The position numbers were made by a program, and so were the translations under genes. From Sphaerisporangium album (lineage in GTDB: Bacteria; Actinomycetota; Actinomycetes; Streptosporangiales; Streptosporangiaceae): a DNA stretch of 64,000 nt. This document shows positions 1 through 64,000 of the stretch, piece by piece. Positions within the stretch are counted from its first letter, which is position 1. The number at the start of each line of letters is the position of its first letter. The DNA lies in the NCBI RefSeq assembly GCF_003323745.1, contig NZ_QOIL01000019.1, forward strand, positions 62,001-126,000. The letters are read 5' to 3'. A model generated the notes under the pieces. The model saw nothing but the letters and a program-made list of their open reading frames with translations. It did no database searches and had not been told where the DNA came from.

Positions 1-1851
1 GGCAGCGCGGACCGCGGACTCCAGGGACCCCTCGATCCAGGCGTGCTTCAGCGAGGTGTGCTCGCCCGCGAAGTGCAGGGGCCCCTCGGGGACGGCGACG
101 GCCGGGTGGATCTCGGTCATCTGGCCGGGGGTGAAGACCGCGGCCTCCCCGAAGGCGTACCGGTTGCGCAGCCAGCTCTGCGTCTGCCCGTGGCCGGTGT
201 AGAACTCGGTGATCCGGTCGCCGTGCACCTCCGCGAGGCCCCGCAGCGCGTAGCCGTACCGTTCGCGGTCGTCCATCGAGTCCCAGCGCGCGGCGTCGTC
301 GGCCCACACGTAGCTGGCCAGCACGACGCCGCCCTCGCTGCCCGGCACCGCGTGGGAGGGGTAGTAGGTGAACCGGTTGGCGTTGTCCGCCACCGAGCCC
401 CCGCCGGTCACGTGGGTCACCCGGCCCGGACGGTAGCGCGGGCCGAGCTCCCGCTTCCAGTCCTGCTCGTCGAACTCCCACCAGCGCCTGCGGAACTCCA
501 GCAGCACCTTGGTCGCCGAGTCGTAGTGCAGCTCTATGATCGCGCGGCGCTTGGCGTACGACAGCGCGGGGGTGATCTCGACGTGGCGCAGCGCCGGGAA
601 CGGGATCGTGACGATCGCGACGTCGCCGTGGAAGGTCTCGGCGGGCCGCTGCGGCGCCGAGGACGACTCGTCGCTGCCCCGCTCGCTGACGGTGTCGACG
701 CGCACGCCCCCGCCGGAGGTCGTGATGCGCACGGCCCGCCGGTCCATGCGGATGTTCCCGCGCAGGCCGGGCTCCAGCCGGTACGGCAGCATGCGGCTGC
801 CGCCCGTCATCTCCCAGTAGGTGGCCGACGGGTTCACCAGGCTGCGCGTGAGGAAGGTGTGCATGAAGGCCAGCGGGAGCCGCGAGGTGAGGTTCTCGAT
901 CGTGCCGATGGCGTCGATCGCCGCGTCGCTCAACCCCGCGTGCTCGGTGAGGAAGCGGTTCATGGAGTGGCCGTCGAACTCGCGCAGGACGCGCGCCCAG
1001 CCCCTGATCAGCTCGGGGAGCGGCTTGTCGACGCGCTGGGAGCCGTGGAGCACCGAGATGTGGTCGCGCACCGGGTCGAGCGCCTCGTCCAGGATCTGGG
1101 CGGTCGTCCTGCGGTCCTTCAGGCCGAAGGAGGCGTTGATCCTGCGCGGGTCGGCGGCGTACTCGTCGCGGCGCTGGACGATGCCGTTGACGCGGATCCA
1201 GGTGTGGTTGAGCCGCGCGGGCGCCTCGTACTTCCCCTTCACCGGCCCCGACCGCCAGACGTGCCCGCCGCGCGAGGTGTAGGTGACGGGCGGGATCGGT
1301 CCGCTCGGCGCCGCGCCGGGCCGCACGTCCACGTTGTAGAACGGGCGGCGGGGGATGCCGAGCTTGTCGATCAGCGCCATCGTGAGCGGATGGAAGTCGG
1401 GGATGCGCATCGCGCCCGCCTCGGCGTACTGCGCGTGGTCGGCGAACCCGGACGTGAAGGTCTTGATGCGGCCTCCGATGCGGTTGCCGTTGGCCTCGAT
1501 CACCGTGACCTGGTGGCCCGCCCGCTTGAGCAGCGTGGCGGCCACCAGACCGGCGATGCCCGCCCCGATGACGAGCACCTTCTTCGGCGAGCGCGCCTTC
1601 GGCAGTCCGTGGTCGATGAGCACGCGCAGGTAGCGCAGCTTGAGGTCCGCGTTGTGCTCGTCGACGAGCAGCAGGTCGCGGGCGACCTTCTCGCAGGTTT
1701 CCCGGCTCGGGGCCGCCGCCCCGCGCGAGGGCGCCGAGGCGGGGGCCGCCGAGGCGGGTACGGCGGGGGCCGCGCCCGCCACGCCGGCGAGGGAGCCGAC
1801 GGCGCCGAGCCCGGCGAGCCGGGCGAATCCTCGGCGGTCGATGGTCGTCAT
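1..1851 (-). CDS. Flavin monoamine oxidase / L-amino-acid-oxidase-like protein, Tat-exported (3' end outside window)
   Basis: The reading frame stays open for 617 codons from an ATG at 1851 to the window edge, so the C-terminus is missing. A GGAGGA ribosome binding site lies 5-6 bases upstream. The N-terminus ([10 protein letters not shown] followed by an Ala-rich stretch to about residue 45) looks like a twin-arginine signal peptide. Residues 93-101 (LVIGAGIAG) form the FAD-binding GxGxxG loop, followed by the acidic end of the second strand ([12 protein letters not shown]). The last visible residues ([19 protein letters not shown]) match the C-terminal FAD motif of the amine oxidase family, so only a few dozen residues are probably lost. 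The family oxidatively deaminates amines or L-amino acids with release of H2O2. Substrate cannot be told. A long open frame on the opposite strand is a codon-bias shadow. Confidence 0.85.
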
Positions 1852-1942
1852 TGATGTCCTCCGTGTGAGACGAACACTCTGGGTCGGGATATGACCACGG
1901 AAAGTCTCGACATGGAGGGGACATCGGTCGTCTCGGCACGCC

Positions 1943-1961
1943 ATGCCAGATGAGCTGGCAT
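1943..1961 (-). terminator. Hairpin between the hydrolase and amine oxidase genes
   Basis: Perfect 7-bp inverted repeat ATGCCAG / CTGGCAT with a 5-base loop, about 60 bases downstream of the stop codon of the secreted hydrolase and about 90 bases upstream of the amine oxidase start. It could end hydrolase transcription or act as an operator for the amine oxidase gene. There is no clear T-tract. Confidence 0.35.
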
Positions 1962-2022
1962 TCCAACCGATGAGGAAGGGGCTTTCCTTTCGGGGGCCTT
2001 CGCGGCGGTACGGGCTGGTCCG

Positions 2023-3441
2023 TCAGCGCGTGGTCAGCGAGCAGGAGTTGGCGAGGTCGCCGGTGGCCGGGCGGGGGAGCGTGGCGTCCCTGGGCGGGGT
2101 CTTCCCGCGGGTCGTCCAGCCCTCCATGGCCGTGAACGCCTCGCGGAAGCAGGGCAGGATCGGCCGCAGCAGGCCCGGCTGGGCGTCGTACAGGCCGTCC
2201 ACGTGGTTGCCGCCCTCGATCCTGTAGTAGCGGTGCAGCCGGTCGCGCCCGCTGGAGCGGATCAGCCGGTCGTAGACGTCTGAGTCCTCGCCGATGGGCA
2301 GCAGCGTGTCCAGCGTGCCGTGCAGGGTGATGAGGGGACGCCCGATGCGGCCGGTCAGGGAGATCCGCTTCACCGCGTCGCGCACCGCCTTCGGCCGGGA
2401 GGCGTAGTCGTAGTCGGCGTCGCAGGCGGGGGTGCCGGACGCGCAGAACGGGGTGCCCGCCTCGGTCGCGCCGTCGTACCCGGGGTCGAGCTCCTCGCGG
2501 TAGATGCGCTGGGTGAGGTCCCAGTACACCTGGTAGTGGTAGTCCCACAGCGGCTCGGACCCCGGCGCGAACCCGGCCGCGATGATCGCGTCGTGCGCGG
2601 CGGCGTCGCCGGTGGCCTTGTACTTCGGGTACGCGCGCAGCGTCGCGGGCAGGGAGGTGAGCAGGTTCGGGCCGTTCTCCCGCCAGAGCGTGCCCTCCCA
2701 GTCGACGCCGCCGGTGTACAGCTCGGGGTGGTTCTCGAGCTGCCAGCGCACCAGGTAGCCGCCGTTGGAGATCCCCGCCGCGTACGTGCGCGCGGGCGGG
2801 CGGCCGTAGCGGCGGGCGGCGACGGCCTTGGCGGCGCGGGTGAGCTGGGTGACCCGGTCGTTCCACTCCACGATCGCGTCGCCGGGCCTCACTCCGTCCT
2901 TGTAGAAGTCCGCGCCGCCGTTGCCCTTGTCGGTGGCCGCGAACGCGTAGCCCTTGGCCAGCACCCAGTCGGAGATGGCGAAGTCGTTGGCGTACTGGCG
3001 GCGCACGCCCGGCGACCCCGCGACCACCAGGCCGCCGTTCCAGTGCTCGGGCAGCCGGATCACGAACTGGCTGTCGTGGTTCCAGCCGTGGTCGGTGTTG
3101 GACGTCGAGGTGTCGGGGAAGTAGCCGTCGATCTGGATGCCGGGCACGCCGCTGGGGTTCTTCGCCCCCGCGGGGGTCAGGCCCGCCCACTCGGCGGCGA
3201 TCGAGTGCCCCGAGGCGACCGTGGCCGCGGTCGTCAGGTCGTCCAGGCACGCGGAGATCTGCTTCTCGGCGCCGGGGACCGTGACCCGGCCGGCTCCCGG
3301 GCAGGACGCGGGGCCGGCGAGGGCCGCGGGGACGGGCCCGGCCAGGGACACGGCCAGCGTGGCGGCCACTGCGGCGGCCAGTGTGGCGGCCACCCTCTGG
3401 CCGAGGGCCCGGCCCCGGGCGCGGCGTCGTATCGATCGCAT
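2023..3441 (-). CDS. Secreted alpha/beta hydrolase, possible 3-hydroxybutyrate-oligomer or tannase-like esterase
   Basis: 472 residues from the ATG at 3441, chosen because GAGGAG sits 8 bases upstream and the protein then opens with a normal signal peptide (basic RSIRRRARGR, then a hydrophobic Ala/Val stretch, cleavage near ALAGPA). A start further upstream would add 39 non-secretory residues. The nucleophile elbow is GISNGG (Ser225); an Asp in GTLDTLLP and a His in GGNHVDG near the end complete a plausible triad. Several cysteines could form disulfides outside the cell. The overall pattern fits the tannase/feruloyl esterase and 3-hydroxybutyrate-oligomer hydrolase group. It diverges from a Liv-type transporter operon that ends with a 3-hydroxybutyrate dehydrogenase, which favours an ester of 3-hydroxybutyrate as substrate; that is inference. 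Confidence 0.75.
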   Translation of the reverse strand: MRSIRRRARGRALGQRVAATLAAAVAATLAVSLAGPVPAALAGPASCPGAGRVTVPGAEKQISACLDDLTTAATVASGHSIAAEWAGLTPAGAKNPSGVPGIQIDGYFPDTSTSNTDHGWNHDSQFVIRLPEHWNGGLVVAGSPGVRRQYANDFAISDWVLAKGYAFAATDKGNGGADFYKDGVRPGDAIVEWNDRVTQLTRAAKAVAARRYGRPPARTYAAGISNGGYLVRWQLENHPELYTGGVDWEGTLWRENGPNLLTSLPATLRAYPKYKATGDAAAHDAIIAAGFAPGSEPLWDYHYQVYWDLTQRIYREELDPGYDGATEAGTPFCASGTPACDADYDYASRPKAVRDAVKRISLTGRIGRPLITLHGTLDTLLPIGEDSDVYDRLIRSSGRDRLHRYYRIEGGNHVDGLYDAQPGLLRPILPCFREAFTAMEGWTTRGKTPPRDATLPRPATGDLANSCSLTTR

Positions 3442-3861
3442 TATGGACTCCTCACAGGGCGCGATCAGCGGATCCTGGTCATGGTGGACCTCCGGTGTGA
3501 GCCGGGCCACGTCCCGGGCCGCCATATTCGGCGGCCTCCCTATGTTCCACTCCGCCATGATCGGAGGTGCGCGCCATCGACCGGCCGCTACACCGATGCC
3601 CGGATCGTCCGCATCACTCGCCGCGCCGCCACGTTTCCCTTACGTGGCCCGTCCACATGTCCGCTGGTCGGCGACGTGGGACCGCCCCTGACCTGCGCCG
3701 AATGTGGCCGAAGCCCATCGGATCGCCCGGGAATGTGTGATGCCGCCACATGGAACGGCTCTCCCGGCTCACCTAGTGTTCCGCGTCACAGGACTTCGTC
3801 CGTTAACGCCGAGGTGACCTGGACGAAACCGGCGAGTCGGACGAGACGACGAGGAGGCCAC
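3442..3861. promoter_or_regulatory. Divergent control region between hydrolase and transporter operon
   Basis: This 420-base gap contains no convincing gene. It holds a CCACGT / ACGTGG inverted repeat with a 7-base spacer (3629-3647) and four half-site-like elements CCACAT or ATGTG(G) at 3653, 3702, 3733 and 3746. They are placed where a single activator could serve both divergent units. The GAF/PucR-type regulator at 9533 is the obvious candidate, but this is inference. Confidence 0.45.
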
Positions 3862-4620
3862 ATGGACGGCGCCGTCCTGCGAGCCCAGGGACTGGCCAAG
3901 GAGTTCCGCGGCTTCCGTGCCGTCGACGGCGTGGACCTGGCGGTCGCGGAGGGCAGCGTGCACGCGCTGGTCGGGCCCAACGGAGCCGGCAAGACCACGT
4001 TGTTCAACCTGCTCACCGGCTTCCTGAAGCCGAGCGCCGGCAGCATCCGGCTCGGCGAGCACGACCTGACCGGCAGGCGGCCCGAGCACGTCGCCCGCCT
4101 CGGGGTCGCCCGCTCGTTCCAGATCACCAGCCTGTTCCCGCAGATGACCCCGCGCGAGCACGTCGAGCTGGCCCTGGCGAGCCCCACCGGCCTCACCTGG
4201 CGGTTCTGGCGCTCCCACCGGACGCTGGACCGCCACGCCGCCCGCGCGATGGAGCTGCTCGACCAGGTCGGCCTGGCCGCGCACGCCGCGATCCCGGCCG
4301 GCACCCTGGCCTACGGCCACAAGCGGGCCCTGGAGCTGGCGCTCGCCCTCGCGCTCGACCCGCGCGTGCTGCTGCTGGACGAGCCGACCGCCGGCATGGG
4401 CGTCGAGGACGTCGAGCGCACGGTCGAGCTGGTCAGGAAGGTGCGCGCCGGCCGCACGGTCGTGATGGTCGAGCACAACATGACCGTCGTCGCCAGCCTC
4501 GCCGACCGCGTCACCGTCCTGCAGAGCGGCCGCGTGCTCGCCGAGGGCCCCTACGCCGAGATCCGCCACGACCCCCGGGTCATCTCCGCCTACCTGGGAG
4601 ACGCCGATGCCGTCCACTGA
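3862..4620 (+). CDS. livG: Liv-type (HAAT) ABC transporter ATP-binding protein, LivG-like
   Basis: 252 residues, ATG at 3862 with GAGGAGG five bases upstream; the open frame extends far upstream but only this start has a ribosome binding site. Walker A is GPNGAGKTT, the signature region is the LivG-style LAYGHKRALELALALA, and Walker B is VLLLDEPTAGM, followed by the switch histidine in MVEHNM. First gene of a transporter operon (two ATPases, binding protein, two permeases, dehydrogenase). The family moves branched-chain amino acids, amides, short carboxylates or aromatic acids. Its neighbours here suggest a hydroxy-acid substrate rather than leucine. The symbol is by family only. Confidence 0.9.
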   Translation: MDGAVLRAQGLAKEFRGFRAVDGVDLAVAEGSVHALVGPNGAGKTTLFNLLTGFLKPSAGSIRLGEHDLTGRRPEHVARLGVARSFQITSLFPQMTPREHVELALASPTGLTWRFWRSHRTLDRHAARAMELLDQVGLAAHAAIPAGTLAYGHKRALELALALALDPRVLLLDEPTAGMGVEDVERTVELVRKVRAGRTVVMVEHNMTVVASLADRVTVLQSGRVLAEGPYAEIRHDPRVISAYLGDADAVH

Positions 4621-5323
4621 TCCGGATCCGATCCTGCGCGTCGCGGGCCTGTCCGCCTGGTACGGCGAGGCGCGGGTGCTGCGCGAGGTGTCCCTGGAGG
4701 TGGGACGCGGGGAGATCGTCACGCTCGTCGGCCGCAACGGCGCGGGCAAGACGACGCTGCTGCGCTGCCTGATGGGCCTGCACGCCCGCCGGGACGGAAC
4801 CGTCACCCTGTCCGGGACGGACATCACCCGGCTGCCCGCGCACCGCCGCGCCCGCCTGGGCCTCGGGTACGTCCCCGACGACCGGGGCATCTACTCCACG
4901 CTCACCGTCGAGGAGAACCTGACGCTGCCGCCCGTCGCCGGCCCGGACCCGTGGCCGCTGGCGAAGGTGTACGAGACCTTCCCCCGGCTGGCCGAGCGGC
5001 GCGGCTTTCCCGGGACCAAGCTGTCCGGCGGCGAGCAGCAGATGCTCGCCCTGGCCCGCGTGCTGCGGACGGGCGCGCGGCTGCTGCTGTGCGACGAGCC
5101 CACCGAGGGCCTGTCGCCGCTGATCGTCCAGCAGATCGGCGGGATCCTGCGCGAGGTCAAGCGCCAGGGCACCACCGTGCTGCTGATCGAGCAGAACGTC
5201 CACTTCGCCGCGACCGTCGCCGACCGGCACTACCTGCTGGCGGAGGGCCGGATCGTCGAGTCGCTGGACAACGACGAGATGCGCGCCCGCGAGCACGAGC
5301 TGCTCGACTACCTCGGCATCTGA
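4607..5323 (+). CDS. livF: Liv-type ABC transporter ATP-binding protein, LivF-like
   Basis: 238 residues; the ATG at 4607 overlaps the end of the upstream ATPase gene by 14 bases, implying translational coupling. Walker A GRNGAGKTT, signature LSGGEQQML, Walker B LLLCDEPTEGLSP and the H-loop area (LLIEQNVHF) are intact. It should pair with the LivG-like ATPase as the heterodimeric motor of the importer. Length is normal for LivF. Confidence 0.92.
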   Translation: MPSTDPDPILRVAGLSAWYGEARVLREVSLEVGRGEIVTLVGRNGAGKTTLLRCLMGLHARRDGTVTLSGTDITRLPAHRRARLGLGYVPDDRGIYSTLTVEENLTLPPVAGPDPWPLAKVYETFPRLAERRGFPGTKLSGGEQQMLALARVLRTGARLLLCDEPTEGLSPLIVQQIGGILREVKRQGTTVLLIEQNVHFAATVADRHYLLAEGRIVESLDNDEMRAREHELLDYLGI

Positions 5324-5351
5324 CTCCCCCCAACATCAAGGAGATACGCAC

Positions 5352-6602
5352 ATGAAAGCTCTGGGCCGGGCGGCCGTCGCCGTGGTGGCGGCGGGAGCCA
5401 CGATCGCCGGCTGCGCGGGAGGACCCGGTGGCGGGGGCGCCGGGGAGAAGGTCAGCGACGGCAAGGTGGTGCTGGCGGTGCTGAACGACCAGTCGGCCGT
5501 GTACGCCGACCTGTCGGGCAAGAGCAGCGTCGAGGCCGTGAACATGGCCGTCGCCGACTATAAGGCGAAATATGGTGATAAAGCGGTCGCGAAGGAGATC
5601 GAGGTCCTGTCGGCCGACCACCAGAACAAGCCCGAGGTCGCCAACTCCAAGGCACAGGAGCTGTACGACCGGCAGAAGGCGGACCTGATCCTCGACGTGC
5701 CGTCCTCGGCCGCCGCGCTCGCCGTCGCGGGCGTGGCCAAGGCCAAGAAGCGGCTGTTCATGGACATCGGCGCCGCGACGACCGCGCTCACCGGCGCCCA
5801 GTGCAACAAGTACACCTTCCACTACGGCTACAACACCTACATGCTCGCCCACGGCACCGGCGACACGGTGACCAAGGACGGCGCCAAGAACTGGTACATC
5901 GTCTACCCGGACTACGCGTTCGGGCAGGACATGCAGAAGAACTTCACCGCGGCGGTGACCGGCGCGGGCGGGAAGGTCATCCAGAGCGACCCGGCGCCGT
6001 TCCCCAACGACAACTTCTCGACGTTCCTGCTCAAGGCCCCGGGCCTCGACCCCAAGCCCGAGGTGCTCGGCACCATGCAGGCCGGCGGGGACCTGGTCAA
6101 CCTGGTGAAGCAGTACAACGAGTACAAGCTTCGCGACAAGGGCATCGGCCTGGCCGTCGGGCTCATGTTCATCACCGACATCCACTCGCTCGGCGCCGAC
6201 GCGCTGGCCGGCACCAAGTTCACCGACGCCTGGTACTGGAACGCCTCGCCGGAGAACCGCGCCTGGGCCGACAAGTTCCAGGCCAAGGCCGGCAAGCGGC
6301 CGTCCTTCCCCAACGCCGCCAACTACTCGGCCGCCACCCAGTACCTGGAGGCCGTGCAGCGGGCGGGCACCGACGACCCGGACGCCATCGTCAAGCAGCT
6401 CGAAGGCCACAGCTTCGAGGACGCCTTCGCGCACAACGCCACGATCCGCGCGCAGGACCACCTGCTGCTCCACGACGTGTACCTGGCCCAGGTGAAGCCC
6501 GCGAGCGAGGTCACCGAGCCCTGGGACTACGAGAAGATCCTCAAGACCATCCCCGCCGCCGAGGCGTTCCAGCCGACCCCGGACTCCGCCTGCAAGCTCT
6601 GA
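5352..6602 (+). CDS. Liv-type ABC transporter substrate-binding lipoprotein
   Basis: 416 residues, ATG at 5352 with AAGGAG upstream. The N-terminus is a lipoprotein signal (hydrophobic Val/Ala stretch then IAGC, Cys about residue 22) followed by a flexible Gly-rich linker. The rest is a periplasmic-binding-protein type I fold of the LivJ/amide-urea kind. The segment after strand 3 (LILDVPSSAAALAV) resembles the Asp-Val-Pro-Ser pattern of binding proteins for carboxylic and aromatic acids more than that of leucine binders. Placed between the ATPases and the permeases. It is followed by a strong intra-operon hairpin that may set its expression above that of the membrane subunits. Confidence 0.88.
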   Translation: MKALGRAAVAVVAAGATIAGCAGGPGGGGAGEKVSDGKVVLAVLNDQSAVYADLSGKSSVEAVNMAVADYKAKYGDKAVAKEIEVLSADHQNKPEVANSKAQELYDRQKADLILDVPSSAAALAVAGVAKAKKRLFMDIGAATTALTGAQCNKYTFHYGYNTYMLAHGTGDTVTKDGAKNWYIVYPDYAFGQDMQKNFTAAVTGAGGKVIQSDPAPFPNDNFSTFLLKAPGLDPKPEVLGTMQAGGDLVNLVKQYNEYKLRDKGIGLAVGLMFITDIHSLGADALAGTKFTDAWYWNASPENRAWADKFQAKAGKRPSFPNAANYSAATQYLEAVQRAGTDDPDAIVKQLEGHSFEDAFAHNATIRAQDHLLLHDVYLAQVKPASEVTEPWDYEKILKTIPAAEAFQPTPDSACKL

Positions 6603-6607
6603 TCCCT

Positions 6608-6658
6608 GGACCCCGCCCGCGCCCGCGACCACCGTCCCGGTGCGCGGGCGCCGGGTCC
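6608..6658 (+). other. Intra-operon stem-loop after the binding-protein gene
   Basis: GGACCC (6608-6613) and GCGCCCGCG (6619-6627) pair with CGCGGGCGC (6643-6651) and GGGTCC (6653-6658), giving a 15-bp interrupted stem. It begins 6 bases after the binding-protein stop codon and more than 100 bases before the permease start. In transport operons such structures commonly protect the upstream message or partly terminate transcription. No T-run follows. Confidence 0.5.
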
Positions 6659-6771
6659 GGAGGCCGGCGACCCCGGTCCCGGCCGCCGGGCCATCCGCCC
6701 CCCGTCCCACCCGGACGCGTCCCCGCCCCCGCCGGCGGGCGCGCCCCCCGTCCGTCCCCCTGGAGGTCACC

Positions 6772-7635
6772 GTGCTGCAGCAGGCGTTCAACGGCCTGGT
6801 CGGCGGCGCCTTCTACGCCCTGCTCGCCCTCGGCCTCGCCGTCATCTTCGGCATGCTGGGCGTCGTCAACTTCGCCCACGGTGCCTTCTACATGCTCGGC
6901 GCGTTCGGCTCCTACGTGCTGCTCGACTCCTTCGGCGTGAACTTCTGGGTCGCCCTGGTCGCGGTCCCGGTCGTCCTCGGCCTCGCGGGCGTCGCGCTGG
7001 AGCGGCTGTTCATCCGCAGGCTCGCCCCGCTGGACCCGCTCTACAACTTCCTGTTCACCTTCGGCCTCGCGCTGATCCTTCAGGACCTGGTCAAACGCGA
7101 GTACGGCGTGCAGTCCCAGCCCTACCCGCGCCCCGCGCTGCTCGACGGCACCGTCGACCTCGGCCTGTTCACCTACCCCGCCTACCAGGTGTTCGTCCTC
7201 GCGCTGTCGGTCGTCGTCTGCGCCGCCGTCTGGCTGGTGCTCACCCGCACCCGCCTGGGCATGATCGTGCGGGCGGCCACCGAGCGTCCCGAGCTGACCC
7301 GGGCGCTCGGCATCGACGTCGGCCGCTGGGTCACCCCGGTCTTCGGCTTCGGCATCGCGCTCGCCGGGCTGGCGGGCGTGCTCGCCGCGCCCATGCGCGC
7401 GGTCAACCCGCTGATGGGCGCCGACCTGATCATCACGGTGTTCGCGGTCGTCGTCATCGGCGGGCTGGGCTCGATCTTCGGCTCGGTCGCCGCCGGGTTC
7501 GCGATCGGGCTCGTCTCGGCGCTCGGCAACCTGTACGTGCCGGCGCTGTCGCAGACGCTGGTGTTCATCCTGATGGCCGCCGTGCTGCTCTGGCGTCCGG
7601 CCGGCCTGTTCGGACGCGAGGAGTCGCTGTCGTGA
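6772..7635 (+). CDS. livH: Liv-type ABC transporter permease, LivH-like
   Basis: 287 residues from a GTG at 6772, which has TGGAGG five bases upstream. The frame is open further upstream, but that part encodes a Pro/Arg-rich stretch overlapping the stem-loop and is not LivH-like. The protein begins in the usual way (LQQAFNGLVGGAFYALLALG) and contains the family segment GVVNFAHGAFYMLGAF and the cytoplasmic-loop motif RAATERPELTRALGIDV that docks on the ATPase. About eight membrane helices. Its stop overlaps the next start (GTGA). Confidence 0.9.
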   Translation: MLQQAFNGLVGGAFYALLALGLAVIFGMLGVVNFAHGAFYMLGAFGSYVLLDSFGVNFWVALVAVPVVLGLAGVALERLFIRRLAPLDPLYNFLFTFGLALILQDLVKREYGVQSQPYPRPALLDGTVDLGLFTYPAYQVFVLALSVVVCAAVWLVLTRTRLGMIVRAATERPELTRALGIDVGRWVTPVFGFGIALAGLAGVLAAPMRAVNPLMGADLIITVFAVVVIGGLGSIFGSVAAGFAIGLVSALGNLYVPALSQTLVFILMAAVLLWRPAGLFGREESLS

Positions 7636-8657
7636 TCCTTTCCCGGCTCGCCGCGCGGCCGATCCTGCTGGTCGCCGGGCTGTTCCTCGCCCTCGTCCTG
7701 CCCTGGATGATCTACCCGCCGGTCGCGATGGACATCGCGTGCTGGGCGCTGTTCGCGTGCGCGCTCGACCTGCTGCTCGGCTTCACCGGGCTGCTGTCGT
7801 TCGGCCACGCCGCCTTCTGGGGCGGCGGCGCCTACGTCGCCGGTCTCGTCGCCGTCCACAGCGGCCTGCCCTTCCCCGTGGCCGTGCTCGCCGGCGCGGC
7901 GTTCGCGGCCGTGCTGGCCGTGCCCATCGGCTACCTGTCGGTGCGGCTGCGCGGCATCTACTTCGCGATGGTCACCCTGGCCTTCGCCCAGATGGTGTAC
8001 TTCCTCGTCAACCAGTGGCGGGACCTGACCGGCGGCGAGAACGGCCTGCAGGGCGTTCCGCGCGAGCTGTTCGGCCTGGATCTGTCCGACTCGTTCGTCT
8101 ACTACTACGTGGCGCTGCCCCTGGTGCTCGCCGGGTTCGTGGCCGTGTGGCGGATCGTCCGCTCGCCGTTCGGCCGGGTGCTCATGTCGATCAGGGACAA
8201 CACGGCGCGGGCGCAGGCGCTCGGCTATCCGGTCGACCGCTACAAGCTGCTCGCGTTCGTGCTGTCGGCGTGCCTGTCGGGCCTCGCGGGCGGGCTGTTC
8301 GCCATCGGCCACGGGTTCGCCTCGCTGGAGAGCGTCTACTGGACGACCTCCGGGCAGGCCGTGATGATGGTCGTCCTCGGCGGCATCGGCACGCTGTGGG
8401 GCGGCGTCCTCGGGGCCGCGCTGGTCGTCGAGCTCAACGACTACCTGGTCACGGCGGGGTTCGAGGGCATCGGCATCGTCACCGGCACCATCTTCGTGCT
8501 CATCGTGCTCGTCTTCCGCCGGGGCATCTGGGGGACGGCCCGCCACCTGCTGGAGACGCGCTCCGGCGGGCGCGGCGCGTCCCCGGGCGACCGGCCTCCC
8601 GGCGGCGCGCCGGACGGGTCGCCCGCCCCCACCGAGGGCGTCGGCTCGCCGGTCTAG
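7632..8657 (+). CDS. livM: Liv-type ABC transporter permease, LivM-like
   Basis: 341 residues starting at a GTG that overlaps the livH-like stop (GTGA). It contains the LivM landmarks LLLGFTGLLSFGHAAFWGGGAY and the coupling-helix region SIRDNTARAQALGYPV (motifs shown are within one long hydrophobic protein of about ten helices). The C-terminal 40 residues are a Gly/Pro-rich cytoplasmic tail with no recognised domain. It should form the translocation pore with the LivH-like subunit. Confidence 0.9.
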   Translation: MILSRLAARPILLVAGLFLALVLPWMIYPPVAMDIACWALFACALDLLLGFTGLLSFGHAAFWGGGAYVAGLVAVHSGLPFPVAVLAGAAFAAVLAVPIGYLSVRLRGIYFAMVTLAFAQMVYFLVNQWRDLTGGENGLQGVPRELFGLDLSDSFVYYYVALPLVLAGFVAVWRIVRSPFGRVLMSIRDNTARAQALGYPVDRYKLLAFVLSACLSGLAGGLFAIGHGFASLESVYWTTSGQAVMMVVLGGIGTLWGGVLGAALVVELNDYLVTAGFEGIGIVTGTIFVLIVLVFRRGIWGTARHLLETRSGGRGASPGDRPPGGAPDGSPAPTEGVGSPV

Positions 8658-8717
8658 GCCCCCTGTGCTCCTTCGTCGCCTGAACGTCCATGAGTCCGTG
8701 CTTCTAGGAGTAATGCT

Positions 8718-9503
8718 GTGGTTTCAACGAGCGTGACCGCCGGGAACGCCGCCGCGGTGGATCTGACCGGCCGGCGCGCCCTGGTGACGGGCGGGGCTAG
8801 CGGCATCGGCCGGGCCTGCGCCCGGCGGCTGGCGCTCGCGGGGGCCGAGGTCGTGATCCTGGACGTGCGGGAGGGCCTGGCCCGCGAGGCGGCGGGGGAG
8901 ATCGGCGGGACGGCCGTCGCCGCCGACCTGACCGACATGGACGCGGTGGAGGCGCTGGAGTTCGGCGGCGTCGACATCCTGGTCAACAACGCCGGGTTCC
9001 AGCACGTCGCCCCGATCGTCGAGTTCCCCGCTGACGTCTTCGCCGCGATGATGAAGATCATGGTCGAGGCGCCGTTCCGGCTGGCGCGGCGGGCGCTGCC
9101 CGGCATGTACGAGCGCGGCTGGGGACGCGTGATCAACATCTCGTCGGTGCACGGGCTGCGCGCCTCGCCGTACAAGGTCGCCTACGTGACGGCCAAGCAC
9201 GCGCTGGAGGGGCTGTCCAAGGTCATCGCGCTGGAGGGGGCCGAGCACGGCGTCACCTCCAACTGCGTGAACCCCGCCTACGTGCGCACGCCGCTGGTGG
9301 AGGAGCAGATCGCCGACCAGGCGCGCGTCCACGACATGGACCCGGACGAGGTGGTCGAGCGCATCATGCTGGCCCCGGCCGCGATCCGGCGGCTGATCGA
9401 GCCGGAGGAGGTGGCCGAGACCGTCGCCTACCTCTGCTCGCCCCCGGCCTCGATGATCACCGGCGCCTCGTTCGCCATCGACGGCGGCTGGACGTCGCAC
9501 TGA
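8718..9503 (+). CDS. bdhA: 3-hydroxybutyrate dehydrogenase (short-chain dehydrogenase family)
   Basis: 261 residues from a GTG at 8718 with AGGAG seven bases upstream. It is a classical SDR: cofactor loop TGGASGIG, NNAG motif, and the catalytic Ser143-Tyr156-Lys160 set. The segment GFQHVAPIVEFP, the YKVAYVTAKHALEGL stretch and the end ASMITGASFAIDGGWTSH match D-3-hydroxybutyrate dehydrogenases, which oxidise D-3-hydroxybutyrate to acetoacetate with NAD in the cytoplasm. It is 60 bases downstream of the last permease and probably in the same operon, which is the main clue to the transporter's cargo. Confidence 0.85.
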   Translation: MVSTSVTAGNAAAVDLTGRRALVTGGASGIGRACARRLALAGAEVVILDVREGLAREAAGEIGGTAVAADLTDMDAVEALEFGGVDILVNNAGFQHVAPIVEFPADVFAAMMKIMVEAPFRLARRALPGMYERGWGRVINISSVHGLRASPYKVAYVTAKHALEGLSKVIALEGAEHGVTSNCVNPAYVRTPLVEEQIADQARVHDMDPDEVVERIMLAPAAIRRLIEPEEVAETVAYLCSPPASMITGASFAIDGGWTSH

Positions 9504-9532
9504 AGCCGGTGGCGGACGTATCGGGGGGACAT

Positions 9533-11503
9533 ATGCCGATCAAGGGGACAATGAACCCCATGAGCTGCACCGTCTTTCTCGACCTGCTCGCCCGGGAGGC
9601 CCCTCCGGTCGAGTTCGAGGCCCCTCTGGTCGAGGCGCGTGCCTCCGGTGCCGCCCCGGAAGTCCTCGCCGAGCTGGAGCAGGCCAAGCTCGCCGCCCTG
9701 CGCGTCCGCGCCCTGCTCGAACGGCGCGCCCGCCGCGAGGCCGAGCTGTCGGCGCTGTTCGACACCGCCGGCGACCTCGCGGGGCTGCGCGACGTCGGCG
9801 CCGTGCTCGAAGCCATCGTCCGGCGCGCCCGGCGGCTGCTCCAGGCCGACATCTCGTACATGACCCTGCACGACCCCGACCGCGGCGACACCTACATGCG
9901 CGTCACCGACGGCTCGGTCTCGGCCGCGTTCCGCGCGCTGCGGCTGCCCATGGGCGCCGGGCTCGGCGGCCTGGTCGCCCAGACCGGCACCCCGTACGCC
10001 AGCCCCGACTACTTCGCCGACGAGCGGTTCCGGCACCGCGACCACATCGACGTCGCCGTCCGCGAGGAGGCGCTGGTCGCGATCCTCGGCGTGCCGATGC
10101 GGCTCGGCGCCCAGATCATCGGCGTGCTGTTCGCCGCCAACCGCAGCGCCCGCCCCTTCGCCCAGGAGGAGGTGACCCTGCTCGCCTCCCTGGCCGCCCA
10201 CGCCGCCATCGCCCTCGACAACGCCCGCCTGCTGGAGGAGACCCGCACCGCCCTGGCCGAGCTCGGCGCCGCCAACCAGCTCGTCCAGGCGCGCAGCGTC
10301 GCCGTGGAACGGGCCGCACAGGCGCACGACCGCATGACCGGCCTGGTCGTGCGCGGGGGAGGGGTCGAGGACGTCGCCGCCGTCGTCACCGACATCCTCG
10401 GCGGCGCGCTCATCGTCCTGGACGCCGACGGGCGCCGCCTGGCCGCCGTCGGAACCGTCGGCGACCTGGACGAGGCGGGCGTCGCCGGCGCCGCCGCCGC
10501 CTCGCGCGGCCTCGGCAGGAGCGTGCGCAGCGGCGACCTGTGGGTCACCTCGATCGCCTCCGGCGCCGAGATCCTCGGCACGCTCGTCCTGCGCACCCCC
10601 GAGGAGGTGTCCGCCATGGACCAGCGCATCCTCGAACGGGCCGCGCTGGTCACCGCCCTGCTCCTGCTGTTCCGCCGCACCGCCGCCGCGGCCGAGGGCC
10701 GGGTGCGCGGCGAGCTGCTGGACGACCTGCTCACCGGCCGCGCCGTGCACTCCGACGCCCTGCACGAACGGGCCCGCCTGCTCGGCGTGGACCTGCACGC
10801 CCCGCACGTCCTGGTCGTCGCCCGGCACCGCACCGAGGACTCCCCGGACGGACGAGCGGCGTCCTGGTCATCCTCCGAGGGACGAGCGGCCTCCTGGTCA
10901 TCCTCCGCCCGCCGGACGGCCTTCTGGGCGTCCTCGGACGCCGCCTCCCGGCACGGGCTCGTGGCCGCCCGGGGCGAGGAGACCGTCTTCCTGCTGCCCG
11001 GCCTCGCCCCCGGCCCGGCCGCGCAGCGCGTCGCCAAGGAACTCGGCGCCTCCCTCGGGACGCCCGTCACCGCAGGCGCCGCCGGCCCCGTCCAGGGACC
11101 CGCCGCCATCGCCGGCGCCTACCACGAGGCCCGCCGCTGCGCCGACGCCCTGCTCGCCCTCGGACGCGCGGGGGACGGGGCGAGCAGCGAGGAACTCGGC
11201 TTCGTCGGCCTGCTCATCGGCCGCGACCGCGACGTCGGCGGCTTCCTGGAGTCCGCCCTCGGCCCCGTCCTCGCCTACGACCGCCGCCGCGGCACGTCCC
11301 TGATCCAGACCCTGGAGACCTATTTCGGCACCGGCGCCAGCCTGTCCCGCACCGCCGAACGCCTCCACATCCACGTCAACACCGTCACCCAGCGCCTGGA
11401 CCGCATATCCCGCCTCCTCGGCGACGACTGGCAGGACCCGGCCCGAGCCTTGGAACTACAACTGGCCCTCCGCCTCAACCGCCTCGGCCCCTTGACCAAT
11501 TGA
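9533..11503 (+). CDS. GAF-domain transcriptional regulator with PucR/CdaR-type C-terminal helix-turn-helix
   Basis: About 656 residues. The ATG at 9533 is preferred because of a G-rich run (9523-9528) just upstream; a GTG at 9509 and ATGs at 9551 and 9560 are alternatives. A GAF domain covers roughly residues 80-230 (small-ligand sensing), a CdaR/GGDEF-like middle region follows, and the C-terminus (ETYFGTGASLSRTAERLHIH then NTVTQRLDRI) is the PucR-family helix-turn-helix. Near residue 440 a linker is built of three 10-residue repeats (GRAASWSSSE type) from a 30-bp tandem repeat. Only 29 bases from the dehydrogenase gene, it is the likely regulator of this locus. Confidence 0.85.
   Translation: MPIKGTMNPMSCTVFLDLLAREAPPVEFEAPLVEARASGAAPEVLAELEQAKLAALRVRALLERRARREAELSALFDTAGDLAGLRDVGAVLEAIVRRARRLLQADISYMTLHDPDRGDTYMRVTDGSVSAAFRALRLPMGAGLGGLVAQTGTPYASPDYFADERFRHRDHIDVAVREEALVAILGVPMRLGAQIIGVLFAANRSARPFAQEEVTLLASLAAHAAIALDNARLLEETRTALAELGAANQLVQARSVAVERAAQAHDRMTGLVVRGGGVEDVAAVVTDILGGALIVLDADGRRLAAVGTVGDLDEAGVAGAAAASRGLGRSVRSGDLWVTSIASGAEILGTLVLRTPEEVSAMDQRILERAALVTALLLLFRRTAAAAEGRVRGELLDDLLTGRAVHSDALHERARLLGVDLHAPHVLVVARHRTEDSPDGRAASWSSSEGRAASWSSSARRTAFWASSDAASRHGLVAARGEETVFLLPGLAPGPAAQRVAKELGASLGTPVTAGAAGPVQGPAAIAGAYHEARRCADALLALGRAGDGASSEELGFVGLLIGRDRDVGGFLESALGPVLAYDRRRGTSLIQTLETYFGTGASLSRTAERLHIHVNTVTQRLDRISRLLGDDWQDPARALELQLALRLNRLGPLTN
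10851..10940 (+). repeat. Three-unit 30-bp in-frame tandem repeat inside the regulator gene
   Basis: Units start at 10851, 10881 and 10911. The first two differ at only a few bases; the third is degenerate. Because 30 is a multiple of three, copy-number change keeps the frame and alters linker length between the sensory and DNA-binding parts. Confidence 0.75.
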
Positions 11504-11624
11504 AGGAATTTCGCCCGCACCCATGGTCCTTCGCTCCGCTCAGAGCTGCGCTTCCCAGGGGCTCTGCCCCCCTCGCCCCCCGAACGAAGGGCTCCGCCCC
11601 TCGCGCCGTCGATGGCGTGGGGTC

Positions 11625-12212
11625 TCAGTGTTTGCGCGGAAGTCGGTAGAGGGTTCGCGGCGATGAGAACCAGTCCCGGTCGATGAACCGGCCCGTGATC
11701 CGCCCCACCATGCAAAGGATCCGGTCGAAGACCTCGGCGGTGCTCATCCCATCGCCGAGTTCTAGGCCGCGCGAGTACGGGGTGAATTCTTCGACCTCGC
11801 CCACCCCGCCGGGATAGGGTGGGGAAACGTCGCCGATACAGACACCGTCATAGGTGTACCGGTTGTTGAGGTGACCGGTTTCCCAGATGAAGAAGACATC
11901 GAAAACGCGTCGCCGCCCCGCGCTCAACGTGTCGATCACCTCCTTGGGTGGTGCCGTGCCGCTCAGGGTGAGCATGTGGGCCCAGCCCGGCGCATGTTCG
12001 CCCAGCCAGACGACTATTTCGTCGGAGTAGCGGTCATACGACCGCATGGCTGTTGGGAAGTCACACACGACCCCCGATGCCGGATCGACGCCCAGGCGTC
12101 TGACCACGTCGCCGACGTCTTCCGTCTGCACCCACTGACCGCTGAACAAATCATGCAATCCGTGCTCACGCAGCAGATCCCGTTGGCCTTCCACAGGGAA
12201 GGTGTCCCACAT
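11625..12212 (-). CDS. Uncharacterised actinobacterial protein
   Basis: 195 residues from ATG 12212, which has AAGGAG eight bases upstream. There is no signal peptide or membrane segment. It is rich in Trp, Tyr and acidic residues (QWVQTEDVGDVVRRLGVD, WLGEHAPGWAHMLTLSG). The pattern of a small domain with a short Val-Arg-Arg-Leu-Gly helix resembles DUF6461-type proteins common in actinomycetes, but I cannot confirm this. It stands alone between the PucR-type regulator (convergent) and the metalloprotease gene (same strand, behind a terminator). Codon usage fits the genome but GC is slightly lower than in neighbours. Confidence 0.6.
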   Translation of the reverse strand: MWDTFPVEGQRDLLREHGLHDLFSGQWVQTEDVGDVVRRLGVDPASGVVCDFPTAMRSYDRYSDEIVVWLGEHAPGWAHMLTLSGTAPPKEVIDTLSAGRRRVFDVFFIWETGHLNNRYTYDGVCIGDVSPPYPGGVGEVEEFTPYSRGLELGDGMSTAEVFDRILCMVGRITGRFIDRDWFSSPRTLYRLPRKH

Positions 12213-12333
12213 TATTGACTCCTTCGATTGAGAAGCGGGAGGGAAGCGTCGCGACGCGCCCCTCCCGCTCCTGGGAGACCTAAGGCAAGATCACCGTTGA
12301 ATCCGCCCGGGAGACCGCGTGCCGGAGACCGCA

Positions 12334-12363
12334 AAGGGCGGCCCAGATGGCTGGGCCGCCCTT
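12334..12363 (-). terminator. Strong hairpin terminator of the metalloprotease gene
   Basis: Perfect 13-bp inverted repeat AAGGGCGGCCCAG / CTGGGCCGCCCTT with a 4-base loop, starting 14 bases after the stop codon of the protease. On the minus strand the stem is followed by TTTGCGG, a short T-tract typical of high-GC terminators. Confidence 0.8.
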
Positions 12364-12377
12364 CTCGCGTGAGTGGG

Positions 12378-15281
12378 TCAGTGGGAGAAGGCCTGGAACT
12401 CGGCGGCGCGGATCTGGGCGGCGGACGCGCTGGCGGTGGCGCAGTCGGTGCTGGAGTTGGGGTCGTTGTCCTGCTCGCCCAGGTACAGCGGGTTGCCGGT
12501 GCACTGGCTGGACACCGTGCGGAGCATCAGATGGGTGGCGACGGTCTTCGGGACGTCGAACGAGTCGATGATCAGGTCGCCGCCTCGCGGACGCGGGAGG
12601 CTGGTGGCGAAGGCGTCCTTACGGCTGGTGTAGATCTTGGAGTAGCTGGCCGGGTTCGCGCAGTCGGTGCCGGAGGTCGCGTCGCACGCCAGGACCTCGA
12701 AGGCGCGCAGCGCGGTGAACCGGTTCTGCGTACCGGGATCGGCGAGGTCGTTGATCGCCGGCCGGAGCATGGCGCTGACCTGAACCCTGCGGATCTTGAC
12801 GGCTTCGGTGCCCGCCAGATCGACCATGACCGACCGGCCGGCGACCGGGGCGGTGAGGGACGCCCAGTTGGTCGCCTCCGTCTCGTCGATGAGCTTGTCC
12901 TGGTTGACCCCGTCGCCGGTCGCGACCGCGCCCGCCGCCGCGGAGGCGTGGTTGCGGGACATCTCCACGAGGAGGTCGGCCGGACGGTCCTTCTTCACCT
13001 TGAACTCGAACCTCTTGTGCCCGAACCCGGGGGCCACCGCGACGAACGAGTACTCGCCGGGCACGATCTCGAAGGTCGCGCCGAGCTCGGTCGCGGGATC
13101 GGTGTCCGCCACCGGGACGACACGGCCTTCGTAGTCACCCACGTACAGGCGCACCGGGGCGCCGGTGGCCTCGCCGTGAGGCCGCAGGGTCACCGTGGCG
13201 TTGCCGCCGTCCGGGGAGGCGAAGCTGGGCGTGGGGTCCGGGTCGGCGGTCCCGTTGCTGGACGCTCCCGCGCCGAGGCCGTGCTCGGCGAAGGCCTTCC
13301 ACATGATGTCCTGGTTCGCGCCGCCGAAGCGGAGGGTGTCCGCCGCGAGCATCGCGTCCCTCATGTCCACCATGCTGAGGTTGCCCGCGGCCGTGAGCAG
13401 GAAGGCGTCGAAGTGGAGCTGGATCCACCGCCGGTTGCCCGGGCACTCGTCGATCGGCTTCTGCCCGGCGGCGCAGGCCCGCTGGTCCTTGGACGAGCCC
13501 TTGCCGTACCTGTCGATGAAGGCGTCGCGCACGTCGAACTGGGTCGCCGACCAGATCTCGCCGTCGGCGTGCACCTGCTGGCCGACCAGGTCGTAGGCGA
13601 TGTCGCTGTAGTTCAGCGGCGACTTCGACATGTCGTAGTTGCGGATGCCCCGCTCGGCGTCGCCGGTGACGTAGCCGCCGGTCACGTACGGGGTGTCGCC
13701 GCGCGGCCGGTAGCCGTTCTCGAACAGGTACTCCATGGCGAACAGGTCGGAGATGCTCTCGCCCATCGCGCCGGCCTGCGCCCCGCTGAGCCCGGCGTTC
13801 GGCCCGGCCACCATGCGGTTGGAGATGGCGTGGGTGTACTCGTGCCCGATGACCGACATGTCGTAGTCACCGTCGACACAGGGCGGGTAGAACGCGCCGG
13901 CCTGTGGCTGCCACAGGTACATGTTGGTGATCGGGGCGACGCCGTCCCTGGGAGTGATCTGGTTGGCGTTGTTCCTGATGGACAGGACCCGGGCACCGGC
14001 CTGGGCGTTGCCCTGCTCCGGGTCGCCGCCGAGCCCGCCGCGCTCACCGTTGTCCGACTGCATGTTCCAGGCCTTCTCGGTGAAGCCGAGACGGTACGAC
14101 CAGTCGTGCATGCGGTTGTGCATCGCGTGCAGGTTCGAGATGGCCGCCTCGAGGTCGGCCTCGCCGGGCGCGTCGAACGCGGCCGGGTCGCACTTGGCGG
14201 TGAACCACTGGTTCTGCCAGGGGAAGTCGTACTTCCGGCTCGGGGTGACCACGTTGGGGCGCGTGCCGACCGAGTTGGACGAACCACTGGCGCGGTTCTC
14301 GAACGTGCGCGCCGCGTTGCCGAGGCTGGTGTTCGTCGGCGTGTTCGTGGCGTGATCGACGTCCCACGCCCTTCCGGTGGCCGCGTCGCCGACGACGAGA
14401 TCGCACCGCCACCCGGGGGCGGCGCACCAGGTCTCGCGGGTGTCCCTGGACGAGTAGTCCGCGGGAGGATTGGCCGGGAACGCCGACCACGACGCGGGCT
14501 CCGGGTCGAAGTGGTCGACCAGGTTCTCCCTGACGAGGACGTCGCCGCTGACGGCGTCGACGTAGGTGGTGTAGGCGAGGGGCTCGTCCTCGTGCCCCTG
14601 CTCGATCAGCGTGACCTGGAAGGCCCGGTGCACGCCGTCGGCCGCGGGCACGGCCACCTCCTCCACCTGCTTGGTCGAGGCGGCGCCGAGGTCGATCTCG
14701 CCGTCGCGGGCGGCGATCTCCAGTGCCTGCCGCTCCGTGATGGCCGCGGCCGGGGGCGCGTCCGTGGCCCGTGACAGCGTCGAGGAGGCGTACACCACCT
14801 TGCCCTGGCTCACGCCCACCGACACCAGGCCGTCGTAGCCGGCGGGCAGGCCGCCGAACGTCTGGCGCAGGAGCACCGCGTGCCCCGTGCCGATCGGATT
14901 GACCGCGACCGTCTCCAGCGCGTCGACGGCTTCGGCCTCCAGGCCGAAGAGGTCCGTGCCGGCCTTCAGGTAGTCGCGGGCGGCCTGGGCCGGATCGGCG
15001 GCGAGCCCTTCGGCGAGCGGCTCTGCCGAGGTGACGAGAGCGGGGGTGCCGAGGTCGTTCCACCGGACGGTGGCCTTGGTGGATTTCCTGGCCGAGAGCG
15101 GGGGCGCCACCCGGCCGGTCCTGTTGTCCTTATCCGGTTTGCCGTGGCCATCGCCTTGGACCACGGAACCTTTCCGCTGTTCACGGCGCTCTTCGCCTTG
15201 GGCGGCCCCGGCGACGGAAAGGGCGAGCGAGGCTGCGGCGGCCGTGACGACGATGGTGCGTAATGGGGGGAGAGACGACAC
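12378..15281 (-). CDS. Secreted M36 (fungalysin-type) zinc metalloprotease
   Basis: 967 residues from a GTG at 15281 with a full AGGAGG five bases upstream. Residues 1 to about 29 form a signal peptide. A long propeptide region (about 60-260) carries the FTP/PepSY-like inhibitory segments. The zinc site is HEYTH (His480, Glu481, His484) with the third ligand Glu508 in GESISD, the arrangement of family M36. After the catalytic domain come a carboxypeptidase-regulatory-like beta domain (GEYSFVAVAPGFGHKRF) and a C-terminal beta-sandwich region with paired cysteines (CDATSGTDC, SSQC). Function: extracellular degradation of protein, activated by propeptide removal. Single-gene transcription unit with its own terminator. 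Confidence 0.92.
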   Translation of the reverse strand: MSSLPPLRTIVVTAAAASLALSVAGAAQGEERREQRKGSVVQGDGHGKPDKDNRTGRVAPPLSARKSTKATVRWNDLGTPALVTSAEPLAEGLAADPAQAARDYLKAGTDLFGLEAEAVDALETVAVNPIGTGHAVLLRQTFGGLPAGYDGLVSVGVSQGKVVYASSTLSRATDAPPAAAITERQALEIAARDGEIDLGAASTKQVEEVAVPAADGVHRAFQVTLIEQGHEDEPLAYTTYVDAVSGDVLVRENLVDHFDPEPASWSAFPANPPADYSSRDTRETWCAAPGWRCDLVVGDAATGRAWDVDHATNTPTNTSLGNAARTFENRASGSSNSVGTRPNVVTPSRKYDFPWQNQWFTAKCDPAAFDAPGEADLEAAISNLHAMHNRMHDWSYRLGFTEKAWNMQSDNGERGGLGGDPEQGNAQAGARVLSIRNNANQITPRDGVAPITNMYLWQPQAGAFYPPCVDGDYDMSVIGHEYTHAISNRMVAGPNAGLSGAQAGAMGESISDLFAMEYLFENGYRPRGDTPYVTGGYVTGDAERGIRNYDMSKSPLNYSDIAYDLVGQQVHADGEIWSATQFDVRDAFIDRYGKGSSKDQRACAAGQKPIDECPGNRRWIQLHFDAFLLTAAGNLSMVDMRDAMLAADTLRFGGANQDIMWKAFAEHGLGAGASSNGTADPDPTPSFASPDGGNATVTLRPHGEATGAPVRLYVGDYEGRVVPVADTDPATELGATFEIVPGEYSFVAVAPGFGHKRFEFKVKKDRPADLLVEMSRNHASAAAGAVATGDGVNQDKLIDETEATNWASLTAPVAGRSVMVDLAGTEAVKIRRVQVSAMLRPAINDLADPGTQNRFTALRAFEVLACDATSGTDCANPASYSKIYTSRKDAFATSLPRPRGGDLIIDSFDVPKTVATHLMLRTVSSQCTGNPLYLGEQDNDPNSSTDCATASASAAQIRAAEFQAFSH

Positions 15282-15588
15282 ACTTGCCTCCTGAAATGGG
15301 GACGTCGCCGACGTTGGTTACGTCCCATCCGATGCGATAGTGGTAGCACCACCTGGAAATCCTGACAAGATCTTGCAAAGTGTGAAAAATGGCCATATAT
15401 AGGACTAGGTAGCCCGAGGGCGCCTCCGCCTCGCCCATTTCGGTCAGGAGCTGCGTGGACGTCGCCGCCCCCCATGACGACCGCGCCGTCGGTTTCTCCG
15501 CCGAACGATGTCGAGAACGTATGCCCGGCTCCGACCTTCTTCACGACGGTGGCCGACGTGGCCGGCCGCGAGCGGAAGGTGACATGAC
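15282..15588. promoter_or_regulatory. Divergent promoter region upstream of the metalloprotease gene
   Basis: No gene seen in these 307 bases. There is an AT-rich core around 15360-15410 and two palindromes: CAAGATCTTG (15366-15375) and GTGGT-AGC-ACCAC (15340-15352). On the minus strand a TTGTCA hexamer precedes TACCAC by 17 bases, a weak promoter candidate for the protease. Confidence 0.35.
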
Positions 15589-16437
15589 ATGCAGCACGGC
15601 ATCGACGAGGGGACTCCGGCGGACGGCACGCGCGTGCGCGTGGGGCAGGGCCTCCTGAGCCATGACCGCTACTGCGCGGAGATCGTCGCGCAGACCGGCC
15701 TGCTGAGGGACGGCGTCGCGGGGGCGGACCTGGCGGCGCCCGTGCCCTCCTGCCCTGGCTGGAACCTCGCCCAGTTGCTGCGGCACGTGGGCGAGGGGCA
15801 CCGCTGGGCCGAGACGATCGTCCGGACGAGGGCGGCCGAGCCGTTGTCCGACGAGAAGCTGCGCGACCTGTCCGGCGACCCGGAGTGGTCTCCCGCCGCT
15901 GTGGACGCCTGGCTCGCCGAGGGGGCCGCGCGGCTCGCCGCCACCCTGCGCGCCGCCGGGCCGGACGCGGAGGTGTGGACGCCGCTGCCGGGCGAGAAGG
16001 CGGCGTTCCTGGCCCGGCGGTTCACGCACGAGACGGCCGTCCACCGGGCCGACGCCTTCCTGGCCGCCGGTGCGGACTTCGTCCTGGACTCGGACGTCGC
16101 GGGTGACGCCCTCGACGAGTGGATGCGGCTGGAGTCGCTGCCGCAGGTCTTCGATTACCAGCCGGCGAAACGCGACCTGCTGGGACCGGGCCGTACGTTG
16201 CACTTCCACGCCACGGACGCAGGAGCCGGGGTGGGGGAGTGGCTGGTCGACCTCACCGGCGACGTCATCGCCTGCCGCCGCGCCCACGAGGCGGCCGCGG
16301 TGACCGCACGCGGCCCGCTGAACGCCCTTCTGCTGCTCGTCTACGGGCGGTTGCCGGCACGTCGTGACGGCATCGAGATCACCGGCGACGCGCGGCTGCT
16401 CGACTGGTGGCTGGAACGGGTCGGTTTCGGCGTCTGA
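15589..16437 (+). CDS. Maleylpyruvate isomerase family mycothiol-dependent enzyme (DinB-like fold)
   Basis: 282 residues from ATG 15589; GGAAGG lies about 10 bases upstream. The first 20 residues are not family-typical and a later start near the SHDRYCAEI segment is possible. The N-terminal four-helix domain has the metal-ligand pattern of this family: LLRHVGEGHRWAE and then RRFTHETAVHRADAF. A C-terminal sterol-carrier-like domain follows. Family members use mycothiol as cofactor or transfer to electrophiles, and most have no known substrate. It is not near other aromatic-ring-cleavage genes, so true maleylpyruvate isomerase activity is unlikely. Confidence 0.8.
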   Translation: MQHGIDEGTPADGTRVRVGQGLLSHDRYCAEIVAQTGLLRDGVAGADLAAPVPSCPGWNLAQLLRHVGEGHRWAETIVRTRAAEPLSDEKLRDLSGDPEWSPAAVDAWLAEGAARLAATLRAAGPDAEVWTPLPGEKAAFLARRFTHETAVHRADAFLAAGADFVLDSDVAGDALDEWMRLESLPQVFDYQPAKRDLLGPGRTLHFHATDAGAGVGEWLVDLTGDVIACRRAHEAAAVTARGPLNALLLLVYGRLPARRDGIEITGDARLLDWWLERVGFGV

Positions 16438-16643
16438 CCGGCGCCCCGCTCCGGCGGAGGTCAGTCGTGAAGGAACCGGACGCCATCGGCGGGGACTCCG
16501 GACGGGAACGGTTTCGCGGGAAGAGCACTCCGGGAGTGAGCGCGGTGCGCCCCGACTTCCTGTAGTCGCTTGACTACGGTGCCACCGGCCGCGAGCCTCG
16601 GAGGTGTGCGGGTCCATGCGTACTTCCGATGCGGGAGGTTCCG

Positions 16644-16883
16644 ATGGCGCTACGGTTCTTCGGCAAGGGCGGCAGCCAAACCGACAGTTGTCCCTCGGTC
16701 CATGTGGACGAGGCGGACGGAAGCCTCGTGATCGTGGGCGCCCTGATCGAAGACCCGGAGGTGCTCGGCGAGATCCAGCGAGAAAGCCACATCGACCCCC
16801 ATGAACGGGCCGTTCGCGTGCCCCGCGAGCTACGGAAGGCTCTTTGGGAGGCGCTGGGTGGGCATGATCCAGATCTTGGCTGA
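16644..16883 (+). CDS. Small conserved hypothetical protein (79 aa) paired with a DUF6879 protein
   Basis: 79 residues from ATG 16644 with GGGAGG five bases upstream. The protein (MALRFFGKGGSQTDSCPSVH start, then a VPRELRKALWEALGG helix at the end) is acidic and lacks membrane segments. Its end overlaps the DUF6879 gene by 20 bases. In many actinomycetes a short protein like this precedes DUF6879 and an Scr1-type regulator, so it is likely a real partner. Function unknown. Confidence 0.7.
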   Translation: MALRFFGKGGSQTDSCPSVHVDEADGSLVIVGALIEDPEVLGEIQRESHIDPHERAVRVPRELRKALWEALGGHDPDLG

Positions 16884-17379
16884 GTTGTTCGGGCGGACGC
16901 GGCGTTCGGTGACGCACATGGAACTGCGGGACGACTACGGGGACGGGGGGCCCGGTTACCGGGCATGGCGCGAAGGCGTTCCCATGGACGAGATCGCCCG
17001 GTTCGATCCGGTCGGGCCCTGGGTGACGCTGGTGCGCGCGCATGTGAGCCGGGGGGTCAGCTTTCGCCGGGCCAGGATCATCTCCGAGCCGGTCAGCGAA
17101 TACATCCGCTTCGAGCACGCCGCCACCCCCCACTCGAACCTGGCGGCGGGCGAGCGGGTTCGCTGGCTCCCCCGGCCCCGGGCCGCCGACCTGGCCCTTC
17201 CCGGGTGCGACTTCTGGCAGTTCGACGATGGGCTGGTGTGTTTCGTCTACCAGAGCGGGGACGGCAACCCCGCGGGTTACGACCTGGTGGACGACGCCGC
17301 GGTGGCCGAGTTGTGCGCCTCGGCCTTCGAGGCGGTATGGGAACGCGCCCTGGACCACGCGGAGTACAGCCCGGCGTAG
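16864..17379 (+). CDS. DUF6879 family protein
   Basis: 171 residues if started at ATG 16864 (MIQILAELFGRTRRSVTHMELRD), which places the family start at the residue usually seen; ATG 16801 would add 21 unrelated residues. The typical features are a short N-terminal helix with basic residues, ELRDDYG, a YRAWREGVP loop, an FRRARIISEPVSEYIRFEH core and the CDFWQFDDGLV strand. Members sit next to XRE/DUF5753 regulators and are suspected to be the effector or partner of those proteins, but no activity has been established. Stop is 15 bases before the regulator start. Confidence 0.8.
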   Translation: MIQILAELFGRTRRSVTHMELRDDYGDGGPGYRAWREGVPMDEIARFDPVGPWVTLVRAHVSRGVSFRRARIISEPVSEYIRFEHAATPHSNLAAGERVRWLPRPRAADLALPGCDFWQFDDGLVCFVYQSGDGNPAGYDLVDDAAVAELCASAFEAVWERALDHAEYSPA

Positions 17380-17394
17380 ATACGACGATCGCAC

Positions 17395-18243
17395 ATGCCC
17401 GCGTCTCCGTCCTCCAGTGGCCAGCAGGCCCGGCAGGCCATCGCCGACCGTTTGCGCGAAATCCTGCGCGACTCCGGTCTCACCGCCCGTGCGCTCGCCC
17501 GTCAGGCCGGATGGGACGAGACCAAATGCTCCCGCCTCATCCACGCCCGCACGCCGCCCAGTGACGACGACATCCGCACCTGGTGCCGGATCTGCGGGGC
17601 GGAAGACGAGATCCCGAACCTGATCGCCGCGTCCCGCAGCGCCGAGAACGCCTATCTGGAGTGGCGCAGGGTTCAGCGCAGCATGAAACGGATGCAGGAT
17701 CTGGGACTGCGGCTGTTCGAGGACAACCGCGTGTACCGGTTCTACTCCTCCAACCTCGTTCCCTGGCCCCTGCAGACGCCGGGGTACATGCGGGCCATCA
17801 TGCAGCGCTTCTCCGATTTCCACCGGGCCGACGTGCCCGACATCGAGGACGGCGTGAGAACGCGGATGGCCCGGCGTCGTTTCCTCGACGACGGCACGCG
17901 CCGCTGCGCCATGATCATCGAGGAGTCGGTGCTGAGGAACCGCGTTTTCGGCGACGAGGTGATGAAGGACCAGTTCCGTCATCTTCTGACCGGCATGCGG
18001 CAGACGAATCTCTCGCTGGGCATCATTCCGCTGGCCGCGGTCCGGGTGCAGAAGCTGACGGAGACATTTCACATATATGGCGACAACACGGTATCCATCG
18101 AACTGGTCTCGGCCATCATCACCATCACCCAGCCGCGCGAGATAGACCTCTACATCAGGTGCTTCAACGACCTCGCGTCGGCCGCCGTCTACGGCGACAA
18201 GGCCGAAGCGCTGATCACGGCCGCCATCGGCGCGCTCGAATAG
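17395..18243 (+). CDS. Scr1-type XRE family regulator with DUF5753
   Basis: 282 residues. The N-terminal helix-turn-helix is at about 15-70 (ADRLREILRDSGLTARALAR, then KCSRLIHAR). The rest is the DUF5753 region with LVPWPLQTPGYMRA and a late YIRCFNDLASAAVYG helix where most members have the conserved Phe-Asp-Leu pattern. These regulators occur in actinomycete pairs with small DUF397-like or DUF6879 partners, and some have been proposed to act in toxin-antitoxin-like modules or in control of development. Forms a run of closely spaced genes with the two upstream. Confidence 0.85.
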   Translation: MPASPSSSGQQARQAIADRLREILRDSGLTARALARQAGWDETKCSRLIHARTPPSDDDIRTWCRICGAEDEIPNLIAASRSAENAYLEWRRVQRSMKRMQDLGLRLFEDNRVYRFYSSNLVPWPLQTPGYMRAIMQRFSDFHRADVPDIEDGVRTRMARRRFLDDGTRRCAMIIEESVLRNRVFGDEVMKDQFRHLLTGMRQTNLSLGIIPLAAVRVQKLTETFHIYGDNTVSIELVSAIITITQPREIDLYIRCFNDLASAAVYGDKAEALITAAIGALE

Positions 18244-18303
18244 GCGTGCAAGTTCGTGCATGTTCGTTGAGCCCGGGAACTCTCCGCACATAACGTCTTG
18301 CGC

Positions 18304-18702
18304 ATGGTGATCGGACGGAAGGGCGCGGAGCTCCGCATTCCCTGGTTCAGGGGCGACGAGGTGTCCGAGACGACCGCGGAGAAGCACGACGCGGCGCTGG
18401 GAGCCGTGCAGCGGTTGCTGAAGGCGCAAGGAGTCCGGTCCCAGGTGATTCACGTGATCCATCTGAAACTGTCGCGTGCGAGGCCTCTCCTCATGGTGCG
18501 GACGCAGGTCACGCCCGAGCTCGCGGTCCACCGCGGGGACGGGCAGGTCGTCGCCGTGGTGTCCATGGGCACGCACTCGGGCTGCTACCTGGTCACCGTC
18601 CGCGGCTCGCTGCCGGACGTCCACACGGTCAGGCGCCGGCACCCCGAACGGGTCGCCGACCTGGTGGCCGCGGCCCTGCACAGCGAGCGGGCCGCCTCAT
18701 GA
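18304..18702 (+). CDS. Hypothetical protein (132 aa) of the DUF6879/Scr1 set
   Basis: About 132 residues; ATG 18304 is used, though TTG 18298 or GTG 18361 cannot be excluded because no ribosome binding site stands out. A basic, mostly beta-looking protein (ARPLLMVRTQVTPELAV, DGQVVAVVSMGTHSGCYLVT). Its stop overlaps the next start (ATGA), and it shares strand and spacing with the Scr1 module, suggesting a joint function. No family recognised. Confidence 0.6.
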   Translation: MVIGRKGAELRIPWFRGDEVSETTAEKHDAALGAVQRLLKAQGVRSQVIHVIHLKLSRARPLLMVRTQVTPELAVHRGDGQVVAVVSMGTHSGCYLVTVRGSLPDVHTVRRRHPERVADLVAAALHSERAAS

Positions 18703-18953
18703 CCGGTTTGCGCGAGCTGGAGGCCGCCTACGGCAGGCGGTGGACCTTCATGGACGGCGCCGGGGGAGGGTTCATCGCCCTGCGGATCGGCCGGGTCTCG
18801 GCGGAGGCACGGAGCAGAGGACTGGCGCACGTGGTCTGCGGCGCCGACGTGGACGAGCTGACGCGAGAGCTCGAAACCCAGTACCGCCTCGAAGGCCGGG
18901 CCGTCCCTCCCGCCCCCCACCGCCAGGACCGGCACCTGCGGGCCGCCTCCTAG
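18699..18953 (+). CDS. Small hypothetical protein (84 aa)
   Basis: 84 residues, coupled to the preceding gene by an ATGA overlap. The sequence (LRELEAAYGRRWTFMDG, FIALRIGRVSAEARSRG, CGADVDELTRELETQ) looks like a compact alpha/beta domain. Similar short proteins with an Ile-ALRI-R strand occur beside Scr1/DUF6879 genes in actinomycetes. Function unknown; the tight coupling implies it works with its neighbour. Confidence 0.6.
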   Translation: MTGLRELEAAYGRRWTFMDGAGGGFIALRIGRVSAEARSRGLAHVVCGADVDELTRELETQYRLEGRAVPPAPHRQDRHLRAAS

Positions 18954-19212
18954 GGGGAGAGGGCCCGAGGTCACGTCGTCACACGCCGGCCGTGCCGCCC
19001 GGAATGGGCGACTCGGCCTCGTGCCGCGCGTGCGTCAGGAGCATCAGCTCCGTGACGTTCGCCCACGCTGCGAATCAGGAATGTCGCCGGGATCAACGCC
19101 ATAATCGAAGTCCTGAAACGGGAACAGTGACGGCACCAGACCCGGCCGACCATCTCATGCGTTGCGCCGCCGGGGGTACGAGACGGGGCTTGTGCGTGGG
19201 CCGCCCCGCGGT

Positions 19213-20016
19213 TCACTCCTGCGATGGGCCCGTCGTCTGGTGGGCGAGGTTCGACGGTTGTCCGTAGTAGAACGCTCGGACCCGGTAGAAGGAGTGCTTC
19301 TCGGACGGGAGGGTGATCAGGCCGGTGGAGTTGACGTCCGGTGGCATGACGGCGGCTACGTGGAACTGCGTGGCATCGGTCGGTCGCACCTCCAGCAGGT
19401 AGCCTTCCTCGTCGTTCGCGTGGTCCGTCCAGGTGAACCGGACGCCGTTCGCGTGCATGACGGTGGCCCGCAGGCCGGACGGCGCCGCGGAGGCCGCGGT
19501 CCGGGCGTCCCTGATCGGGTGCGTGTCCACCGGGCCGCCGGGGATCGTCCGCGGGTTCAGCCAGGCGTGCTTCTCGTGCTGGGTCTTCTCGTCGAACTCG
19601 CCCTTCGGCAGCCTCACCTCCACCGGTTGGGACGCGGGACCGTAGTAGGGCCGGACGCGGTAGTAGAACGGAGTCTGCGGGATGAGGTCCGGGTGGGTGA
19701 ACGTCGTCCGGCCGGGCGGGACGAACTCCAGGATGGTGTACTGCCCCCGCGGCGCGGTAGCGAACTCGACGATCCGCCCGGCGGCGCCGGGGGCGCCCTC
19801 GGTCCACTCCAGCGTGATGTCGGTCGGCGAGACCAGCGTGGCGGAGAGTCGTATCTCCGGCTCGGGGGTGGCGGAGAGCCGGGCCTCCGGATCGGGGGTG
19901 GCGGAGACTCCGAGGGCCGGTTGGGGCGTGGCGGCGGCCGGCGGTGGCGCCGTCGAGCAGGCGGTGAGCCCGCATGCCAGCAGCGCCGCCATCAGGGCCG
20001 GGACTTTCTTGGTCAA
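19213..20016 (-). CDS. Lipoprotein with two fibronectin type III-like domains
   Basis: About 267 residues from a TTG at 20016 (GAGG six bases upstream). This start gives a clean lipoprotein signal: TKKVPALMAALLACGLTAC with Cys as the lipid anchor, whereas the longer open frame adds a non-secretory Pro/Arg-rich leader. After the anchor comes a linker of 10-residue repeats (LSATPEPEIR type), then two FN3-like beta domains: DITLEWTEGAPGAAGRIVEF with YYRVRPYYG, and GVRFTWTDHANDEEGYLLEV with FYRVRAFYYG. FN3 domains usually mediate binding at the cell surface. Downstream of the secreted jelly-roll gene on the same strand, about 110 bases away, so possibly co-transcribed. Confidence 0.65.
   Translation of the reverse strand: MTKKVPALMAALLACGLTACSTAPPPAAATPQPALGVSATPDPEARLSATPEPEIRLSATLVSPTDITLEWTEGAPGAAGRIVEFATAPRGQYTILEFVPPGRTTFTHPDLIPQTPFYYRVRPYYGPASQPVEVRLPKGEFDEKTQHEKHAWLNPRTIPGGPVDTHPIRDARTAASAAPSGLRATVMHANGVRFTWTDHANDEEGYLLEVRPTDATQFHVAAVMPPDVNSTGLITLPSEKHSFYRVRAFYYGQPSNLAHQTTGPSQE
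19838..19920 (-). repeat. 30-bp-period tandem repeat in the FN3 lipoprotein linker
   Basis: Units beginning at 19838, 19868 and 19898 share the core GTGGCGGAGA on the plus strand. They encode successive 10-residue linker units on the minus strand. The last unit is partial and diverged. Confidence 0.65.
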
Positions 20017-20126
20017 TGTCGGCCTCGCGTCCAGGGCGCGGAGACCGCCCCGGCCGGCCGGTGACGGCGGCGCCGGGACGGTCTCACTGTGGGGGGTGCC
20101 TTGCGGGGGTCTCCTGGCGATGGGGC

Positions 20127-20777
20127 CTACTTGCGCCAGAATTGGATGTTGCTCCACTCGACCGTGATCGGCCCCTGCCCGCTGTTGGTCCGGTAGGAGC
20201 CGAACTTGTCGTAGAAGGAGCCGCCGGGGCTGGACTCCGTGCGCTTGAGTGAGCCGTTGATGTACGTCTTGTGGGTCTTGCCCACCTCATGCACCGTGTT
20301 GACGCGGACGGTGGTGCCCACCGTCGCGCCGGTCGCGATCGTGGTGCCGCCGTGCACGGCGTAGAGCCGGCCGCCGCGCTCGACGGCGAGCATGAAGTAC
20401 GGGCCCTGAGGGTCCTGGAACGTCTGCTTCAGGCTGATGCGGGTGCCGCCCATGCTGGTGATCTTGAAATAGCCCTGGAACTGCCGTGTGCCGCCGGTGT
20501 AGGTGTCGTAGCGCCGCTCCGCGCGCTGGTCGCCACTGGCGGTCGAGCACGTGAGCTGGAAGGTCCCGCCGCTGACCTTCCCGCAGCCGCGCTGCTGGAC
20601 CGCGAAACCGGGCGAGTACGACGTCCAGGGCCCTGCCTCGACCGGCGGGTCGGCGGCGAGGGCCGTGGCCGGCCGCTGCGCGGGCGCCGCGGAGGCGGGA
20701 ACCGCCGCGGGCACTGCGGCCATCGGCCCGGCCACCGCCAGGGCCGTGAACGCCCACAGGCGCTTCGAAGATCGCAT
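20127..20777 (-). CDS. Secreted jelly-roll (polysaccharide-lyase-like) protein
   Basis: 216 residues from ATG 20777, with AGGAG about 8 bases upstream. Residues 1 to about 32 are a signal peptide (KRLWAFTALAVAGPMAAVPA). The mature protein is beta-rich with a single cysteine pair region (GCGKVSGGTFQLTC). It has features seen in small concanavalin-A-like lyases and carbohydrate-binding proteins (GYFKITSMGGTRISLKQTFQ, YFMLAVERGGRLYAV, FGSYRTNSG). Acidic-polysaccharide binding or cleavage is plausible but no catalytic residues can be named. The gene faces away from the LacI regulator at 21547. Confidence 0.65.
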   Translation of the reverse strand: MRSSKRLWAFTALAVAGPMAAVPAAVPASAAPAQRPATALAADPPVEAGPWTSYSPGFAVQQRGCGKVSGGTFQLTCSTASGDQRAERRYDTYTGGTRQFQGYFKITSMGGTRISLKQTFQDPQGPYFMLAVERGGRLYAVHGGTTIATGATVGTTVRVNTVHEVGKTHKTYINGSLKRTESSPGGSFYDKFGSYRTNSGQGPITVEWSNIQFWRK

Positions 20778-21546
20778 CGGACTTCTCCTGACTGTCTCGG
20801 GGGGTAAGACCGTCATCTCAGGACCGCGCGGACGAGCATGGTGTCGCGGTCCTTCAAGGCATGTCCGGCCACCGGGACGGCATCGTCAACGTCCCGGGGC
20901 ACGGATCGGGGTGGATCACCGCGCGCGATGAGAGGAAAGTAAACCTCTTAACGAACGGCGGTCAAGATGGTGAACGCTATCCATATATATGAACACTCTC
21001 CACGGGCAGGGGAGTCCGATGATTGTGTCCAGAAGGCCCCGCCGTGCGTTATTCCGAACGACGTGGAGGGATTGGATACGTCGAAAGGTCGGATGAATCT
21101 CGTCAGTTTACACGCTTGTTAAGGGCGGGCCGAAATATGCATTCAGGAAAGTACCCCAGATCCCCGGATGTGCTTCATGGCGGCGGGCGGGCCTCCCGGA
21201 CGGCGCCCGTCGCGTCGGCGTGGATCGGTCCCCGGGTAGGTGTTCCGGGGCCTGGACGGGGGTGGGCATTGTCGCCGATGCAATAAGTCGACGGTATTGC
21301 GCAATATTGCCGGAATGTTAACGCCGTCGGCGGATGCCTCCCGTTCGGCGGTGGATTTCGCCGCTGGACCTGGGGAATCGGGAGTCCGGCCCGCTCGGGT
21401 GGCTAAGTATGGGTCCGAGCTGTGGTGACGTCTCGGCGGGACCGTTTGGCCTTGCCAGGAGGCCTCCGGGTGGCCGTCGGGTGGCTCGCATGCCAAATCA
21501 TGATGCTGTCACCGGCTTGCGTTGTTTTTTACAGTATCCTTGCGGC
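20778..21546. other. Long intergenic region with AT-rich patches
   Basis: No convincing gene in these 769 bases; open frames on both strands lack ribosome binding sites and the third-position GC bias. Around 20930-21000 and 21100-21130 the base composition drops well below the genome level (runs such as CCATATATATGAAC). On the minus strand TTGACC near 20965 precedes AGGTTTACTTTCC, a possible promoter for the jelly-roll gene. The right end holds the LacI promoter. Confidence 0.4.
21506..21535 (+). promoter_or_regulatory. Probable promoter of the LacI regulator gene
   Basis: CTGTCA (21506-21511) and TACAGT (21530-21535) are separated by 18 bases, and the ATG follows only 11 bases after the -10 element. 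There is no ribosome binding site, so the transcript is likely leaderless or nearly so, as is common in actinomycetes. Confidence 0.4.
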
Positions 21547-22575
21547 ATGACACGACGACTTGCGGAAGTTGCTAAGAAGGTCGGGGTCAGCGAGGCCACG
21601 GTCAGCCGGGTGCTCAACAGCAAGCCCGGGGTGTCGGAGTCCACGCGCGCCGCGGTGCTGACCGCACTGGACGTGCTGGGCTATGAGCGGCCGTCCCAGT
21701 TGAGGGGGGAGCGGGCACGCCTGGTCGGGCTCGTGCTGCCCGAGCTGGGCAATCCGATCTTCCCCGCCCTGGCGGAGGTCGTCGGGGGCGCGCTGGCGCA
21801 GCGGGGCTTCACACCGGTGCTGTGCACGCGCACGGCCGGAGGGCTGTCCGAGGCCGACTACGTCGAGATGCTGCTGGACCAGCAGGTCTCGGGCGTGGTC
21901 TTCGCCGGCGGCCACTACGCCGAGGCCGACGCCCCCCACGAGCACTATCGGCGGCTGCTGGAGCTTCGCCTGCCGGTCGTCCTGGTCAACGCCGCCAGCG
22001 AGGCCCTCGGGTTCCCCTGCGTGGCCACCGACGACGCGGTGGCGGTCGAGCAGGCGTTCGGCCACCTGCTCTCCCTTGGCCACGAGCGCATCGGCCTGGT
22101 CCTCGGCCCGCACGATCACGTCCCCTCGCGCCGCAAGCTGATGGCGTTCGTCGAGGCGGCGCGGCGGGTGGGCGTGGACGCGGGTCCCGAGACGGTCGAG
22201 CGGGGGCTGTTCTCGGTCGAGGGCGGCCAGGCCGCGGCGGCCCGGCTCGTCCGGCAGGGCTTCACCGGCATCATCTGCGCGAGCGACCCCCAGGCTCTTG
22301 GAGCGATCCGCGCGGTGCGCCGCCTGGGCCTTTCCGTGCCCGAGGACGTGTCGGTGGTCGGCTACGACGACTCGGCGTTCATGAACTGCACGAACCCTCC
22401 GCTGACGACCGTGCGGCAGCCGATCGAGGCGGTCGGCCGGGCCGCGGTCACGCTGCTCGCGGGGCAGATCGACGGCGCGTCCGTCACCGCGCAGGAGCTG
22501 CTGTTCGAGCCCGAGCTGGTGGTCCGGGGCTCCACCGCGCCGGTCAGGGCCCGGGTGCTGGCCGCGGCCGTGTGA
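21547..22575 (+). CDS. LacI/GalR family transcriptional regulator
   Basis: 342 residues from ATG 21547, where the canonical DNA-binding domain begins (TRRLAEVAKKVGVSEATVSR, VLNSKPGVSE, then hinge). The longer open frame upstream is not coding-like. The C-terminal half is a periplasmic-binding-type sugar sensor (LVGLVLPELGNPIFPALAEV, SVVGYDDSAFMNCTNPPLTT). It is the only LacI member in the window. Nearest possible targets are its own promoter and the secreted jelly-roll/FN3 genes. The tandem palindromes of the GH92 gene at 57 kb are of the LacI-operator type, but no copy is seen near this gene. Confidence 0.9.
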   Translation: MTRRLAEVAKKVGVSEATVSRVLNSKPGVSESTRAAVLTALDVLGYERPSQLRGERARLVGLVLPELGNPIFPALAEVVGGALAQRGFTPVLCTRTAGGLSEADYVEMLLDQQVSGVVFAGGHYAEADAPHEHYRRLLELRLPVVLVNAASEALGFPCVATDDAVAVEQAFGHLLSLGHERIGLVLGPHDHVPSRRKLMAFVEAARRVGVDAGPETVERGLFSVEGGQAAAARLVRQGFTGIICASDPQALGAIRAVRRLGLSVPEDVSVVGYDDSAFMNCTNPPLTTVRQPIEAVGRAAVTLLAGQIDGASVTAQELLFEPELVVRGSTAPVRARVLAAAV

Positions 22576-22749
22576 CGACGTCCGGGAGGCGGGACGGCCG
22601 CCGCCGGGGTGTAACGGTCCACACGCGGACGCTCCGCACGTGGGCGGTCGCGCGCCCGTGGCAGCCCCCGCCTCCCGCCCCCCGAAGGTGGCCGACTCGC
22701 CGCGTTCACAGCGGCAGCCGGAAGGACGTCATTTATTTGCGGTTCATGT

Positions 22750-22790
22750 AAGCCGCGTTGCCGGGAGTTGCCGGCTTCTGCAAGCGGCTT
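22750..22790. terminator. Hairpin between convergent LacI and SARP genes
   Basis: AAGCCGC (22750-22756) pairs with GCGGCTT (22784-22790) around a loop that itself contains GCCGG / CCGGC. It lies between two converging genes, where a bidirectional terminator is expected. Confidence 0.35.
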
Positions 22791-22847
22791 GTGAGGGGTT
22801 TCGGGCTCGCGGTGGGCTCGCATCGGGGCCCGCCGGGCACGCGGCCG

Positions 22848-25800
22848 TCAGGCCTTGTAATTCTTGGCGTCGATGATCTGGTTGAGCTGGGCGCGCATCT
22901 GCTGGGCGAGCGAGGCGTCCATCTTGTCGGTCAGCGCCAGCGCCCGCGCCAGCGAGTCCTGCGCCGCCTCGCCGTCCCCGGCATCCTGCTGCGCCTCGCT
23001 GAGGGAGATGAGCGTGCGGGCCTCCAGCAGCGGCATGTGCATGGCCCGGAACAGCGAAAGCGCCTGCTCGAAATGGACGACGGCCTGCGGCGCGTCCTCC
23101 TGCGCGATGGACAGCTCGCCCAGCCCGAGCTGCACCCGGGCCTCCACGAGCTGCTCGCTGGACGTGCTCGCCAGCATCAGTGACCGGTGCAGCGCGCTCG
23201 CGGCGTCGGCCAGCTCCCCTCGCCGGAGCCGGGCGATGCCGAGGCCGTGCAGGGCGTACGCCTCGCCTGTGGGGTCACCGATGTTGCGCACGACCGCGAG
23301 CGCCTCGTTGAAGACCTCCGCCGCCAGCGCGGGCTGGTCGGACTGGAGGTAGGTATGGCCGATGCGGTGGAGGACCTGCGCCTCCACCCGCCTGCTGCCG
23401 CTCGTGCGGCTCAGCTCCAGCGCCTCGGTCAGCAGGCGCTGCGCCCCCGGAAGGTCGTCGAACTCCAGACGGAGCTGGGCCAGGTTGTGCAGGACGTACG
23501 CCGACGCGACCTGGTCCTCGGTGCTCCGGAATATCTCCAGGGCCCGTTTGTAATGTGCCTCTGCGTCGGAGAACCGCCCGCTCAGCCGATCCAGGAACCC
23601 GATGTTCCTGATGACCAGGGCCGTTCCCTGCCTGTCCCCGACCTCCTCGAACAGCTGGACGGCCGCCTCGAAGTCGCAGCGGGCGTCGCCGAAGCGCTGT
23701 TCGGTGATGTAGAGCGAGCCGCGCGAGTAGTGCATCGCCGCCTGCCCGCGTTTGTCCTGCGCCTGCCGGGCGGCCGTCAGCGCGATCTGGTGGGTCTCCC
23801 GCCAGTCGTCGAGGTAGACCCGCGACTCGAAGAGCGTGACCGAGCTGATCGCCAGGTCCCAGCACAGCTCGACGAACCCCGCCTGCGCCGCCTGGCGTAT
23901 GCCGGAGACGAGCATCGACCGCTCGCGCTCGTACCACTGCAGGGGGGCCGCGACGAGCTGGCCGACGAGCTTGTCCGGCAGCGGCCAGCGCATGGCGCCG
24001 CTGTGGATCTGGACGTAGTCCCCGCCGTACTCCCTGCGGTGCGCGGCCTCGGCCAGGTAGAGGAGGCCGCCGAGGACGCGGGCCAGGGCGGCGCCGCGCT
24101 CGGCGGGGGTCTCCTCGGCGGCCAGGCGCTCGCGGGCGAACACGCGCAGCAGGTCGTGGAAGCGGTACTGGCTGTGGACGCCGTACCCGATGCCGGTGGT
24201 CTCGATGAGCTGGGCGTCGGCCAGGTCGTCCAGCAGGTCCTGGGCCTCGGCCAGCGGCCGGTCCAGCAGAGCGGCGCTGACCCAGGCGGAGAAGACGGGT
24301 GAGTCGAGGATGGTCAGGCGGCGGAACAGGCGGCGCGCGTCCTCGCTGATGCTGTCGTAGGTCAGCGAGATGCTCGCCCGGATCCCCATCTCGCCGTGCT
24401 TGAGCTCGTCCAGGCGGCGGGTCTCGTCCTCCAGGCGGCTGACGAGCTGCTCGATGCTCCAGTGCGGGCGGGCCGACAGGCGCGCGCCGGCGATGCGCAG
24501 CGCCAGCGGCAGGTGCCCGCACAGCTCGGCCAGGGCCTCGGCGGCCTCGATCTCCGACTGCACGCGCTCGATGCCCGCGATGCGCGACAGCAGGTTGACC
24601 GACTGGTCGGACTCGAAGATCTCCACGTCGACGTGGACGGCGCCGGCCAGCCCGGCCAGGCGGCTGCGGCTGGTGATGATGACGGCCGAGGCCGGGTTGC
24701 CGGGGAGCAGGGGCAGCACCTGGCTCTCGCTGCCGGCGTCGTCGAGGACGATGAGCATACGGCGGTCGGCGAGCAGCGCGCGGTACATCTCGGCCCGCTC
24801 CTCCAGGCCGTCGGGGATCGCGGTGCCCGACACGCCGAGGACGCGCAGGAAGCGTTCGAGGACCTGCATGGGGCTGGTGGGCCGGGGCGCGGCGCCGTGC
24901 AGGTCGGCGAAGAGCTGGCCGTGGGGGAAGCGGTCGCCGACGCTGTGGGAGGCGTGGACGGCGACGGTGGTCTTGCCGACGCCGGGCTTGCCCACGATCA
25001 CGATGATGGGGACGGCGAACCGCGAGCGGTCCTCCGAGGCGAGCATCAGCCGCTGCCGGATGTCCTCGATCTGCTTGGTGCGCCCGGTGAAGTCGGCGAT
25101 GTCGGTGGGCAGCATGCCCGGGACGTTCGGGACGGTCGGCGCCGGCTGCGCCTGCACCCGCTCCGGCTGGGCGGGCGGGTCCAGGCTCTCGTCGGAGGTG
25201 AGGATCGCGTGCTCCAGCTGCTGGAGCCGCTCGTTGGGTTCGATGCCCAGTTCCTCGATCATCGTGCGCCGGGCGTTGCGGTACACCTGGAGGGCCTCGG
25301 CCTGGCGGCCGGAGCGGTACAGCGCGGTCATGAGCTGGCCGCGCAGCCGCTCGCGCAGCGGATACTCCTCGGTCAGCTCGGTGAGCTCGCCGACCAGCTC
25401 GTGATGGCGCCCGAGGTCGAGCTCCAGCTGGATGCAGTCCTCGTTGGCGGTGATGCGGTCCTCGGCGAGCCTGCTGGCCGCCGACTGCACCAGCCTGCTG
25501 TCGATGCCGTCCAGGGCCGGGCCCCGCCACAGCGAGAGCGCCTCGCGGTAGTGCCGGATCGCCTCGTTGACGTTGCGGCTCTCGCGGGCGCGCCGGGCCC
25601 GCTGGACGAGGCTCTCGAAGCGCTGGGCGTCGATCTCGTCGGCGGCGACCCGGATGGCGTAGCCGAGGGACTGCGTGGAGATGATGTCGGGGCTGCCGTT
25701 GGCCGCGAACAGGCGCCGCAGTGAGGAGATGCAGATCTGGACCTGGGCCCGGGCGGTCGTCGGGGGCTCGTCGCCGTAGATGGCCTCCATGAGGCGGCCG

Positions 25801-25925
25801 ATGGTGACGACCCGGTTGGCGTCGAGCAGGAGGACGCCCAGCACGATCTGCTGCCTGATCCCGCCGAGATCAAGCCGCCGACCGGCCACGGACGCTTCGA
25901 GAGCCCCTAGAATCCCGAATTCCAC
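22848..25925 (-). CDS. AfsR/SARP family regulator with NB-ARC and TPR domains
   Basis: 1025 residues from a GTG at 25925 with GAGGAG seven bases upstream. The N-terminal OmpR-like winged helix (to about 95) and the bacterial transcriptional activation domain (about 98-245) define a SARP. The NB-ARC ATPase has its P-loop at 312-320 (GKPGVGKTT) and a Walker B region MLIVLDDAGSE. Residues from about 690 to the end are tetratricopeptide repeats. This is the AfsR architecture; such proteins activate secondary metabolism or differentiation after signal-dependent oligomerisation. About 430 AT-rich bases and a short peptide gene lie upstream on the same strand. No biosynthetic core enzyme lies beside it. 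Confidence 0.93.
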   Translation of the reverse strand: MEFGILGALEASVAGRRLDLGGIRQQIVLGVLLLDANRVVTIGRLMEAIYGDEPPTTARAQVQICISSLRRLFAANGSPDIISTQSLGYAIRVAADEIDAQRFESLVQRARRARESRNVNEAIRHYREALSLWRGPALDGIDSRLVQSAASRLAEDRITANEDCIQLELDLGRHHELVGELTELTEEYPLRERLRGQLMTALYRSGRQAEALQVYRNARRTMIEELGIEPNERLQQLEHAILTSDESLDPPAQPERVQAQPAPTVPNVPGMLPTDIADFTGRTKQIEDIRQRLMLASEDRSRFAVPIIVIVGKPGVGKTTVAVHASHSVGDRFPHGQLFADLHGAAPRPTSPMQVLERFLRVLGVSGTAIPDGLEERAEMYRALLADRRMLIVLDDAGSESQVLPLLPGNPASAVIITSRSRLAGLAGAVHVDVEIFESDQSVNLLSRIAGIERVQSEIEAAEALAELCGHLPLALRIAGARLSARPHWSIEQLVSRLEDETRRLDELKHGEMGIRASISLTYDSISEDARRLFRRLTILDSPVFSAWVSAALLDRPLAEAQDLLDDLADAQLIETTGIGYGVHSQYRFHDLLRVFARERLAAEETPAERGAALARVLGGLLYLAEAAHRREYGGDYVQIHSGAMRWPLPDKLVGQLVAAPLQWYERERSMLVSGIRQAAQAGFVELCWDLAISSVTLFESRVYLDDWRETHQIALTAARQAQDKRGQAAMHYSRGSLYITEQRFGDARCDFEAAVQLFEEVGDRQGTALVIRNIGFLDRLSGRFSDAEAHYKRALEIFRSTEDQVASAYVLHNLAQLRLEFDDLPGAQRLLTEALELSRTSGSRRVEAQVLHRIGHTYLQSDQPALAAEVFNEALAVVRNIGDPTGEAYALHGLGIARLRRGELADAASALHRSLMLASTSSEQLVEARVQLGLGELSIAQEDAPQAVVHFEQALSLFRAMHMPLLEARTLISLSEAQQDAGDGEAAQDSLARALALTDKMDASLAQQMRAQLNQIIDAKNYKA

Positions 25926-26353
25926 CCTGCATCTCCTCGCAAGAAAGCCCGCGGCCCATCCGGAACTTTGCTCACCCTCCGATGCGAGAGGTAACAGGTG
26001 CCTGATTCCAGGAGATCCGCCCCGTAGTAAACATCGACCATTGGCCGGTTTGTCACACTCTTGCGCATTGATACTGCCAGGCGCCAGATAGTCACGTATA
26101 GCGATGTCACTTATGTCTGGATCGTACTACTATACGTGGTTCAGATCTATAGAGAGTCTACGAAGACTTTCCGAACTCGTATACTTGTTTGCACATGCAA
26201 CCAAATGCCGGATGTCGGACGACCCCCGTGCGGTGAAATGTCCGGTTATGTGCGTTGTTTCCCGTTTGAGTGACCCGGCTCGGCGGAGCGCGGGGCAGGG
26301 GATCGCTCTCCGGCGCGGCCGGAGGCGGGCCGGGTGCGCGAGCCGCCCGAGGC
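25926..26353. other. AT-rich control region upstream of the AfsR-type gene
   Basis: From about 26040 to 26230 the sequence falls to roughly half GC, in sharp contrast to the rest of the window. It includes ATAGTCACGTATAGC, CTACTATACGTGG and the inverted repeat TTGCA-CA-TGCAA (26189-26200). Open frames here are short and lack coding bias, so I read it as a regulatory region, possibly with several promoters. Confidence 0.5.
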
Positions 26354-26503
26354 TCAGCCCCACGGAGTCTGGCCGCCGCCCTTGACGGCCGCGGCGGCCA
26401 CGGTCGACCCGGCGGACCCGATGGGCGCGGTGCGGCCGGCGCCGGTGATCCGGGACGCGGCGGTCACGGCGACGCGGAAGGCGGGGCGGGCGTGAGCACT
26501 CAT
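26354..26503 (-). CDS. 49-residue peptide encoded upstream of the AfsR-type regulator
   Basis: ATG 26503 to TGA, with AAGAGG nine bases upstream. Nearly every codon ends in G or C from the ATG onward, whereas the same frame upstream of the ATG loses that bias; this supports both coding and the start. The peptide opens MSAHARPAFRVAVTAASRIT, has a Gly/Ala/Thr-rich middle and ends VKGGGQTPWG. It has no membrane helix and no lantibiotic-like Cys. The sharply defined Gly-rich, Trp-containing C-terminus is of the kind seen in signal or precursor peptides. It shares strand with the SARP gene. I do not recognise a family. Confidence 0.5.
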   Translation of the reverse strand: MSAHARPAFRVAVTAASRITGAGRTAPIGSAGSTVAAAAVKGGGQTPWG

Positions 26504-27022
26504 CTCTGCTGACCTCTTCTCGTGTCGCGGTGCTGCGAGGAGCCGCAGCCGGTGGGTTCCGAACACCGACAACATAGAAACCACCGCCATTCGGTCCTTA
26601 TCGGTTCTCTTCTCGCCTGCCATTTGTCCAGCTCAGAGCGCTATTCGGGGACTTTCGGTCATTGGAAGCCATTTCCGGCCGGCGAGGGGGTCGCGGGGGG
26701 CTCTCGCCGCCCGAAAGCGGCGCACGCAGGCGCGGGGGCCCCGTGGGCGCGCGCGAATGCCGGGCCGAATAGCCGGACGAAAGAGAATCGATAGCGAGAT
26801 ACGGCATTATTGCCCGCAGGCCGGAACTCTCCAGGTGTCCTTGGCATCTTCAGCTCCGGATCCATGCGCGTCGGCTCAGGGACGGTGAATCCGGATGTGC
26901 GGCACGCCGTCCGGCAGCTCACGCGCGTGTCGCGTCAGTGGGGGCGCCATGGCGACCGGCGCGCGATCGCAATGGTGGTCGAGCTGTCCGTCATGGCGGA
27001 CCCGGCAGATTGGGTTCTCGAG
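26504..27022. other. Intergenic region between the peptide gene and the HIUase-like gene
   Basis: 519 bases between divergent genes. Open frames exist on both strands. The plus-strand one is in frame with the HIUase-like protein and could extend it at the N-terminus (ATGs at 26864, 26972, 26993), but the extra residues have no counterpart in that family. Otherwise I see nothing firm. Confidence 0.4.
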
Positions 27023-27358
27023 ATGAGCATTACGGCGCAGGCGCTGGACGGCGTTTACGGCCGGTCGGCCGCAGGCGTACGCGCGCGCCTGGAGCAGGAC
27101 CGTCTCGGGCGATGGCAGGATCTCGCGGACGCGGAGACCGACAGCGAGGGCTGCATCAGCGAGTGGCGTGACAAGAAGCTGGAACGTGGGCTTTATCGCA
27201 TTGTTTTCGATAGTGACTACTACTTTGTCGGGTTGGGCCTGAGCGCTGCCTATCCAGAGATAATCGTCACTTTTCGCATGCAGGACGAGACCGACGCCTA
27301 TCTGATCCAGGTCATGTTGTCCCCGTACTCGTACTCGACCCACTTCCGGATCGCGTGA
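27023..27358 (+). CDS. Transthyretin/5-hydroxyisourate hydrolase-like protein lacking catalytic residues
   Basis: 111 residues from ATG 27023, the usual start and length of the family. The ribosome binding site is weak, so starts at 26993 or 26972 remain possible. The fold signature is clear: a first beta strand ending ALDG, GRSAAGVRARLE, WQDLADAETDSEG, GLYRIVFDSDYYF, YPEIIVTFRMQDE and the SPYSYST end. Yet each catalytic position of HIU hydrolase differs: the first His is Gln6, the Arg after Asp-Gly is Cys44, the late His is Leu94, and the terminal YRGS is replaced by HFRIA. So it is probably not a uricolytic enzyme but a binding or structural relative, as transthyretin is in animals. Lies 74 bases before a leuA paralogue, likely in one operon. 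Confidence 0.75.
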   Translation: MSITAQALDGVYGRSAAGVRARLEQDRLGRWQDLADAETDSEGCISEWRDKKLERGLYRIVFDSDYYFVGLGLSAAYPEIIVTFRMQDETDAYLIQVMLSPYSYSTHFRIA

Positions 27359-27432
27359 TCCACGCGAGCCGTGCCCTGTCCTCGCCCGACTTCCCGGGGG
27401 ACGGGCCCCAGGCGGAGAAGGGAACCCCCACA

Positions 27433-29244
27433 GTGACCACAGGAGACAACACGGGCACGGCCGCCGGTGCCGGGGGGCCGGCCAGGCCGCCCGCCGCGCG
27501 CTACCGCCCGTTCGCGCCGGTCCCGCTGGACGGCCGGACGTGGCCGGATAACACGATCACCTCGGCTCCGCGCTGGCTGTCGACCGACCTGCGCGACGGG
27601 AACCAGTCGCTCGCGATGCCCATGGCCCCCGAGCGCAAGCTGGCGATGTTCGACCTGCTGGTGCGCATGGGCTACCGGGAGATCGAGGTCGGCTTCCCGG
27701 TCGCCAGCCAGGACGACCACGCGTTCCTGCGCACGCTCATCGAGCACGACCTGATCCCGGACGACGTGCGCGTCTCGGTGCTCGTCCCGGCCCGCGACGA
27801 GCTGATCAGGCGCACCGTGGAGAGCCTGGACGGCATCCGGCGCGCCACGATCCACCTCTACAACGCGACCTCGCCGCAGTTCCGGCGCGTCGTGTTCGGC
27901 ATGGACCGCCACGAGTGCAAGGACCTCGCGGTCCAGGGCACGCGCCTGGTGATGAAGTACGCCGACAAGCTGCTGAGCGGGTGCGACCTCGGGTTCGAGT
28001 ACTCACCCGAGCTGTTCAGCGACACCGAGCTGGACTTCTCCCTTGAGGTGTGCGAAGCGGTGATGGACGTCTGGCGGCCGGAGGCCGGGCGCGAGATCAT
28101 CCTCAACTTCCCCGCCACCGTCGAGCGCTCGCTGCCCAACGTCTTCGCCGACCAGATCGAGTGGCTGGACCGCAACCTGTCCCGCCGGCGGCACGTCTGC
28201 CTGTCGATCCACCCCCACAACGACCGCGGCACGGGGGTCGCGGCCTCGGAGATGGCCCTGCTGGCCGGGGCGCAGCGCGTCGAGGGCTGCCTGTTCGGCA
28301 ACGGGGAGCGGGCCGGCAACGTGTGCCTGGTCACGCTCGGCCTGAACCTGCTGACCCACGGCGTCGACCCGGGCATCGACTTCTCCGACCTGGACGCGGT
28401 CCGGCGCACCGTGGAGGAGTGCACCGGGCTCCCCGTCCACCCGCGCCACCCCTACGGCGGCGACCTCGTCTACACGGCCTTCTCCGGGTCGCACCAGGAC
28501 GCCATCAAGAAGGGGTTCGAGGCCCGGGAGCGCGACGCGGCGGAGCGGGGCGTCGAGGCCGGGGACCTGCCGTGGGAGATGCCCTACCTGCCGCTGGACC
28601 CGCGCGACGTCGGCCGCACCTACGAGGCGGTCGTGCGCATCAACAGCCAGTCCGGCAAGGGCGGCGTGGCGTACGTGATGAGCGCCGCCCACGGGATGAA
28701 CCTGCCCCCCGCCCTGCGGGCCGACTTCGCCCGCGCCGTCCAGGCCAGGGCGGAGGAGAAGGGCGGGGAGATCACCCCCGAGGAGATGCTCGACCTGTTC
28801 GACCGCGAGTACCTGAAGTACGCGGCCCTGCCCCTTCCGCCGGCCTTCACCGGCAGGCCCGTCACCGTCGAGCTGCACGTCGACGGGGAGCCGTTCGACG
28901 TCGGCGGCGCGCGCACCGACTCCGTCCGGCGGGTGCGGGAGGCCCTGGCCGGATGGGGCGTGGAGGTCCGCGCGGTGCACCGCACGGCGGGACCGGCGCC
29001 CATCGACGGCGGGGTGGCGGTGTACGCGGAGTGCCTGCTGCCCGACGGCACGATGTGGGGGGCCGGGATCGATCCCGACGTGGGGACGGCCGCGCTGTCG
29101 GCCGTCCGCTCGGCGCTCACCCGTGCCCGCCTGCTCGCCACCATGGCCCCACCCGCCCGACCATCACCGCAGGCAGAGGAGGCCGAGCCTCTCGGCATAC
29201 CCGCGCCGAGCCCCTCACATCCCGCCGTGGCCGCCGCGCGGTGA
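27433..29244 (+). CDS. leuA: 2-isopropylmalate synthase paralogue (long, LeuA2-type)
   Basis: 603 residues from GTG 27433 (AAGGGA about 10 bases upstream). The TIM barrel carries the catalytic and metal motifs STDLRDGNQSL and SIHPHNDRGTG, and the GCLFGNGERAGN loop. It should condense acetyl-CoA with 2-oxoisovalerate or a similar oxo acid. The C-terminal allosteric domain is present (from about residue 470), but the Gly-Asn-Gly-Pro leucine-site segment of housekeeping enzymes reads GGARTDSVRR here, so feedback control may be altered. Placed after the HIUase-like gene and before a LAL regulator, not with other leucine genes, which suggests a specialised role. It could still be the main leuA. 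Confidence 0.85.
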   Translation: MTTGDNTGTAAGAGGPARPPAARYRPFAPVPLDGRTWPDNTITSAPRWLSTDLRDGNQSLAMPMAPERKLAMFDLLVRMGYREIEVGFPVASQDDHAFLRTLIEHDLIPDDVRVSVLVPARDELIRRTVESLDGIRRATIHLYNATSPQFRRVVFGMDRHECKDLAVQGTRLVMKYADKLLSGCDLGFEYSPELFSDTELDFSLEVCEAVMDVWRPEAGREIILNFPATVERSLPNVFADQIEWLDRNLSRRRHVCLSIHPHNDRGTGVAASEMALLAGAQRVEGCLFGNGERAGNVCLVTLGLNLLTHGVDPGIDFSDLDAVRRTVEECTGLPVHPRHPYGGDLVYTAFSGSHQDAIKKGFEARERDAAERGVEAGDLPWEMPYLPLDPRDVGRTYEAVVRINSQSGKGGVAYVMSAAHGMNLPPALRADFARAVQARAEEKGGEITPEEMLDLFDREYLKYAALPLPPAFTGRPVTVELHVDGEPFDVGGARTDSVRRVREALAGWGVEVRAVHRTAGPAPIDGGVAVYAECLLPDGTMWGAGIDPDVGTAALSAVRSALTRARLLATMAPPARPSPQAEEAEPLGIPAPSPSHPAVAAAR

Positions 29245-29480
29245 TAGCCACGCGATAAAGCCCGGAAGGTGCCCGAACTTAACGTGGGCATTAACGCCGA
29301 AATCGGACATGTATGGACAATCGGAAGACGCCACGGCGTGCCGCCGGGAATTCCCGGCCAAGCACGGAATAGGCGGACGGGGATGCGACGCACTGAACCC
29401 GCGTATCGGGGGAGGCCGCTCTCTGGGCTTTCGATTTACGGCGGGGATGTGATTTTCGTCGGGAAAGAGGGGGGCTCGTC
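29245..29480 (+). promoter_or_regulatory. Leader region of the LAL regulator gene
   Basis: 236 bases between leuA and the LuxR-type gene with moderately lowered GC and the near-repeat TTAACGTGGGCATTAACG at 29279-29296. No terminator or gene is evident. A separate promoter for the regulator is likely. Confidence 0.3.
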
Positions 29481-32279
29481 ATGAGCCTGATCGAACGACA
29501 GGAGGCGTTGGCCTCCTTGGAGGGACTACTCACCAGCGCTATCAACGGAAAAGGCCGGGTGGCCCTGGTAAGCGGCACCGTGGCGACCGGCAAGAGTGAG
29601 TTACTGCACTCATTCGCCGAGCACGCGGCCGAGCTCGGCGCACTGCCCGTCACCGCGACGGGCTCGCTCGCCGAGCGCGACATGCCGTTCGGGGTGCTCG
29701 GGCAGCTCATCCACGACGCGCCCCTGGTCCCGGCCGAGCGTGAACGGGCGATGGCGCTCCTGCAGGAGGGGGCCCGCGCCGTCAGCTCGTCCGAGCCGGG
29801 GGGCGAGCCGCTGAAACAGGTTGACGCGCAGATCGTCCACGCTCTGTGCACCGTCCTGCTGGAACTGTCCGAGCGCTATCCCCTGATGATCGTCGTGGAC
29901 GACGTGCACCACGCCGACCGGGCCTCGCTGCTGTGCCTGGCCTATCTGTCCCGGCGGGTGCGGTTCGCGCCGATCATCGTGGTGTTCAGCCACTCCACCC
30001 ACGGGAGGTACGCCGAGACGTCGTTCCCCACCGAGCTGCTGCGCCAGCCCCACTGCCGCAGGATCCAGCTCGCGCCGCTGTCGCAGGCGGGCGTGATGAG
30101 CCTGGTGGCCGAGCAACTCGGCGCCGGCGCGGCCGAACGGTTCGCCGGCGAGTGGTACGCCGTCAGCGGGGGCAACCCGCTGCTGGCCGCCGGGCTCGTC
30201 GAGGACTACCAGGCCGCGATGCGCTCGTCCGGGGGAGATCCACCGGAGGAGCTGGTCGTCGGCGAGGGCTACGGGCAGGCCGTCCTGTCCTGCCTGCACC
30301 GGGCCGACCCCAAGATGATGCAGGTCGCGTGGGGTCTCGGGGTGCTCGGACGGCCCGAGTCCCTGGCCAGGCTGCTCGACGTGGGCCAGGAGTACGTGAC
30401 CCGCCTGCTCAACGCCCTGGACGCCGCCGGCCTCCTGACCGGCGGCCGGTTCCGCCACGAGGCGGCGCGCTCCGCCGTCCTCGCGGAGCTGGACGCCGGG
30501 GAACGGTCCGAGCTGCACCGGCGCGCGGCCAGGCTCACCTACGACGGCGGCGGCTCCACCACCGTGGTCGCCGACCATCTGCTCAGCGCCGGAGGGTCCC
30601 ACGAGCCCTGGACCGTCGAGGTCCTGGAGGACGCGGCCCGGCAAGCCCTGCGCGACGGGCGGGTCGAACCGGCCGTGGAGTACCTGCGCATGGCCAGCCG
30701 GACCTGCACCGACGACCAGCGGCGGGTCAGGATCACCACCACGCTCATGCGGGCCGAGTGGCGCATCAACCCCAGCACGCCGACCGGCCACTTCACCCAG
30801 CTGACCGACGCGCTGCACCGCGGTCACCTGCGGGGAAGCGACGCCGTCGTGCTGGCCAAGGCCCTGCTGTGGCACGGCAGGCTCGAGGACGCCGAGGACG
30901 TCCTCAAACACCTCAACGAGTCGGAGGAGAAGCTGGACGCGGACACGATCACCGAGCTGGTGGTCACCCGTCCGTGGCTGCGCTGCTCCTACGCCCCGTT
31001 CCTCTCCCACCTGCCCCAGGTGAGCAGCGAGCAGTCACGCGCGGCGATCCTGACGGTGGCGGCCTACCGGCGCCTGGAGTCGGCGGTCACGCTCGCCGCC
31101 GTCCTCACCCGCGGGCCGCGCGAGGAGATCGTCTCCGGCGTGGAGCGCATCCTGCGCAGCTCACGCCTCGACGAGATGTCGATGGACACGGTGGAGAGCG
31201 CCCTGCTCGCGCTCACCTACGGGGGGCGGCCCGACAAGGCGGCGCCCTGGTGCGACCTGTTCATCGACGAGGCCTCCTCGCGGCGGGCGCCGAGCAGACA
31301 GGCGCGGCTCTCGGCGATCCGGGCCGAGATCGCCCTGCGCCAGGGTGACATGCTCGGCGCGGAGTTCCACGGCCGCCTGGCCCTGGACACCATCCCGCTG
31401 AGCGGCTGGGGCGTGGCGCTGGGCGGGCCGTTGTCCAGCCTCGTCATCGCCTCCACGGCGATGGGGAAGTACGACGCGGTCAACGAGCTGCTCGACCAGC
31501 CCGTGCCCGAGGCGATGTTCCAGACCCGCTGGGGCCTGCACTACCTGCACGCCCGCGGCCGCTACAGCCTGGCCACCGACCACGCCCAGCTCGCGCTGCG
31601 GGACTTCCAGCGGTGCGGCGAGCTGATGGGCAAGTGGGACCTGGACGTGCCCTGGCTCATCCCCTGGCGGGCCGAGGTCGCCGAGGCGTGCCTGCGCCTC
31701 GGACGTCCCGACCAGGCCAGGAGGCTCGCCGAGGAGCAGATCAGACGGTGCGGCAACGGCGCGCCACGGGTGCACGGCATCGCCATGCGCCTGCTGGCCG
31801 CCACCAGCGAGCCACGCCACCGCCCGATGCTGCTGCGCCAGGCCGGTGACCTGCTGCAGGCGGGGGGAGACCGGTACGAGCTGGCGCGCGTGCTCGCCGA
31901 CCTGACGGAGGCGTTCCACGCGCTGGGCGAATACCGGCGGGCCGGCATGATCGGAGGGCGGGCCCGCGCCGTCGCCCAGGAATGCCACGCCGACCCGCTG
32001 CACAGGTCCCTGGCCAGGGAGGGCGACGGCAACGGCGCCACCGCCACGACGGGGACGGTCACCGAGACCACGGACGTGACGGCGATCCTGAGCGACGCCG
32101 AACGCCGGGTCGCGGTGCTCGCCGCCGCCGGGTACACCAACCGGGAGATCGCCGACAAGCTGTACGTCACGGTCAGCACCGTCGAACAGCACCTGACCAG
32201 GACCTACCGCAAGCTCGACATCACCAGCAGGGCCGAGCTGCCCTCCACGTTGCAGCTCGGCACCACGATGCCCGCCTGA
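29481..32279 (+). CDS. Large ATP-binding LuxR family (LAL) regulator
   Basis: 932 residues from ATG 29481, with AGAGGGGGG about 8 bases upstream. The Walker A loop is GTVATGKS (32-39), a slightly unusual version, and Walker B is LMIVVDDVHHAD (about 134-145). A long helical repeat region follows. The C-terminal 60 residues form a LuxR helix-turn-helix (ILSDAERRVAVLAAAGYTNR, VTVSTVEQHLTRTYRKL). LAL proteins respond to small molecules or nucleotides and typically control a neighbouring operon. Here that would be the HIUase-like/leuA pair or the SARP gene. Confidence 0.92.
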   Translation: MSLIERQEALASLEGLLTSAINGKGRVALVSGTVATGKSELLHSFAEHAAELGALPVTATGSLAERDMPFGVLGQLIHDAPLVPAERERAMALLQEGARAVSSSEPGGEPLKQVDAQIVHALCTVLLELSERYPLMIVVDDVHHADRASLLCLAYLSRRVRFAPIIVVFSHSTHGRYAETSFPTELLRQPHCRRIQLAPLSQAGVMSLVAEQLGAGAAERFAGEWYAVSGGNPLLAAGLVEDYQAAMRSSGGDPPEELVVGEGYGQAVLSCLHRADPKMMQVAWGLGVLGRPESLARLLDVGQEYVTRLLNALDAAGLLTGGRFRHEAARSAVLAELDAGERSELHRRAARLTYDGGGSTTVVADHLLSAGGSHEPWTVEVLEDAARQALRDGRVEPAVEYLRMASRTCTDDQRRVRITTTLMRAEWRINPSTPTGHFTQLTDALHRGHLRGSDAVVLAKALLWHGRLEDAEDVLKHLNESEEKLDADTITELVVTRPWLRCSYAPFLSHLPQVSSEQSRAAILTVAAYRRLESAVTLAAVLTRGPREEIVSGVERILRSSRLDEMSMDTVESALLALTYGGRPDKAAPWCDLFIDEASSRRAPSRQARLSAIRAEIALRQGDMLGAEFHGRLALDTIPLSGWGVALGGPLSSLVIASTAMGKYDAVNELLDQPVPEAMFQTRWGLHYLHARGRYSLATDHAQLALRDFQRCGELMGKWDLDVPWLIPWRAEVAEACLRLGRPDQARRLAEEQIRRCGNGAPRVHGIAMRLLAATSEPRHRPMLLRQAGDLLQAGGDRYELARVLADLTEAFHALGEYRRAGMIGGRARAVAQECHADPLHRSLAREGDGNGATATTGTVTETTDVTAILSDAERRVAVLAAAGYTNREIADKLYVTVSTVEQHLTRTYRKLDITSRAELPSTLQLGTTMPA

Positions 32280-32751
32280 CAGACACGCCTTCCCCGGACG
32301 CGCTGGATCGGAGCGCTTCCGAGGACGCTCCGGCCCCGGGCCGGAACGCAAGAGGCCCGAGCACAGGCCGCTCCGCGCGAGACGAAGTCCTCGCGGGAGA
32401 AGTCGCCGGCCTGTGCCACCGCCGCTCAGCGGCGACGCGGGCCCGAACGGATCGCCCCCGCCCCACGTGCCCGGCACACGACCGGCACCCGCGCCCGGCG
32501 GATCCCACGCACCACCCACGCAGGCCAAGGCACTCGCCGCCGCGCATCCCGCGTTCCCGGCACCGCGCGCCTTCGGCGGCCTCCTACGGGCCTCGCCCCA
32601 GCCGGTCGCCCGTGCGGAAGCCCCTATTCCGCTTGTCGCGCTATCGCGCACCCCAGGCGCCCGGGGGGCCTGTACCGCGTGCCGCCATTGCCGGGGCCGG
32701 TTCGTGCACTACCGTCACGGACAGTGACCGCGGCGGTTCCGGGAGGGGATC
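32280..32751. other. Intergenic region with no supported gene
   Basis: 472 bases of very GC-rich, Pro/Arg/Ala-coding-like sequence. Open frames in several phases lack ribosome binding sites and consistent third-position bias. I see no hairpin strong enough to call. The last 40 bases before 32752 hold the promoter and GGGAGGG site of the DUF1275 gene. Confidence 0.4.
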
Positions 32752-33468
32752 ATGGCCTCGCGCACGCGGGGCGCCTCCCGTGACCCTCTGCCTCCCGCCC
32801 TTCTCGCGCTCACGCTGCTCAGCGGCTGTGTCGACGCGGTCAGCCTGCTCGCGATGGGCCGGGTCTTCACGGCGAACATGACCGGCAACGTGGTCATCCT
32901 CGGCCTCGCCGCCGCGGGCACGCCCGGATTCTCCGCCGTCGCGTCGCTGACCTCGCTGCTCGGCTTCATGGCCGGGGCGCTCGCCGCCGGGCGGCTCGGC
33001 GTCCACGTCCCCTCCTCCCGTGCCCGCGTGCTGATCAGCCTGGCGGCGGAGACCGTCCTGATCGCGGTGGCCGCGGGGGTTTCGTCCCGCTCGCGGGCCG
33101 TCACGGGCGGCTACGACCCCGTGGTCGCGTTGGTCGCCCTCGCCATGGGGCTGCAGTTCGCCACCGTGCGGTTGCTCGGGATCCCCGACCTGACCACCAC
33201 GATCCAGACGCGGATCCTCACCGGCCTGGTCGCCGACTCCCGCCTCGCCGGGGGCGAGGGCCCGCGGGCCGGCCGCCGGATCGCCTCCGTGCTGACCCTG
33301 GTGCTGGGCGCCTTCGCCGGAGCGCAGGCGTACCGGGCGGGAGGCGTGGCCCGGACACTGGCCGCCGTCGCCGTCTGCGTCGCCCTGATCGCCGTCGTCT
33401 ACGCCGTGCGCTCACGCCCGCGGGGCGCCGGCCCCGCGGGCACGCGTCCGCGAGACGAAGGCCCGTGA
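32752..33468 (+). CDS. DUF1275 (YoaK-type) membrane protein
   Basis: 238 residues from ATG 32752 with GGGAGGG four bases upstream. Six predicted membrane helices. The family hallmarks are LLSGCVDAVSLLAMGRVFTA followed by NMTGNVVILG near the start, and GIPDLTTTIQTRILTGLVAD in the middle. YoaK-type proteins are widespread with no proven transport substrate. The gene stands alone between the LAL regulator and a hypothetical gene on the opposite strand. Confidence 0.9.
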   Translation: MASRTRGASRDPLPPALLALTLLSGCVDAVSLLAMGRVFTANMTGNVVILGLAAAGTPGFSAVASLTSLLGFMAGALAAGRLGVHVPSSRARVLISLAAETVLIAVAAGVSSRSRAVTGGYDPVVALVALAMGLQFATVRLLGIPDLTTTIQTRILTGLVADSRLAGGEGPRAGRRIASVLTLVLGAFAGAQAYRAGGVARTLAAVAVCVALIAVVYAVRSRPRGAGPAGTRPRDEGP

Positions 33469-33476
33469 GACGAGCC

Positions 33477-33492
33477 CCCCGCCGGGGCGGGG
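33477..33492 (+). terminator. GC-rich hairpin after the DUF1275 gene
   Basis: CCCCGCC-GG-GGCGGGG inverted repeat, nine bases after the stop codon. No T-tract, so only a possible terminator. Confidence 0.35.
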
Positions 33493-33715
33493 CCGATCAC
33501 GGCCGTCCTCTTCCCCGGCCGGCCGCAGCGACAGGTCCCCGGGACCATTGTGAGGCGGCGCGGCCGCGCACCGCGCGGTACGCGGCCGGGAACGGCGTCC
33601 TTCTCCCGAAGCCGTCCCCAGCCTCGAGGTGGATCGACCGGTGCAGGTCACGGGGATATGCCGAGCGTCGCGGAGACCAGGTCATCCGAAGGGGCATGAT
33701 CGTCGGAAGCTCCGG

Positions 33716-34258
33716 CTAGGCGAAGGAGCGTGCCTCGAAGCTGATCCCGCCGCGGTCGGCCATCCGCAGCACCCGACGGCCGTAACGCGGGGGCCGGCGG
33801 AGATAGAGCCTGAAGCCCAGGGCCTTGAACCTCAGGTCGAAGTCGCGGCCCTCCAGGTGCCACCGTGTCTCGTCACGCGGAATCACGGGCGTGGACCGGT
33901 GCAGGTTCCTCGTCTCAAGGGGAAGGCAGATGGAGCGCAGATCCCCGGTGACCGCCCACACGGAGTCGAAGACCAGCGTGGCCGGCGCGACCCAGAACTC
34001 GAAGCCGCGCCGAGGCACCGGCCCGACCCGGCGCACGATGTAGTCGAGATCGAAGTGCAGTGCCAGGCCCGACGGCGCGGAGGGGTCGAGGTCGTCCAAC
34101 TCCAGGCGCTCCTCCGGGGTCAGGTCGTCGGGAAGGCCCTCGTCGTCGGTGATGGCGAGGGCATGTACCTGGCAGGAGTCCCACGACATCGTGTCGAGGT
34201 CACCATCCGTCCAGGTGGCCTTGATCAGGCCGGACTCTTGGTGCACAGCGGGTTCCAT
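33716..34258 (-). CDS. Conserved hypothetical protein
   Basis: 180 residues from ATG 34258; the ribosome binding site is poor and ATG at about 34189 (MSWDSCQVHALAI) is an alternative. The protein has the pattern of a widespread uncharacterised family: a Trp-Asp-x-Cys-x-Val-His strand, LALHFDLDYIV, then FEFWVAPATLVFDSVWAV. No signal peptide or membrane segment. It ends in a basic C-terminal part (RLYLRRPPRYGRRVL). It lies 67 bases from the end of the SARP-ATPase gene; function unknown. Confidence 0.65.
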   Translation of the reverse strand: MEPAVHQESGLIKATWTDGDLDTMSWDSCQVHALAITDDEGLPDDLTPEERLELDDLDPSAPSGLALHFDLDYIVRRVGPVPRRGFEFWVAPATLVFDSVWAVTGDLRSICLPLETRNLHRSTPVIPRDETRWHLEGRDFDLRFKALGFRLYLRRPPRYGRRVLRMADRGGISFEARSFA

Positions 34259-34325
34259 CTGACAAGTATCGACCACGCACGTCAGGCGCGCCAGATCTCC
34301 GAAAGTGCGGGGCAAGGGCCGTTGG

Positions 34326-37300
34326 TCAGGTGGTCAGGAGGGCGCGGGCCTCGTTCGCCAGGCGGGTCATGCCCAGGCGGGTGGACTGGCGTAGCGAGCG
34401 GTGGAGGAGGCGGGTGGCCTCGCCGGTCGTGTCGGAGGGGTCCAGCAGGCGCAGGGCCTTGGTGCGGTCGAGCTGGATGCGGGCCATGTGCGGGGACGCG
34501 CCGGAGACCAGGCGCTTGGCCTCGTCGAAGCAGCGCAGCGCGTCCTCGGGGTCGCCGGCCGTGGTCGCCAGCAGGCCGCGGAACCGCGCCGTGGGCCCGA
34601 TCAGCACCGTCGGCCACCCGGCGAGCACGATCTCCCCGGGGTAGGCGGCCAGGCGCTCGCGCAGCAGGCGCACGTGCCCGTCGGTCTCGGCGCCCTCCGC
34701 GCCCGCCTCGTCGATCATCGCGCACGCCTCGGCCAGCACCGCGAGGGTGGGAACCGTCCAGCCGTGCGGCGGCAGCGCGGCCAGGCCCGCGGTGTCGCGG
34801 ACGACGGCGGTCAGCCGGTCGGCGGCCTCGTCGTACCGCTCGGTCTCGCACAGGGCCAGCACGTGCGCGGCCCGCCAGATCGGGAAGTAGCCGTGCTGCT
34901 CGATCTGGGTGGCCACGCCCCCTTCGAACAGCTCGGCCATCGCCCCCCGCTCGCGCAGCAGCCAGAAGTACTGGCCCATCCAGGTCTGCCACAGCGTCTC
35001 GGCCGCCACGGCCTGGCCCTTGGCCAGCTCCTGCACGATGCCGAGCGACTCGCCCATCAGGCGCTCGCGCGCCCGCGTGAAGTCGCCGCCCCACAGGTCC
35101 ATCACCGTGTCGAAGGTGGCCTGGAGCCAGGGGCCGAGCGCGCGGGGGTTGCGGGCGACGTGCCGGCGGTGGGCGTCGACGGTGCCGAGCGCGTCGGGCA
35201 GCAGGCCGAGCCGGAGCTGGTCGACGGCCAGCGCCACCATGCCCTCGCTCTGGAAGTACGCCGACCCCGCGCCGATGCCCGCCTCGCGCAGGCGCGCGGA
35301 GATGCCGATCAGCTCGCCGGGGTAGGCGTGGTCGAACAGGGCCCAGCGGCACTCGTTCAGCACCTCGCAGCGCACCAGCGGGTCGCCGTCCCCGGGCAGC
35401 TCGCGCAGGGTGGCGCGGGCCAGCTCGACCTCCGGGGGAGGCCCGGCGGGTACGGCGCCGGCGCCGGGGCTGACGGCCATCGTCCGCTTCTTGGCCAGGT
35501 GGGCGCGTAACTGGAGCCGGAGTTCGGCGGCCTGCCCGCCCGGCCCGTCGCCGAGGGCGGCCAGCGCGCCGCGCAGCAGGTGGACGAGCTGCTGGTCGGC
35601 CTGGCCGGGGGCGGACCAGCGGCGGGCGAGCCGGATCGCCGCGGCGGCCGCGAGCTCGGGCAGCCTCTCGGCGGCGTCGTGCGCGGCCAGGTAGTGGCGC
35701 CCGGCCTCGTCCAACTCCCCTGCGTCGCTGAGCGCGTCGCCGAGGGTGATCAGCAGCCCCACGCGGGTCGCCGGGTCGGACCGCAGCCGCAGCCCGGCCC
35801 GCGCCCACTCGACCGCGCCGTCCACGCCGAACCCGCGCTGCTCGGCGCGCGCCGCGTCCAGGCACGCGGCGGCGACGCGCTCCTGCGGCAGGTCGGCCCC
35901 GGCGGCGCGGGCGTGCCGGGCGATGCGCACCGGGAGCGCAGGGTCGGCCCAGCCGCCGCCGTTCACACTCTCGGTCAGCGCCTCGAAGGCCCGCCGGTGC
36001 AGGTCCCTGGCCAGCGCGGGGTCGCCCTTGAGGCCGTCGAGCACCGCCTCGCGGGACCGGTCGTGCGGGAAGCACAGGTGGTCGTGGCCCAGGACGGCGT
36101 TGCCCGCGACCGCCACTGCCTGGTCGCGGTCGGCCTCCTCCGGGCGCAGCCCGAGCATACGGGTGACCAGCGCGGCGTCGATGTCCAGGCCCACGGCGGT
36201 GATCGCCGCCGCGGCAAGCCAGCGGAAGGCCGGGGTGCCCGCGGGCTCGGCGCGGGCCGGCGCGGGGCGGGGCTCGCCGTACTCGGTGAGGTTGTGCAGT
36301 TCCAGCGGGACGCCGTCGGTGACGCGCGCGGCCTCGCGCACCTCGTCACCGGTGGGCTCGCGGCCCCACGCGCGGCCCAGCCACTCGCCGACCTCCTCCA
36401 CCGTGAGCGGGGACAGCGTGAGCGTGTCCATGGCCTGCCGCCAGTGCGCGGCCTCCGCGCGCGTGGCGAGCAGGAAGCCCACCGGGGCGGCGCCGAGCCC
36501 CCTGCGCACGTGCTGGAGCAGTTCCTCGGTGTAGCCGGTGAGCAGGTGGGCGTTGTCGAACGCCACCAGCAGGCCGGATCCGGCGGCGCGGCGCAGCAGG
36601 CCGGTGAGCAGGAAGGTCAGCTCCCGGGGGTCGCGCTCGTGGCCGGGACGGGCGGGGGAGCCGAGCTCGGCGGCGGACATGAGCTTGGCGAGCGTGCCAC
36701 GCTCCTGGGTGCCGATCGGGTCGGCGGGCGCGGCGAGGTCGCGGCGCAGGTGGCCCCACAGGGCGCCGGCCAGCTCGCGCCACGGTTGCAGCCCGTCGGC
36801 CTGCCGGCACATGACGGTGACCGCGCGCACGCGCGCCACGGCGGCCAGGCGCGCCGCCTCGCGCAGCATCCGGGTCTTGCCGATGCCGCCCGCGCCGCAC
36901 AGCGCCAGGGCGGCGGAGTCCCCGCCGCCCAGCCGCCCGATCAGGCGCGAGAGCTCCTGGAGCTCCCGCTCGCGGCCGACCAGCTCCCGGGGCCCGCCCC
37001 GCTCGGCGGGGCCGGGATCGGCGCCGAGGGGCGTGCGCACGTCGAAGCCGTGCTCGTGCAGGGTCAGCAGGTCCTCGGCACGGCGCAGGGCCTCGTCGCC
37101 CGGGGTGCGGGCGCGGCGCGCCCCGGCCATGCGGCGGGCGGCGGCCCCGCCGTCCTCGCCCAGGGTGGTGAGGAAGCGCAGCAGCCACATCGCGGTGGTG
37201 TCCTCATGCCCCTCGCCCACCGGGCCTTCGGCGAGGAACGAGGCGTCCTCGTGGCGGCCGAGCCGCAGGGCGATGCGGGCCACCAGGCGCACGAGCTCGG

Positions 37301-37799
37301 TGCGCTGCTCCTCCAGCCGGGCGCGGTGGGTCTCGCAGACCCAGGGCAGCGACCATCCCGCCGCCAGCGAGGCGAACGGCGCCCCCCGCCACTCGGCGGC
37401 CGCCGCGCGCAGGCGCGCCAGCGAGGCGGCGAGGTCGCCGGACTCGTACAGCTCCCGCCCCTCGCGCAGCCGCGCCCTGAACCGGGAGGCGTCCAGCGCG
37501 GCGGCGAGGATGCCGGGCTCCTTCTCGACCAGCTCGTAGGCGTGGGACCACTTGGCGGGAGGGATGTCCAGGTTCGCCCCGGCGAGCGCCTGCCTCAGCC
37601 GGGAGAGCGGCGGCGCCACGTCCGGCACCGGCCGGTCGGGGCCCTGGCCGAGCGCGGCGGCGAGGGTGTCCTGGGGGACGGGGTTTCTGGAGGACAGCAG
37701 AATGGCCAGGGCCTTGGCCGTCTGGGGGAGGAGTTTCCTCGGCGTTCCGTCCACCAGGATCGCGACTTCGCCGAGGAGTCTGATGTCGAATTCCGCCAC
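34326..37799 (-). CDS. SARP-type regulator fused to an AAA/STAND ATPase and helical repeats
   Basis: About 1157 residues. The GTG at 37799 gives the normal SARP opening (AEFDIRLLGEVAILVDGT); GTG 37805 or ATG 37862 would add a non-family leader. The N-terminus is a winged helix plus activation domain (to about 250). The ATPase has a GAGGIGKT P-loop (about 302-309) and a LLVAFDNAHLLTG Walker B-like strand. The remaining 700 residues are helical repeats of the LAL/MalT kind. It is diverged from the AfsR-type protein at 22848 and closer to SARP-LAL hybrids. Divergent from the GTPase gene at 37988, which it might control. Confidence 0.88.
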   Translation of the reverse strand: MAEFDIRLLGEVAILVDGTPRKLLPQTAKALAILLSSRNPVPQDTLAAALGQGPDRPVPDVAPPLSRLRQALAGANLDIPPAKWSHAYELVEKEPGILAAALDASRFRARLREGRELYESGDLAASLARLRAAAAEWRGAPFASLAAGWSLPWVCETHRARLEEQRTELVRLVARIALRLGRHEDASFLAEGPVGEGHEDTTAMWLLRFLTTLGEDGGAAARRMAGARRARTPGDEALRRAEDLLTLHEHGFDVRTPLGADPGPAERGGPRELVGRERELQELSRLIGRLGGGDSAALALCGAGGIGKTRMLREAARLAAVARVRAVTVMCRQADGLQPWRELAGALWGHLRRDLAAPADPIGTQERGTLAKLMSAAELGSPARPGHERDPRELTFLLTGLLRRAAGSGLLVAFDNAHLLTGYTEELLQHVRRGLGAAPVGFLLATRAEAAHWRQAMDTLTLSPLTVEEVGEWLGRAWGREPTGDEVREAARVTDGVPLELHNLTEYGEPRPAPARAEPAGTPAFRWLAAAAITAVGLDIDAALVTRMLGLRPEEADRDQAVAVAGNAVLGHDHLCFPHDRSREAVLDGLKGDPALARDLHRRAFEALTESVNGGGWADPALPVRIARHARAAGADLPQERVAAACLDAARAEQRGFGVDGAVEWARAGLRLRSDPATRVGLLITLGDALSDAGELDEAGRHYLAAHDAAERLPELAAAAAIRLARRWSAPGQADQQLVHLLRGALAALGDGPGGQAAELRLQLRAHLAKKRTMAVSPGAGAVPAGPPPEVELARATLRELPGDGDPLVRCEVLNECRWALFDHAYPGELIGISARLREAGIGAGSAYFQSEGMVALAVDQLRLGLLPDALGTVDAHRRHVARNPRALGPWLQATFDTVMDLWGGDFTRARERLMGESLGIVQELAKGQAVAAETLWQTWMGQYFWLLRERGAMAELFEGGVATQIEQHGYFPIWRAAHVLALCETERYDEAADRLTAVVRDTAGLAALPPHGWTVPTLAVLAEACAMIDEAGAEGAETDGHVRLLRERLAAYPGEIVLAGWPTVLIGPTARFRGLLATTAGDPEDALRCFDEAKRLVSGASPHMARIQLDRTKALRLLDPSDTTGEATRLLHRSLRQSTRLGMTRLANEARALLTT

Positions 37800-37987
37800 A
37801 TTCACCGCCGGATCGGTTCTGCGATTCTCGGATCGACGGCCTTCCCCGCAAGGACATCGCAAGGATCATCGGCCACGATGGGGCCGGTGGCAAAAGGAGT
37901 CGTGGAGTCACGGGTCGCGGACGCCGGAGGCGCCGTTAACACCGTGAACACCGTGCCGTTGTCAACGCTATGACCCGAGGTGAGCCC
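37800..37987. promoter_or_regulatory. Divergent promoter between SARP-ATPase and GTPase genes
   Basis: Contains two adjacent 9-base repeats AACACCGTG (37938-37946 and 37947-37955) just upstream of TTGTCA (37960-37965). SARP proteins bind short direct repeats near the -35 element, so these are candidate sites, although the spacing (9 bases) is shorter than the usual helical-turn spacing of 11. Confidence 0.35.
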
Positions 37988-39010
37988 GTGGCAAGGACCG
38001 GACCGATCTCGGTCGACGCGCTCGACGAGCATCAACTCGACCGGGTCAGGCAGAACGTACGCCGCGAACGCGACACCGAGGCGAACAAGGCTCTGAGCGT
38101 GGCGGTCATGGGGCATGGCGGGGTTGGAAAGTCCTCCTTGCTCAACGTCCTGTTCGGCACGCGACTCCCCGTGGGGGACGTGAAGCCCGCCACCCGTGAA
38201 CCCCTGGCCATTTCCGTTCCCAGTAATTCCGGCCACTTATTGACATTCTGGGATATGCCGGGAATCGGGGATTCGGAGGATGCGGACGCGGCTTATCGCG
38301 CGATGTACCTGGAGAAACTCGCCGAGTGCGACGTCGTCATCTGGGCCATGCACGCCGACAGCCGCTGCACCGGCCACGAGGCCCGCCACCTGCGCCGCCT
38401 CCTGGACGACGCGGACCCCGAGGAACGGCGGCGGATCGTCGGCAAGGTGACCCACGTCCTCACCAAGGCCGACCTGCTCACCCCGCCGCCGTGGATCTTC
38501 GACATGCGCGGGGAACGCGGAGCCTTCGTCCCCAGCCCGCCCCTCACCGCCCGCATGGAGCTCAAGGCGGCCCACGTCGAGCAGATGCTCGTCGAACCCT
38601 GGGGCGACGTGCTCAGCGCCCACACCTACAACACCGGCGAGTTCGCCGTGCGCGACGACCGGCTCGGTTTCGACCGGCAGACCGTCACCTACCGGGGCCA
38701 CTTCTCGCGGGAGGTCCGCGAGCGGTACACCGCCGCCCACCCCGAGCACGCCGCCGTCTTCTCGCGGCTGCGCGACAACCACCGCGTCCTGCCCTGCTCG
38801 GCGCTGTTCCGCTTCAACCTCGCCGCGCTCATGGTGAACGTGGTCAACAAGCTGGGGCCCACCGCGATCTTCCGCTTCCAGCGGGTGCTGGACGACGTCG
38901 CCGAGCTGGCGGGCGTGCCGGTCACCGAGATGCGGGAGTACGGCAACTTCCTGGTGTGGGACGGCATCCGCGGCGCGCGCGCCTTCGACCTGTCCCGGCT
39001 GCCGTTCTGA
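37988..39010 (+). CDS. Small GTPase (Era/dynamin-like G domain)
   Basis: About 340 residues from GTG 37988, preferred because GAGGTGA precedes it; ATG 37970 in the same frame has no ribosome binding site. G1 is GHGGVGKSS, G3 is WDMPG, G4 is TKAD, and a CSA G5-like triplet appears late. The beta strand VVIWAMHADSRC and the helix HEARHLRRLLDDAD between G3 and G4 fit IRG/YfjP-like GTPases. There is no membrane segment. A 70-residue gene and the PknG operon follow on the same strand. Role unknown; a regulatory or membrane-remodelling function is typical of the class. Confidence 0.82.
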   Translation: MARTGPISVDALDEHQLDRVRQNVRRERDTEANKALSVAVMGHGGVGKSSLLNVLFGTRLPVGDVKPATREPLAISVPSNSGHLLTFWDMPGIGDSEDADAAYRAMYLEKLAECDVVIWAMHADSRCTGHEARHLRRLLDDADPEERRRIVGKVTHVLTKADLLTPPPWIFDMRGERGAFVPSPPLTARMELKAAHVEQMLVEPWGDVLSAHTYNTGEFAVRDDRLGFDRQTVTYRGHFSREVRERYTAAHPEHAAVFSRLRDNHRVLPCSALFRFNLAALMVNVVNKLGPTAIFRFQRVLDDVAELAGVPVTEMREYGNFLVWDGIRGARAFDLSRLPF

Positions 39011-39087
39011 GCCCCTGTGAGCAGCTCCGCGCCACCTCTCCCGGACGCCGCCACGGCAGGCGCCCCGGCCGGACACGAGGAACCGAC

Positions 39088-39300
39088 ATGATCGAGGACG
39101 ACGACATGACCCGGGCCGTGGAGGCCAGGCGCCGGGAGGACGCCGAGTACGTCACGCGGCTCGACGACGCGGTGCAGCACCGCGACGAGACCGCCATCGA
39201 GCACCTGGTCAGGGAGGCCGTCGCCCGCGTCGTCGGCAGGGCCGCCGACGTCGGGTTCGACGTCGTGCGCGACATCTGGAACTGGCTCGTCGGCCACTGA
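39088..39300 (+). CDS. Small helical protein (70 aa) downstream of the GTPase
   Basis: ATG 39088 with GAGGAA six bases upstream; third codon positions are almost all G or C, which supports coding. The protein is charged and helical (ARRREDAEYVTRLDDAV, HLVREAVARVVGRAADVG) and ends in an amphipathic, Trp-bearing segment VVRDIWNWLVGH that could touch membrane. It is 77 bases after the GTPase and could be its partner. No family recognised. Confidence 0.6.
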   Translation: MIEDDDMTRAVEARRREDAEYVTRLDDAVQHRDETAIEHLVREAVARVVGRAADVGFDVVRDIWNWLVGH

Positions 39301-39523
39301 CCCCGCGCCCGCGTCCCGGCGACGGCGTTCGCCGCCCGTTCCCCGCGTGTCCCGTATCCGTTCCGCCCCAATCCCCGCCCGTGACGGCCGCGTGACCGGT
39401 ATGTGATCGAATTCTGGCTCACCTGCCGGGGCGCGCGGCGCGCACTTCCCGGGTTTAGGTAAAGAATGTGTATGGAGATGGACTCGTCCATCCCGTACCG
39501 GGGGGAGGCGCGGAGCGTTGGTC

Positions 39524-40714
39524 ATGCGCGGGGCAGGCGGCCCGCCGATGGGCCTGGCCGAGATCGACCATGCCCTGCGCCGCCGCACCGAGGAGCGCGA
39601 CCGCGTCGCCGGCGACCTGCTCGACCTGGACGACCACCCGAGCCACCGCCTGCTGACCGGCATGACGCCCGCCGGCGAGACGGGCCGCCGCTGGCGGCAC
39701 GCCCAGGGCAGGTACGTCACGCTGTGGTGGCTCTTCGACGCCTACCGCCGCGTCCTGGACCTCGCGCAGGAGCTCAGGGCCGTCAACCGCCCTGACGTGG
39801 CCGCCCTCACCGCGCTGCTCACCGGCCCCTCCGCCGAGCTCAAGCCCGACGACGTGCCCGTCGAGAAGCGCTCCCTGCTCCAGGCCGCCGGCGAGCGCGT
39901 CACCCTGGACGTGCTGCTGGCCCGCATGGACGAGGCCTACCGCGAGGTCGCCGAGACCGTCGCCGCAGTGGACGCCGCCTGGACCGACCTGCTGCCCGTG
40001 CTCGACGGGGCCGACGCCGCCCGCGCCGCCGCCAGGGAACTGGCCCGCGACCTGGACGTCAACGACCCCGACCTGGAGCGCCTGGACGCCGAGGCCGCCC
40101 GCCTGCGCGCCGCCGTCACCTCCGACCCCCTCGGGTCGCGGGAGCGGCGCGGCGAGCTCGACGCGCTGGCGTCCGCCGTCGCCGCGCGCAGGGCCGCGCT
40201 GGACCGGGCCGTGCTCGCCCGCCACGACCACGCCGAGCGCACCCGGCGCCTCGGCGAGCGCATCGACGAGGTCGCCGAGGCCGAGCGCGAGGCGCTGCGC
40301 GTCCGCGACATCGTGGTCGCCAAGATCGCCGCCCCGGCCCTGCCCGCGATGCCCGACCAGGCGCCCGCGCTGCGCGACCGGCTCGGCGCCCTCGGCACGC
40401 TGGGCGGGCGCTGGCTGGAACTGGCCGAGCGCCTCTCGGGCATGGAGCGCGCGGCGGACGAGGCCCTGGCCCGGGCCCGGGGCGTCGCCGACTCCCTGGG
40501 CGGGCTCATCGGCCGCCGCGACGAGCTTCGCGGGCGGCTGTCCGCCTTCCAGGCCAAGGCCGTCCGCCTCGGGCACGCCGAGGACATGGCGCTCGCCGAC
40601 CTGTACGGCAAGGCGCGCGACCTGCTCTGGACGGCGCCATGCGACCTGCGGCGGGCCACCGTCGCGGTCGCCGAATACCAGCGGGCCATCACGCGGATCG
40701 GAGCGGCCGGATGA
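39524..40714 (+). CDS. Coiled-coil protein at the head of the pknG operon
   Basis: About 396 residues from ATG 39524, eight bases after GGAG; TTG 39518 or ATG 39548 are alternatives. Nearly the whole protein is alpha-helical with heptad-like Leu/Ala spacing (about 120-330), rich in Arg/Glu. There is no membrane segment or enzyme motif. The stop overlaps the PknG start (ATGA), so translation is coupled. It could be a scaffold for the kinase-phosphatase-FHA set; that is inference. Confidence 0.78.
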   Translation: MRGAGGPPMGLAEIDHALRRRTEERDRVAGDLLDLDDHPSHRLLTGMTPAGETGRRWRHAQGRYVTLWWLFDAYRRVLDLAQELRAVNRPDVAALTALLTGPSAELKPDDVPVEKRSLLQAAGERVTLDVLLARMDEAYREVAETVAAVDAAWTDLLPVLDGADAARAAARELARDLDVNDPDLERLDAEAARLRAAVTSDPLGSRERRGELDALASAVAARRAALDRAVLARHDHAERTRRLGERIDEVAEAEREALRVRDIVVAKIAAPALPAMPDQAPALRDRLGALGTLGGRWLELAERLSGMERAADEALARARGVADSLGGLIGRRDELRGRLSAFQAKAVRLGHAEDMALADLYGKARDLLWTAPCDLRRATVAVAEYQRAITRIGAAG

Positions 40715-43128
40715 CCAAGTGCACGCAGCCGGGATGCGCCGGGACGGTGGTGGACGGGTACTGCGACACCTGCGGCATGGCGCCCGTCGCGCAGCCCGCC
40801 CCGGCCCCGGCCTCCTCACCGGCGGGCCCGGCCTCCGGGTGGGCGCCCGGCCTCCCGCCGCAGGGCCAGCCCGGCCCCGGCGCGCCCGGCGTCGCCTGGC
40901 CCTCGGCCCCCGTCCCCGGCGGCCCGGGAGTCGCGTGGCCGTCCGCCCCGGCGGGCGCGCCCTCAGGAGCGGCCCCCTCCGCGCCGATGGGATCGGCGCC
41001 CCTGCCGCCGGTGACGATGCCCTCCATCGGCGGCGCGCCCGTCACCGGCTCCGTCGGCACCTCGCCGAGCACGCGCAGCGGCGGCTCCCGCCGCGGCAGC
41101 ACCCGGTCACGGCGCGGCATGCTCGGCATGGGCCTGGTCGAGGTGCCTCCCGTCCCCTACCGGGACCCCTCCGCCGTCGTGATGGCCGACCCCGTCGTCC
41201 CCGAGGACCGCCGCTTCTGCGGCAACCCCGACTGCGGCAAGCCCGTCGGCCGCCACAGGGACGGGCGTCCCGGACGCCCCGAGGGGTTCTGCCCGCACTG
41301 CGGCCAGCGGTTCTCCTTCACCCCCAAACTGCACCCCGGCGACCTGGTGGCCGGGCAGTACGAGGTCAAGGGCTGCCTGGCCCACGGCGGCCTCGGCTGG
41401 ATCTACCTGGCCGCCGACCGCAACCTCGACGGCCGCTGGGTCGTCATGAAGGGCCTGCTCGACACCGGCGACCTGGAGGCGCTCGCCGCCGCCGAGGCCG
41501 AGCGGCGCTTCCTGACGGCGATGGACCACCCGAACATCGTCAAGATCTTCAACTTCGTCAGCCACCCCGACCCCGGCACGGGGACGATGGTCGGCTACAT
41601 CGTCATGGAGTACGTCGGCGGGGAGTCCCTGCAGGACCTGCTGCGCAAGCGGCTCAGGGAGACCTCCAACGGCGAGGCCCTGCCGCTGTCCCAGGTCATC
41701 GCGTACGGGCTGGAGATCCTGCGCGCGTTCGGCTACCTGCACGACCGGGGCATGCTGTACTGCGACCTCAAGCCCGCCAACGTGATCCAGGTCGAGGAGC
41801 AGCTCAAGCTCATCGACCTCGGCGCCGTCCGCCGCATCGACGACCCCGACAGCGCGATCTACGGCACCATCGGCTACCAGGCCCCCGAGATCGCCGCGCA
41901 CGGCCCGTCGATCGCCTCCGACCTGTACACCGTCGGACGCACCCTGGCCGTGCTCAGCTTCCCGTTCAGCCCCTCCAGCGCAGGCGCGGCGGCCCCGCTG
42001 CCCGACATGGGCGTGGGCCGCGAGTCGTTCATGCGCTTCCTGCGCCGCGCCACCGACGCCGACCCGGCCCGCCGGTTCGAGAGCGCCGCCGAGATGACCG
42101 AGCAGCTCGTCGGCGTGCTGCGCGAGACCAGGGCCGAGGAGGAAGGCAGGCCCCACCCGGCGCAGTCCGGCGTCTTCGGCCCCGAGCGCGGCGCGGTCGG
42201 CACCGAGCTCGCCGCCGCCGGCACCGGGCGGGTGTTCGGGGCGCCGGACCGGCTCGACGCCGCCTCCGCGCTCCCCGTGCCCCTGGTCGACCCGCTCGAC
42301 CCCGCCGCCGGGTTCCTCGCCGGGCTCACCTCCGGCAGTCCCGACGAGCTGATCGCCGTCCTGGAGTCCGCGCCGCCCACGCCGGAGACCAAGCTCGCGC
42401 TGATCCGGGTGCTGAGCGAGCTCGGCCGTCCCGTGTCCGACTCGCTGTACGCCGCCGCGGCCACGGACCTGCCGGGCGACTGGCGGCTGTGGTGGTACCG
42501 CGGCGTCGCCGAGCTGGCCTCCGGGGACGCCGGCATGGCCGCGCGGTTCTTCGACGGGCTCTACTCCTGGTTCCCCGGTGAGGCGGCGCCCCGGCTGGCC
42601 CTGGCCTTCGCCTTGGAGGCGGCGGGCGCGGGCGCCGAGGCCGCCCGTCACTTCGCCGCCGTCTGGCGCACCGACCGCTCCTACGTCAGCGCGTGCTTCG
42701 GCCTGGCCCGCATCGCGCTGGCCCACGACGACCGCGCCGGCGCCGTCCACGCCCTGGACGAGGTGCCGCCCACCTCGATCCACCGCACCGCCGCGCAGGT
42801 CGCCGCCGTCGCCGTCATCGTGCGCGGTCAGGCCCCGGCCGAGCCCGAGCTGGTCTCGGCGGGGGAGCGGCTGCGCGTGCTGAAGCTCGACTCGCGCGAC
42901 CGCGACGGCCTGGCCTCGGAGGTCCTGGAGAGCGCGCTCGCCCGGTTCGTCACCGGCCAGTCCGCCGGCGGCGCCGGCACGCTGCTCGGCACGCCGCTGA
43001 ACGAGCGCGGCCTGCGCGGCGAGCTGGAACGGGTGTACCGCGCGCTCGCCCGCTCGGCCCGGTCCACCGAGGACCGGTACGCGCTCATCGGCCGGGCCAA
43101 CTCCGTGCGCCCGAGGACGCTGTGGTGA
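40711..43128 (+). CDS. pknG: PknG-type serine/threonine protein kinase with zinc-binding N-terminus and TPR
   Basis: 805 residues from ATG 40711. Order: a mini zinc ribbon at 4-22 (CTQPGC, CDTCG), a Pro/Ala-rich disordered linker to about 145, a rubredoxin-like site (Cys170, Cys175, Cys194, Cys197), the kinase domain (about 215-470) and a C-terminal TPR region. The kinase is PknG-like rather than PknB-like: nucleotide loop AHGGLGWIYLA, Lys247 in VVMKGL, catalytic loop LYCDLKPANV (Asp352, no His-Arg-Asp), and DLG at 369-371 instead of DFG. In mycobacteria PknG with GlnX and GlnH links extracellular Asp/Glu to 2-oxoglutarate dehydrogenase control; those partners are encoded downstream. Confidence 0.93.
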   Translation: MTKCTQPGCAGTVVDGYCDTCGMAPVAQPAPAPASSPAGPASGWAPGLPPQGQPGPGAPGVAWPSAPVPGGPGVAWPSAPAGAPSGAAPSAPMGSAPLPPVTMPSIGGAPVTGSVGTSPSTRSGGSRRGSTRSRRGMLGMGLVEVPPVPYRDPSAVVMADPVVPEDRRFCGNPDCGKPVGRHRDGRPGRPEGFCPHCGQRFSFTPKLHPGDLVAGQYEVKGCLAHGGLGWIYLAADRNLDGRWVVMKGLLDTGDLEALAAAEAERRFLTAMDHPNIVKIFNFVSHPDPGTGTMVGYIVMEYVGGESLQDLLRKRLRETSNGEALPLSQVIAYGLEILRAFGYLHDRGMLYCDLKPANVIQVEEQLKLIDLGAVRRIDDPDSAIYGTIGYQAPEIAAHGPSIASDLYTVGRTLAVLSFPFSPSSAGAAAPLPDMGVGRESFMRFLRRATDADPARRFESAAEMTEQLVGVLRETRAEEEGRPHPAQSGVFGPERGAVGTELAAAGTGRVFGAPDRLDAASALPVPLVDPLDPAAGFLAGLTSGSPDELIAVLESAPPTPETKLALIRVLSELGRPVSDSLYAAAATDLPGDWRLWWYRGVAELASGDAGMAARFFDGLYSWFPGEAAPRLALAFALEAAGAGAEAARHFAAVWRTDRSYVSACFGLARIALAHDDRAGAVHALDEVPPTSIHRTAAQVAAVAVIVRGQAPAEPELVSAGERLRVLKLDSRDRDGLASEVLESALARFVTGQSAGGAGTLLGTPLNERGLRGELERVYRALARSARSTEDRYALIGRANSVRPRTLW

Positions 43129-44039
43129 ACGGCGCCTGCCCCGCGTGCGGCACCCGCGTCCTGGCCGGCGAGGCGTTCTGCGAGAGCTGCGGCCACGACC
43201 TGTCCACCGCCCCGGCGGGCCCCTGCACGGCCTGCGGGGCCTGCGCCGTGGGGCCGGACGGCTACTGCGAGAACTGCGGCATGCTCCAGCCAACCGGCCG
43301 CGACCACGTCGAGATCGAGGCGGCGTACTCGGCCGCCGTGAGCGACCGCGGCCTGCGCCACAGCCGCAACGAGGACGCCATGGCGCTGCTGCCCGGCGGC
43401 CAGGGCGCGGTCGTCGCGGTGGTCTGCGACGGCGTGTCCAGCTCGCCCCGCCCCGACGAGGCGTCCCAGGCGGCGGCCGACGTCGCGGCGGCGGCCATCG
43501 TCAAGCGGCTCGCCGACGGCGACGACGCGCAGGCCGCGACCCGCGAGGCCGTGCGCCTCGCCGCCGACGCCGTCGCCGCCGCCGCCCGCCCGGGCGAGGA
43601 CTCTCCCGCGTGCACCTACGTCTCGGCGATCGTCCTCGGGCGGCAGGTCACGGTGGGCTGGGTGGGCGACAGCCGCGCGTACTGGCTCGGCGGCCAGTCG
43701 GCGCTGCTGACCGAGGACGACGCGACCCCCGGCACCCACATGCTGACCGCGTGGCTCGGCGCCGACGCGGGCGAGGTCGTCCCGCACGTCAGGACGTTCA
43801 CCACCGACGGGCCCGGCGCGGTGCTGCTGTGCAGTGACGGCCTGTGGAACTACTACCCGGAGCCGGAGGCGCTGGCCGCCACGGCGTTGCACGACACCCC
43901 TCTCGTGGCGGCGCGGCGGCTCGTACGCCTGGCCATCGAGGCGGGAGGCCACGACAACATCACCGTGGCGATCATCCCGTTCGGCCAGGGGGAGCGGACG
44001 GACACCACGGTGGCTTTCCCGAAGGAGAGAAGTGACTGA
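43125..44039 (+). CDS. PP2C-type protein phosphatase with N-terminal zinc ribbons
   Basis: 304 residues; GTG 43125 overlaps the pknG stop (GTGA). Two zinc ribbons occupy the first 52 residues (CPACG/CESCG and CTACG/CENCG). The PP2C domain follows with its metal motifs SRNEDAM, VCDGVSS, VGDSRAYWLGG, CSDGLWNYY and GHDNITVAI, so the active site looks intact. As the only phosphatase beside PknG it probably reverses its phosphorylations. The C-terminus overlaps the VWA gene by 8 bases. Confidence 0.9.
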   Translation: MNGACPACGTRVLAGEAFCESCGHDLSTAPAGPCTACGACAVGPDGYCENCGMLQPTGRDHVEIEAAYSAAVSDRGLRHSRNEDAMALLPGGQGAVVAVVCDGVSSSPRPDEASQAAADVAAAAIVKRLADGDDAQAATREAVRLAADAVAAAARPGEDSPACTYVSAIVLGRQVTVGWVGDSRAYWLGGQSALLTEDDATPGTHMLTAWLGADAGEVVPHVRTFTTDGPGAVLLCSDGLWNYYPEPEALAATALHDTPLVAARRLVRLAIEAGGHDNITVAIIPFGQGERTDTTVAFPKERSD

Positions 44040-45321
44040 CTTCACCATCCGTGTGGACCAGAACAAGTACCTGCCCGCGGGGAGCCAGGAGGTCCACGGC
44101 ATCATCACGGTCGAGGCGAGCGGGCCGGTGCGGAGCGCCTCCGTGGCCGAGGCGGCCGAGGTCATCATCATCGACACGTCGGGCTCCATGTCCTACGGCA
44201 AGATCAACGACGCGCGCAAGGCCGCGCAGGCCGCCGTGGACACCCTGCGCGACGGCGTCCACTTCGCCGTGATCTCCGGCAACCACCAGGCCGAGGTGAT
44301 CTTCCCGGGCTCGGGGCGGCTCGCCCCTGCCGACTTCCACAGCCGGCAGGCCGCCAAGGAGGCCATCGCCCGCCTGCGCGCCGAGGGCGGCACCGCCATG
44401 GGCCGCTGGCTGCGCCGCGCCGCCGACCTGTTCAGCGCCCACCAGGCCGAGCACCCCGGCGCCATCCGGCACGCCATCCTGCTCACCGACGGCAAGAACG
44501 AGCACGAGCCGGCCCCCGAGTTCGACGCCAACCTCGCCTACTCCGCGGGCAAGTTCGTCTGCGACTGCCGCGGCGTCGGCACCGACTGGGTGGTCGCCGA
44601 GGTCCGCAGGATCGGCTCCACCCTGCTCGGCAGCGTGATGGACGTCCGCAGGCCCGAGGAGCTGGAGGCCGACTTCCGGGCGATGACCGAGGCCGCGATG
44701 GGCAAGACCGTCGCCGACATCGCGCTGCGGGTGTGGGCGCCCCGCGCGGCGAAGCTGAACTTCGTCAAGCAGGTCTCGCCCGCCCTGGAGGACCTGACCG
44801 GCCGCCGCACCGAGGTGGACGCGCTCACCGGCGACTACCCCACCGGCGCGTGGGGCGGCGAGACCCGCGAGTACCACGTCAGCGTCAGCGTGCCCCCGGG
44901 CAACGTCGGCCAGGAGATGCGCGCGGCCCTGGTCAAGCTCGTCCAGCCCGCCACCGGCGAGGTCATGGCCAGCGGGAACATCCTGGCCCAGTGGAGCGAC
45001 GACCCCGTCCAGTCCACGCGCATCAACCCCCGGGTCGCCCACTACACCGGGCAGCAGGAGCTCGCCTCGCTCATCCAGGAGGGCCTGCAGGCGCGCAACG
45101 ACGGCGACGTCGAGACCGCCACCGCCCGGCTCGGCAAGGCGCGCGGCATCGCCGAGCGGGCCGGGAACGAGGAGACCGCCAAGCTGCTCGACAAGGTCAT
45201 CGACGTCGACCCCGCGACGGGAACCGCCCGTCTCAAGCGTGTCGTTGACAAAGCGGATGAGATCGCACTCGACACCCGCTCCGTCCGAACCGTCCGCATG
45301 CGCAAGGACCCGGAGAGCTGA
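44032..45321 (+). CDS. VWA-domain protein of the pknG operon
   Basis: 429 residues from GTG 44032, just after GAAGGAGA and overlapping the phosphatase gene by 8 bases. A von Willebrand A domain has an intact MIDAS (DTSGSMS, residues 48-54; later Thr and Asp in GGTAMG and LLTDGKN). A beta-sandwich region and a helical C-terminus of TPR-like character (GLQARNDGDVETATARLGKA) follow. No signal peptide. It resembles TerY/YfbK-type cytoplasmic VWA proteins that accompany PP2C and kinases. Likely a metal-dependent protein-protein adaptor. Confidence 0.88.
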   Translation: MTDFTIRVDQNKYLPAGSQEVHGIITVEASGPVRSASVAEAAEVIIIDTSGSMSYGKINDARKAAQAAVDTLRDGVHFAVISGNHQAEVIFPGSGRLAPADFHSRQAAKEAIARLRAEGGTAMGRWLRRAADLFSAHQAEHPGAIRHAILLTDGKNEHEPAPEFDANLAYSAGKFVCDCRGVGTDWVVAEVRRIGSTLLGSVMDVRRPEELEADFRAMTEAAMGKTVADIALRVWAPRAAKLNFVKQVSPALEDLTGRRTEVDALTGDYPTGAWGGETREYHVSVSVPPGNVGQEMRAALVKLVQPATGEVMASGNILAQWSDDPVQSTRINPRVAHYTGQQELASLIQEGLQARNDGDVETATARLGKARGIAERAGNEETAKLLDKVIDVDPATGTARLKRVVDKADEIALDTRSVRTVRMRKDPES

Positions 45322-45324
45322 GCG

Positions 45325-46131
45325 ATGGCCATCTGCCCACAAGGGCACGAAAGCTCCGACGAGGAGTACTGCGACACCTGCGGAGCACGCATGACGGGCG
45401 CCCCCGCCGCGGGTGTGCCCGCGGCGCCGTCCGGGGGGCCGTCCGCGGCCCCCGGCGGCGAGGACGGCCCGTGCCCCGACTGCGGGGCTCCGCGCACCGG
45501 CCGGTTCTGCGAGAACTGCGGGTACGACTTCGTGCTCGGCGGGTCGGGCGCCGGTCCGTCCCAGGCCGTGCGTCCCGCCCCGCAGCCCACCGGCTCCTCC
45601 CCGCAGCCCGCGCCGTGGCAGCCCGCGCAGCCGTCCCAGTCCTGGCGGCCCGCCGAGCCGGGGTGGCAGCCGCCTGCGCCCTCGTCGTCGTACCGCACCG
45701 CGCAGCCGCCCGCGCCCGCCCCGGCCCCCGCGGGCGGCTGGGTCGCGGTGATCAACGCCGACCGCGCCCACTACGAGAGCATGATCGCCCAGGGCGGCCC
45801 CGACGCGGCCAGGGTCGCGTTCCCGCCCTACTGTCCCGAGCGCCGGGTGCCCCTGCGCGGGCCCGAGACGCGCATCGGCCGGCGCCGGCAGTCGCGGCCC
45901 ATGGTGCCCGAGATCGACCTGTCCGAGCCCCCCGAGGACCCTGGAGTGTCCCACCTGCACGCCGTGCTGCTCGCCCAGCCCGACGGGAGCTGGCAGATCG
46001 TCGACCCCGGCTCAGCCAACGGCACGCTGGTGAACGGCAAGATCATCGAGGTCAACGTGCCGGTCCCGCTCGAAGACGGCGACCGCGTCCACGTCGGCGC
46101 CTGGACTCTCCTCACCGTGCGGAAGGGCTGA
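45325..46131 (+). CDS. FHA-domain protein with N-terminal zinc ribbons
   Basis: 268 residues, ATG 45325, four bases after the VWA stop. Two zinc ribbons (CPQGH/CDTCG and CPDCG/CENCG) are followed by a Pro/Gln-rich linker of about 70 residues. The C-terminal FHA domain (about 178-268) has the phosphothreonine-binding motifs RIGRRRQ, SHLHA, SANGT and VNG. It presumably docks to phosphothreonine made by PknG. It is not GarA/OdhI, which lacks zinc ribbons and starts with an acidic Thr-Thr segment. Confidence 0.9.
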   Translation: MAICPQGHESSDEEYCDTCGARMTGAPAAGVPAAPSGGPSAAPGGEDGPCPDCGAPRTGRFCENCGYDFVLGGSGAGPSQAVRPAPQPTGSSPQPAPWQPAQPSQSWRPAEPGWQPPAPSSSYRTAQPPAPAPAPAGGWVAVINADRAHYESMIAQGGPDAARVAFPPYCPERRVPLRGPETRIGRRRQSRPMVPEIDLSEPPEDPGVSHLHAVLLAQPDGSWQIVDPGSANGTLVNGKIIEVNVPVPLEDGDRVHVGAWTLLTVRKG

Positions 46132-46132
46132 C

Positions 46133-47626
46133 ATGACGATCGCCGGTCCCCCCGCGGCGTCCGCCCCCGCGCCCGCCGCGCCCCCCGATCCCGCCCCGGC
46201 GCCCGGCCCCGTCGCCGTCCCGGTGCCGGGCTCCGTCGTCGGCTCGCCGTCGCTGCGCCGCGTCACCCGGGTGCGCACCGTGCCCGGCTGGATCCGCCTC
46301 CTCGCGGCCGTCGCCACGGCGACCGTGCTTCTGGTGTCCGGCGCGGTGGCCCTGTCCATCGGGCACGCCAGAGACGGGCTGCGGGCCATCGGCCACACCG
46401 CCGGCCCGCAGGTCGTCGCCACCGCCGACCTTTACTTCGCGCTCAGCGACATGGACGCGCAGGTCGCCGGCCTGCTGCTCACCGGCAGGGACGCCGGCTT
46501 CCAGGCGGGCCGCCAGGGCATGCTCGACCGCTACGAGCAGCGCCGCGCGCAGGCCGACCGGGCGGTGCTCCAGGCGGCCGACCTCGCGGGCGGCGACGCC
46601 ACCGGACAGACCACCGTACGCGCGCTGCTCGACGGGCTCGGCCGCTACGAGCGGCTCGCCGCCCGCGCCCTGCTGCTGGACGAGCAGGCGGGGCACGACG
46701 CCGGGCCGCCCCCGGCCGAGGTGCTCAAGGAGTACCGCGAGGCCACCGACCTGATGCGGCTCCAGTTGCTCCCCCAGGCCTACAACCTCACCCTCGACAG
46801 CGCCACCATCGTCCGTCACTCCTCCCTCGCCGAGCTGGACTCGGTGCGGACCGGGCGGCTGTGGGTCGGCCTCACCGGGCTGATCGCGCTCGCCGCGCTG
46901 GTCGCGCTCCAGGTCTTCCTGAGCCGTGGTTTCCGGCGCACGCTCAACCTGCCGCTGCTGGTCGCCACCGCCGTCGTCGGCGCGCTCACCCTCGCGGGCA
47001 TCGTCGTGCTGCAACACGAGGGCAACGCGCTCACCTCCGCCAAGGAGGACGGCTTCAACTCCGTCCTCGCGCTGTCCCGCGCCCGCGCCATCGGCAACAC
47101 CCTGCACGGCGACGAGATCCGGTACCTGCTGGACCCGCAGCGGGCCGACACCTACGAGCAGGTGTACCTCGACAAGTCGCAGGCCGTTCTCTACGTGCCC
47201 GGCGGCAACCTGGACAAGTACTACACCGCCCTGGACTCGGCGGTGGCCGCCTATCCCGGCAAGGTCACCTTCCTCGGGTTCTACGGCACGGAGGCCTCCG
47301 GCGGCAGCCTTCCCGGGCAGGAGGCCGCCGTCGCCCGGGTGCTGCGTCTCTACCAGGCGTTCCAGCGCAACGACCGGCAGATACGCCAGACGGCCACCTC
47401 CGGGGCGCGCCGCGACGCCGTGGGCAAGGTCATGGGACCGGCCTTCGGCGACTACGACGAGGCGCTGGTCAAGCTGACCGGCCTGCACCGCAAGGCGTTC
47501 GACGACGCCGTGGCCGACGGCGACCGCGCCCTCGGCGGGTGGGACTGGCTGCCTCCCGCCGCCGCGCTGCTCGCCATCGTGCTGGTCCTCGTCGGTGTCC
47601 GGCCCCGGCTCGCCGAGTACCGCTGA
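46133..47626 (+). CDS. glnX: GlnX-like multi-pass membrane sensor protein
   Basis: 497 residues, ATG 46133. A cytoplasmic Pro/Ala-rich head is followed by membrane helices near 52-72 (LLAAVATATVLLVSGAVALS), 243-262 (LWVGLTGLIALAALVALQVF region), 275-297 (LLVATAVVGALTLAGIVVLQ) and 468-487 (PPAAALLAIVLVLVGVRP), with two extracytoplasmic helical domains between them. This matches GlnX, which receives the ligand state of GlnH and signals to PknG. The order pknG-...-glnX-glnH supports the call; sequence alone would only say membrane sensor. Confidence 0.75.
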   Translation: MTIAGPPAASAPAPAAPPDPAPAPGPVAVPVPGSVVGSPSLRRVTRVRTVPGWIRLLAAVATATVLLVSGAVALSIGHARDGLRAIGHTAGPQVVATADLYFALSDMDAQVAGLLLTGRDAGFQAGRQGMLDRYEQRRAQADRAVLQAADLAGGDATGQTTVRALLDGLGRYERLAARALLLDEQAGHDAGPPPAEVLKEYREATDLMRLQLLPQAYNLTLDSATIVRHSSLAELDSVRTGRLWVGLTGLIALAALVALQVFLSRGFRRTLNLPLLVATAVVGALTLAGIVVLQHEGNALTSAKEDGFNSVLALSRARAIGNTLHGDEIRYLLDPQRADTYEQVYLDKSQAVLYVPGGNLDKYYTALDSAVAAYPGKVTFLGFYGTEASGGSLPGQEAAVARVLRLYQAFQRNDRQIRQTATSGARRDAVGKVMGPAFGDYDEALVKLTGLHRKAFDDAVADGDRALGGWDWLPPAAALLAIVLVLVGVRPRLAEYR

Positions 47627-47639
47627 AGGGAACGTATCG

Positions 47640-48482
47640 ATGCTCACGCTCATCCGGACGCGCGGCCCTCTGGGCAGGGCCGGTCGCCCGCGCCGCGCCG
47701 CCGCCGTCGCGCTCGCCGTGGCGGCGGCGGTCCCCCTCGCCGCGTCCTGCGCCGCCGGCACGTCGGTCCTCGACAAGGACGCCCTCGTCGTCGGGGTCAA
47801 GAAGGACCAGCCCGGTCTCGGCATGCTGGTGTCGGGGAGGTTCGAGGGTTTCGACGTCGACGTCGCGAACTACGTCGCCGCCAAGCTCGGCAAGCGGGCG
47901 AACTTCGTCCCGGTGACGTCGGGGGAGCGAGAGAAGGCGCTCATCGACGGCAGGGTCGACCTGATCTTCGCCACCTACTCGATCACCCCCGAGCGCAAGA
48001 CCAAGGTCGGGTTCGGCGGCCCCTACTACGTCGCCCACCAGGACACCCTCGTGCGCACCGGGCAGGCGCGGATCGACAACGTCCGCGACCTGCGCGGCCG
48101 CAAGCTGTGCCAGGTGACCGGGTCCAACTCCTGGAAGCGGGTGAAGGAGGAGCGCAAGGTCCCCGTCGCCCTGGTGCCGTCGGAGTCCTACAGCGAGTGC
48201 GTCAAGGACCTGCGGTCGGGGAAGGTGGACGCGGTCTCGACCGACGATCTGATCCTCGCGGGGTTTGCGACCCCCGGCACCGCGATCGTCAACGCGCCGT
48301 TCAGCGACGAGAAGTACGGCGTGGGCATCCGCAGCGGCGACATCGACGGCTGCGAGGCGGTGAACAAGGCCCTCACCGAGATGTACCAGGACGGCACGGC
48401 CAAGAAGCTGCTGCAGAAGTGGTTCGCCAAGTCCGGGCTGGCTCTCACGTTCAGCGTGCCGCAGTTCGAGGGCTGCGGCTGA
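47640..48482 (+). CDS. glnH: GlnH-like solute-binding lipoprotein
   Basis: 280 residues from ATG 47640 with GAAGGGA seven bases upstream. A basic N-terminus and Ala/Val stretch end in LAASC, a lipobox. The mature part is a type II (polar amino acid) binding protein: LVVGVKKDQPGLGML, FDVDVANYVAAKLG, VDLIFATYSITPERK, LCQVTGSNSW, and a closing YQDGTAKKLLQKWFAKSG. No permease or ATPase gene is nearby, as expected for a receptor-type GlnH that works with GlnX rather than in transport. Asp or Glu is the likely ligand by analogy. Confidence 0.85.
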   Translation: MLTLIRTRGPLGRAGRPRRAAAVALAVAAAVPLAASCAAGTSVLDKDALVVGVKKDQPGLGMLVSGRFEGFDVDVANYVAAKLGKRANFVPVTSGEREKALIDGRVDLIFATYSITPERKTKVGFGGPYYVAHQDTLVRTGQARIDNVRDLRGRKLCQVTGSNSWKRVKEERKVPVALVPSESYSECVKDLRSGKVDAVSTDDLILAGFATPGTAIVNAPFSDEKYGVGIRSGDIDGCEAVNKALTEMYQDGTAKKLLQKWFAKSGLALTFSVPQFEGCG

Positions 48483-48514
48483 CGATCCCCTGACGGAGGC
48501 GGAGGGCGTCCGCG

Positions 48515-48571
48515 CCGGACGTTCCGACGCGCCGTAGGCGGCGCGCGGCGTCGCGGCGCGCGCGTCCGGCG
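48515..48571 (+). terminator. Large GC stem-loop after the pknG operon
   Basis: GCCGGACG (48515-48522) pairs with CGTCCGGC (48564-48571), and the enclosed stretch can form further CGCGCCG / CGGCGCG stems. It starts 32 bases after the glnH-like stop. A likely end of the operon. Confidence 0.45.
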
Positions 48572-48633
48572 GTTCCTGACGCGTCCAGTGGGTCCGCCTT
48601 CATGAAATTCCGTGAACATGGTAACCGGTTTGT

Positions 48634-48707
48634 CCGCTGGACTAGCGGGACATACTGCGAAGACGGCTATATTACGCCCTGAACAACCGCACGTTTGTTC
48701 ATGAACA
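48634..48707 (+). promoter_or_regulatory. Promoter and operator candidates of the amidohydrolase gene
   Basis: An imperfect inverted repeat CCGCT-GGACT-AGCGG (48634-48648), a -10-like TATATT (48668-48673) and a perfect 12-base palindrome TGTTCATGAACA (48696-48707) lie in this order before the amidohydrolase start. The palindrome would sit just downstream of the transcription start, fitting a repressor site. Confidence 0.4.
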
Positions 48708-48737
48708 TTCGGGTTTCTCAGGGATCGGGGCCGGCCG

Positions 48738-49973
48738 ATGGGCGACAAGGTCATCGTCAACTGCACGGTGGTCGACGGCAGGACGGCCGAGGGCGGCGCC
48801 CCCGTTCCCGATGCGGCCGTCCTGATCCGTGGCGAGCGGATCGCCGCCGCCGGGCCGCTCGCCGAGGTCATGCCCCAGGCGTCCGAGGCCACGGTGATCG
48901 ACCTGGGCGGCGCCTACGTCACGCCCGGCCTCGTCAACATGCACACCCACCTCTCGCTGTCGCTCCCCGGGGCCGAGGGGGAAGGCGTCAAGGCCATGGG
49001 CCCGCACGACCTGGCCCTCTACATGGCCGACGGCGCCCGCCGCACGCTCGCCTGCGGCGTCACCACCGTCAGGTGCGTCGCCGAGAAGGACCACGCCGAC
49101 TTCGCGCTGCGCCGCGCGATCGACGCCGGCCGCGTCCCCGGGCCGCGCGTCTTCACCGCGGGGCGTGCCCTGGTCTGCACCGGCGGGCACGGGCACGAGG
49201 GCACCGACACCCTCGAATGCGACGGCCCCGCCGAGTTCCGCCGGGGCGTCCGCGCCCAGATCAAGGCGGGCGCCGACCTGATCAAGCTCATGATCTCCGG
49301 CGGCATCGCGGGCGAGAACGAGCGCATCGACACCCCGCAGCTGTCCGCAGACGAGATGGCCGCGGTGCTGGAGACGGCGCACGCCTGGGGACGCAAGGTC
49401 ACCGCGCACGCCGGCCCGGCGACCGTCATCGCCGAGGCCGTCGCGCTGGGGCTCGACTGCGTGGAGCACGGCTACGAGCTCACCCCCGAGGTCGCCGCCG
49501 CCATGGCCGCGCGCGGCACCGCCCTCGTGCCCACCCTGCTCGTCACGCGCTGCGCGGACTTCTTCGAGGAGCTCGGCGTCCCCGCCTGGATGCGCGCCCG
49601 CTCGCTCGGGGCGGGCCCCCGCCACCTGGAGAGCTACGCCATGGCCCTGGACGCGGGCGTCACCGTCCTGCTCGGGAGCGACATGCCGCCGTTCTGGCCG
49701 TTCGAGGGCACCAACGCCACGGTCAGGGAACTGGAGCACATGTCCGAGGCGGGCCTCGGCCCCGCCCGTGCCCTCCACGCCGCGACGCTCGGCCCGGCCC
49801 GCTGGCTCGGCGCCGACGCCGACCTCGGCACCGTCGAAGCCGGCAGGTACGCCGACCTCGTCGCCACGGACACCGACCCCCTCGCCTCCGCCTCGGCCTT
49901 CCGCACGGTGAGATGGGTGATGAAGGGCGGCGCCGTCGTCCGCGACGACGCGGCCGTCCCGTCCCTCGCATGA
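48738..49973 (+). CDS. Metal-dependent amidohydrolase (imidazolonepropionase/prolidase-like)
   Basis: 411 residues from ATG 48738 (weak ribosome binding site). The amidohydrolase superfamily motifs are visible: VTPGLVNMHTHLSLS (metal HxH), the carboxylated-Lys segment GADLIKLMISGG, KVTAHAG and CVEHGYE histidines, and the final metal Asp in LGSDMPPFW. An insertion GHGHEGTDTLEC follows the first barrel strands. It groups with the Xaa-Pro dipeptidase/organophosphate-amidase branch, whose substrates vary. It leads a run of genes that includes the LLM oxidoreductase and the kynurenine-type hydrolase. Confidence 0.85.
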   Translation: MGDKVIVNCTVVDGRTAEGGAPVPDAAVLIRGERIAAAGPLAEVMPQASEATVIDLGGAYVTPGLVNMHTHLSLSLPGAEGEGVKAMGPHDLALYMADGARRTLACGVTTVRCVAEKDHADFALRRAIDAGRVPGPRVFTAGRALVCTGGHGHEGTDTLECDGPAEFRRGVRAQIKAGADLIKLMISGGIAGENERIDTPQLSADEMAAVLETAHAWGRKVTAHAGPATVIAEAVALGLDCVEHGYELTPEVAAAMAARGTALVPTLLVTRCADFFEELGVPAWMRARSLGAGPRHLESYAMALDAGVTVLLGSDMPPFWPFEGTNATVRELEHMSEAGLGPARALHAATLGPARWLGADADLGTVEAGRYADLVATDTDPLASASAFRTVRWVMKGGAVVRDDAAVPSLA

Positions 49974-50005
49974 CCGCCGCTGGACACGACCGACAGGAGA
50001 CCGCA

Positions 50006-50434
50006 GTGAACGACGCGGGAGACGTCCGGGAACCCGGGGAGGCCGCGAGCCTCGCGGACGCGGACCCGGGGCGGACCGGGGACCTCCAGGAGCCCGGGGA
50101 GTCCGGGGAGTCCGGGGAGTCCGGGGACATGGAGCTGTACGACCTGCGGGTCGTCGTGGACCGGATCGAGGGCAGGTCGGTGTGCGGCATGGCGACCGGC
50201 GACCACTTCACGCTGGAGCGCAGCGCCCACCTGCGCCTGCCCGACGGCAGGCACTTCTGCGTGTACGCCCTCGCCGCCGTGCTGCCCTTCCTCGCGGCCA
50301 AGCAGCGCGACCTCGCCTCCGGCGACTGGCTCGCCAAGGACGCGCTGTTCGCCTGCCCGGACCCCGAGGAACGCCTGATCATGCGCGTCGAGCGCACGGG
50401 CCGCCGCCGCATGAACTCCGCCGACCTGACCTGA
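50006..50434 (+). CDS. TIGR04076 family protein
   Basis: 142 residues from GTG 50006, six bases after CAGGAGA; an ATG at 49970 overlapping the amidohydrolase stop (ATGA) is also possible. The first 40 residues are Glu/Gly/Asp-rich with GESGESGESG from a 9-bp DNA repeat. From residue 43 the TIGR04076 pattern is clear: YDLRVVVDRIEGR, CGMATGDHFTLE, FCVYALAAVLPFLAAKQRDL, WLAKDALFACPDPEERLIMRVER. The family is small and uncharacterised, with conserved Cys residues. Likely co-transcribed with neighbours. Confidence 0.8.
   Translation: MNDAGDVREPGEAASLADADPGRTGDLQEPGESGESGESGDMELYDLRVVVDRIEGRSVCGMATGDHFTLERSAHLRLPDGRHFCVYALAAVLPFLAAKQRDLASGDWLAKDALFACPDPEERLIMRVERTGRRRMNSADLT
50096..50122 (+). repeat. 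Three tandem copies of a 9-bp repeat
   Basis: GGGGAGTCC repeated exactly three times, in frame in the acidic N-terminus of the TIGR04076 protein, with a partial fourth copy. Confidence 0.85.
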
Positions 50435-50450
50435 GACGGGAGCTTCGGAA

Positions 50451-51452
50451 ATGACCGCCGCCGAGATCGGCCTCGGGCTGCAGAGCGACAAGCGCGCCGG
50501 TGACTACGCGCGGCTCGCGCGCCGGGCCGAGGTGCACGGGTTCGACGTGGTCAGCGTCTTCGGCGACCTGATGTACCAGCCGCCCGTCTTCCCGCTGCTG
50601 GAGATGGCCGCCGCCACCCGGCGCGTCCGGCTCGGCGCCGCCTGCCTCAACCCGTACTCGCTCGCGCCGTACGAGATCGCCGGGCAGGTCGCGGCCCTCG
50701 ACCTCGCCTCGGACGGGCGCGCGTACCTGGGCCTGGCGCGCGGGACCTGGCTCGGCGCGGTCGGCATCCCCCAGCCCCGCCCGCTCACCGCCCTCGCCGA
50801 GGCGGCCGAGGTCGTCTACCGGCTGCTCGGGGGAGACGACGGCGGCTTCGAGGGCGAGATGTTCCGCCTCGAACCGGGCACGCGGCTGCGCTACCCCGTG
50901 CGGCGCCCCCGGCCGCCGCTGCTGCTCGGCGCGTGGGGCCCCAAGGGGGCGGCGCTGGCCGGGCGGATCGCGGACGAGATCAAGGTCGGCGGCAGCGCGA
51001 ACCCGGCGATGGTCCCGGTGATCCGCGAACGGGTGCGCGCCGGTGCCGTCCCGGCCGGGCGCGACCCCGGCGACGTCGGCATCGTGCTCGGCGCGGTCAC
51101 GGTCGTCGACAGAGACGGAGCCGCCGCCCGCGCGCGAGCCCGCACGGAGGTCGCGATGTACCTCGCGGTGGTCGCGGACCTGGACCCGACGGCCGACGTC
51201 CCCGCGGACCTGCTCGCCCGCGTCAAAGCCCTGGTCGCCTCGGGGGAGGACCGCGCCGCCGGGGCGCTGATCCCCGACGACGTCCTCGACCTGTTCGCCT
51301 TCTCCGGCACCCCCGGCCAGGTGGCCGCGCAGGCGCGGGCGCTGCTCGACGCCGGCGTCCGCCGGGTCGAGTTCGGCACGCCGCACGGTCTCACCGACGA
51401 CGAGGGGGTCGACCTCCTCGGAACGGCCGTCCTGCCGATGCTGCGCGAGTAG
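50451..51452 (+). CDS. LLM-class flavin-dependent oxidoreductase (probably F420-dependent)
   Basis: 333 residues from ATG 50451 with GGGAG about 12 bases upstream. A bacterial-luciferase-like TIM barrel: EIGLGLQSDKRAGDYARLAR, ARRAEVHGFDVVSVFGDLM, RRVRLGAACLNPYSLAP, DLASDGRAYLGLARG, and LLLGAWGPKGAALAGRIADE. It looks like the 5,10-methylene-tetrahydromethanopterin-reductase branch, which in actinomycetes uses cofactor F420. Substrate unknown. Its position next to the formamidase-like gene may indicate a role in modifying tryptophan-derived compounds; this is inference. Confidence 0.85.
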   Translation: MTAAEIGLGLQSDKRAGDYARLARRAEVHGFDVVSVFGDLMYQPPVFPLLEMAAATRRVRLGAACLNPYSLAPYEIAGQVAALDLASDGRAYLGLARGTWLGAVGIPQPRPLTALAEAAEVVYRLLGGDDGGFEGEMFRLEPGTRLRYPVRRPRPPLLLGAWGPKGAALAGRIADEIKVGGSANPAMVPVIRERVRAGAVPAGRDPGDVGIVLGAVTVVDRDGAAARARARTEVAMYLAVVADLDPTADVPADLLARVKALVASGEDRAAGALIPDDVLDLFAFSGTPGQVAAQARALLDAGVRRVEFGTPHGLTDDEGVDLLGTAVLPMLRE

Positions 51453-51494
51453 CCGGGGGTAGGTTCGCGAGCAGATGGTGGACGGAGGTGCGGT

Positions 51495-52613
51495 GTGCGC
51501 GTGCTCGTTGTGGCCGGGCCGGGGCTGGTGGCCGACGCGCGGCTGCTCAGGGAGGTCGCCGGGGCCGAGGCGGCCGCGCTCGGGGTTCCCGCGCGGTTCG
51601 CGGTCGCGGGCGACGCCGCGGCGCTGGAGGCCGAGCTGGGCGCGACCTCGGGAGACTGCGCGGTCGTCGTCCTGCCGGGGCCGCACCCGGACGTCCGAGC
51701 GCTCATGGGGCTGCCCGCCGCGTACGCGCCGCGTACGGTGTGGCTCGACCTGGAGCGCACGGGTCCGGTCCCGGTGGCCGGAGGGGCGGCGCACCAGCAG
51801 GGACGCGGCGTCGGCGGGCTGATCTGGGCGATCCGCCACGCGGTGCACCGGCTGAGATGGCCCGCGCGCCGGATCGCGTACGGCCCCCACCCCGACCAGT
51901 GGGCGGAGCTGCGCCTTCCCGCGCCGCCGGCGCGTTCGCCCGTGCCGGTCACGGTGCCGGTCGTGGCGCCGGTCGTGGTGCTGGTCCACGGTGGCTACTG
52001 GCGGTCGGTCTGGGGCGCCGACCTCATGGACGCGCTCGCCGTCGATCTCGCGCGCCGGGGCCTCGCGTCCTGGAACCTCGAATACCGCCGCCCCGACCTG
52101 CACGGCTGGGACGCCACCACCGCCGACGTGGCCGCGGGCATCGCCGCGCTGCGGTCCATGGACGTTCCGGTGGACCTCGGCAGGGTCGCCGTGGCCGGTC
52201 ACTCGGCGGGCGGGCAGCTCGCCCTGCGCGCGGCGGCCGACGCCGGGGGAGCGATCGCGGTCGCCGTCTCGCTGGCCGGGGTGCTGGACCTGGTGGAGGG
52301 GCACAGGCGGCACATGAGCTCGGGGGCCGTCGCCGGCGCGCTCGGCGGGACGCCGGAGGAGCTTCCCGAGGTGTACGCCGCCGCGAGCCCGCTGGGGCGG
52401 CTGCCGCTCGGAGTGCCGCACCTGGTCGTCCAGGGCGCGTCCGACGACCCCGACCTCGTGGACATGGCCCGCAGGTACGCGGCCGCCGCGGGCGGCGAGG
52501 CCCTCTACATCGAACGCCCGGGCGACCACTGGTCGGTCATAGACCCGTCCGCGCCGATCTGCGCGCACACGGCCCGCGACCTGACCGCCCGGCTCGCCTC
52601 CGCCCGCGGCTGA
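51495..52613 (+). CDS. Fusion of a degenerate type II dehydroquinase-like domain with a kynurenine-formamidase-like hydrolase
   Basis: 372 residues from GTG 51495, right after GGAGGTG. Residues 1 to about 125 look like a type II dehydroquinase fold (VRVLVVAGPGL start, CAVVVLPGPHPDV, and a closing QGRGVGGLIWAIRHAV helix), but the catalytic Asn-Gly-Pro-Asn, Tyr and Arg/His motifs are missing, so it is probably inactive. From about 130 the alpha/beta hydrolase begins, with HGGYW (165-169, the arylformamidase oxyanion motif), nucleophile Ser237 in GHSAGG and a late GDHW His. With tryptophan 2,3-dioxygenase encoded 600 bases away, hydrolysis of N-formylkynurenine is the best guess. Confidence 0.75.
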   Translation: MRVLVVAGPGLVADARLLREVAGAEAAALGVPARFAVAGDAAALEAELGATSGDCAVVVLPGPHPDVRALMGLPAAYAPRTVWLDLERTGPVPVAGGAAHQQGRGVGGLIWAIRHAVHRLRWPARRIAYGPHPDQWAELRLPAPPARSPVPVTVPVVAPVVVLVHGGYWRSVWGADLMDALAVDLARRGLASWNLEYRRPDLHGWDATTADVAAGIAALRSMDVPVDLGRVAVAGHSAGGQLALRAAADAGGAIAVAVSLAGVLDLVEGHRRHMSSGAVAGALGGTPEELPEVYAAASPLGRLPLGVPHLVVQGASDDPDLVDMARRYAAAAGGEALYIERPGDHWSVIDPSAPICAHTARDLTARLASARG

Positions 52614-52626
52614 ACGGCGCGGTCGG

Positions 52627-53067
52627 TCACTCGTCGACGGGGCTCAGCGCGCGCCAGGGGAGGGGGCTGGACAGCATCATCATGCTGGACGGCTGGCCGT
52701 AGGGGGCCAGGCGGTCGATGAGCTCCTCGAAGGCGCCCATCGAGGTGGTGGCGACGCGCAGCAGGCAGCAGGTGTCGCCGGTCACGCGGTGCACCTCGAC
52801 GATCTCCGGCCAGGCCAGCGCCAGGGGGTCGCGCAGCACGCAGCGCACGCCGTAGCAGGACATGCGGATGAGCGCGCTGACCTTACGCCCGGCCCGGGAC
52901 AGGTCGACGCGGGCGTGGTAGCCCGCGATCACGCCGGCCTCCTCCAGCCGCCTCACCCGTTCGGCCACGGCGGGCGCGGACAGATGCACACGGCGGGACA
53001 GCTCGCTGTACGACAGCCGCGCGTCCGCCTGTAGTTCGGCGAGCAGGGCCCAGTCCATCGCGTCCAC
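52627..53067 (-). CDS. Lrp/AsnC family regulator
   Basis: 146 residues from GTG 53067, chosen over GTG 53073 because GGAG then sits seven bases away instead of one. The N-terminal helix-turn-helix (MDWALLAELQADARLSYSEL, VHLSAPAVAERVRRLEEAGV) and a C-terminal RAM domain (VEVHRVTGDTCCLLRVATTS) are complete. It is transcribed away from tryptophan 2,3-dioxygenase, with a perfect inverted repeat between the two. Lrp relatives beside kyn genes sense tryptophan or kynurenine in other bacteria (KynR type); the same role is likely here. Confidence 0.88.
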   Translation of the reverse strand: MDAMDWALLAELQADARLSYSELSRRVHLSAPAVAERVRRLEEAGVIAGYHARVDLSRAGRKVSALIRMSCYGVRCVLRDPLALAWPEIVEVHRVTGDTCCLLRVATTSMGAFEELIDRLAPYGQPSSMMMLSSPLPWRALSPVDE

Positions 53068-53085
53068 GGTCACGCTCCGTCATTC

Positions 53086-53106
53086 GCAAACCGGAACCCG
53101 GTTTGC
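53086..53106. promoter_or_regulatory. Inverted repeat between Lrp regulator and tryptophan dioxygenase genes
   Basis: GCAAACCGG-AAC-CCGGTTTGC: two perfect 9-base arms with a 3-base spacer, 19 bases upstream of the Lrp start and 100 bases before the dioxygenase start. Placement and symmetry fit an Lrp-dimer site that autoregulates and controls the divergent kynA gene. Confidence 0.7.
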
Positions 53107-53205
53107 ACCTTTCATCCAGAAAGCCGAACGCCAGAATCGCTCCTGGCCCAGTATTTCACTAAAATTCGACCTAAGTGAACATGGAGGTGAAACAGGGAGA
53201 CGAGA

Positions 53206-54090
53206 ATGACGAGCAGACGGCGGGCAGGCGGGGCGCGGGTGCGCCCGGCGGACGTACGGCAGCGCGCCTCACGGGCGGCGGCGAACCACGGCAGGCCCAC
53301 GCTGGAGTTCACCTCCGGCACACCGTACGACGACTACGTGGCCGCGCAGGAGCTGCACGCCCTCCAGCGGCCGATCACCGACATCCCCGAGGAACGCGCC
53401 TTCCTGGTCACGACCCAGGTGATGGAGCTGTACTTCGGGCTGATCCGCGCGGAGTGGCACCTGGCCCAGCGGCTGCTGGACGCCGAGCGCGTGGCCGAGG
53501 CCACCGCCGTGCTGGCCCGCAGCGTCCGCTACTTCGAGGCGCTCAACGCCGCCTGGGGCGCGCTCGGCTGGCTGACCCCCGCGCAGTTCAACTCCTTCCG
53601 CGACGCGCTCGGCGAGGCCTCCGGATTCCAGTCCGCCATGTACCGCCACCTGGAGTTCCTGCTCGGCAACAAGTCCGAGCCGCTCACCCGGCCGCACCGC
53701 CGCGACCCGAAGGTGTACCGCGAGCTGGTCGCGGCGCTGCGGGCCCCGAGCCTGTACGACACCGTGCTGGCCCTGCTCGCCCGGCGCGGGTTCGACGTCC
53801 CCCCGGCGGGCGACCCGGCCGCCGAGTACGTCCCGAGCCCGCTGGTCGAGGCCGCCTGGGTGAAGATCTACGCCGAACAGGGCCCGGGCGACGAGCTCTG
53901 GACGCTCGCCGAGACGCTCACCGACCTGTCCGAGCGGTTCTCGGACTGGCGCTACCGTCACCTCATGGCCGTGCGCCGCTCGATGGGCGCCAAGCCGGGC
54001 TCCGGCGGCTCGAGCGGCCTGACCTGGCTGGAACGCAGCCTGCGCCGCGACGTCTTCCCCGAACTCTGGTCGGCGCGCACGACCATGTGA
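53206..54090 (+). CDS. kynA: Tryptophan 2,3-dioxygenase
   Basis: 294 residues from ATG 53206 with GGGAGA upstream. The heme enzyme's signature segments are present: LEFTSGTPYDDYV, FLVTTQVMELYFGLI, SGFQSAMYRHLEFLLGNK, and the proximal His252 in WRYRHLMAVRRSMGAKPGS followed by GGSSG, the tryptophan/O2 site loop. It opens the indole ring of L-tryptophan to N-formylkynurenine in the cytoplasm. The N-terminus has about 25 extra basic residues. No kynureninase or kynurenine hydroxylase lies in the window, so the pathway either continues elsewhere or feeds a specialised product. Confidence 0.95.
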   Translation: MTSRRRAGGARVRPADVRQRASRAAANHGRPTLEFTSGTPYDDYVAAQELHALQRPITDIPEERAFLVTTQVMELYFGLIRAEWHLAQRLLDAERVAEATAVLARSVRYFEALNAAWGALGWLTPAQFNSFRDALGEASGFQSAMYRHLEFLLGNKSEPLTRPHRRDPKVYRELVAALRAPSLYDTVLALLARRGFDVPPAGDPAAEYVPSPLVEAAWVKIYAEQGPGDELWTLAETLTDLSERFSDWRYRHLMAVRRSMGAKPGSGGSSGLTWLERSLRRDVFPELWSARTTM

Positions 54091-54276
54091 CCGCCCCGCC
54101 CACCGGAACGGGCGCCGTGAACAACATGAGCACTGTTCATGATATTCACGTCCCACTGAACAGCACGGGGTTCCGCCACACGCGCCCGGGTTTCGGCTTC
54201 GTCGATCCCAGATCAAGCCGGCCGGGCGGAAGAAGCGGGTTCCCAGACGGATCCCCGGATCTCATCCCGCACAGAG

Positions 54277-54312
54277 GGGTGGCCCGGCCGCCGGTGCGGG
54301 GCCGGGCCACCC
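54277..54312 (-). terminator. Hairpin terminator of the GH92 gene
   Basis: A 13-bp stem with arms GGGTGGCCCGGCC and GGCCGGGCCACCC (54277-54289 and 54300-54312), 5 bases after the GH92 stop codon. Between the converging dioxygenase and GH92 genes, so it may work in both directions. Confidence 0.75.
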
Positions 54313-54317
54313 GGGGG

Positions 54318-57029
54318 TCACGGCAGGCGCCACACCTGGGCGCCCGTGGCGTTGCAGTCGTAGATCTGCAGCTGGATTCCATTGGCCGTGTTGGAGCCGG
54401 GCACGTCGAGGCAGCGGCCGGACGGCGGGTTCACCAGGGCGCCGCCCGCCTTCGGCCACCACTGCTGCGCCCCCGTGCCGTTGCAGTCCCACAACTGGAC
54501 CTTCGTCCCGTTCGCCCGGCCGCTCTGGGCGACGTCGAGGCAGCGGCCCAGGGCACGCAGCGACCCGTCCGAGGCGAGCGTCCACTGCTGCGCGGGCGTC
54601 CCGTTGCAGTCCCACAGGCGGACGACCGCGCCGTTGGCCGCGGTGGAGGGCTCGGCGTCGAGGCACTTGGACGCCGGCCCTGTGATCGCGCCGGACCGCG
54701 CGGGCGTCGGGCCGACGTCATAGGACGGCGCCGCGTCGGCCGCCGCGCCGCCCCATCCGGTGTTCGGGGCGCTGCCGAGGGTGAAGTCGAGCGTGCCGCC
54801 GTTGGCGGCGAACGACTCCGGCAGCCACGGCCGGGTCGAGGTCTGCCCGTTCACGCGCAGGCTCTGCACGTACTTGGCGGTGTCCGAGGCCTCCGGCGCG
54901 GTGATGGTGATGACCTTCCCGTTGCCCCGGGTGATGGTGGTCGAGGGGAACTGGGGGCTGGCCAGCACCAGATCGGCCCTGCCGGGGACCTGCGGGTACA
55001 TGCCGAGCGCGGCCCAGACCGCCCACGACGACATCTGGCCGAGGTCGTCGTTGCCGACCAGGCCGTCCGGCGTCGGCTTGAAGATCGTCGTCAGCGCGCG
55101 CCGCACGATGTCCTGCGTCTTGTACGGGGCGCCGGCGTAGGCGTAGGCCCACGGCGTGTTCAGCGTCGGCTCGTTGCCCAGGTACGCCTTCGCCTTGTTC
55201 GGCCCGCCGTTCAGCTCGGTGAAGAAGTCGTCCAGCCTGGTCAGGACGGCGGCGTTGCCGCCCATGGCGTCGAACAGGCCGCGGTGGTTGAACGGCACCA
55301 TCCACGTGTACTGCGCGGCGTTGCCCTCGACGTACTCGTTCTGCTGGAGCGGGCTGAACGGGGGGAAGGTGGTGTCGGCGTTGCGGGGCTGGATGTACCT
55401 GCTGCCGGACTCGAACAGGTTGCGCCAGTTCTGCGCGCGCCGCAGGAACGTGTCGGCGGTGGCGTTGTCCCCGATCCGCCGGGCGAGCTGCGAGATCGCG
55501 AAGTCCGCGCTGGTGTACTCCAGCGTGGTCGACGCCGAACCCCAGACGTCGCCGAGCCCGGTCGGCACGTAGCCGTAGGTGTCGTACTGCAGCCAGCCCT
55601 GACGCTGGCGCACGTCCTTGGTGCCGGCGACGATCCGGCGCAGCCCGTCCGCGGCGTCGAAACCGGTCGCCCCGAAGGCGTGCATGGTCGAGATGATGAT
55701 CGCCAGCGGGTCGCCGTTCATCACCCCGGTGCCGCCGTTGGCGACGGTCCAGCGGTCGAAGTACCCGCCGTAGGCCGCCTGGTTGATCGCGGACTGCGCG
55801 ATGTCGGCCGCCTCCTTGGGCGCGAGCAGCGCGATCAGCGCGGCCTGGGACCGGTAGACGTCCCAGCCGGAGAAGTTGGCGTACTGCGCGCGGCCCGCGG
55901 GCACGGTGTGGATCTGCTTGTCGAAACCGATGTAGCGGCCGTCGGCGTCGCTGAACACGTTGGGGTGCAGCAGCGAGTGGTAGAGCGAGGTGTACAGGTT
56001 GCGGCGCTGGGTGTCGGTTCCGCCGGTCACCGAGACGCGGCCCAGCAGATCGTTCCACGCCGTCCTGGCGCCGGCCCTCACCTCGTCGAACGTCCGCGAC
56101 CCCTGCTCGGCGGCGAGGTTGGCCTTGGCGCCGTCCAGGCTGACGAACGAGATGCCGACCCGGACGGTGACCGACCGCTGGGTGCCGGTGTCGAACGAGA
56201 CCAGCGCGGCGGCGGCGAGCGGCCGGACGTCCTCGGTGCTCGCGGTGGCGCGCGCCTTTCCCTGCCGCTCGGCGGTCTTCGGCGCGGGCGGTACCGTGCC
56301 GGCGCTGTCGCCCTCGATCGACTTCCTGCTCAGGTCGACCTTGCCGTCCGCCGTGGCCACTCCCGCGGTGGCGAAGGGACGGTCGAACGCGGCGTGGAAG
56401 TACAGCCGGTACCGGTTGCCGGCGCCGCAGAAGCCGCCGCCGTCGGTGTACCCCGACAGCGTGTCGGTACCGATGGTCAGCGAACCGCTGGCCGCGTTGA
56501 ACGCCTTGGCGACGTCCACCGACAGCGAGGCCCGCTGACCGGCCGGATAGGTGAAGCGGCCCATTCCGGACCGGGCGGTCGTGGTCAGCTCCGTCCGCAG
56601 GCCGTTGTCGAACTGGACCGAGTAGTACCCGGGCGACGCGGACTCGCCGGCGTGCGTGAAGGTCGAGTAGGAGACCGGGGAGGAGCCGAGGACCGGCATG
56701 AACGGGATGTTGCCGAAGTCGCTGCAGCCGGGGCCGGACAGGTGGGTGAGGCTGAAGCCCCTGATCCGGTTGTCGTCGTAGTCGTATCCGCCGTGCTGGT
56801 GGGTCACGGTGTCCGGGCTCCACTGGAGCATGCCGAAGGGGGCGTCGGCGCCCGGGAAGGTGTTGCCTCCGCCGCCGCCGTGCCCGAAGTCCGGGCCGCC
56901 GGGCCTGGTGCCGACGAAGGCGTTCACGTACTGGGCGGGGTCGTCGATCGCGAGCGCCTCGGCGGCGGTGGCCGAGGCCGGTACTCCGATCACGGACAGG
57001 GTGAGGGCGAGCGCGAGTAAGGCGCGCAC
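54318..57029 (-). CDS. Secreted GH92 alpha-mannosidase with C-terminal ricin-type lectin domain
   Basis: 903 residues from GTG 57029 with AGGAGG five bases upstream. Signal peptide to about residue 25 (LLALALTLSVIGVPASATAAEA). The GH92 landmarks are VNAFVGTRPGGPDFGHGGGG, LTHLSGPGCSDFGN, EGNAAQYTWMVPF (general acid region) and GNDDLGQMSSWAVWA (Asp661/Asp662 base region), all intact. The last 130 residues form a ricin B-type beta-trefoil with three QxW-like repeats (AQQWTL, AQQWWP, AQVWRL). GH92 enzymes are calcium-dependent exo-alpha-mannosidases that trim mannan or N-glycans. Preceded by a strong promoter with two operators. Confidence 0.95.
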   Translation of the reverse strand: MRALLALALTLSVIGVPASATAAEALAIDDPAQYVNAFVGTRPGGPDFGHGGGGGNTFPGADAPFGMLQWSPDTVTHQHGGYDYDDNRIRGFSLTHLSGPGCSDFGNIPFMPVLGSSPVSYSTFTHAGESASPGYYSVQFDNGLRTELTTTARSGMGRFTYPAGQRASLSVDVAKAFNAASGSLTIGTDTLSGYTDGGGFCGAGNRYRLYFHAAFDRPFATAGVATADGKVDLSRKSIEGDSAGTVPPAPKTAERQGKARATASTEDVRPLAAAALVSFDTGTQRSVTVRVGISFVSLDGAKANLAAEQGSRTFDEVRAGARTAWNDLLGRVSVTGGTDTQRRNLYTSLYHSLLHPNVFSDADGRYIGFDKQIHTVPAGRAQYANFSGWDVYRSQAALIALLAPKEAADIAQSAINQAAYGGYFDRWTVANGGTGVMNGDPLAIIISTMHAFGATGFDAADGLRRIVAGTKDVRQRQGWLQYDTYGYVPTGLGDVWGSASTTLEYTSADFAISQLARRIGDNATADTFLRRAQNWRNLFESGSRYIQPRNADTTFPPFSPLQQNEYVEGNAAQYTWMVPFNHRGLFDAMGGNAAVLTRLDDFFTELNGGPNKAKAYLGNEPTLNTPWAYAYAGAPYKTQDIVRRALTTIFKPTPDGLVGNDDLGQMSSWAVWAALGMYPQVPGRADLVLASPQFPSTTITRGNGKVITITAPEASDTAKYVQSLRVNGQTSTRPWLPESFAANGGTLDFTLGSAPNTGWGGAAADAAPSYDVGPTPARSGAITGPASKCLDAEPSTAANGAVVRLWDCNGTPAQQWTLASDGSLRALGRCLDVAQSGRANGTKVQLWDCNGTGAQQWWPKAGGALVNPPSGRCLDVPGSNTANGIQLQIYDCNATGAQVWRLP

Positions 57030-57084
57030 GGGTGCCTCCTGTGGGGGGTGGGGCGTCGTCTGGAGCGATCGAGCCCGGATCGTG

Positions 57085-57122
57085 GACAACGTTGTCATGG
57101 GGGGAGCGCAGACAACGTTGTC
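57085..57122. promoter_or_regulatory. Tandem palindromic operators upstream of the GH92 gene
   Basis: GACAACGTTGTC occurs twice, at 57085-57096 and 57111-57122, each a perfect 12-base palindrome with a central CG, centres 26 bases apart. The form is that of LacI/GalR-family operators. Both lie just downstream of the predicted transcription start, a roadblock position. Confidence 0.8.
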
Positions 57123-57138
57123 ATGAGGAGTTGATCGG

Positions 57139-57167
57139 ATAATCGACCGGCGCTTGACCGCTGTCAA
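57139..57167 (-). promoter_or_regulatory. Promoter of the GH92 gene
   Basis: On the minus strand a consensus TTGACA (57162-57167 on the plus-strand numbering) is followed after 17 bases by GATTAT (57139-57144). This puts transcription start near 57132, about 100 bases before the GTG. Confidence 0.65.
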
Positions 57168-57365
57168 CAGAGGTTGTGAATCTCGCCTGATCTCCGCAGC
57201 TCACGGCCTCGGCACGGCACTATGGGGAGCGGTCCGGGGCATGGCGGCCCGCGGCCACCGGATGGCAGCGACGCCGAGGTCCCCAGAGCGGTCGCGCCTG
57301 CCCGTGCCTTCGGCCGCCCGGTCGCGGCGCGGAGGCGGCCATGAAGGGCTCTTCGCGGGACCGGC

Positions 57366-57989
57366 TCAGTACAGCCGGGGCGTCACCACCGACACGACCG
57401 TGGTGACGCGGTCGGTGTCGTTGTACATGGTGTGCGGCACGGTCGAGCGCAGGTGGACGCTGTCGCCGGCGAACAGGCGGTGCTCGACCCCCTCGACCTC
57501 GTACAGCAGCTCCCCCTCCAGCACGAACGCGAACTCCTCCCCGGCGTGCCCGTAGGCGTCCTCGCGCCTGCCGCCGGGGGCGATGCGCACGAGAAGCGGC
57601 TCCAGCACCAGGTGCGGCCCCCGGGAGGACAGCATGCGGTAGGTCTGCTGGCCGGAGACGTACTCGGTGGCCGCGGCCTCGGCCCGGGTGAGGGTGAAGT
57701 GGAACGGCAGGCGGGCGACCTTGGAGCCCTCGCCCTCGGGCGCGTCCTCCTCGAAGAAGTCGGCCACGGTGCGGTCCAGCGCCGCCGCGACGCCGTTCAG
57801 TGCCGTGAGGCCGATGGAGGAGATGCCGCGCTCGACCTGTGACAGGAAGCCGATCGAAAGGCCCGAGCGGGTGGACAGGCCGCGCAGGGTCATGCCGCGC
57901 TCCTTGCGGAACCGCCGCATCCGCGCGCCGACGGCGTCCCCGCGCTCCTCGCGGTCGTCGTCGCTGCCCCGGCGCTCCGATATGCCCAC
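57366..57989 (-). CDS. XRE-cupin family regulator
   Basis: 207 residues from GTG 57989 with GGAGGAGG about 8 bases upstream; the open frame extends further but without a ribosome binding site. Residues 20-80 are an XRE helix-turn-helix (RRFRKERGMTLRGLSTRSGL, FLSQVERG, then SSIGLTALNGVAAALD). The C-terminal cupin barrel (GHAGEEFAFVLEGELLYEVE, HRLFAGDSVHLRSTVPHTMY) has the metal-site His/Glu pattern. PuuR-like members control amine or amino-acid catabolism. It is divergent from the molybdenum oxidoreductase operon, its likely target. Confidence 0.88.
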   Translation of the reverse strand: MGISERRGSDDDREERGDAVGARMRRFRKERGMTLRGLSTRSGLSIGFLSQVERGISSIGLTALNGVAAALDRTVADFFEEDAPEGEGSKVARLPFHFTLTRAEAAATEYVSGQQTYRMLSSRGPHLVLEPLLVRIAPGGRREDAYGHAGEEFAFVLEGELLYEVEGVEHRLFAGDSVHLRSTVPHTMYNDTDRVTTVVSVVTPRLY

Positions 57990-58298
57990 CGGGACCCCTC
58001 CTCCGACCAATGCGGCACGCGCCGCGCCATAGATCCGGGCAAACCATATTTCACAACAGAGCCACTCCGCGTGCCAACCCGCGCTCGCCGGGGCTGGGGG
58101 CGTAGGGGTGTCCAGGGGGCGGGGGCGCACCCCTCCATGCCCGTTCCACATCGCCGGCGGGCCGAACGCTGACCCTGCGGGCGTCCTGGCCCGGTCAGCA
58201 TGGCCGTTTCATGGGATAGCCCTGGGGATTGCGGGGGTAGGGAAGCGCGGGTGAAAGCCCGAGCGAACGAACCGCGGGGCGACACCGCCCCTGGACCG
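57990..58298. promoter_or_regulatory. Divergent intergenic region: XRE-cupin gene and molybdenum oxidoreductase operon
   Basis: 309 bases with no gene I can support. The only AT-rich patch is near 58036-58052 (AACCATATTTCACAAC), a likely promoter area for the regulator. No clear inverted repeat was found. Confidence 0.35.
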
Positions 58299-58802
58299 AT
58301 GACCGTTGACCTCCAACTTTCGGTGAACGAGCAGATATATCCGCTCACGGTGGACACCCGTGAGACCCTGCTCGACACGCTGCGTGAACGCCTCGACCTC
58401 GCCGGCTCCAAGAAGGGATGCGACCACGGGCAGTGCGGATCCTGCACGGTGCTGGTGGACGGCAGGCGCGTCAAATCCTGCCTCACCCTCACGGTCACCG
58501 TGGACGACCAGCCGATCACCACCGTGGAGGGGCTCGCGGGGGAGGACGGGCTGCATCCGCTGCAGAGGGCGTTCATCGAGCACGACGCCTTCCAGTGCGG
58601 CTACTGCACCCCCGGGCAGCTCTGCTCGGCGGCCGGCATGCTCGCCGAGGCGGCGCGGGGGTGGCCGAGCGCGGTCACCCCCGACGTCGCCGCCGACCCG
58701 GTGCTCGGCGAGGAGGAGATCCGCGAGCGGATGAGCGGAAACCTCTGCCGGTGCGGCGCCTACCCCGGCATCGTCGCCGCCATCGAGGAGGTGGCGCGAT
58801 GA
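58299..58802 (+). CDS. Iron-sulfur (2Fe-2S) subunit of a xanthine-oxidase-family aldehyde oxidoreductase (PaoA-like)
   Basis: 167 residues from ATG 58299; the ribosome binding site is weak and GTG 58251 is an alternative. The plant-type ferredoxin cluster is KKGCDHGQCGSCTVLVDG with the fourth Cys in SCLTL, and the second cluster uses QCGYCTPGQ and CRCGAYPG. It passes electrons from the molybdenum cofactor to the FAD subunit. No Tat signal is visible, unlike E. coli PaoA. The stop overlaps the FAD-subunit start (ATGA). Confidence 0.9.
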   Translation: MTVDLQLSVNEQIYPLTVDTRETLLDTLRERLDLAGSKKGCDHGQCGSCTVLVDGRRVKSCLTLTVTVDDQPITTVEGLAGEDGLHPLQRAFIEHDAFQCGYCTPGQLCSAAGMLAEAARGWPSAVTPDVAADPVLGEEEIRERMSGNLCRCGAYPGIVAAIEEVAR

Positions 58803-59788
58803 GGCCCTTCGCCTACGAGCGTCCCGCCGACGTCCGATCGGCCGTGGCGACGCTCGGCGCGGGCACCGACGCGATGTACCTCGGCGGCGGCACCAACCTG
58901 GTCGACCTCATGCGCCTCGGCGTCGCCGAGCCCGGCACGCTGGTCGACGTCACCCGCGTCACCCCCGCCGCGATCGAGGAGACCCCGGACGGCGGCCTGC
59001 TGATCGGCGCGGGCGTGCGCAACGGCGACCTGGCGGCCCACCCGCTGGTGCGGCGCCGCTATCCCGTCCTGGCCCAGGCGGTCCTGTCCGGCGCGTCCGG
59101 GCAGATCCGCAACATGGCCACGGTCGGCGGCAACCTGCTGCAACGCACGCGCTGTTCCTACTTCCAGGACGTCACCAAGCCCTGCAACAAGCGGTCGCCC
59201 GGCTCCGGCTGCCCCGCCCGCACCGGCGACCACCGCAACCTGGCGATCTTCGGCCACTCCGAGAGCTGCGTCGCCACCCACCCGTCGGACATGGCGGTCG
59301 CGCTGGCCGCGCTCGGCGCGGTCGTGCACGTGGAGGGCCCGGGCGGCGCGCGGACCGTCCCCATGCCGGGCCTGCACCGGTTGCCGGGCGAGGACCCGAG
59401 CCGGGACACCGTGCTGGAGCCCGGCGACCTGATCACCGCCGTGGAGGTGCCCGCGCTGCCTCTGGCGGCGCGGTCGCGCTACCGCAAGGCGCGCGACCGC
59501 GCCTCGTTCTCGTTCGCCGTCGTGTCGGTGGCGGCGGTCCTGGAGCTCGACGGCGAACGGCGCGTCCGCGACTGCCGCATCGCCTTCGGGGCCGTCGCGC
59601 ACGTGCCCTGGCGGGCCGGGTCGGCCGAAGCCGCGCTGCGCGGCGCGCCGGCGACCGTGGAGGAGTTCGCGCGGGCCGCCGACGCCGAGGTGCGGGGCGC
59701 CCGCCCGCTGCCACTGAACGCCTTCAAGGTCCCCCTGGCCCACAACCTGCTCGTACGCGTGCTCGCCGACCTCGCGGAGACCTCATGA
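58799..59788 (+). CDS. FAD-binding subunit with an extra 4Fe-4S site (PaoB-like)
   Basis: 329 residues. The FAD-binding motifs are YLGGGTNLVDLM and GQIRNMATVGGNL. Between them and the C-terminal domain lies LQRTRCSYFQDVTKPCNKRS followed by PGSGCPA and later SESCVATHPSDM: Cys119, Cys129, Cys138 and Cys157, the spacing of the additional 4Fe-4S cluster of PaoB and the 4-hydroxybenzoyl-CoA reductase beta subunit. Ordinary xanthine dehydrogenases lack it. This points to an aldehyde oxidoreductase of the PaoABC type. Coupled by overlaps on both sides. Confidence 0.9.
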   Translation: MRPFAYERPADVRSAVATLGAGTDAMYLGGGTNLVDLMRLGVAEPGTLVDVTRVTPAAIEETPDGGLLIGAGVRNGDLAAHPLVRRRYPVLAQAVLSGASGQIRNMATVGGNLLQRTRCSYFQDVTKPCNKRSPGSGCPARTGDHRNLAIFGHSESCVATHPSDMAVALAALGAVVHVEGPGGARTVPMPGLHRLPGEDPSRDTVLEPGDLITAVEVPALPLAARSRYRKARDRASFSFAVVSVAAVLELDGERRVRDCRIAFGAVAHVPWRAGSAEAALRGAPATVEEFARAADAEVRGARPLPLNAFKVPLAHNLLVRVLADLAETS

Positions 59789-61875
59789 CCACCACCGAGA
59801 TCACATACGTCGGCTCCCCGATCGACCGGGTGGACGGCCTGGAGAAGGTCACCGGCCGGGCCCGGTACGCCTCCGAGCACAACCCCCGCGACCTCACCTA
59901 CGCCGCGCCCGTGCAGGCGACGATCGCCCGGGGCGAGGTCAAGGGCATGGACGCCGGTGCGGCGCTCAAGGTCCCCGGCATGATCGCGGTGATCTGGCAC
60001 GGCAACGCGCCGCGCCTGGCGCCCAGCGACGCCGCCGAGCTGTCGGTCCTGCAGTCGCCGAGGGTCGCCTACCGGGGACAGTACGTCGCGGTGGCGATCG
60101 CCGAGACGCTGGAGGCCGCCAGGGAGGCCGCCGCCCTGCTGCGCGTCGAGTACTCCGAGGAGGCCCACGACGTCGAGCTTCGCGCCGACCATCCCCGCCT
60201 GTACCGGCCGGATCACGTCAACCCGCGCCTCCCGGCCGACGACGTGCGCGGCGACCCCGACGCCGCCCTCGCCTCGGCGCCGGTCGTGGTCGACGCGACG
60301 TACACCACCCCGGCCGAGCACAACAACCCGATGGAGCCGCACGCCACCGTCGCCGAGTGGGACGGCGGCGGGCTCACCGTCCACGACTCCACGCAGGGGC
60401 CGACCGCGCTGCGCGGCCAGCTCGCGCCGCTGTTCGGCATGCCGCCCGAGCAGGTGCGGATCATCTCGCCGCACGTCGGGGGCGGGTTCGGCTCCAAGGG
60501 CCTCGCCCACCCGCACGTGGTGCTCGCCGCCCTCGCCGCCAAGCAGGTCGGACGCCCGGTGAAGCTCACGGTCACGCGGCGCGAGATGTTCGCCGTCACG
60601 GGCTACCGCACGCCGACGATCCAGCGGGTGCGGCTCGGCGCGGAGGAGGACGGGCGGCTGATCGCGATCTCGCACGAGGCCTGCGAGCAGAGCTCGACCA
60701 TCGCGGAGTTCGCCGAGCAGACCACCGTCGCGACGCGCATGATGTACGCCGCGCCGCACCGGCGCACCACCCACCGGCTCGTCCGGCTGGACGTGCCGAC
60801 GCCGTCGTGGATGCGCGCGCCCGGCGAGGCCCCGGGCATGTTCGCGCTGGAGTCGGCGATGGACGAGCTGGCCGTCGCCTGCGGCGTCGACCCGGTGGAG
60901 CTGCGCGTCCGCAACGAGCCCGCCACGGACCCCGACACCGGGCTGCCGTTCAGCTCGCGCAACCTGGTGGCATGCCTGCGCGAGGGGGCCCGGCGGTTCG
61001 GCTGGGACGCCCGCGACCCGCGTCCCGGCGTCCGGCGCCGGGGCGGCCTGCTGTACGGAACCGGCGTCGCCTCCTCGACCTACCCGGCCTACCGGTCCCC
61101 GTCGCAGGCCTCCGCCCGCGCGGAGCCGGACGGCACGTTCACCGTGCGGATCGCCGCCGCCGACCTCGGCACCGGCGCCAGGACCGTCCTGACCCAGATC
61201 GCCGCCGACACGCTGCGCGCGCCCGCCGAGCGGGTCCGGGTGGAGATCGGCGACAGCGCGCTGCCGCAGGCCTCCATCGCGGGCGGGTCGATGGGCACCG
61301 CGTCGTGGGGCACGGCGGTCGTGCGGGCCTGTGAGGCCCTGGTCCGCGAGCTGGAACGGACCGGCGGCGTCGTGCCGCCGGGCGGCGCGGAGGCTTCGGC
61401 CGCCACCGCGGAGGAGGTCCGCGGGCAGGAGAAATACGCGCGGCACGCCTTCGGCGCGCAGTTCGCCGAGGTGGCCGTGGACGCCGACACGGGGGAGACC
61501 CGGGTGACGCGGCTGCTCGGCGTGTTCGCCGCCGGGCGCATCGTCAACCCCAAGACCGCGCGCTCGCAGTTCGTCGGCGGCATGACGATGGGCCTGTCCA
61601 TGGCCCTGTTCGAGGAGAGCGTCATGGACGCGCGGTTCGGCGACTACCTCAACAACGACCTCGCCCAGTACCACATCGCCGCGAACGCGGACGTGCGGGA
61701 CATCGAGGCGTTCTGGGTGGAGGAGGACGACCCGCACCTCAACCCGATGGGCACCAAGGGCATCGGCGAGATCGGCATCGTCGGCACCGCGGCCGCGGTG
61801 GCCAACGCCGTCCACCACGCGACGGGCATCCGCGTCCGCGACCTGCCCATCCGCCTGGACCGGCTGGTGCGCTGA
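59785..61875 (+). CDS. Molybdopterin-binding catalytic subunit of aldehyde oxidoreductase (PaoC-like)
   Basis: 696 residues; ATG 59785 overlaps the FAD-subunit stop (ATGA). Molybdopterin motifs: HVGGGFGSKG, APGEAPGMFALE, and the catalytic Glu662 in GTKGIGEIGIVG. The chain begins GSPIDRVDGLEKVTGRARYA, standard for the family. With the two preceding subunits it makes a three-part molybdenum hydroxylase that oxidises aldehydes, often aromatic, to acids. No XdhC-type maturation factor is encoded nearby. Confidence 0.93.
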   Translation: MTTTEITYVGSPIDRVDGLEKVTGRARYASEHNPRDLTYAAPVQATIARGEVKGMDAGAALKVPGMIAVIWHGNAPRLAPSDAAELSVLQSPRVAYRGQYVAVAIAETLEAAREAAALLRVEYSEEAHDVELRADHPRLYRPDHVNPRLPADDVRGDPDAALASAPVVVDATYTTPAEHNNPMEPHATVAEWDGGGLTVHDSTQGPTALRGQLAPLFGMPPEQVRIISPHVGGGFGSKGLAHPHVVLAALAAKQVGRPVKLTVTRREMFAVTGYRTPTIQRVRLGAEEDGRLIAISHEACEQSSTIAEFAEQTTVATRMMYAAPHRRTTHRLVRLDVPTPSWMRAPGEAPGMFALESAMDELAVACGVDPVELRVRNEPATDPDTGLPFSSRNLVACLREGARRFGWDARDPRPGVRRRGGLLYGTGVASSTYPAYRSPSQASARAEPDGTFTVRIAAADLGTGARTVLTQIAADTLRAPAERVRVEIGDSALPQASIAGGSMGTASWGTAVVRACEALVRELERTGGVVPPGGAEASAATAEEVRGQEKYARHAFGAQFAEVAVDADTGETRVTRLLGVFAAGRIVNPKTARSQFVGGMTMGLSMALFEESVMDARFGDYLNNDLAQYHIAANADVRDIEAFWVEEDDPHLNPMGTKGIGEIGIVGTAAAVANAVHHATGIRVRDLPIRLDRLVR

Positions 61876-61887
61876 GGGACCGGCGGG

Positions 61888-63807
61888 ATGAGCGGCCCGC
61901 TGCGCCGTCCCGCCGACCGGCTCGCGGACGTCGCGCCCGGCTGGCTGGTGGAGGCCGTGCGGCCCGTCCCGGTGCGGCCCCGCTGGGGCGCGATGCTGCG
62001 CGTGGCGGCCGCCGTCACCACCCCGCTGCTGGTGGCCATGCTCGCCGGGCGCATCACCATGGGCCTGCTGCCCTCCATGGGCGCCATGGCGGCGGCGCTG
62101 GCCGACCGGGGAGGCTCCTACCGGGCGCGGGTGATCCGCGCCGGGGCGGGCGCGATCGGCGGGGCCACCGGCTTCGTGATCGGCCACTCCGTGCCGGGGC
62201 TCGGCTGGTGGACGGTGGCCGCCGTCGTCGCGGTCTCGGTGCTCTCGGCGCTGGTCAGCACGGCCGGCGGCGCGGGATCGTTCGGCGCGCTCCAGCTTCT
62301 GGTCATGTCGGTGATCGGCCTAGGGGTGCCGTTCCCCGAGACGCCCGTCCAGGGCGCGCTGGCGTACCTGGCCGGCGCGATGTGGTCGCTGCTGCTGTCG
62401 GTGGCGGGCTGGCCGCTGCACCCCCGCGCCGCGGAGAACGCCGCCGTGGCGGGGGTCTACCACAAGCTGGCCCGCCTCGCCGAGGACCCGGGCGCGAGCG
62501 GCGCCCTGGAGGCGTTCGACACGGCGCTGAAGCGGGCGTACGAGGTTGTGTTCGGCGCGCGGTCCTCGGCGGCGGGGCCCGACCCCGAACGCACCCGTCT
62601 GATCGCGCTGCTGAACCAGGCCTCGCGGATCCGCCACGCCCTGGTCGCGCTGGCCCAGGAGGGCCGCGGCCCTCCGCCGGAGGTCGTGGACGCCGTGCGG
62701 TCGCTGGCCGAGGCCCTGGAGCGCGACGGCCTCCCCGTGACGGTGCCGTTCGAGACCGATTCGCCCGCCCTGGCGGCGCTGCGCTCCGCCGCGCGAGGCG
62801 CCGTGGATCTGATCTCCGGCCACTCGGTGTCCGAGGACGAGGACGAGCGCCTTCCCTACGAGCGGGTCGGTCCCGGCGCGAAGCTGCGGCAGACCGCGCG
62901 GGGGATGTGCTCGGGGCATCTCACCCGCGTCTACGTGATCCGGCTGGCGCTGTGCATGGGCGCGGCGGCGGCGGTGAGCGAGCTGCACTGGCTGGAGCGG
63001 TCGTACTGGGCGATGCTGACCGTCGCCCTGGTGCTCAAGCCGGACTTCGGGTCGGTCTTCGCGCGCGCGGTGCAACGCGGGCTCGGCACCGTCGTCGGCG
63101 CGCTGATCGGCACCGTGATTCTCTACGTGGTGCCGTACGGCCCGCCCATCCTCGTCCCGATCGCGATCTTCGCGGCGTTGCTGCCGTACGGCCAGCAGCG
63201 CAACTGGGGCCTGATGTCGACCTTCCAGGTGCCGGTGGTCGTGCTGCTGGTCGACCTGCTGACCGGCGCGGGCCCGCGCATCGCCGAGATCCGCCTGGTG
63301 GACACCCTGGTGGGCTGCGCCATCGTGCTGCTGCTCGGCTACCTGCCGTGGCCGGCGAGCTGGGAGGCGCCCGTGCGGCCGCGCTTCGCCGACGCGGTCT
63401 CGGCCACCGCGCGCTACCTGCGCCACGCCTTCGACCCCGGCCACCCCGACCGCGCCGTGGCCCACCGCCGGGCGTTCGACGCGCTCGCCGACCTGCGCAC
63501 GGTCTTCCAGCGGGCGGTGACCGAGCCGCCCATGGTGAGCAGGCGGGTTACCACGTGGATGGCGCCGATGACGGCGCTGGAGCAGGTCGCCGACGCCACG
63601 GCGGCGACCGTCGCCCGCGCCGGCCACGGCGCGCCGCTCCCGTCGGACGAGGCGGTGCGGGACGTGGTGCGCTGCCTGGAGGGGATCGCGGAGAGCGTGC
63701 GCGCGGGCACGCCCCTGCCGGACCGTCCCTGCCGGGTCCAGGAGGGCCCGCTCGAACCGGTGAGCCGCGCGGTGAGCGGCCTGCGGGCCACCCTGGCGGG
63801 CGACTGA
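61888..63807 (+). CDS. FUSC family membrane protein (aromatic-acid-exporter-like)
   Basis: 639 residues from ATG 61888, 12 bases after the oxidoreductase operon. Two blocks of membrane helices (about 30-175 and 345-490) flank a cytoplasmic helical middle; the second block contains the FUSC segment HWLERSYWAMLTVALVLKPD then GLGTVVGALIGT. Such proteins (YccS, AaeB, ArAE) export aromatic carboxylic acids or similar compounds. The close position fits removal of the acid made by the oxidoreductase, an inference. Confidence 0.85.
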   Translation: MSGPLRRPADRLADVAPGWLVEAVRPVPVRPRWGAMLRVAAAVTTPLLVAMLAGRITMGLLPSMGAMAAALADRGGSYRARVIRAGAGAIGGATGFVIGHSVPGLGWWTVAAVVAVSVLSALVSTAGGAGSFGALQLLVMSVIGLGVPFPETPVQGALAYLAGAMWSLLLSVAGWPLHPRAAENAAVAGVYHKLARLAEDPGASGALEAFDTALKRAYEVVFGARSSAAGPDPERTRLIALLNQASRIRHALVALAQEGRGPPPEVVDAVRSLAEALERDGLPVTVPFETDSPALAALRSAARGAVDLISGHSVSEDEDERLPYERVGPGAKLRQTARGMCSGHLTRVYVIRLALCMGAAAAVSELHWLERSYWAMLTVALVLKPDFGSVFARAVQRGLGTVVGALIGTVILYVVPYGPPILVPIAIFAALLPYGQQRNWGLMSTFQVPVVVLLVDLLTGAGPRIAEIRLVDTLVGCAIVLLLGYLPWPASWEAPVRPRFADAVSATARYLRHAFDPGHPDRAVAHRRAFDALADLRTVFQRAVTEPPMVSRRVTTWMAPMTALEQVADATAATVARAGHGAPLPSDEAVRDVVRCLEGIAESVRAGTPLPDRPCRVQEGPLEPVSRAVSGLRATLAGD

Positions 63808-63883
63808 GGGTTGCCTAATCCCCGTATTTACGGTAGGAAATAGGTGTGATTACGACCCCCCGTCGGCGTCCGCGCGCCCACCC

Positions 63884-64000
63884 GTGACGTCCCCCGCCTC
63901 CCTGCGTCCGGACGCGGGCCGGAGCGCGCCCGCCGCGTCCGCCGAGGGCTCCGGCTCCCCGGCGGGAAGCCCGCGCGCGGCGCGGTACCGCCGGTTCGGC
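63884..64000 (+). CDS. Possible 5' end of a gene running off the window
   Basis: An open frame from GTG 63884 to the window edge codes for 39 residues (VTSPASLRPDAGRSAPAASA start, Arg-rich near RAARYRRFG). No clear ribosome binding site. The AT-rich stretch 63815-63850 upstream (CCCCGTATTTACGG) could be its promoter. The composition resembles the head of a membrane protein but no family can be called. Confidence 0.3.
   Translation, partial: MTSPASLRPDAGRSAPAASAEGSGSPAGSPRAARYRRFG

What the first reader, a model, noticed from the sequence alone, without database searches (positions are those of the whole stretch)
27023..27358. Bacterial transthyretin-like pseudo-HIU hydrolase
The fold signature of 5-hydroxyisourate hydrolase is unmistakable, yet all known catalytic positions are substituted: first-strand His to Gln6, Arg after the turn to Cys44, late His to Leu94, and the terminal Tyr-Arg-Gly-Ser motif to His-Phe-Arg-Ile-Ala. 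Loss of the same residues turned the enzyme into the carrier transthyretin in vertebrates. No urate genes are nearby; it sits in front of a leuA paralogue between two giant regulators. A new binding role, perhaps for a metabolite or acyl intermediate, is possible.
Basis: partly seen in the sequence, partly recalled or inferred. Interest (0 to 1): 0.7.

Follow-up and report, generated by a model that had tools for sequence, protein, structure and literature searches.

The report
Retired urate enzyme beside antibiotic-cluster regulators
A small protein with the fold of a urate-breakdown enzyme, but without that enzyme's catalytic residues, is kept next to the same type of antibiotic-cluster switch protein in many actinobacteria, often close to an enediyne-type gene cassette, which suggests it was reused as a helper or sensor for making natural products.

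Summary
Confirmed. Window 27023-27358 encodes a 111-aa transthyretin/HIUase-family protein (HIUL; PF00576, AlphaFold pLDDT 92.9) lacking the HIU-hydrolase residues (Gln6, Cys44, Leu94, HFRI for YRGS). The genome has an intact HIUase beside a uricase elsewhere. HIUL belongs to a conserved clade (31 loci aligned; median dN/dS 0.08). Its constant partner is not LeuA (24 of 31 loci) but an AfsR/SARP-type regulator, found within 1.5 kb of 30 of 32 pseudo-HIUases (both misses contig-cut) and 0 of 23 catalytic HIUases. HIUL also tracks an enediyne-type PKS cassette genome-wide (24 of 27 HIUL genomes against 10 of 171 others): about 10-22 kb away in 10 genomes, but 1.7-1.8 Mb away, or on another contig, in Sphaerisporangium. 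Best reading: a non-catalytic transthyretin-like accessory, probably ligand-binding, of a SARP/LAL regulatory module for polyketide or peptide clusters. Loss of the catalytic residues and the module are shown; ligand binding and control of the regulator are inferred. An enzyme with a new substrate is the main rival. Searches of an open-access library brought up no description of it.

The parts
27023..27358 (+). HIUL: transthyretin/HIUase-family protein without the HIU-hydrolase residues (111 aa)
   Evidence: PF00576 69.9 bits; below the HIUase equivalog cut-off; AF2 pLDDT 92.9; 31-locus alignment A1; residue counts
22848..25925 (-). AfsR/SARP-type regulator: BTAD, NB-ARC, TPR (1025 aa), divergent to HIUL; the constant partner
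   Evidence: Pfam; in 29 of 31 clade loci, the other 2 cut by contig ends; within 1.5 kb of 30 of 32 pseudo-HIUases and 0 of 23 canonical ones
25926..27022 (.). 1.1-kb intergenic region between SARP and HIUL, with conserved blocks at about 26024-26150 and 26500-26640 (judged by eye)
   Evidence: alignment of 11 Sphaerisporangium loci; no Rfam family in 20000-36000
27433..29244 (+). LeuA-type 2-isopropylmalate synthase paralogue, motifs shared with the genome's other LeuA kept, C-terminal region divergent; start at GTG 27433 inferred from the alignment
   Evidence: NCBIfam PRK03739 743.6 bits; alignment; directly downstream of HIUL in 24 of 31 loci
29481..32279 (+). LAL-type LuxR regulator (AAA_16 plus GerE)
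   Evidence: Pfam; present in 29 of 31 clade loci

Best explanation
HIUL is a transthyretin-fold relative of 5-hydroxyisourate hydrolase that has lost HIU hydrolysis and now works as an accessory of a regulatory module: SARP-NB-ARC-TPR regulator, HIUL, usually a LeuA paralogue, and a LAL-type LuxR regulator. The module belongs to specialised-metabolite clusters, most often an enediyne-type PKS cassette. Shown here: the predicted fold, absence of the catalytic residues, purifying selection, the tight pairing with SARP, and co-occurrence with the PKS cassette. Inferred: that HIU hydrolysis is really lost; that HIUL still forms the TTR-type oligomer; and that it uses the former active-site or channel region, or a surface that includes the invariant Arg85, to bind a small molecule (a pathway metabolite or the LeuA product) or the SARP itself, so that regulator activity or precursor supply follows that ligand. 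In Sphaerisporangium the module would act in trans on a PKS cassette elsewhere in the genome.
For: Fold: AF2 pLDDT 92.9, pTM 0.85; Foldseek TM 0.92 to 2g2n; VIA-align Z 19.5, rmsd 1.3 to HIUase 2h1x and Z 19.6 to TTR. Catalytic residues absent at positions whose importance is described in PMC8272043 and PMC4324301 (passages read). A canonical HIUase sits beside a uricase in the same genome. dN/dS 0.076. SARP within 1.5 kb in 30 of 32 pseudo against 0 of 23 canonical. The pairing recurs on a Streptomyces plasmid, in unnamed family f20 and in four far more divergent pseudo-HIUases. In the unrooted tree all SARP-linked rows lie outside the canonical group (99/96 branch). Arg85 in 31 of 31 clade rows and 7 of 7 further pseudo-HIUases, against 2 of 16 canonical. 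PKS in 24 of 27 HIUL genomes against 10 of 171 others; about 10-22 kb from HIUL in 10 of these genomes and in G403. None of the three Sphaerisporangium PKS regions searched has a SARP or LAL hit above 120 bits.
Against: No ligand, complex or regulatory effect was shown; adjacency is not interaction. On the Streptomyces plasmid and in G397 HIUL starts 2 bp after an NRPS gene, which fits a biosynthetic role as well. Ten genomes have the PKS without HIUL and three have HIUL without it. G038, L090, L091 and the window show no PKS or NRPS in the stretch examined, nor do short stretches of L039-L041, L060, L148 and ten other Sphaerisporangium loci. Most second-tier SARPs read have no HIUL: of 19 SARP regions fetched, 4 have a pseudo-HIUase, 1 a possible remnant, 14 none, and those 4 were picked because hits coincided. 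Two divergent forms keep one catalytic-type residue: L088 His at position 94, L089 Arg at 108. No shared DNA motif between the HIUL intergenic region and the PKS promoter. Related genomes are not independent.
Confidence: 0.5

Rival explanations
1. HIUL is an enzyme with a changed substrate: it hydrolyses or isomerises a metabolite of the cluster or of the LeuA branch, using residues other than the HIUase set (for example Gln6, the polar residue at 94, Tyr107 outside Sphaerisporangium, Arg85).
For: Strong purifying selection. Tyr107 in 18 of 31 and Gly109 in 19 of 31. Same strand as, and directly before, LeuA in 24 of 31 loci. On a Streptomyces plasmid and in G397 it starts 2 bp after an NRPS gene, and on that plasmid and in G638 it is near leuA/C/D/B-like genes.
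Against: Position 94 varies (Q, L, K, R, N, S) and no new histidine pair is conserved. It occurs beside enediyne-type PKS, type I PKS and NRPS genes, so no one biosynthetic substrate is obvious. LeuA is missing in 7 of 31 loci.
Confidence: 0.27
2. HIUL is a carrier or protective binding protein for the reactive polyketide or its precursor, comparable in role to the enediyne apoproteins.
For: The TTR fold binds small aromatic ligands in its channel (many such complexes listed); co-occurrence with the enediyne-type PKS cassette.
Against: HIUL is next to regulators rather than inside the PKS gene block; relatives on a Streptomyces plasmid and in f20 sit with NRPS genes, and this PKS was not found in G397, G610 or G638 at E 1e-130; the predicted protein begins directly with the first TTR strand. 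The apoprotein comparison is recalled, not tested.
Confidence: 0.1
3. HIUL is a partner or allosteric subunit of the adjacent LeuA paralogue, whose C-terminal regulatory region is divergent.
For: LeuA directly downstream in 24 of 31 loci, shared motifs kept and no Pfam regulatory-domain hit in the window's copy; a different LeuA-type enzyme lies near HIUL on a Streptomyces plasmid and in G638.
Against: Seven of 31 loci have HIUL without LeuA in the stretch examined (two of them, L041 and L060, on short contigs); none of the four most divergent SARP-linked loci has a LeuA hit.
Confidence: 0.08
4. HIUL is still a 5-hydroxyisourate hydrolase.
For: Family membership and fold.
Against: Below the TIGR02962 equivalog cut-off (72.1 against 87.45); both histidines, the Arg and the C-terminal tetrapeptide are replaced; an intact HIUase beside a uricase is present elsewhere in the genome.
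Confidence: 0.02

Closest known systems
5-hydroxyisourate hydrolase (HIUase, UraH/PucM; TIGR02962, PF00576)
   Same: Fold, length, PF00576 membership, core motifs such as YPEI and LSPYSYST
   Different: Catalytic His, His, Arg and YRGS replaced; gene context is SARP/LAL regulators rather than urate genes
Vertebrate transthyretin
   Same: Fold (Z 19.6); the same HIUase positions are changed (K15, T106, T119 and A120 in human TTR, numbering recalled)
   Different: Different replacement residues (Q6, Q or L94, Y or H107, F108); bacterial gene next to regulators; ligand unknown
Other bacterial transthyretin-family structures without the enzyme role, such as type VI secretion Lip (PMC3225178, search listing and start of abstract only)
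   Same: Bacterial protein of the transthyretin structural family placed in another system
   Different: Lip is a membrane lipoprotein of a secretion machine; HIUL is a PF00576 member beside cluster regulators
Pathway-specific regulators of enediyne clusters, such as those of tiancimycin (PMC9464397, passages read)
   Same: Regulatory genes tied to an enediyne PKS cassette
   Different: The passages name an HxlR-family regulator and an orphan two-component system; the terms SARP, LuxR and hypothetical had no occurrence in that main text

Membership tests
PF00576 HIUase/transthyretin superfamily | Profile score above the curated cut-off | tested here: met
   69.9 bits against 25.3
PF00576 HIUase/transthyretin superfamily | Transthyretin fold | tested here: met
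   AF2 model pLDDT 92.9; TM 0.92 to 2g2n; Z 19.5 to 2h1x
5-hydroxyisourate hydrolase | Equivalog profile TIGR02962 above cut-off | tested here: not met
   72.1 bits against 87.45
5-hydroxyisourate hydrolase | Two active-site His, active-site Arg, C-terminal Tyr-Arg-Gly-Ser | tested here: not met
   Q6, L94, C44, H107-F108-R109-I110
5-hydroxyisourate hydrolase | HIU hydrolysis | not testable with these tools
   needs an enzyme assay
Transthyretin (hormone carrier) | Ligand binding in the tetramer channel | not testable with these tools
   only a monomer was predicted; no ligand data
Enediyne PKS cassette (E3/E4/E5/E/E10; the co-occurring system, not the finding itself) | E10-type thioesterase next to the PKS | tested here: met
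   for G043: best PDB matches 4i4j ACP-polyene thioesterase, then CalE7; DynE7 also listed
Enediyne PKS cassette | PKS with companion genes E3/E4/E5 | tested here: inconclusive
   for G043: KS, AT, KR and DH domains, two DUF1702 proteins and one UnbV_ASPIC protein; DYNE8 among the PDB matches; no NCBIfam enediyne model hit. That DUF1702, UnbV and an RnfD-like gene are E3/E4/E5 is recalled
Enediyne PKS cassette | Production of an enediyne | not testable with these tools
   product unknown

The most novel reading that the evidence does not exclude
A bacterial counterpart of the HIUase-to-transthyretin switch: a non-catalytic HIUase relative became a dedicated small-molecule receptor or carrier that works with a SARP-STAND regulator and controls enediyne-type and other polyketide or peptide clusters, acting in trans where module and cluster lie far apart (Sphaerisporangium).
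Probability: 0.35. Interest if true: 0.8.

Novelty: new variant of a known kind. Interest (0 to 1): 0.6.

Why it matters
It would be a second, bacterial case of HIUase losing catalysis and gaining another role, and it gives a marker (pseudo-HIUase beside a SARP) for regulatory modules of polyketide and peptide clusters. In Sphaerisporangium it points to regulators that lie away from the enediyne-type cassette they may control, a link that genome mining centred on single clusters would miss. At least one such protein is annotated as hydroxyisourate hydrolase (WP_331742712.1), so the signal can be hidden by its name.

Tried and rejected
Rejected or left open: (1) shifted catalytic residues or a frameshift: alignments show none and 31 loci agree. 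(2) Urate context: the canonical HIUase is elsewhere, beside a uricase. (3) LeuA as the defining partner: absent in 7 of 31 loci. (4) Arg-to-Cys as a clade trait: Arg in 17 of 31. (5) An RNA element near the locus: no Rfam match in 20000-36000. (6) A shared regulatory motif between the HIUL intergenic region and the PKS cassette promoter (three genomes): no shared 8-mer in the conserved columns, one 7-mer in reverse complement, inconclusive. (7) An NCBIfam enediyne model: none among the 25 best of 62 families shown for the PKS, none for six neighbours, so the cassette call rests. (8) Literature: searches returned 0 papers; some searches listed 8, 1 and 10 papers, none whose title or abstract start joins such a protein to SARP or polyketide clusters; some searches were on enediynes. 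This covers only the held open-access library.

Limits: ORF calling was a composition heuristic that dropped or mis-stranded some genes, so LeuA, SARP and LuxR counts use tblastn. The 23 canonical HIUases are those whose loci were returned by the searches, not a random sample. Genome samples, not all genomes, were searched (198 relatives, 394 of the class, 249 of one family). The family range of the second Fisher test (G011-G119) was read from listings that do not print every genome. The tree has only 112 columns and long branches for L088, L090, L091 and L093.

Full report
What is there. Window 27023-27358 (+) encodes a 111-residue protein, called HIUL here. It matches Pfam PF00576 with 69.9 bits (cut-off 25.3) and falls below the NCBIfam HIUase equivalog cut-off (72.1 against 87.45 bits). 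The best solved relative by sequence is a Salmonella transthyretin-like protein (2gpz, E 2.8e-14). AlphaFold2 with 31 family rows gives pLDDT 92.9 and pTM 0.85. Foldseek's best match is E. coli HIUase 2g2n (TM 0.92); VIA-align gives Z 19.5 at rmsd 1.3 to HIUase 2h1x and Z 19.6 to human transthyretin.

Catalytic residues. Published work names two His, one Arg and the C-terminal Tyr-Arg-Gly-Ser as the HIUase active site (PMC8272043, passages), and a review reports that rapid HIU hydrolysis did not occur with His-to-Ala and Tyr-to-Phe mutants (PMC4324301, passages). In HIUL these are Gln6, Leu94, Cys44 and His107-Phe108-Arg109-Ile110. In the 31-row alignment A1 the counts are: position 6 Q 28, H 1, E 1, R 1; position 44 R 17, C 6, other 8; position 94 Q 22, L 3, K 3, R 1, N 1, S 1; position 107 Y 18, H 11, F 1, S 1; position 108 F 29, C 1, L 1. 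So the second His and the tetrapeptide Arg are absent in 31 of 31, the first His in 30 of 31. The gene is under strong purifying selection: median dN/dS 0.076, maximum 0.22, over 55 pairs of 11 Sphaerisporangium loci.

A paralogue, not the urate enzyme. The same genome carries an intact HIUase at G000:C6:238767-239078, and its 3.3-kb surroundings encode a uricase.

Distribution. Among 198 relatives, 113 have some match to HIUL, with a gap between 27 genomes at 54% identity or more and the rest at 47% or less. Named members include Sphaerisporangium, Streptosporangium, Nonomuraea and Actinoplanes palleronii and Nonomuraea gerenzanensis. In an even sample of the class, 9 of 394 genomes score above 150 bits, all in the window's family. 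A more distant relative is on a Streptomyces plasmid, and a query with it finds 3 of 249 genomes of unnamed family f20.

Constant partner. tblastn on 31 clade loci (32 rows, one genome fetched twice and counted once) finds the SARP regulator in 29; the two misses (L040, L060) are cut by contig ends. The LAL regulator is found in 29 (one, G070, completed by the wider stretch) and LeuA in 24. With a flank of 1.5 kb, SARP is present at 30 of 32 distinct pseudo-HIUases (both misses contig-cut) and at 0 of 23 distinct canonical HIUases (duplicates dropped; canonical loci are those the searches returned). Four much more divergent pseudo-HIUases (L088-L091) also sit beside SARP genes of 42-46% identity. 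These four were picked because hits coincided; of the 19 SARP regions fetched, 14 have no HIUase-like gene and one has a possible remnant. One altered HIUase-like protein (L093) has no SARP hit and groups with the canonical enzymes. In the unrooted tree the canonical enzymes plus L093 are one side of a supported branch (99/96) and all 42 SARP-linked or clade rows lie on the other. Arg85 is present in 31 of 31 clade rows and 7 of 7 further pseudo-HIUases (one of these, L137, a clade member), against 2 of 16 canonical. Two of the divergent forms keep one catalytic-type residue in the alignment: L088 His at position 94, L089 Arg at position 108. SARP does occur without HIUL: each of the 11 Sphaerisporangium genomes has a second SARP of the group. 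Two of these loci were read (G000, G008); neither has a HIUL hit, and both are followed by a phosphopantetheinyl transferase gene (Pfam-tested in G000; by likeness in G008). G032 has a SARP of about 55% and no HIUL hit.

Cluster context. In several genera the module lies by a PKS; in G043 it is 1969 aa with KS, AT, KR and DH domains, with two DUF1702 proteins, a UnbV_ASPIC protein, a flavin reductase and a P450, and a thioesterase whose best PDB matches are an ACP-polyene thioesterase and CalE7, with DynE7 also listed. The enediyne PKS cassette is defined as E3/E4/E5/E/E10 (PMC5181780, passages); that DUF1702, UnbV and an RnfD-like gene are E3-E5 is recalled. Over the 198 relatives, 24 of 27 HIUL genomes have this PKS (500-aa KS-end query, E 1e-200 or better) against 10 of 171 without HIUL (Fisher p 6.5e-20). 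Within the family and without Sphaerisporangium it is 13 of 16 against 10 of 93 (p 2e-8). Related genomes are not independent, so these p values overstate the case. HIUL and the PKS lie about 10-22 kb apart in 10 of the 13 non-Sphaerisporangium genomes with both; in the other three they are on different contigs. Outside the 198, they are 10.6 kb apart in G403, on one 40-kb stretch in N. gerenzanensis, and 1.7 Mb apart in G275. All 11 Sphaerisporangium genomes have the PKS: 1.8 and 1.7 Mb from HIUL in G008 and G009, on a different contig in the other nine, where closeness cannot be fully excluded for short contigs. The three Sphaerisporangium PKS regions searched (G000, G008, G009, about 40 kb each) show no SARP or LAL hit above 120 bits. 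Other HIUL-type loci adjoin type I PKS (G070, G074, G275, L089) or NRPS genes (G060, L138, G638). None was found in G038, L090, L091 and the 64-kb window, nor in shorter stretches of L039-L041, L060, L148 and ten other Sphaerisporangium loci.

LeuA. The paralogue keeps the motifs shared with the genome's other LeuA and has a divergent C-terminal region (no Pfam regulatory-domain hit). On the Streptomyces plasmid and in G638 a different LeuA-type enzyme with LeuC, LeuD and LeuB-like genes lies near HIUL. LeuA-type chemistry is thus a recurrent but optional neighbour.

Mechanism. The best-supported reading is a non-catalytic TTR-fold accessory protein of a SARP/LAL regulatory module. Binding of a small molecule, and an effect on the regulator, are inferences from fold, conservation and gene context. 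The main rival is an enzyme with a new substrate, which the NRPS-adjacent genes (2 bp gap on the Streptomyces plasmid and in G397) would also fit. A search for a shared DNA motif between the HIUL intergenic region and the PKS promoter was inconclusive.

Novelty. Literature searches did not bring up such a protein; the library holds only open-access papers. The finding is a new variant of a known fold family, with a plausible new role.

Noticed in passing
G000:C15:50000-89900 (L151, L152); G008:C1 (L154, L155); G009:C1 (L156, L157): All 11 Sphaerisporangium genomes searched carry an enediyne-type PKS (KS end 83-86% identical to that of G043), far from or on another contig than the HIUL module.
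   Followed up: partly
G000:C9 (L104), G008:C1 (L105): A second SARP of the same group (about 70% identical) is followed by a 4'-phosphopantetheinyl transferase gene; such a gene also lies near the HIUL module in L042, L043 and G070.
   Followed up: partly
L138 (Streptomyces plasmid) and G638 (L147, L149, L150): NRPS clusters with leuA/leuC/leuD/leuB-like genes, a pseudo-HIUase and a SARP; the G638 cluster also shows trpE/G/D-like genes by sequence start.
   Followed up: partly
L107, minus strand, open frame 7804-8712: Possible remnant of a HIUL-like gene (22 bits) near a SARP in G073.
   Followed up: no
L067 (G000:C8:131018-131377): A 119-aa open frame resembling the LeuA C-terminal regulatory domain on its own, without the catalytic part.
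   Followed up: no
window 58418-61875: Molybdenum hydroxylase (xanthine/aldehyde dehydrogenase-type) subunits; not near HIUL.
   Followed up: no
L093, 9291-9632 (+): A HIUase-family protein with the first His replaced and an altered C-terminus, without a SARP hit.
   Followed up: no
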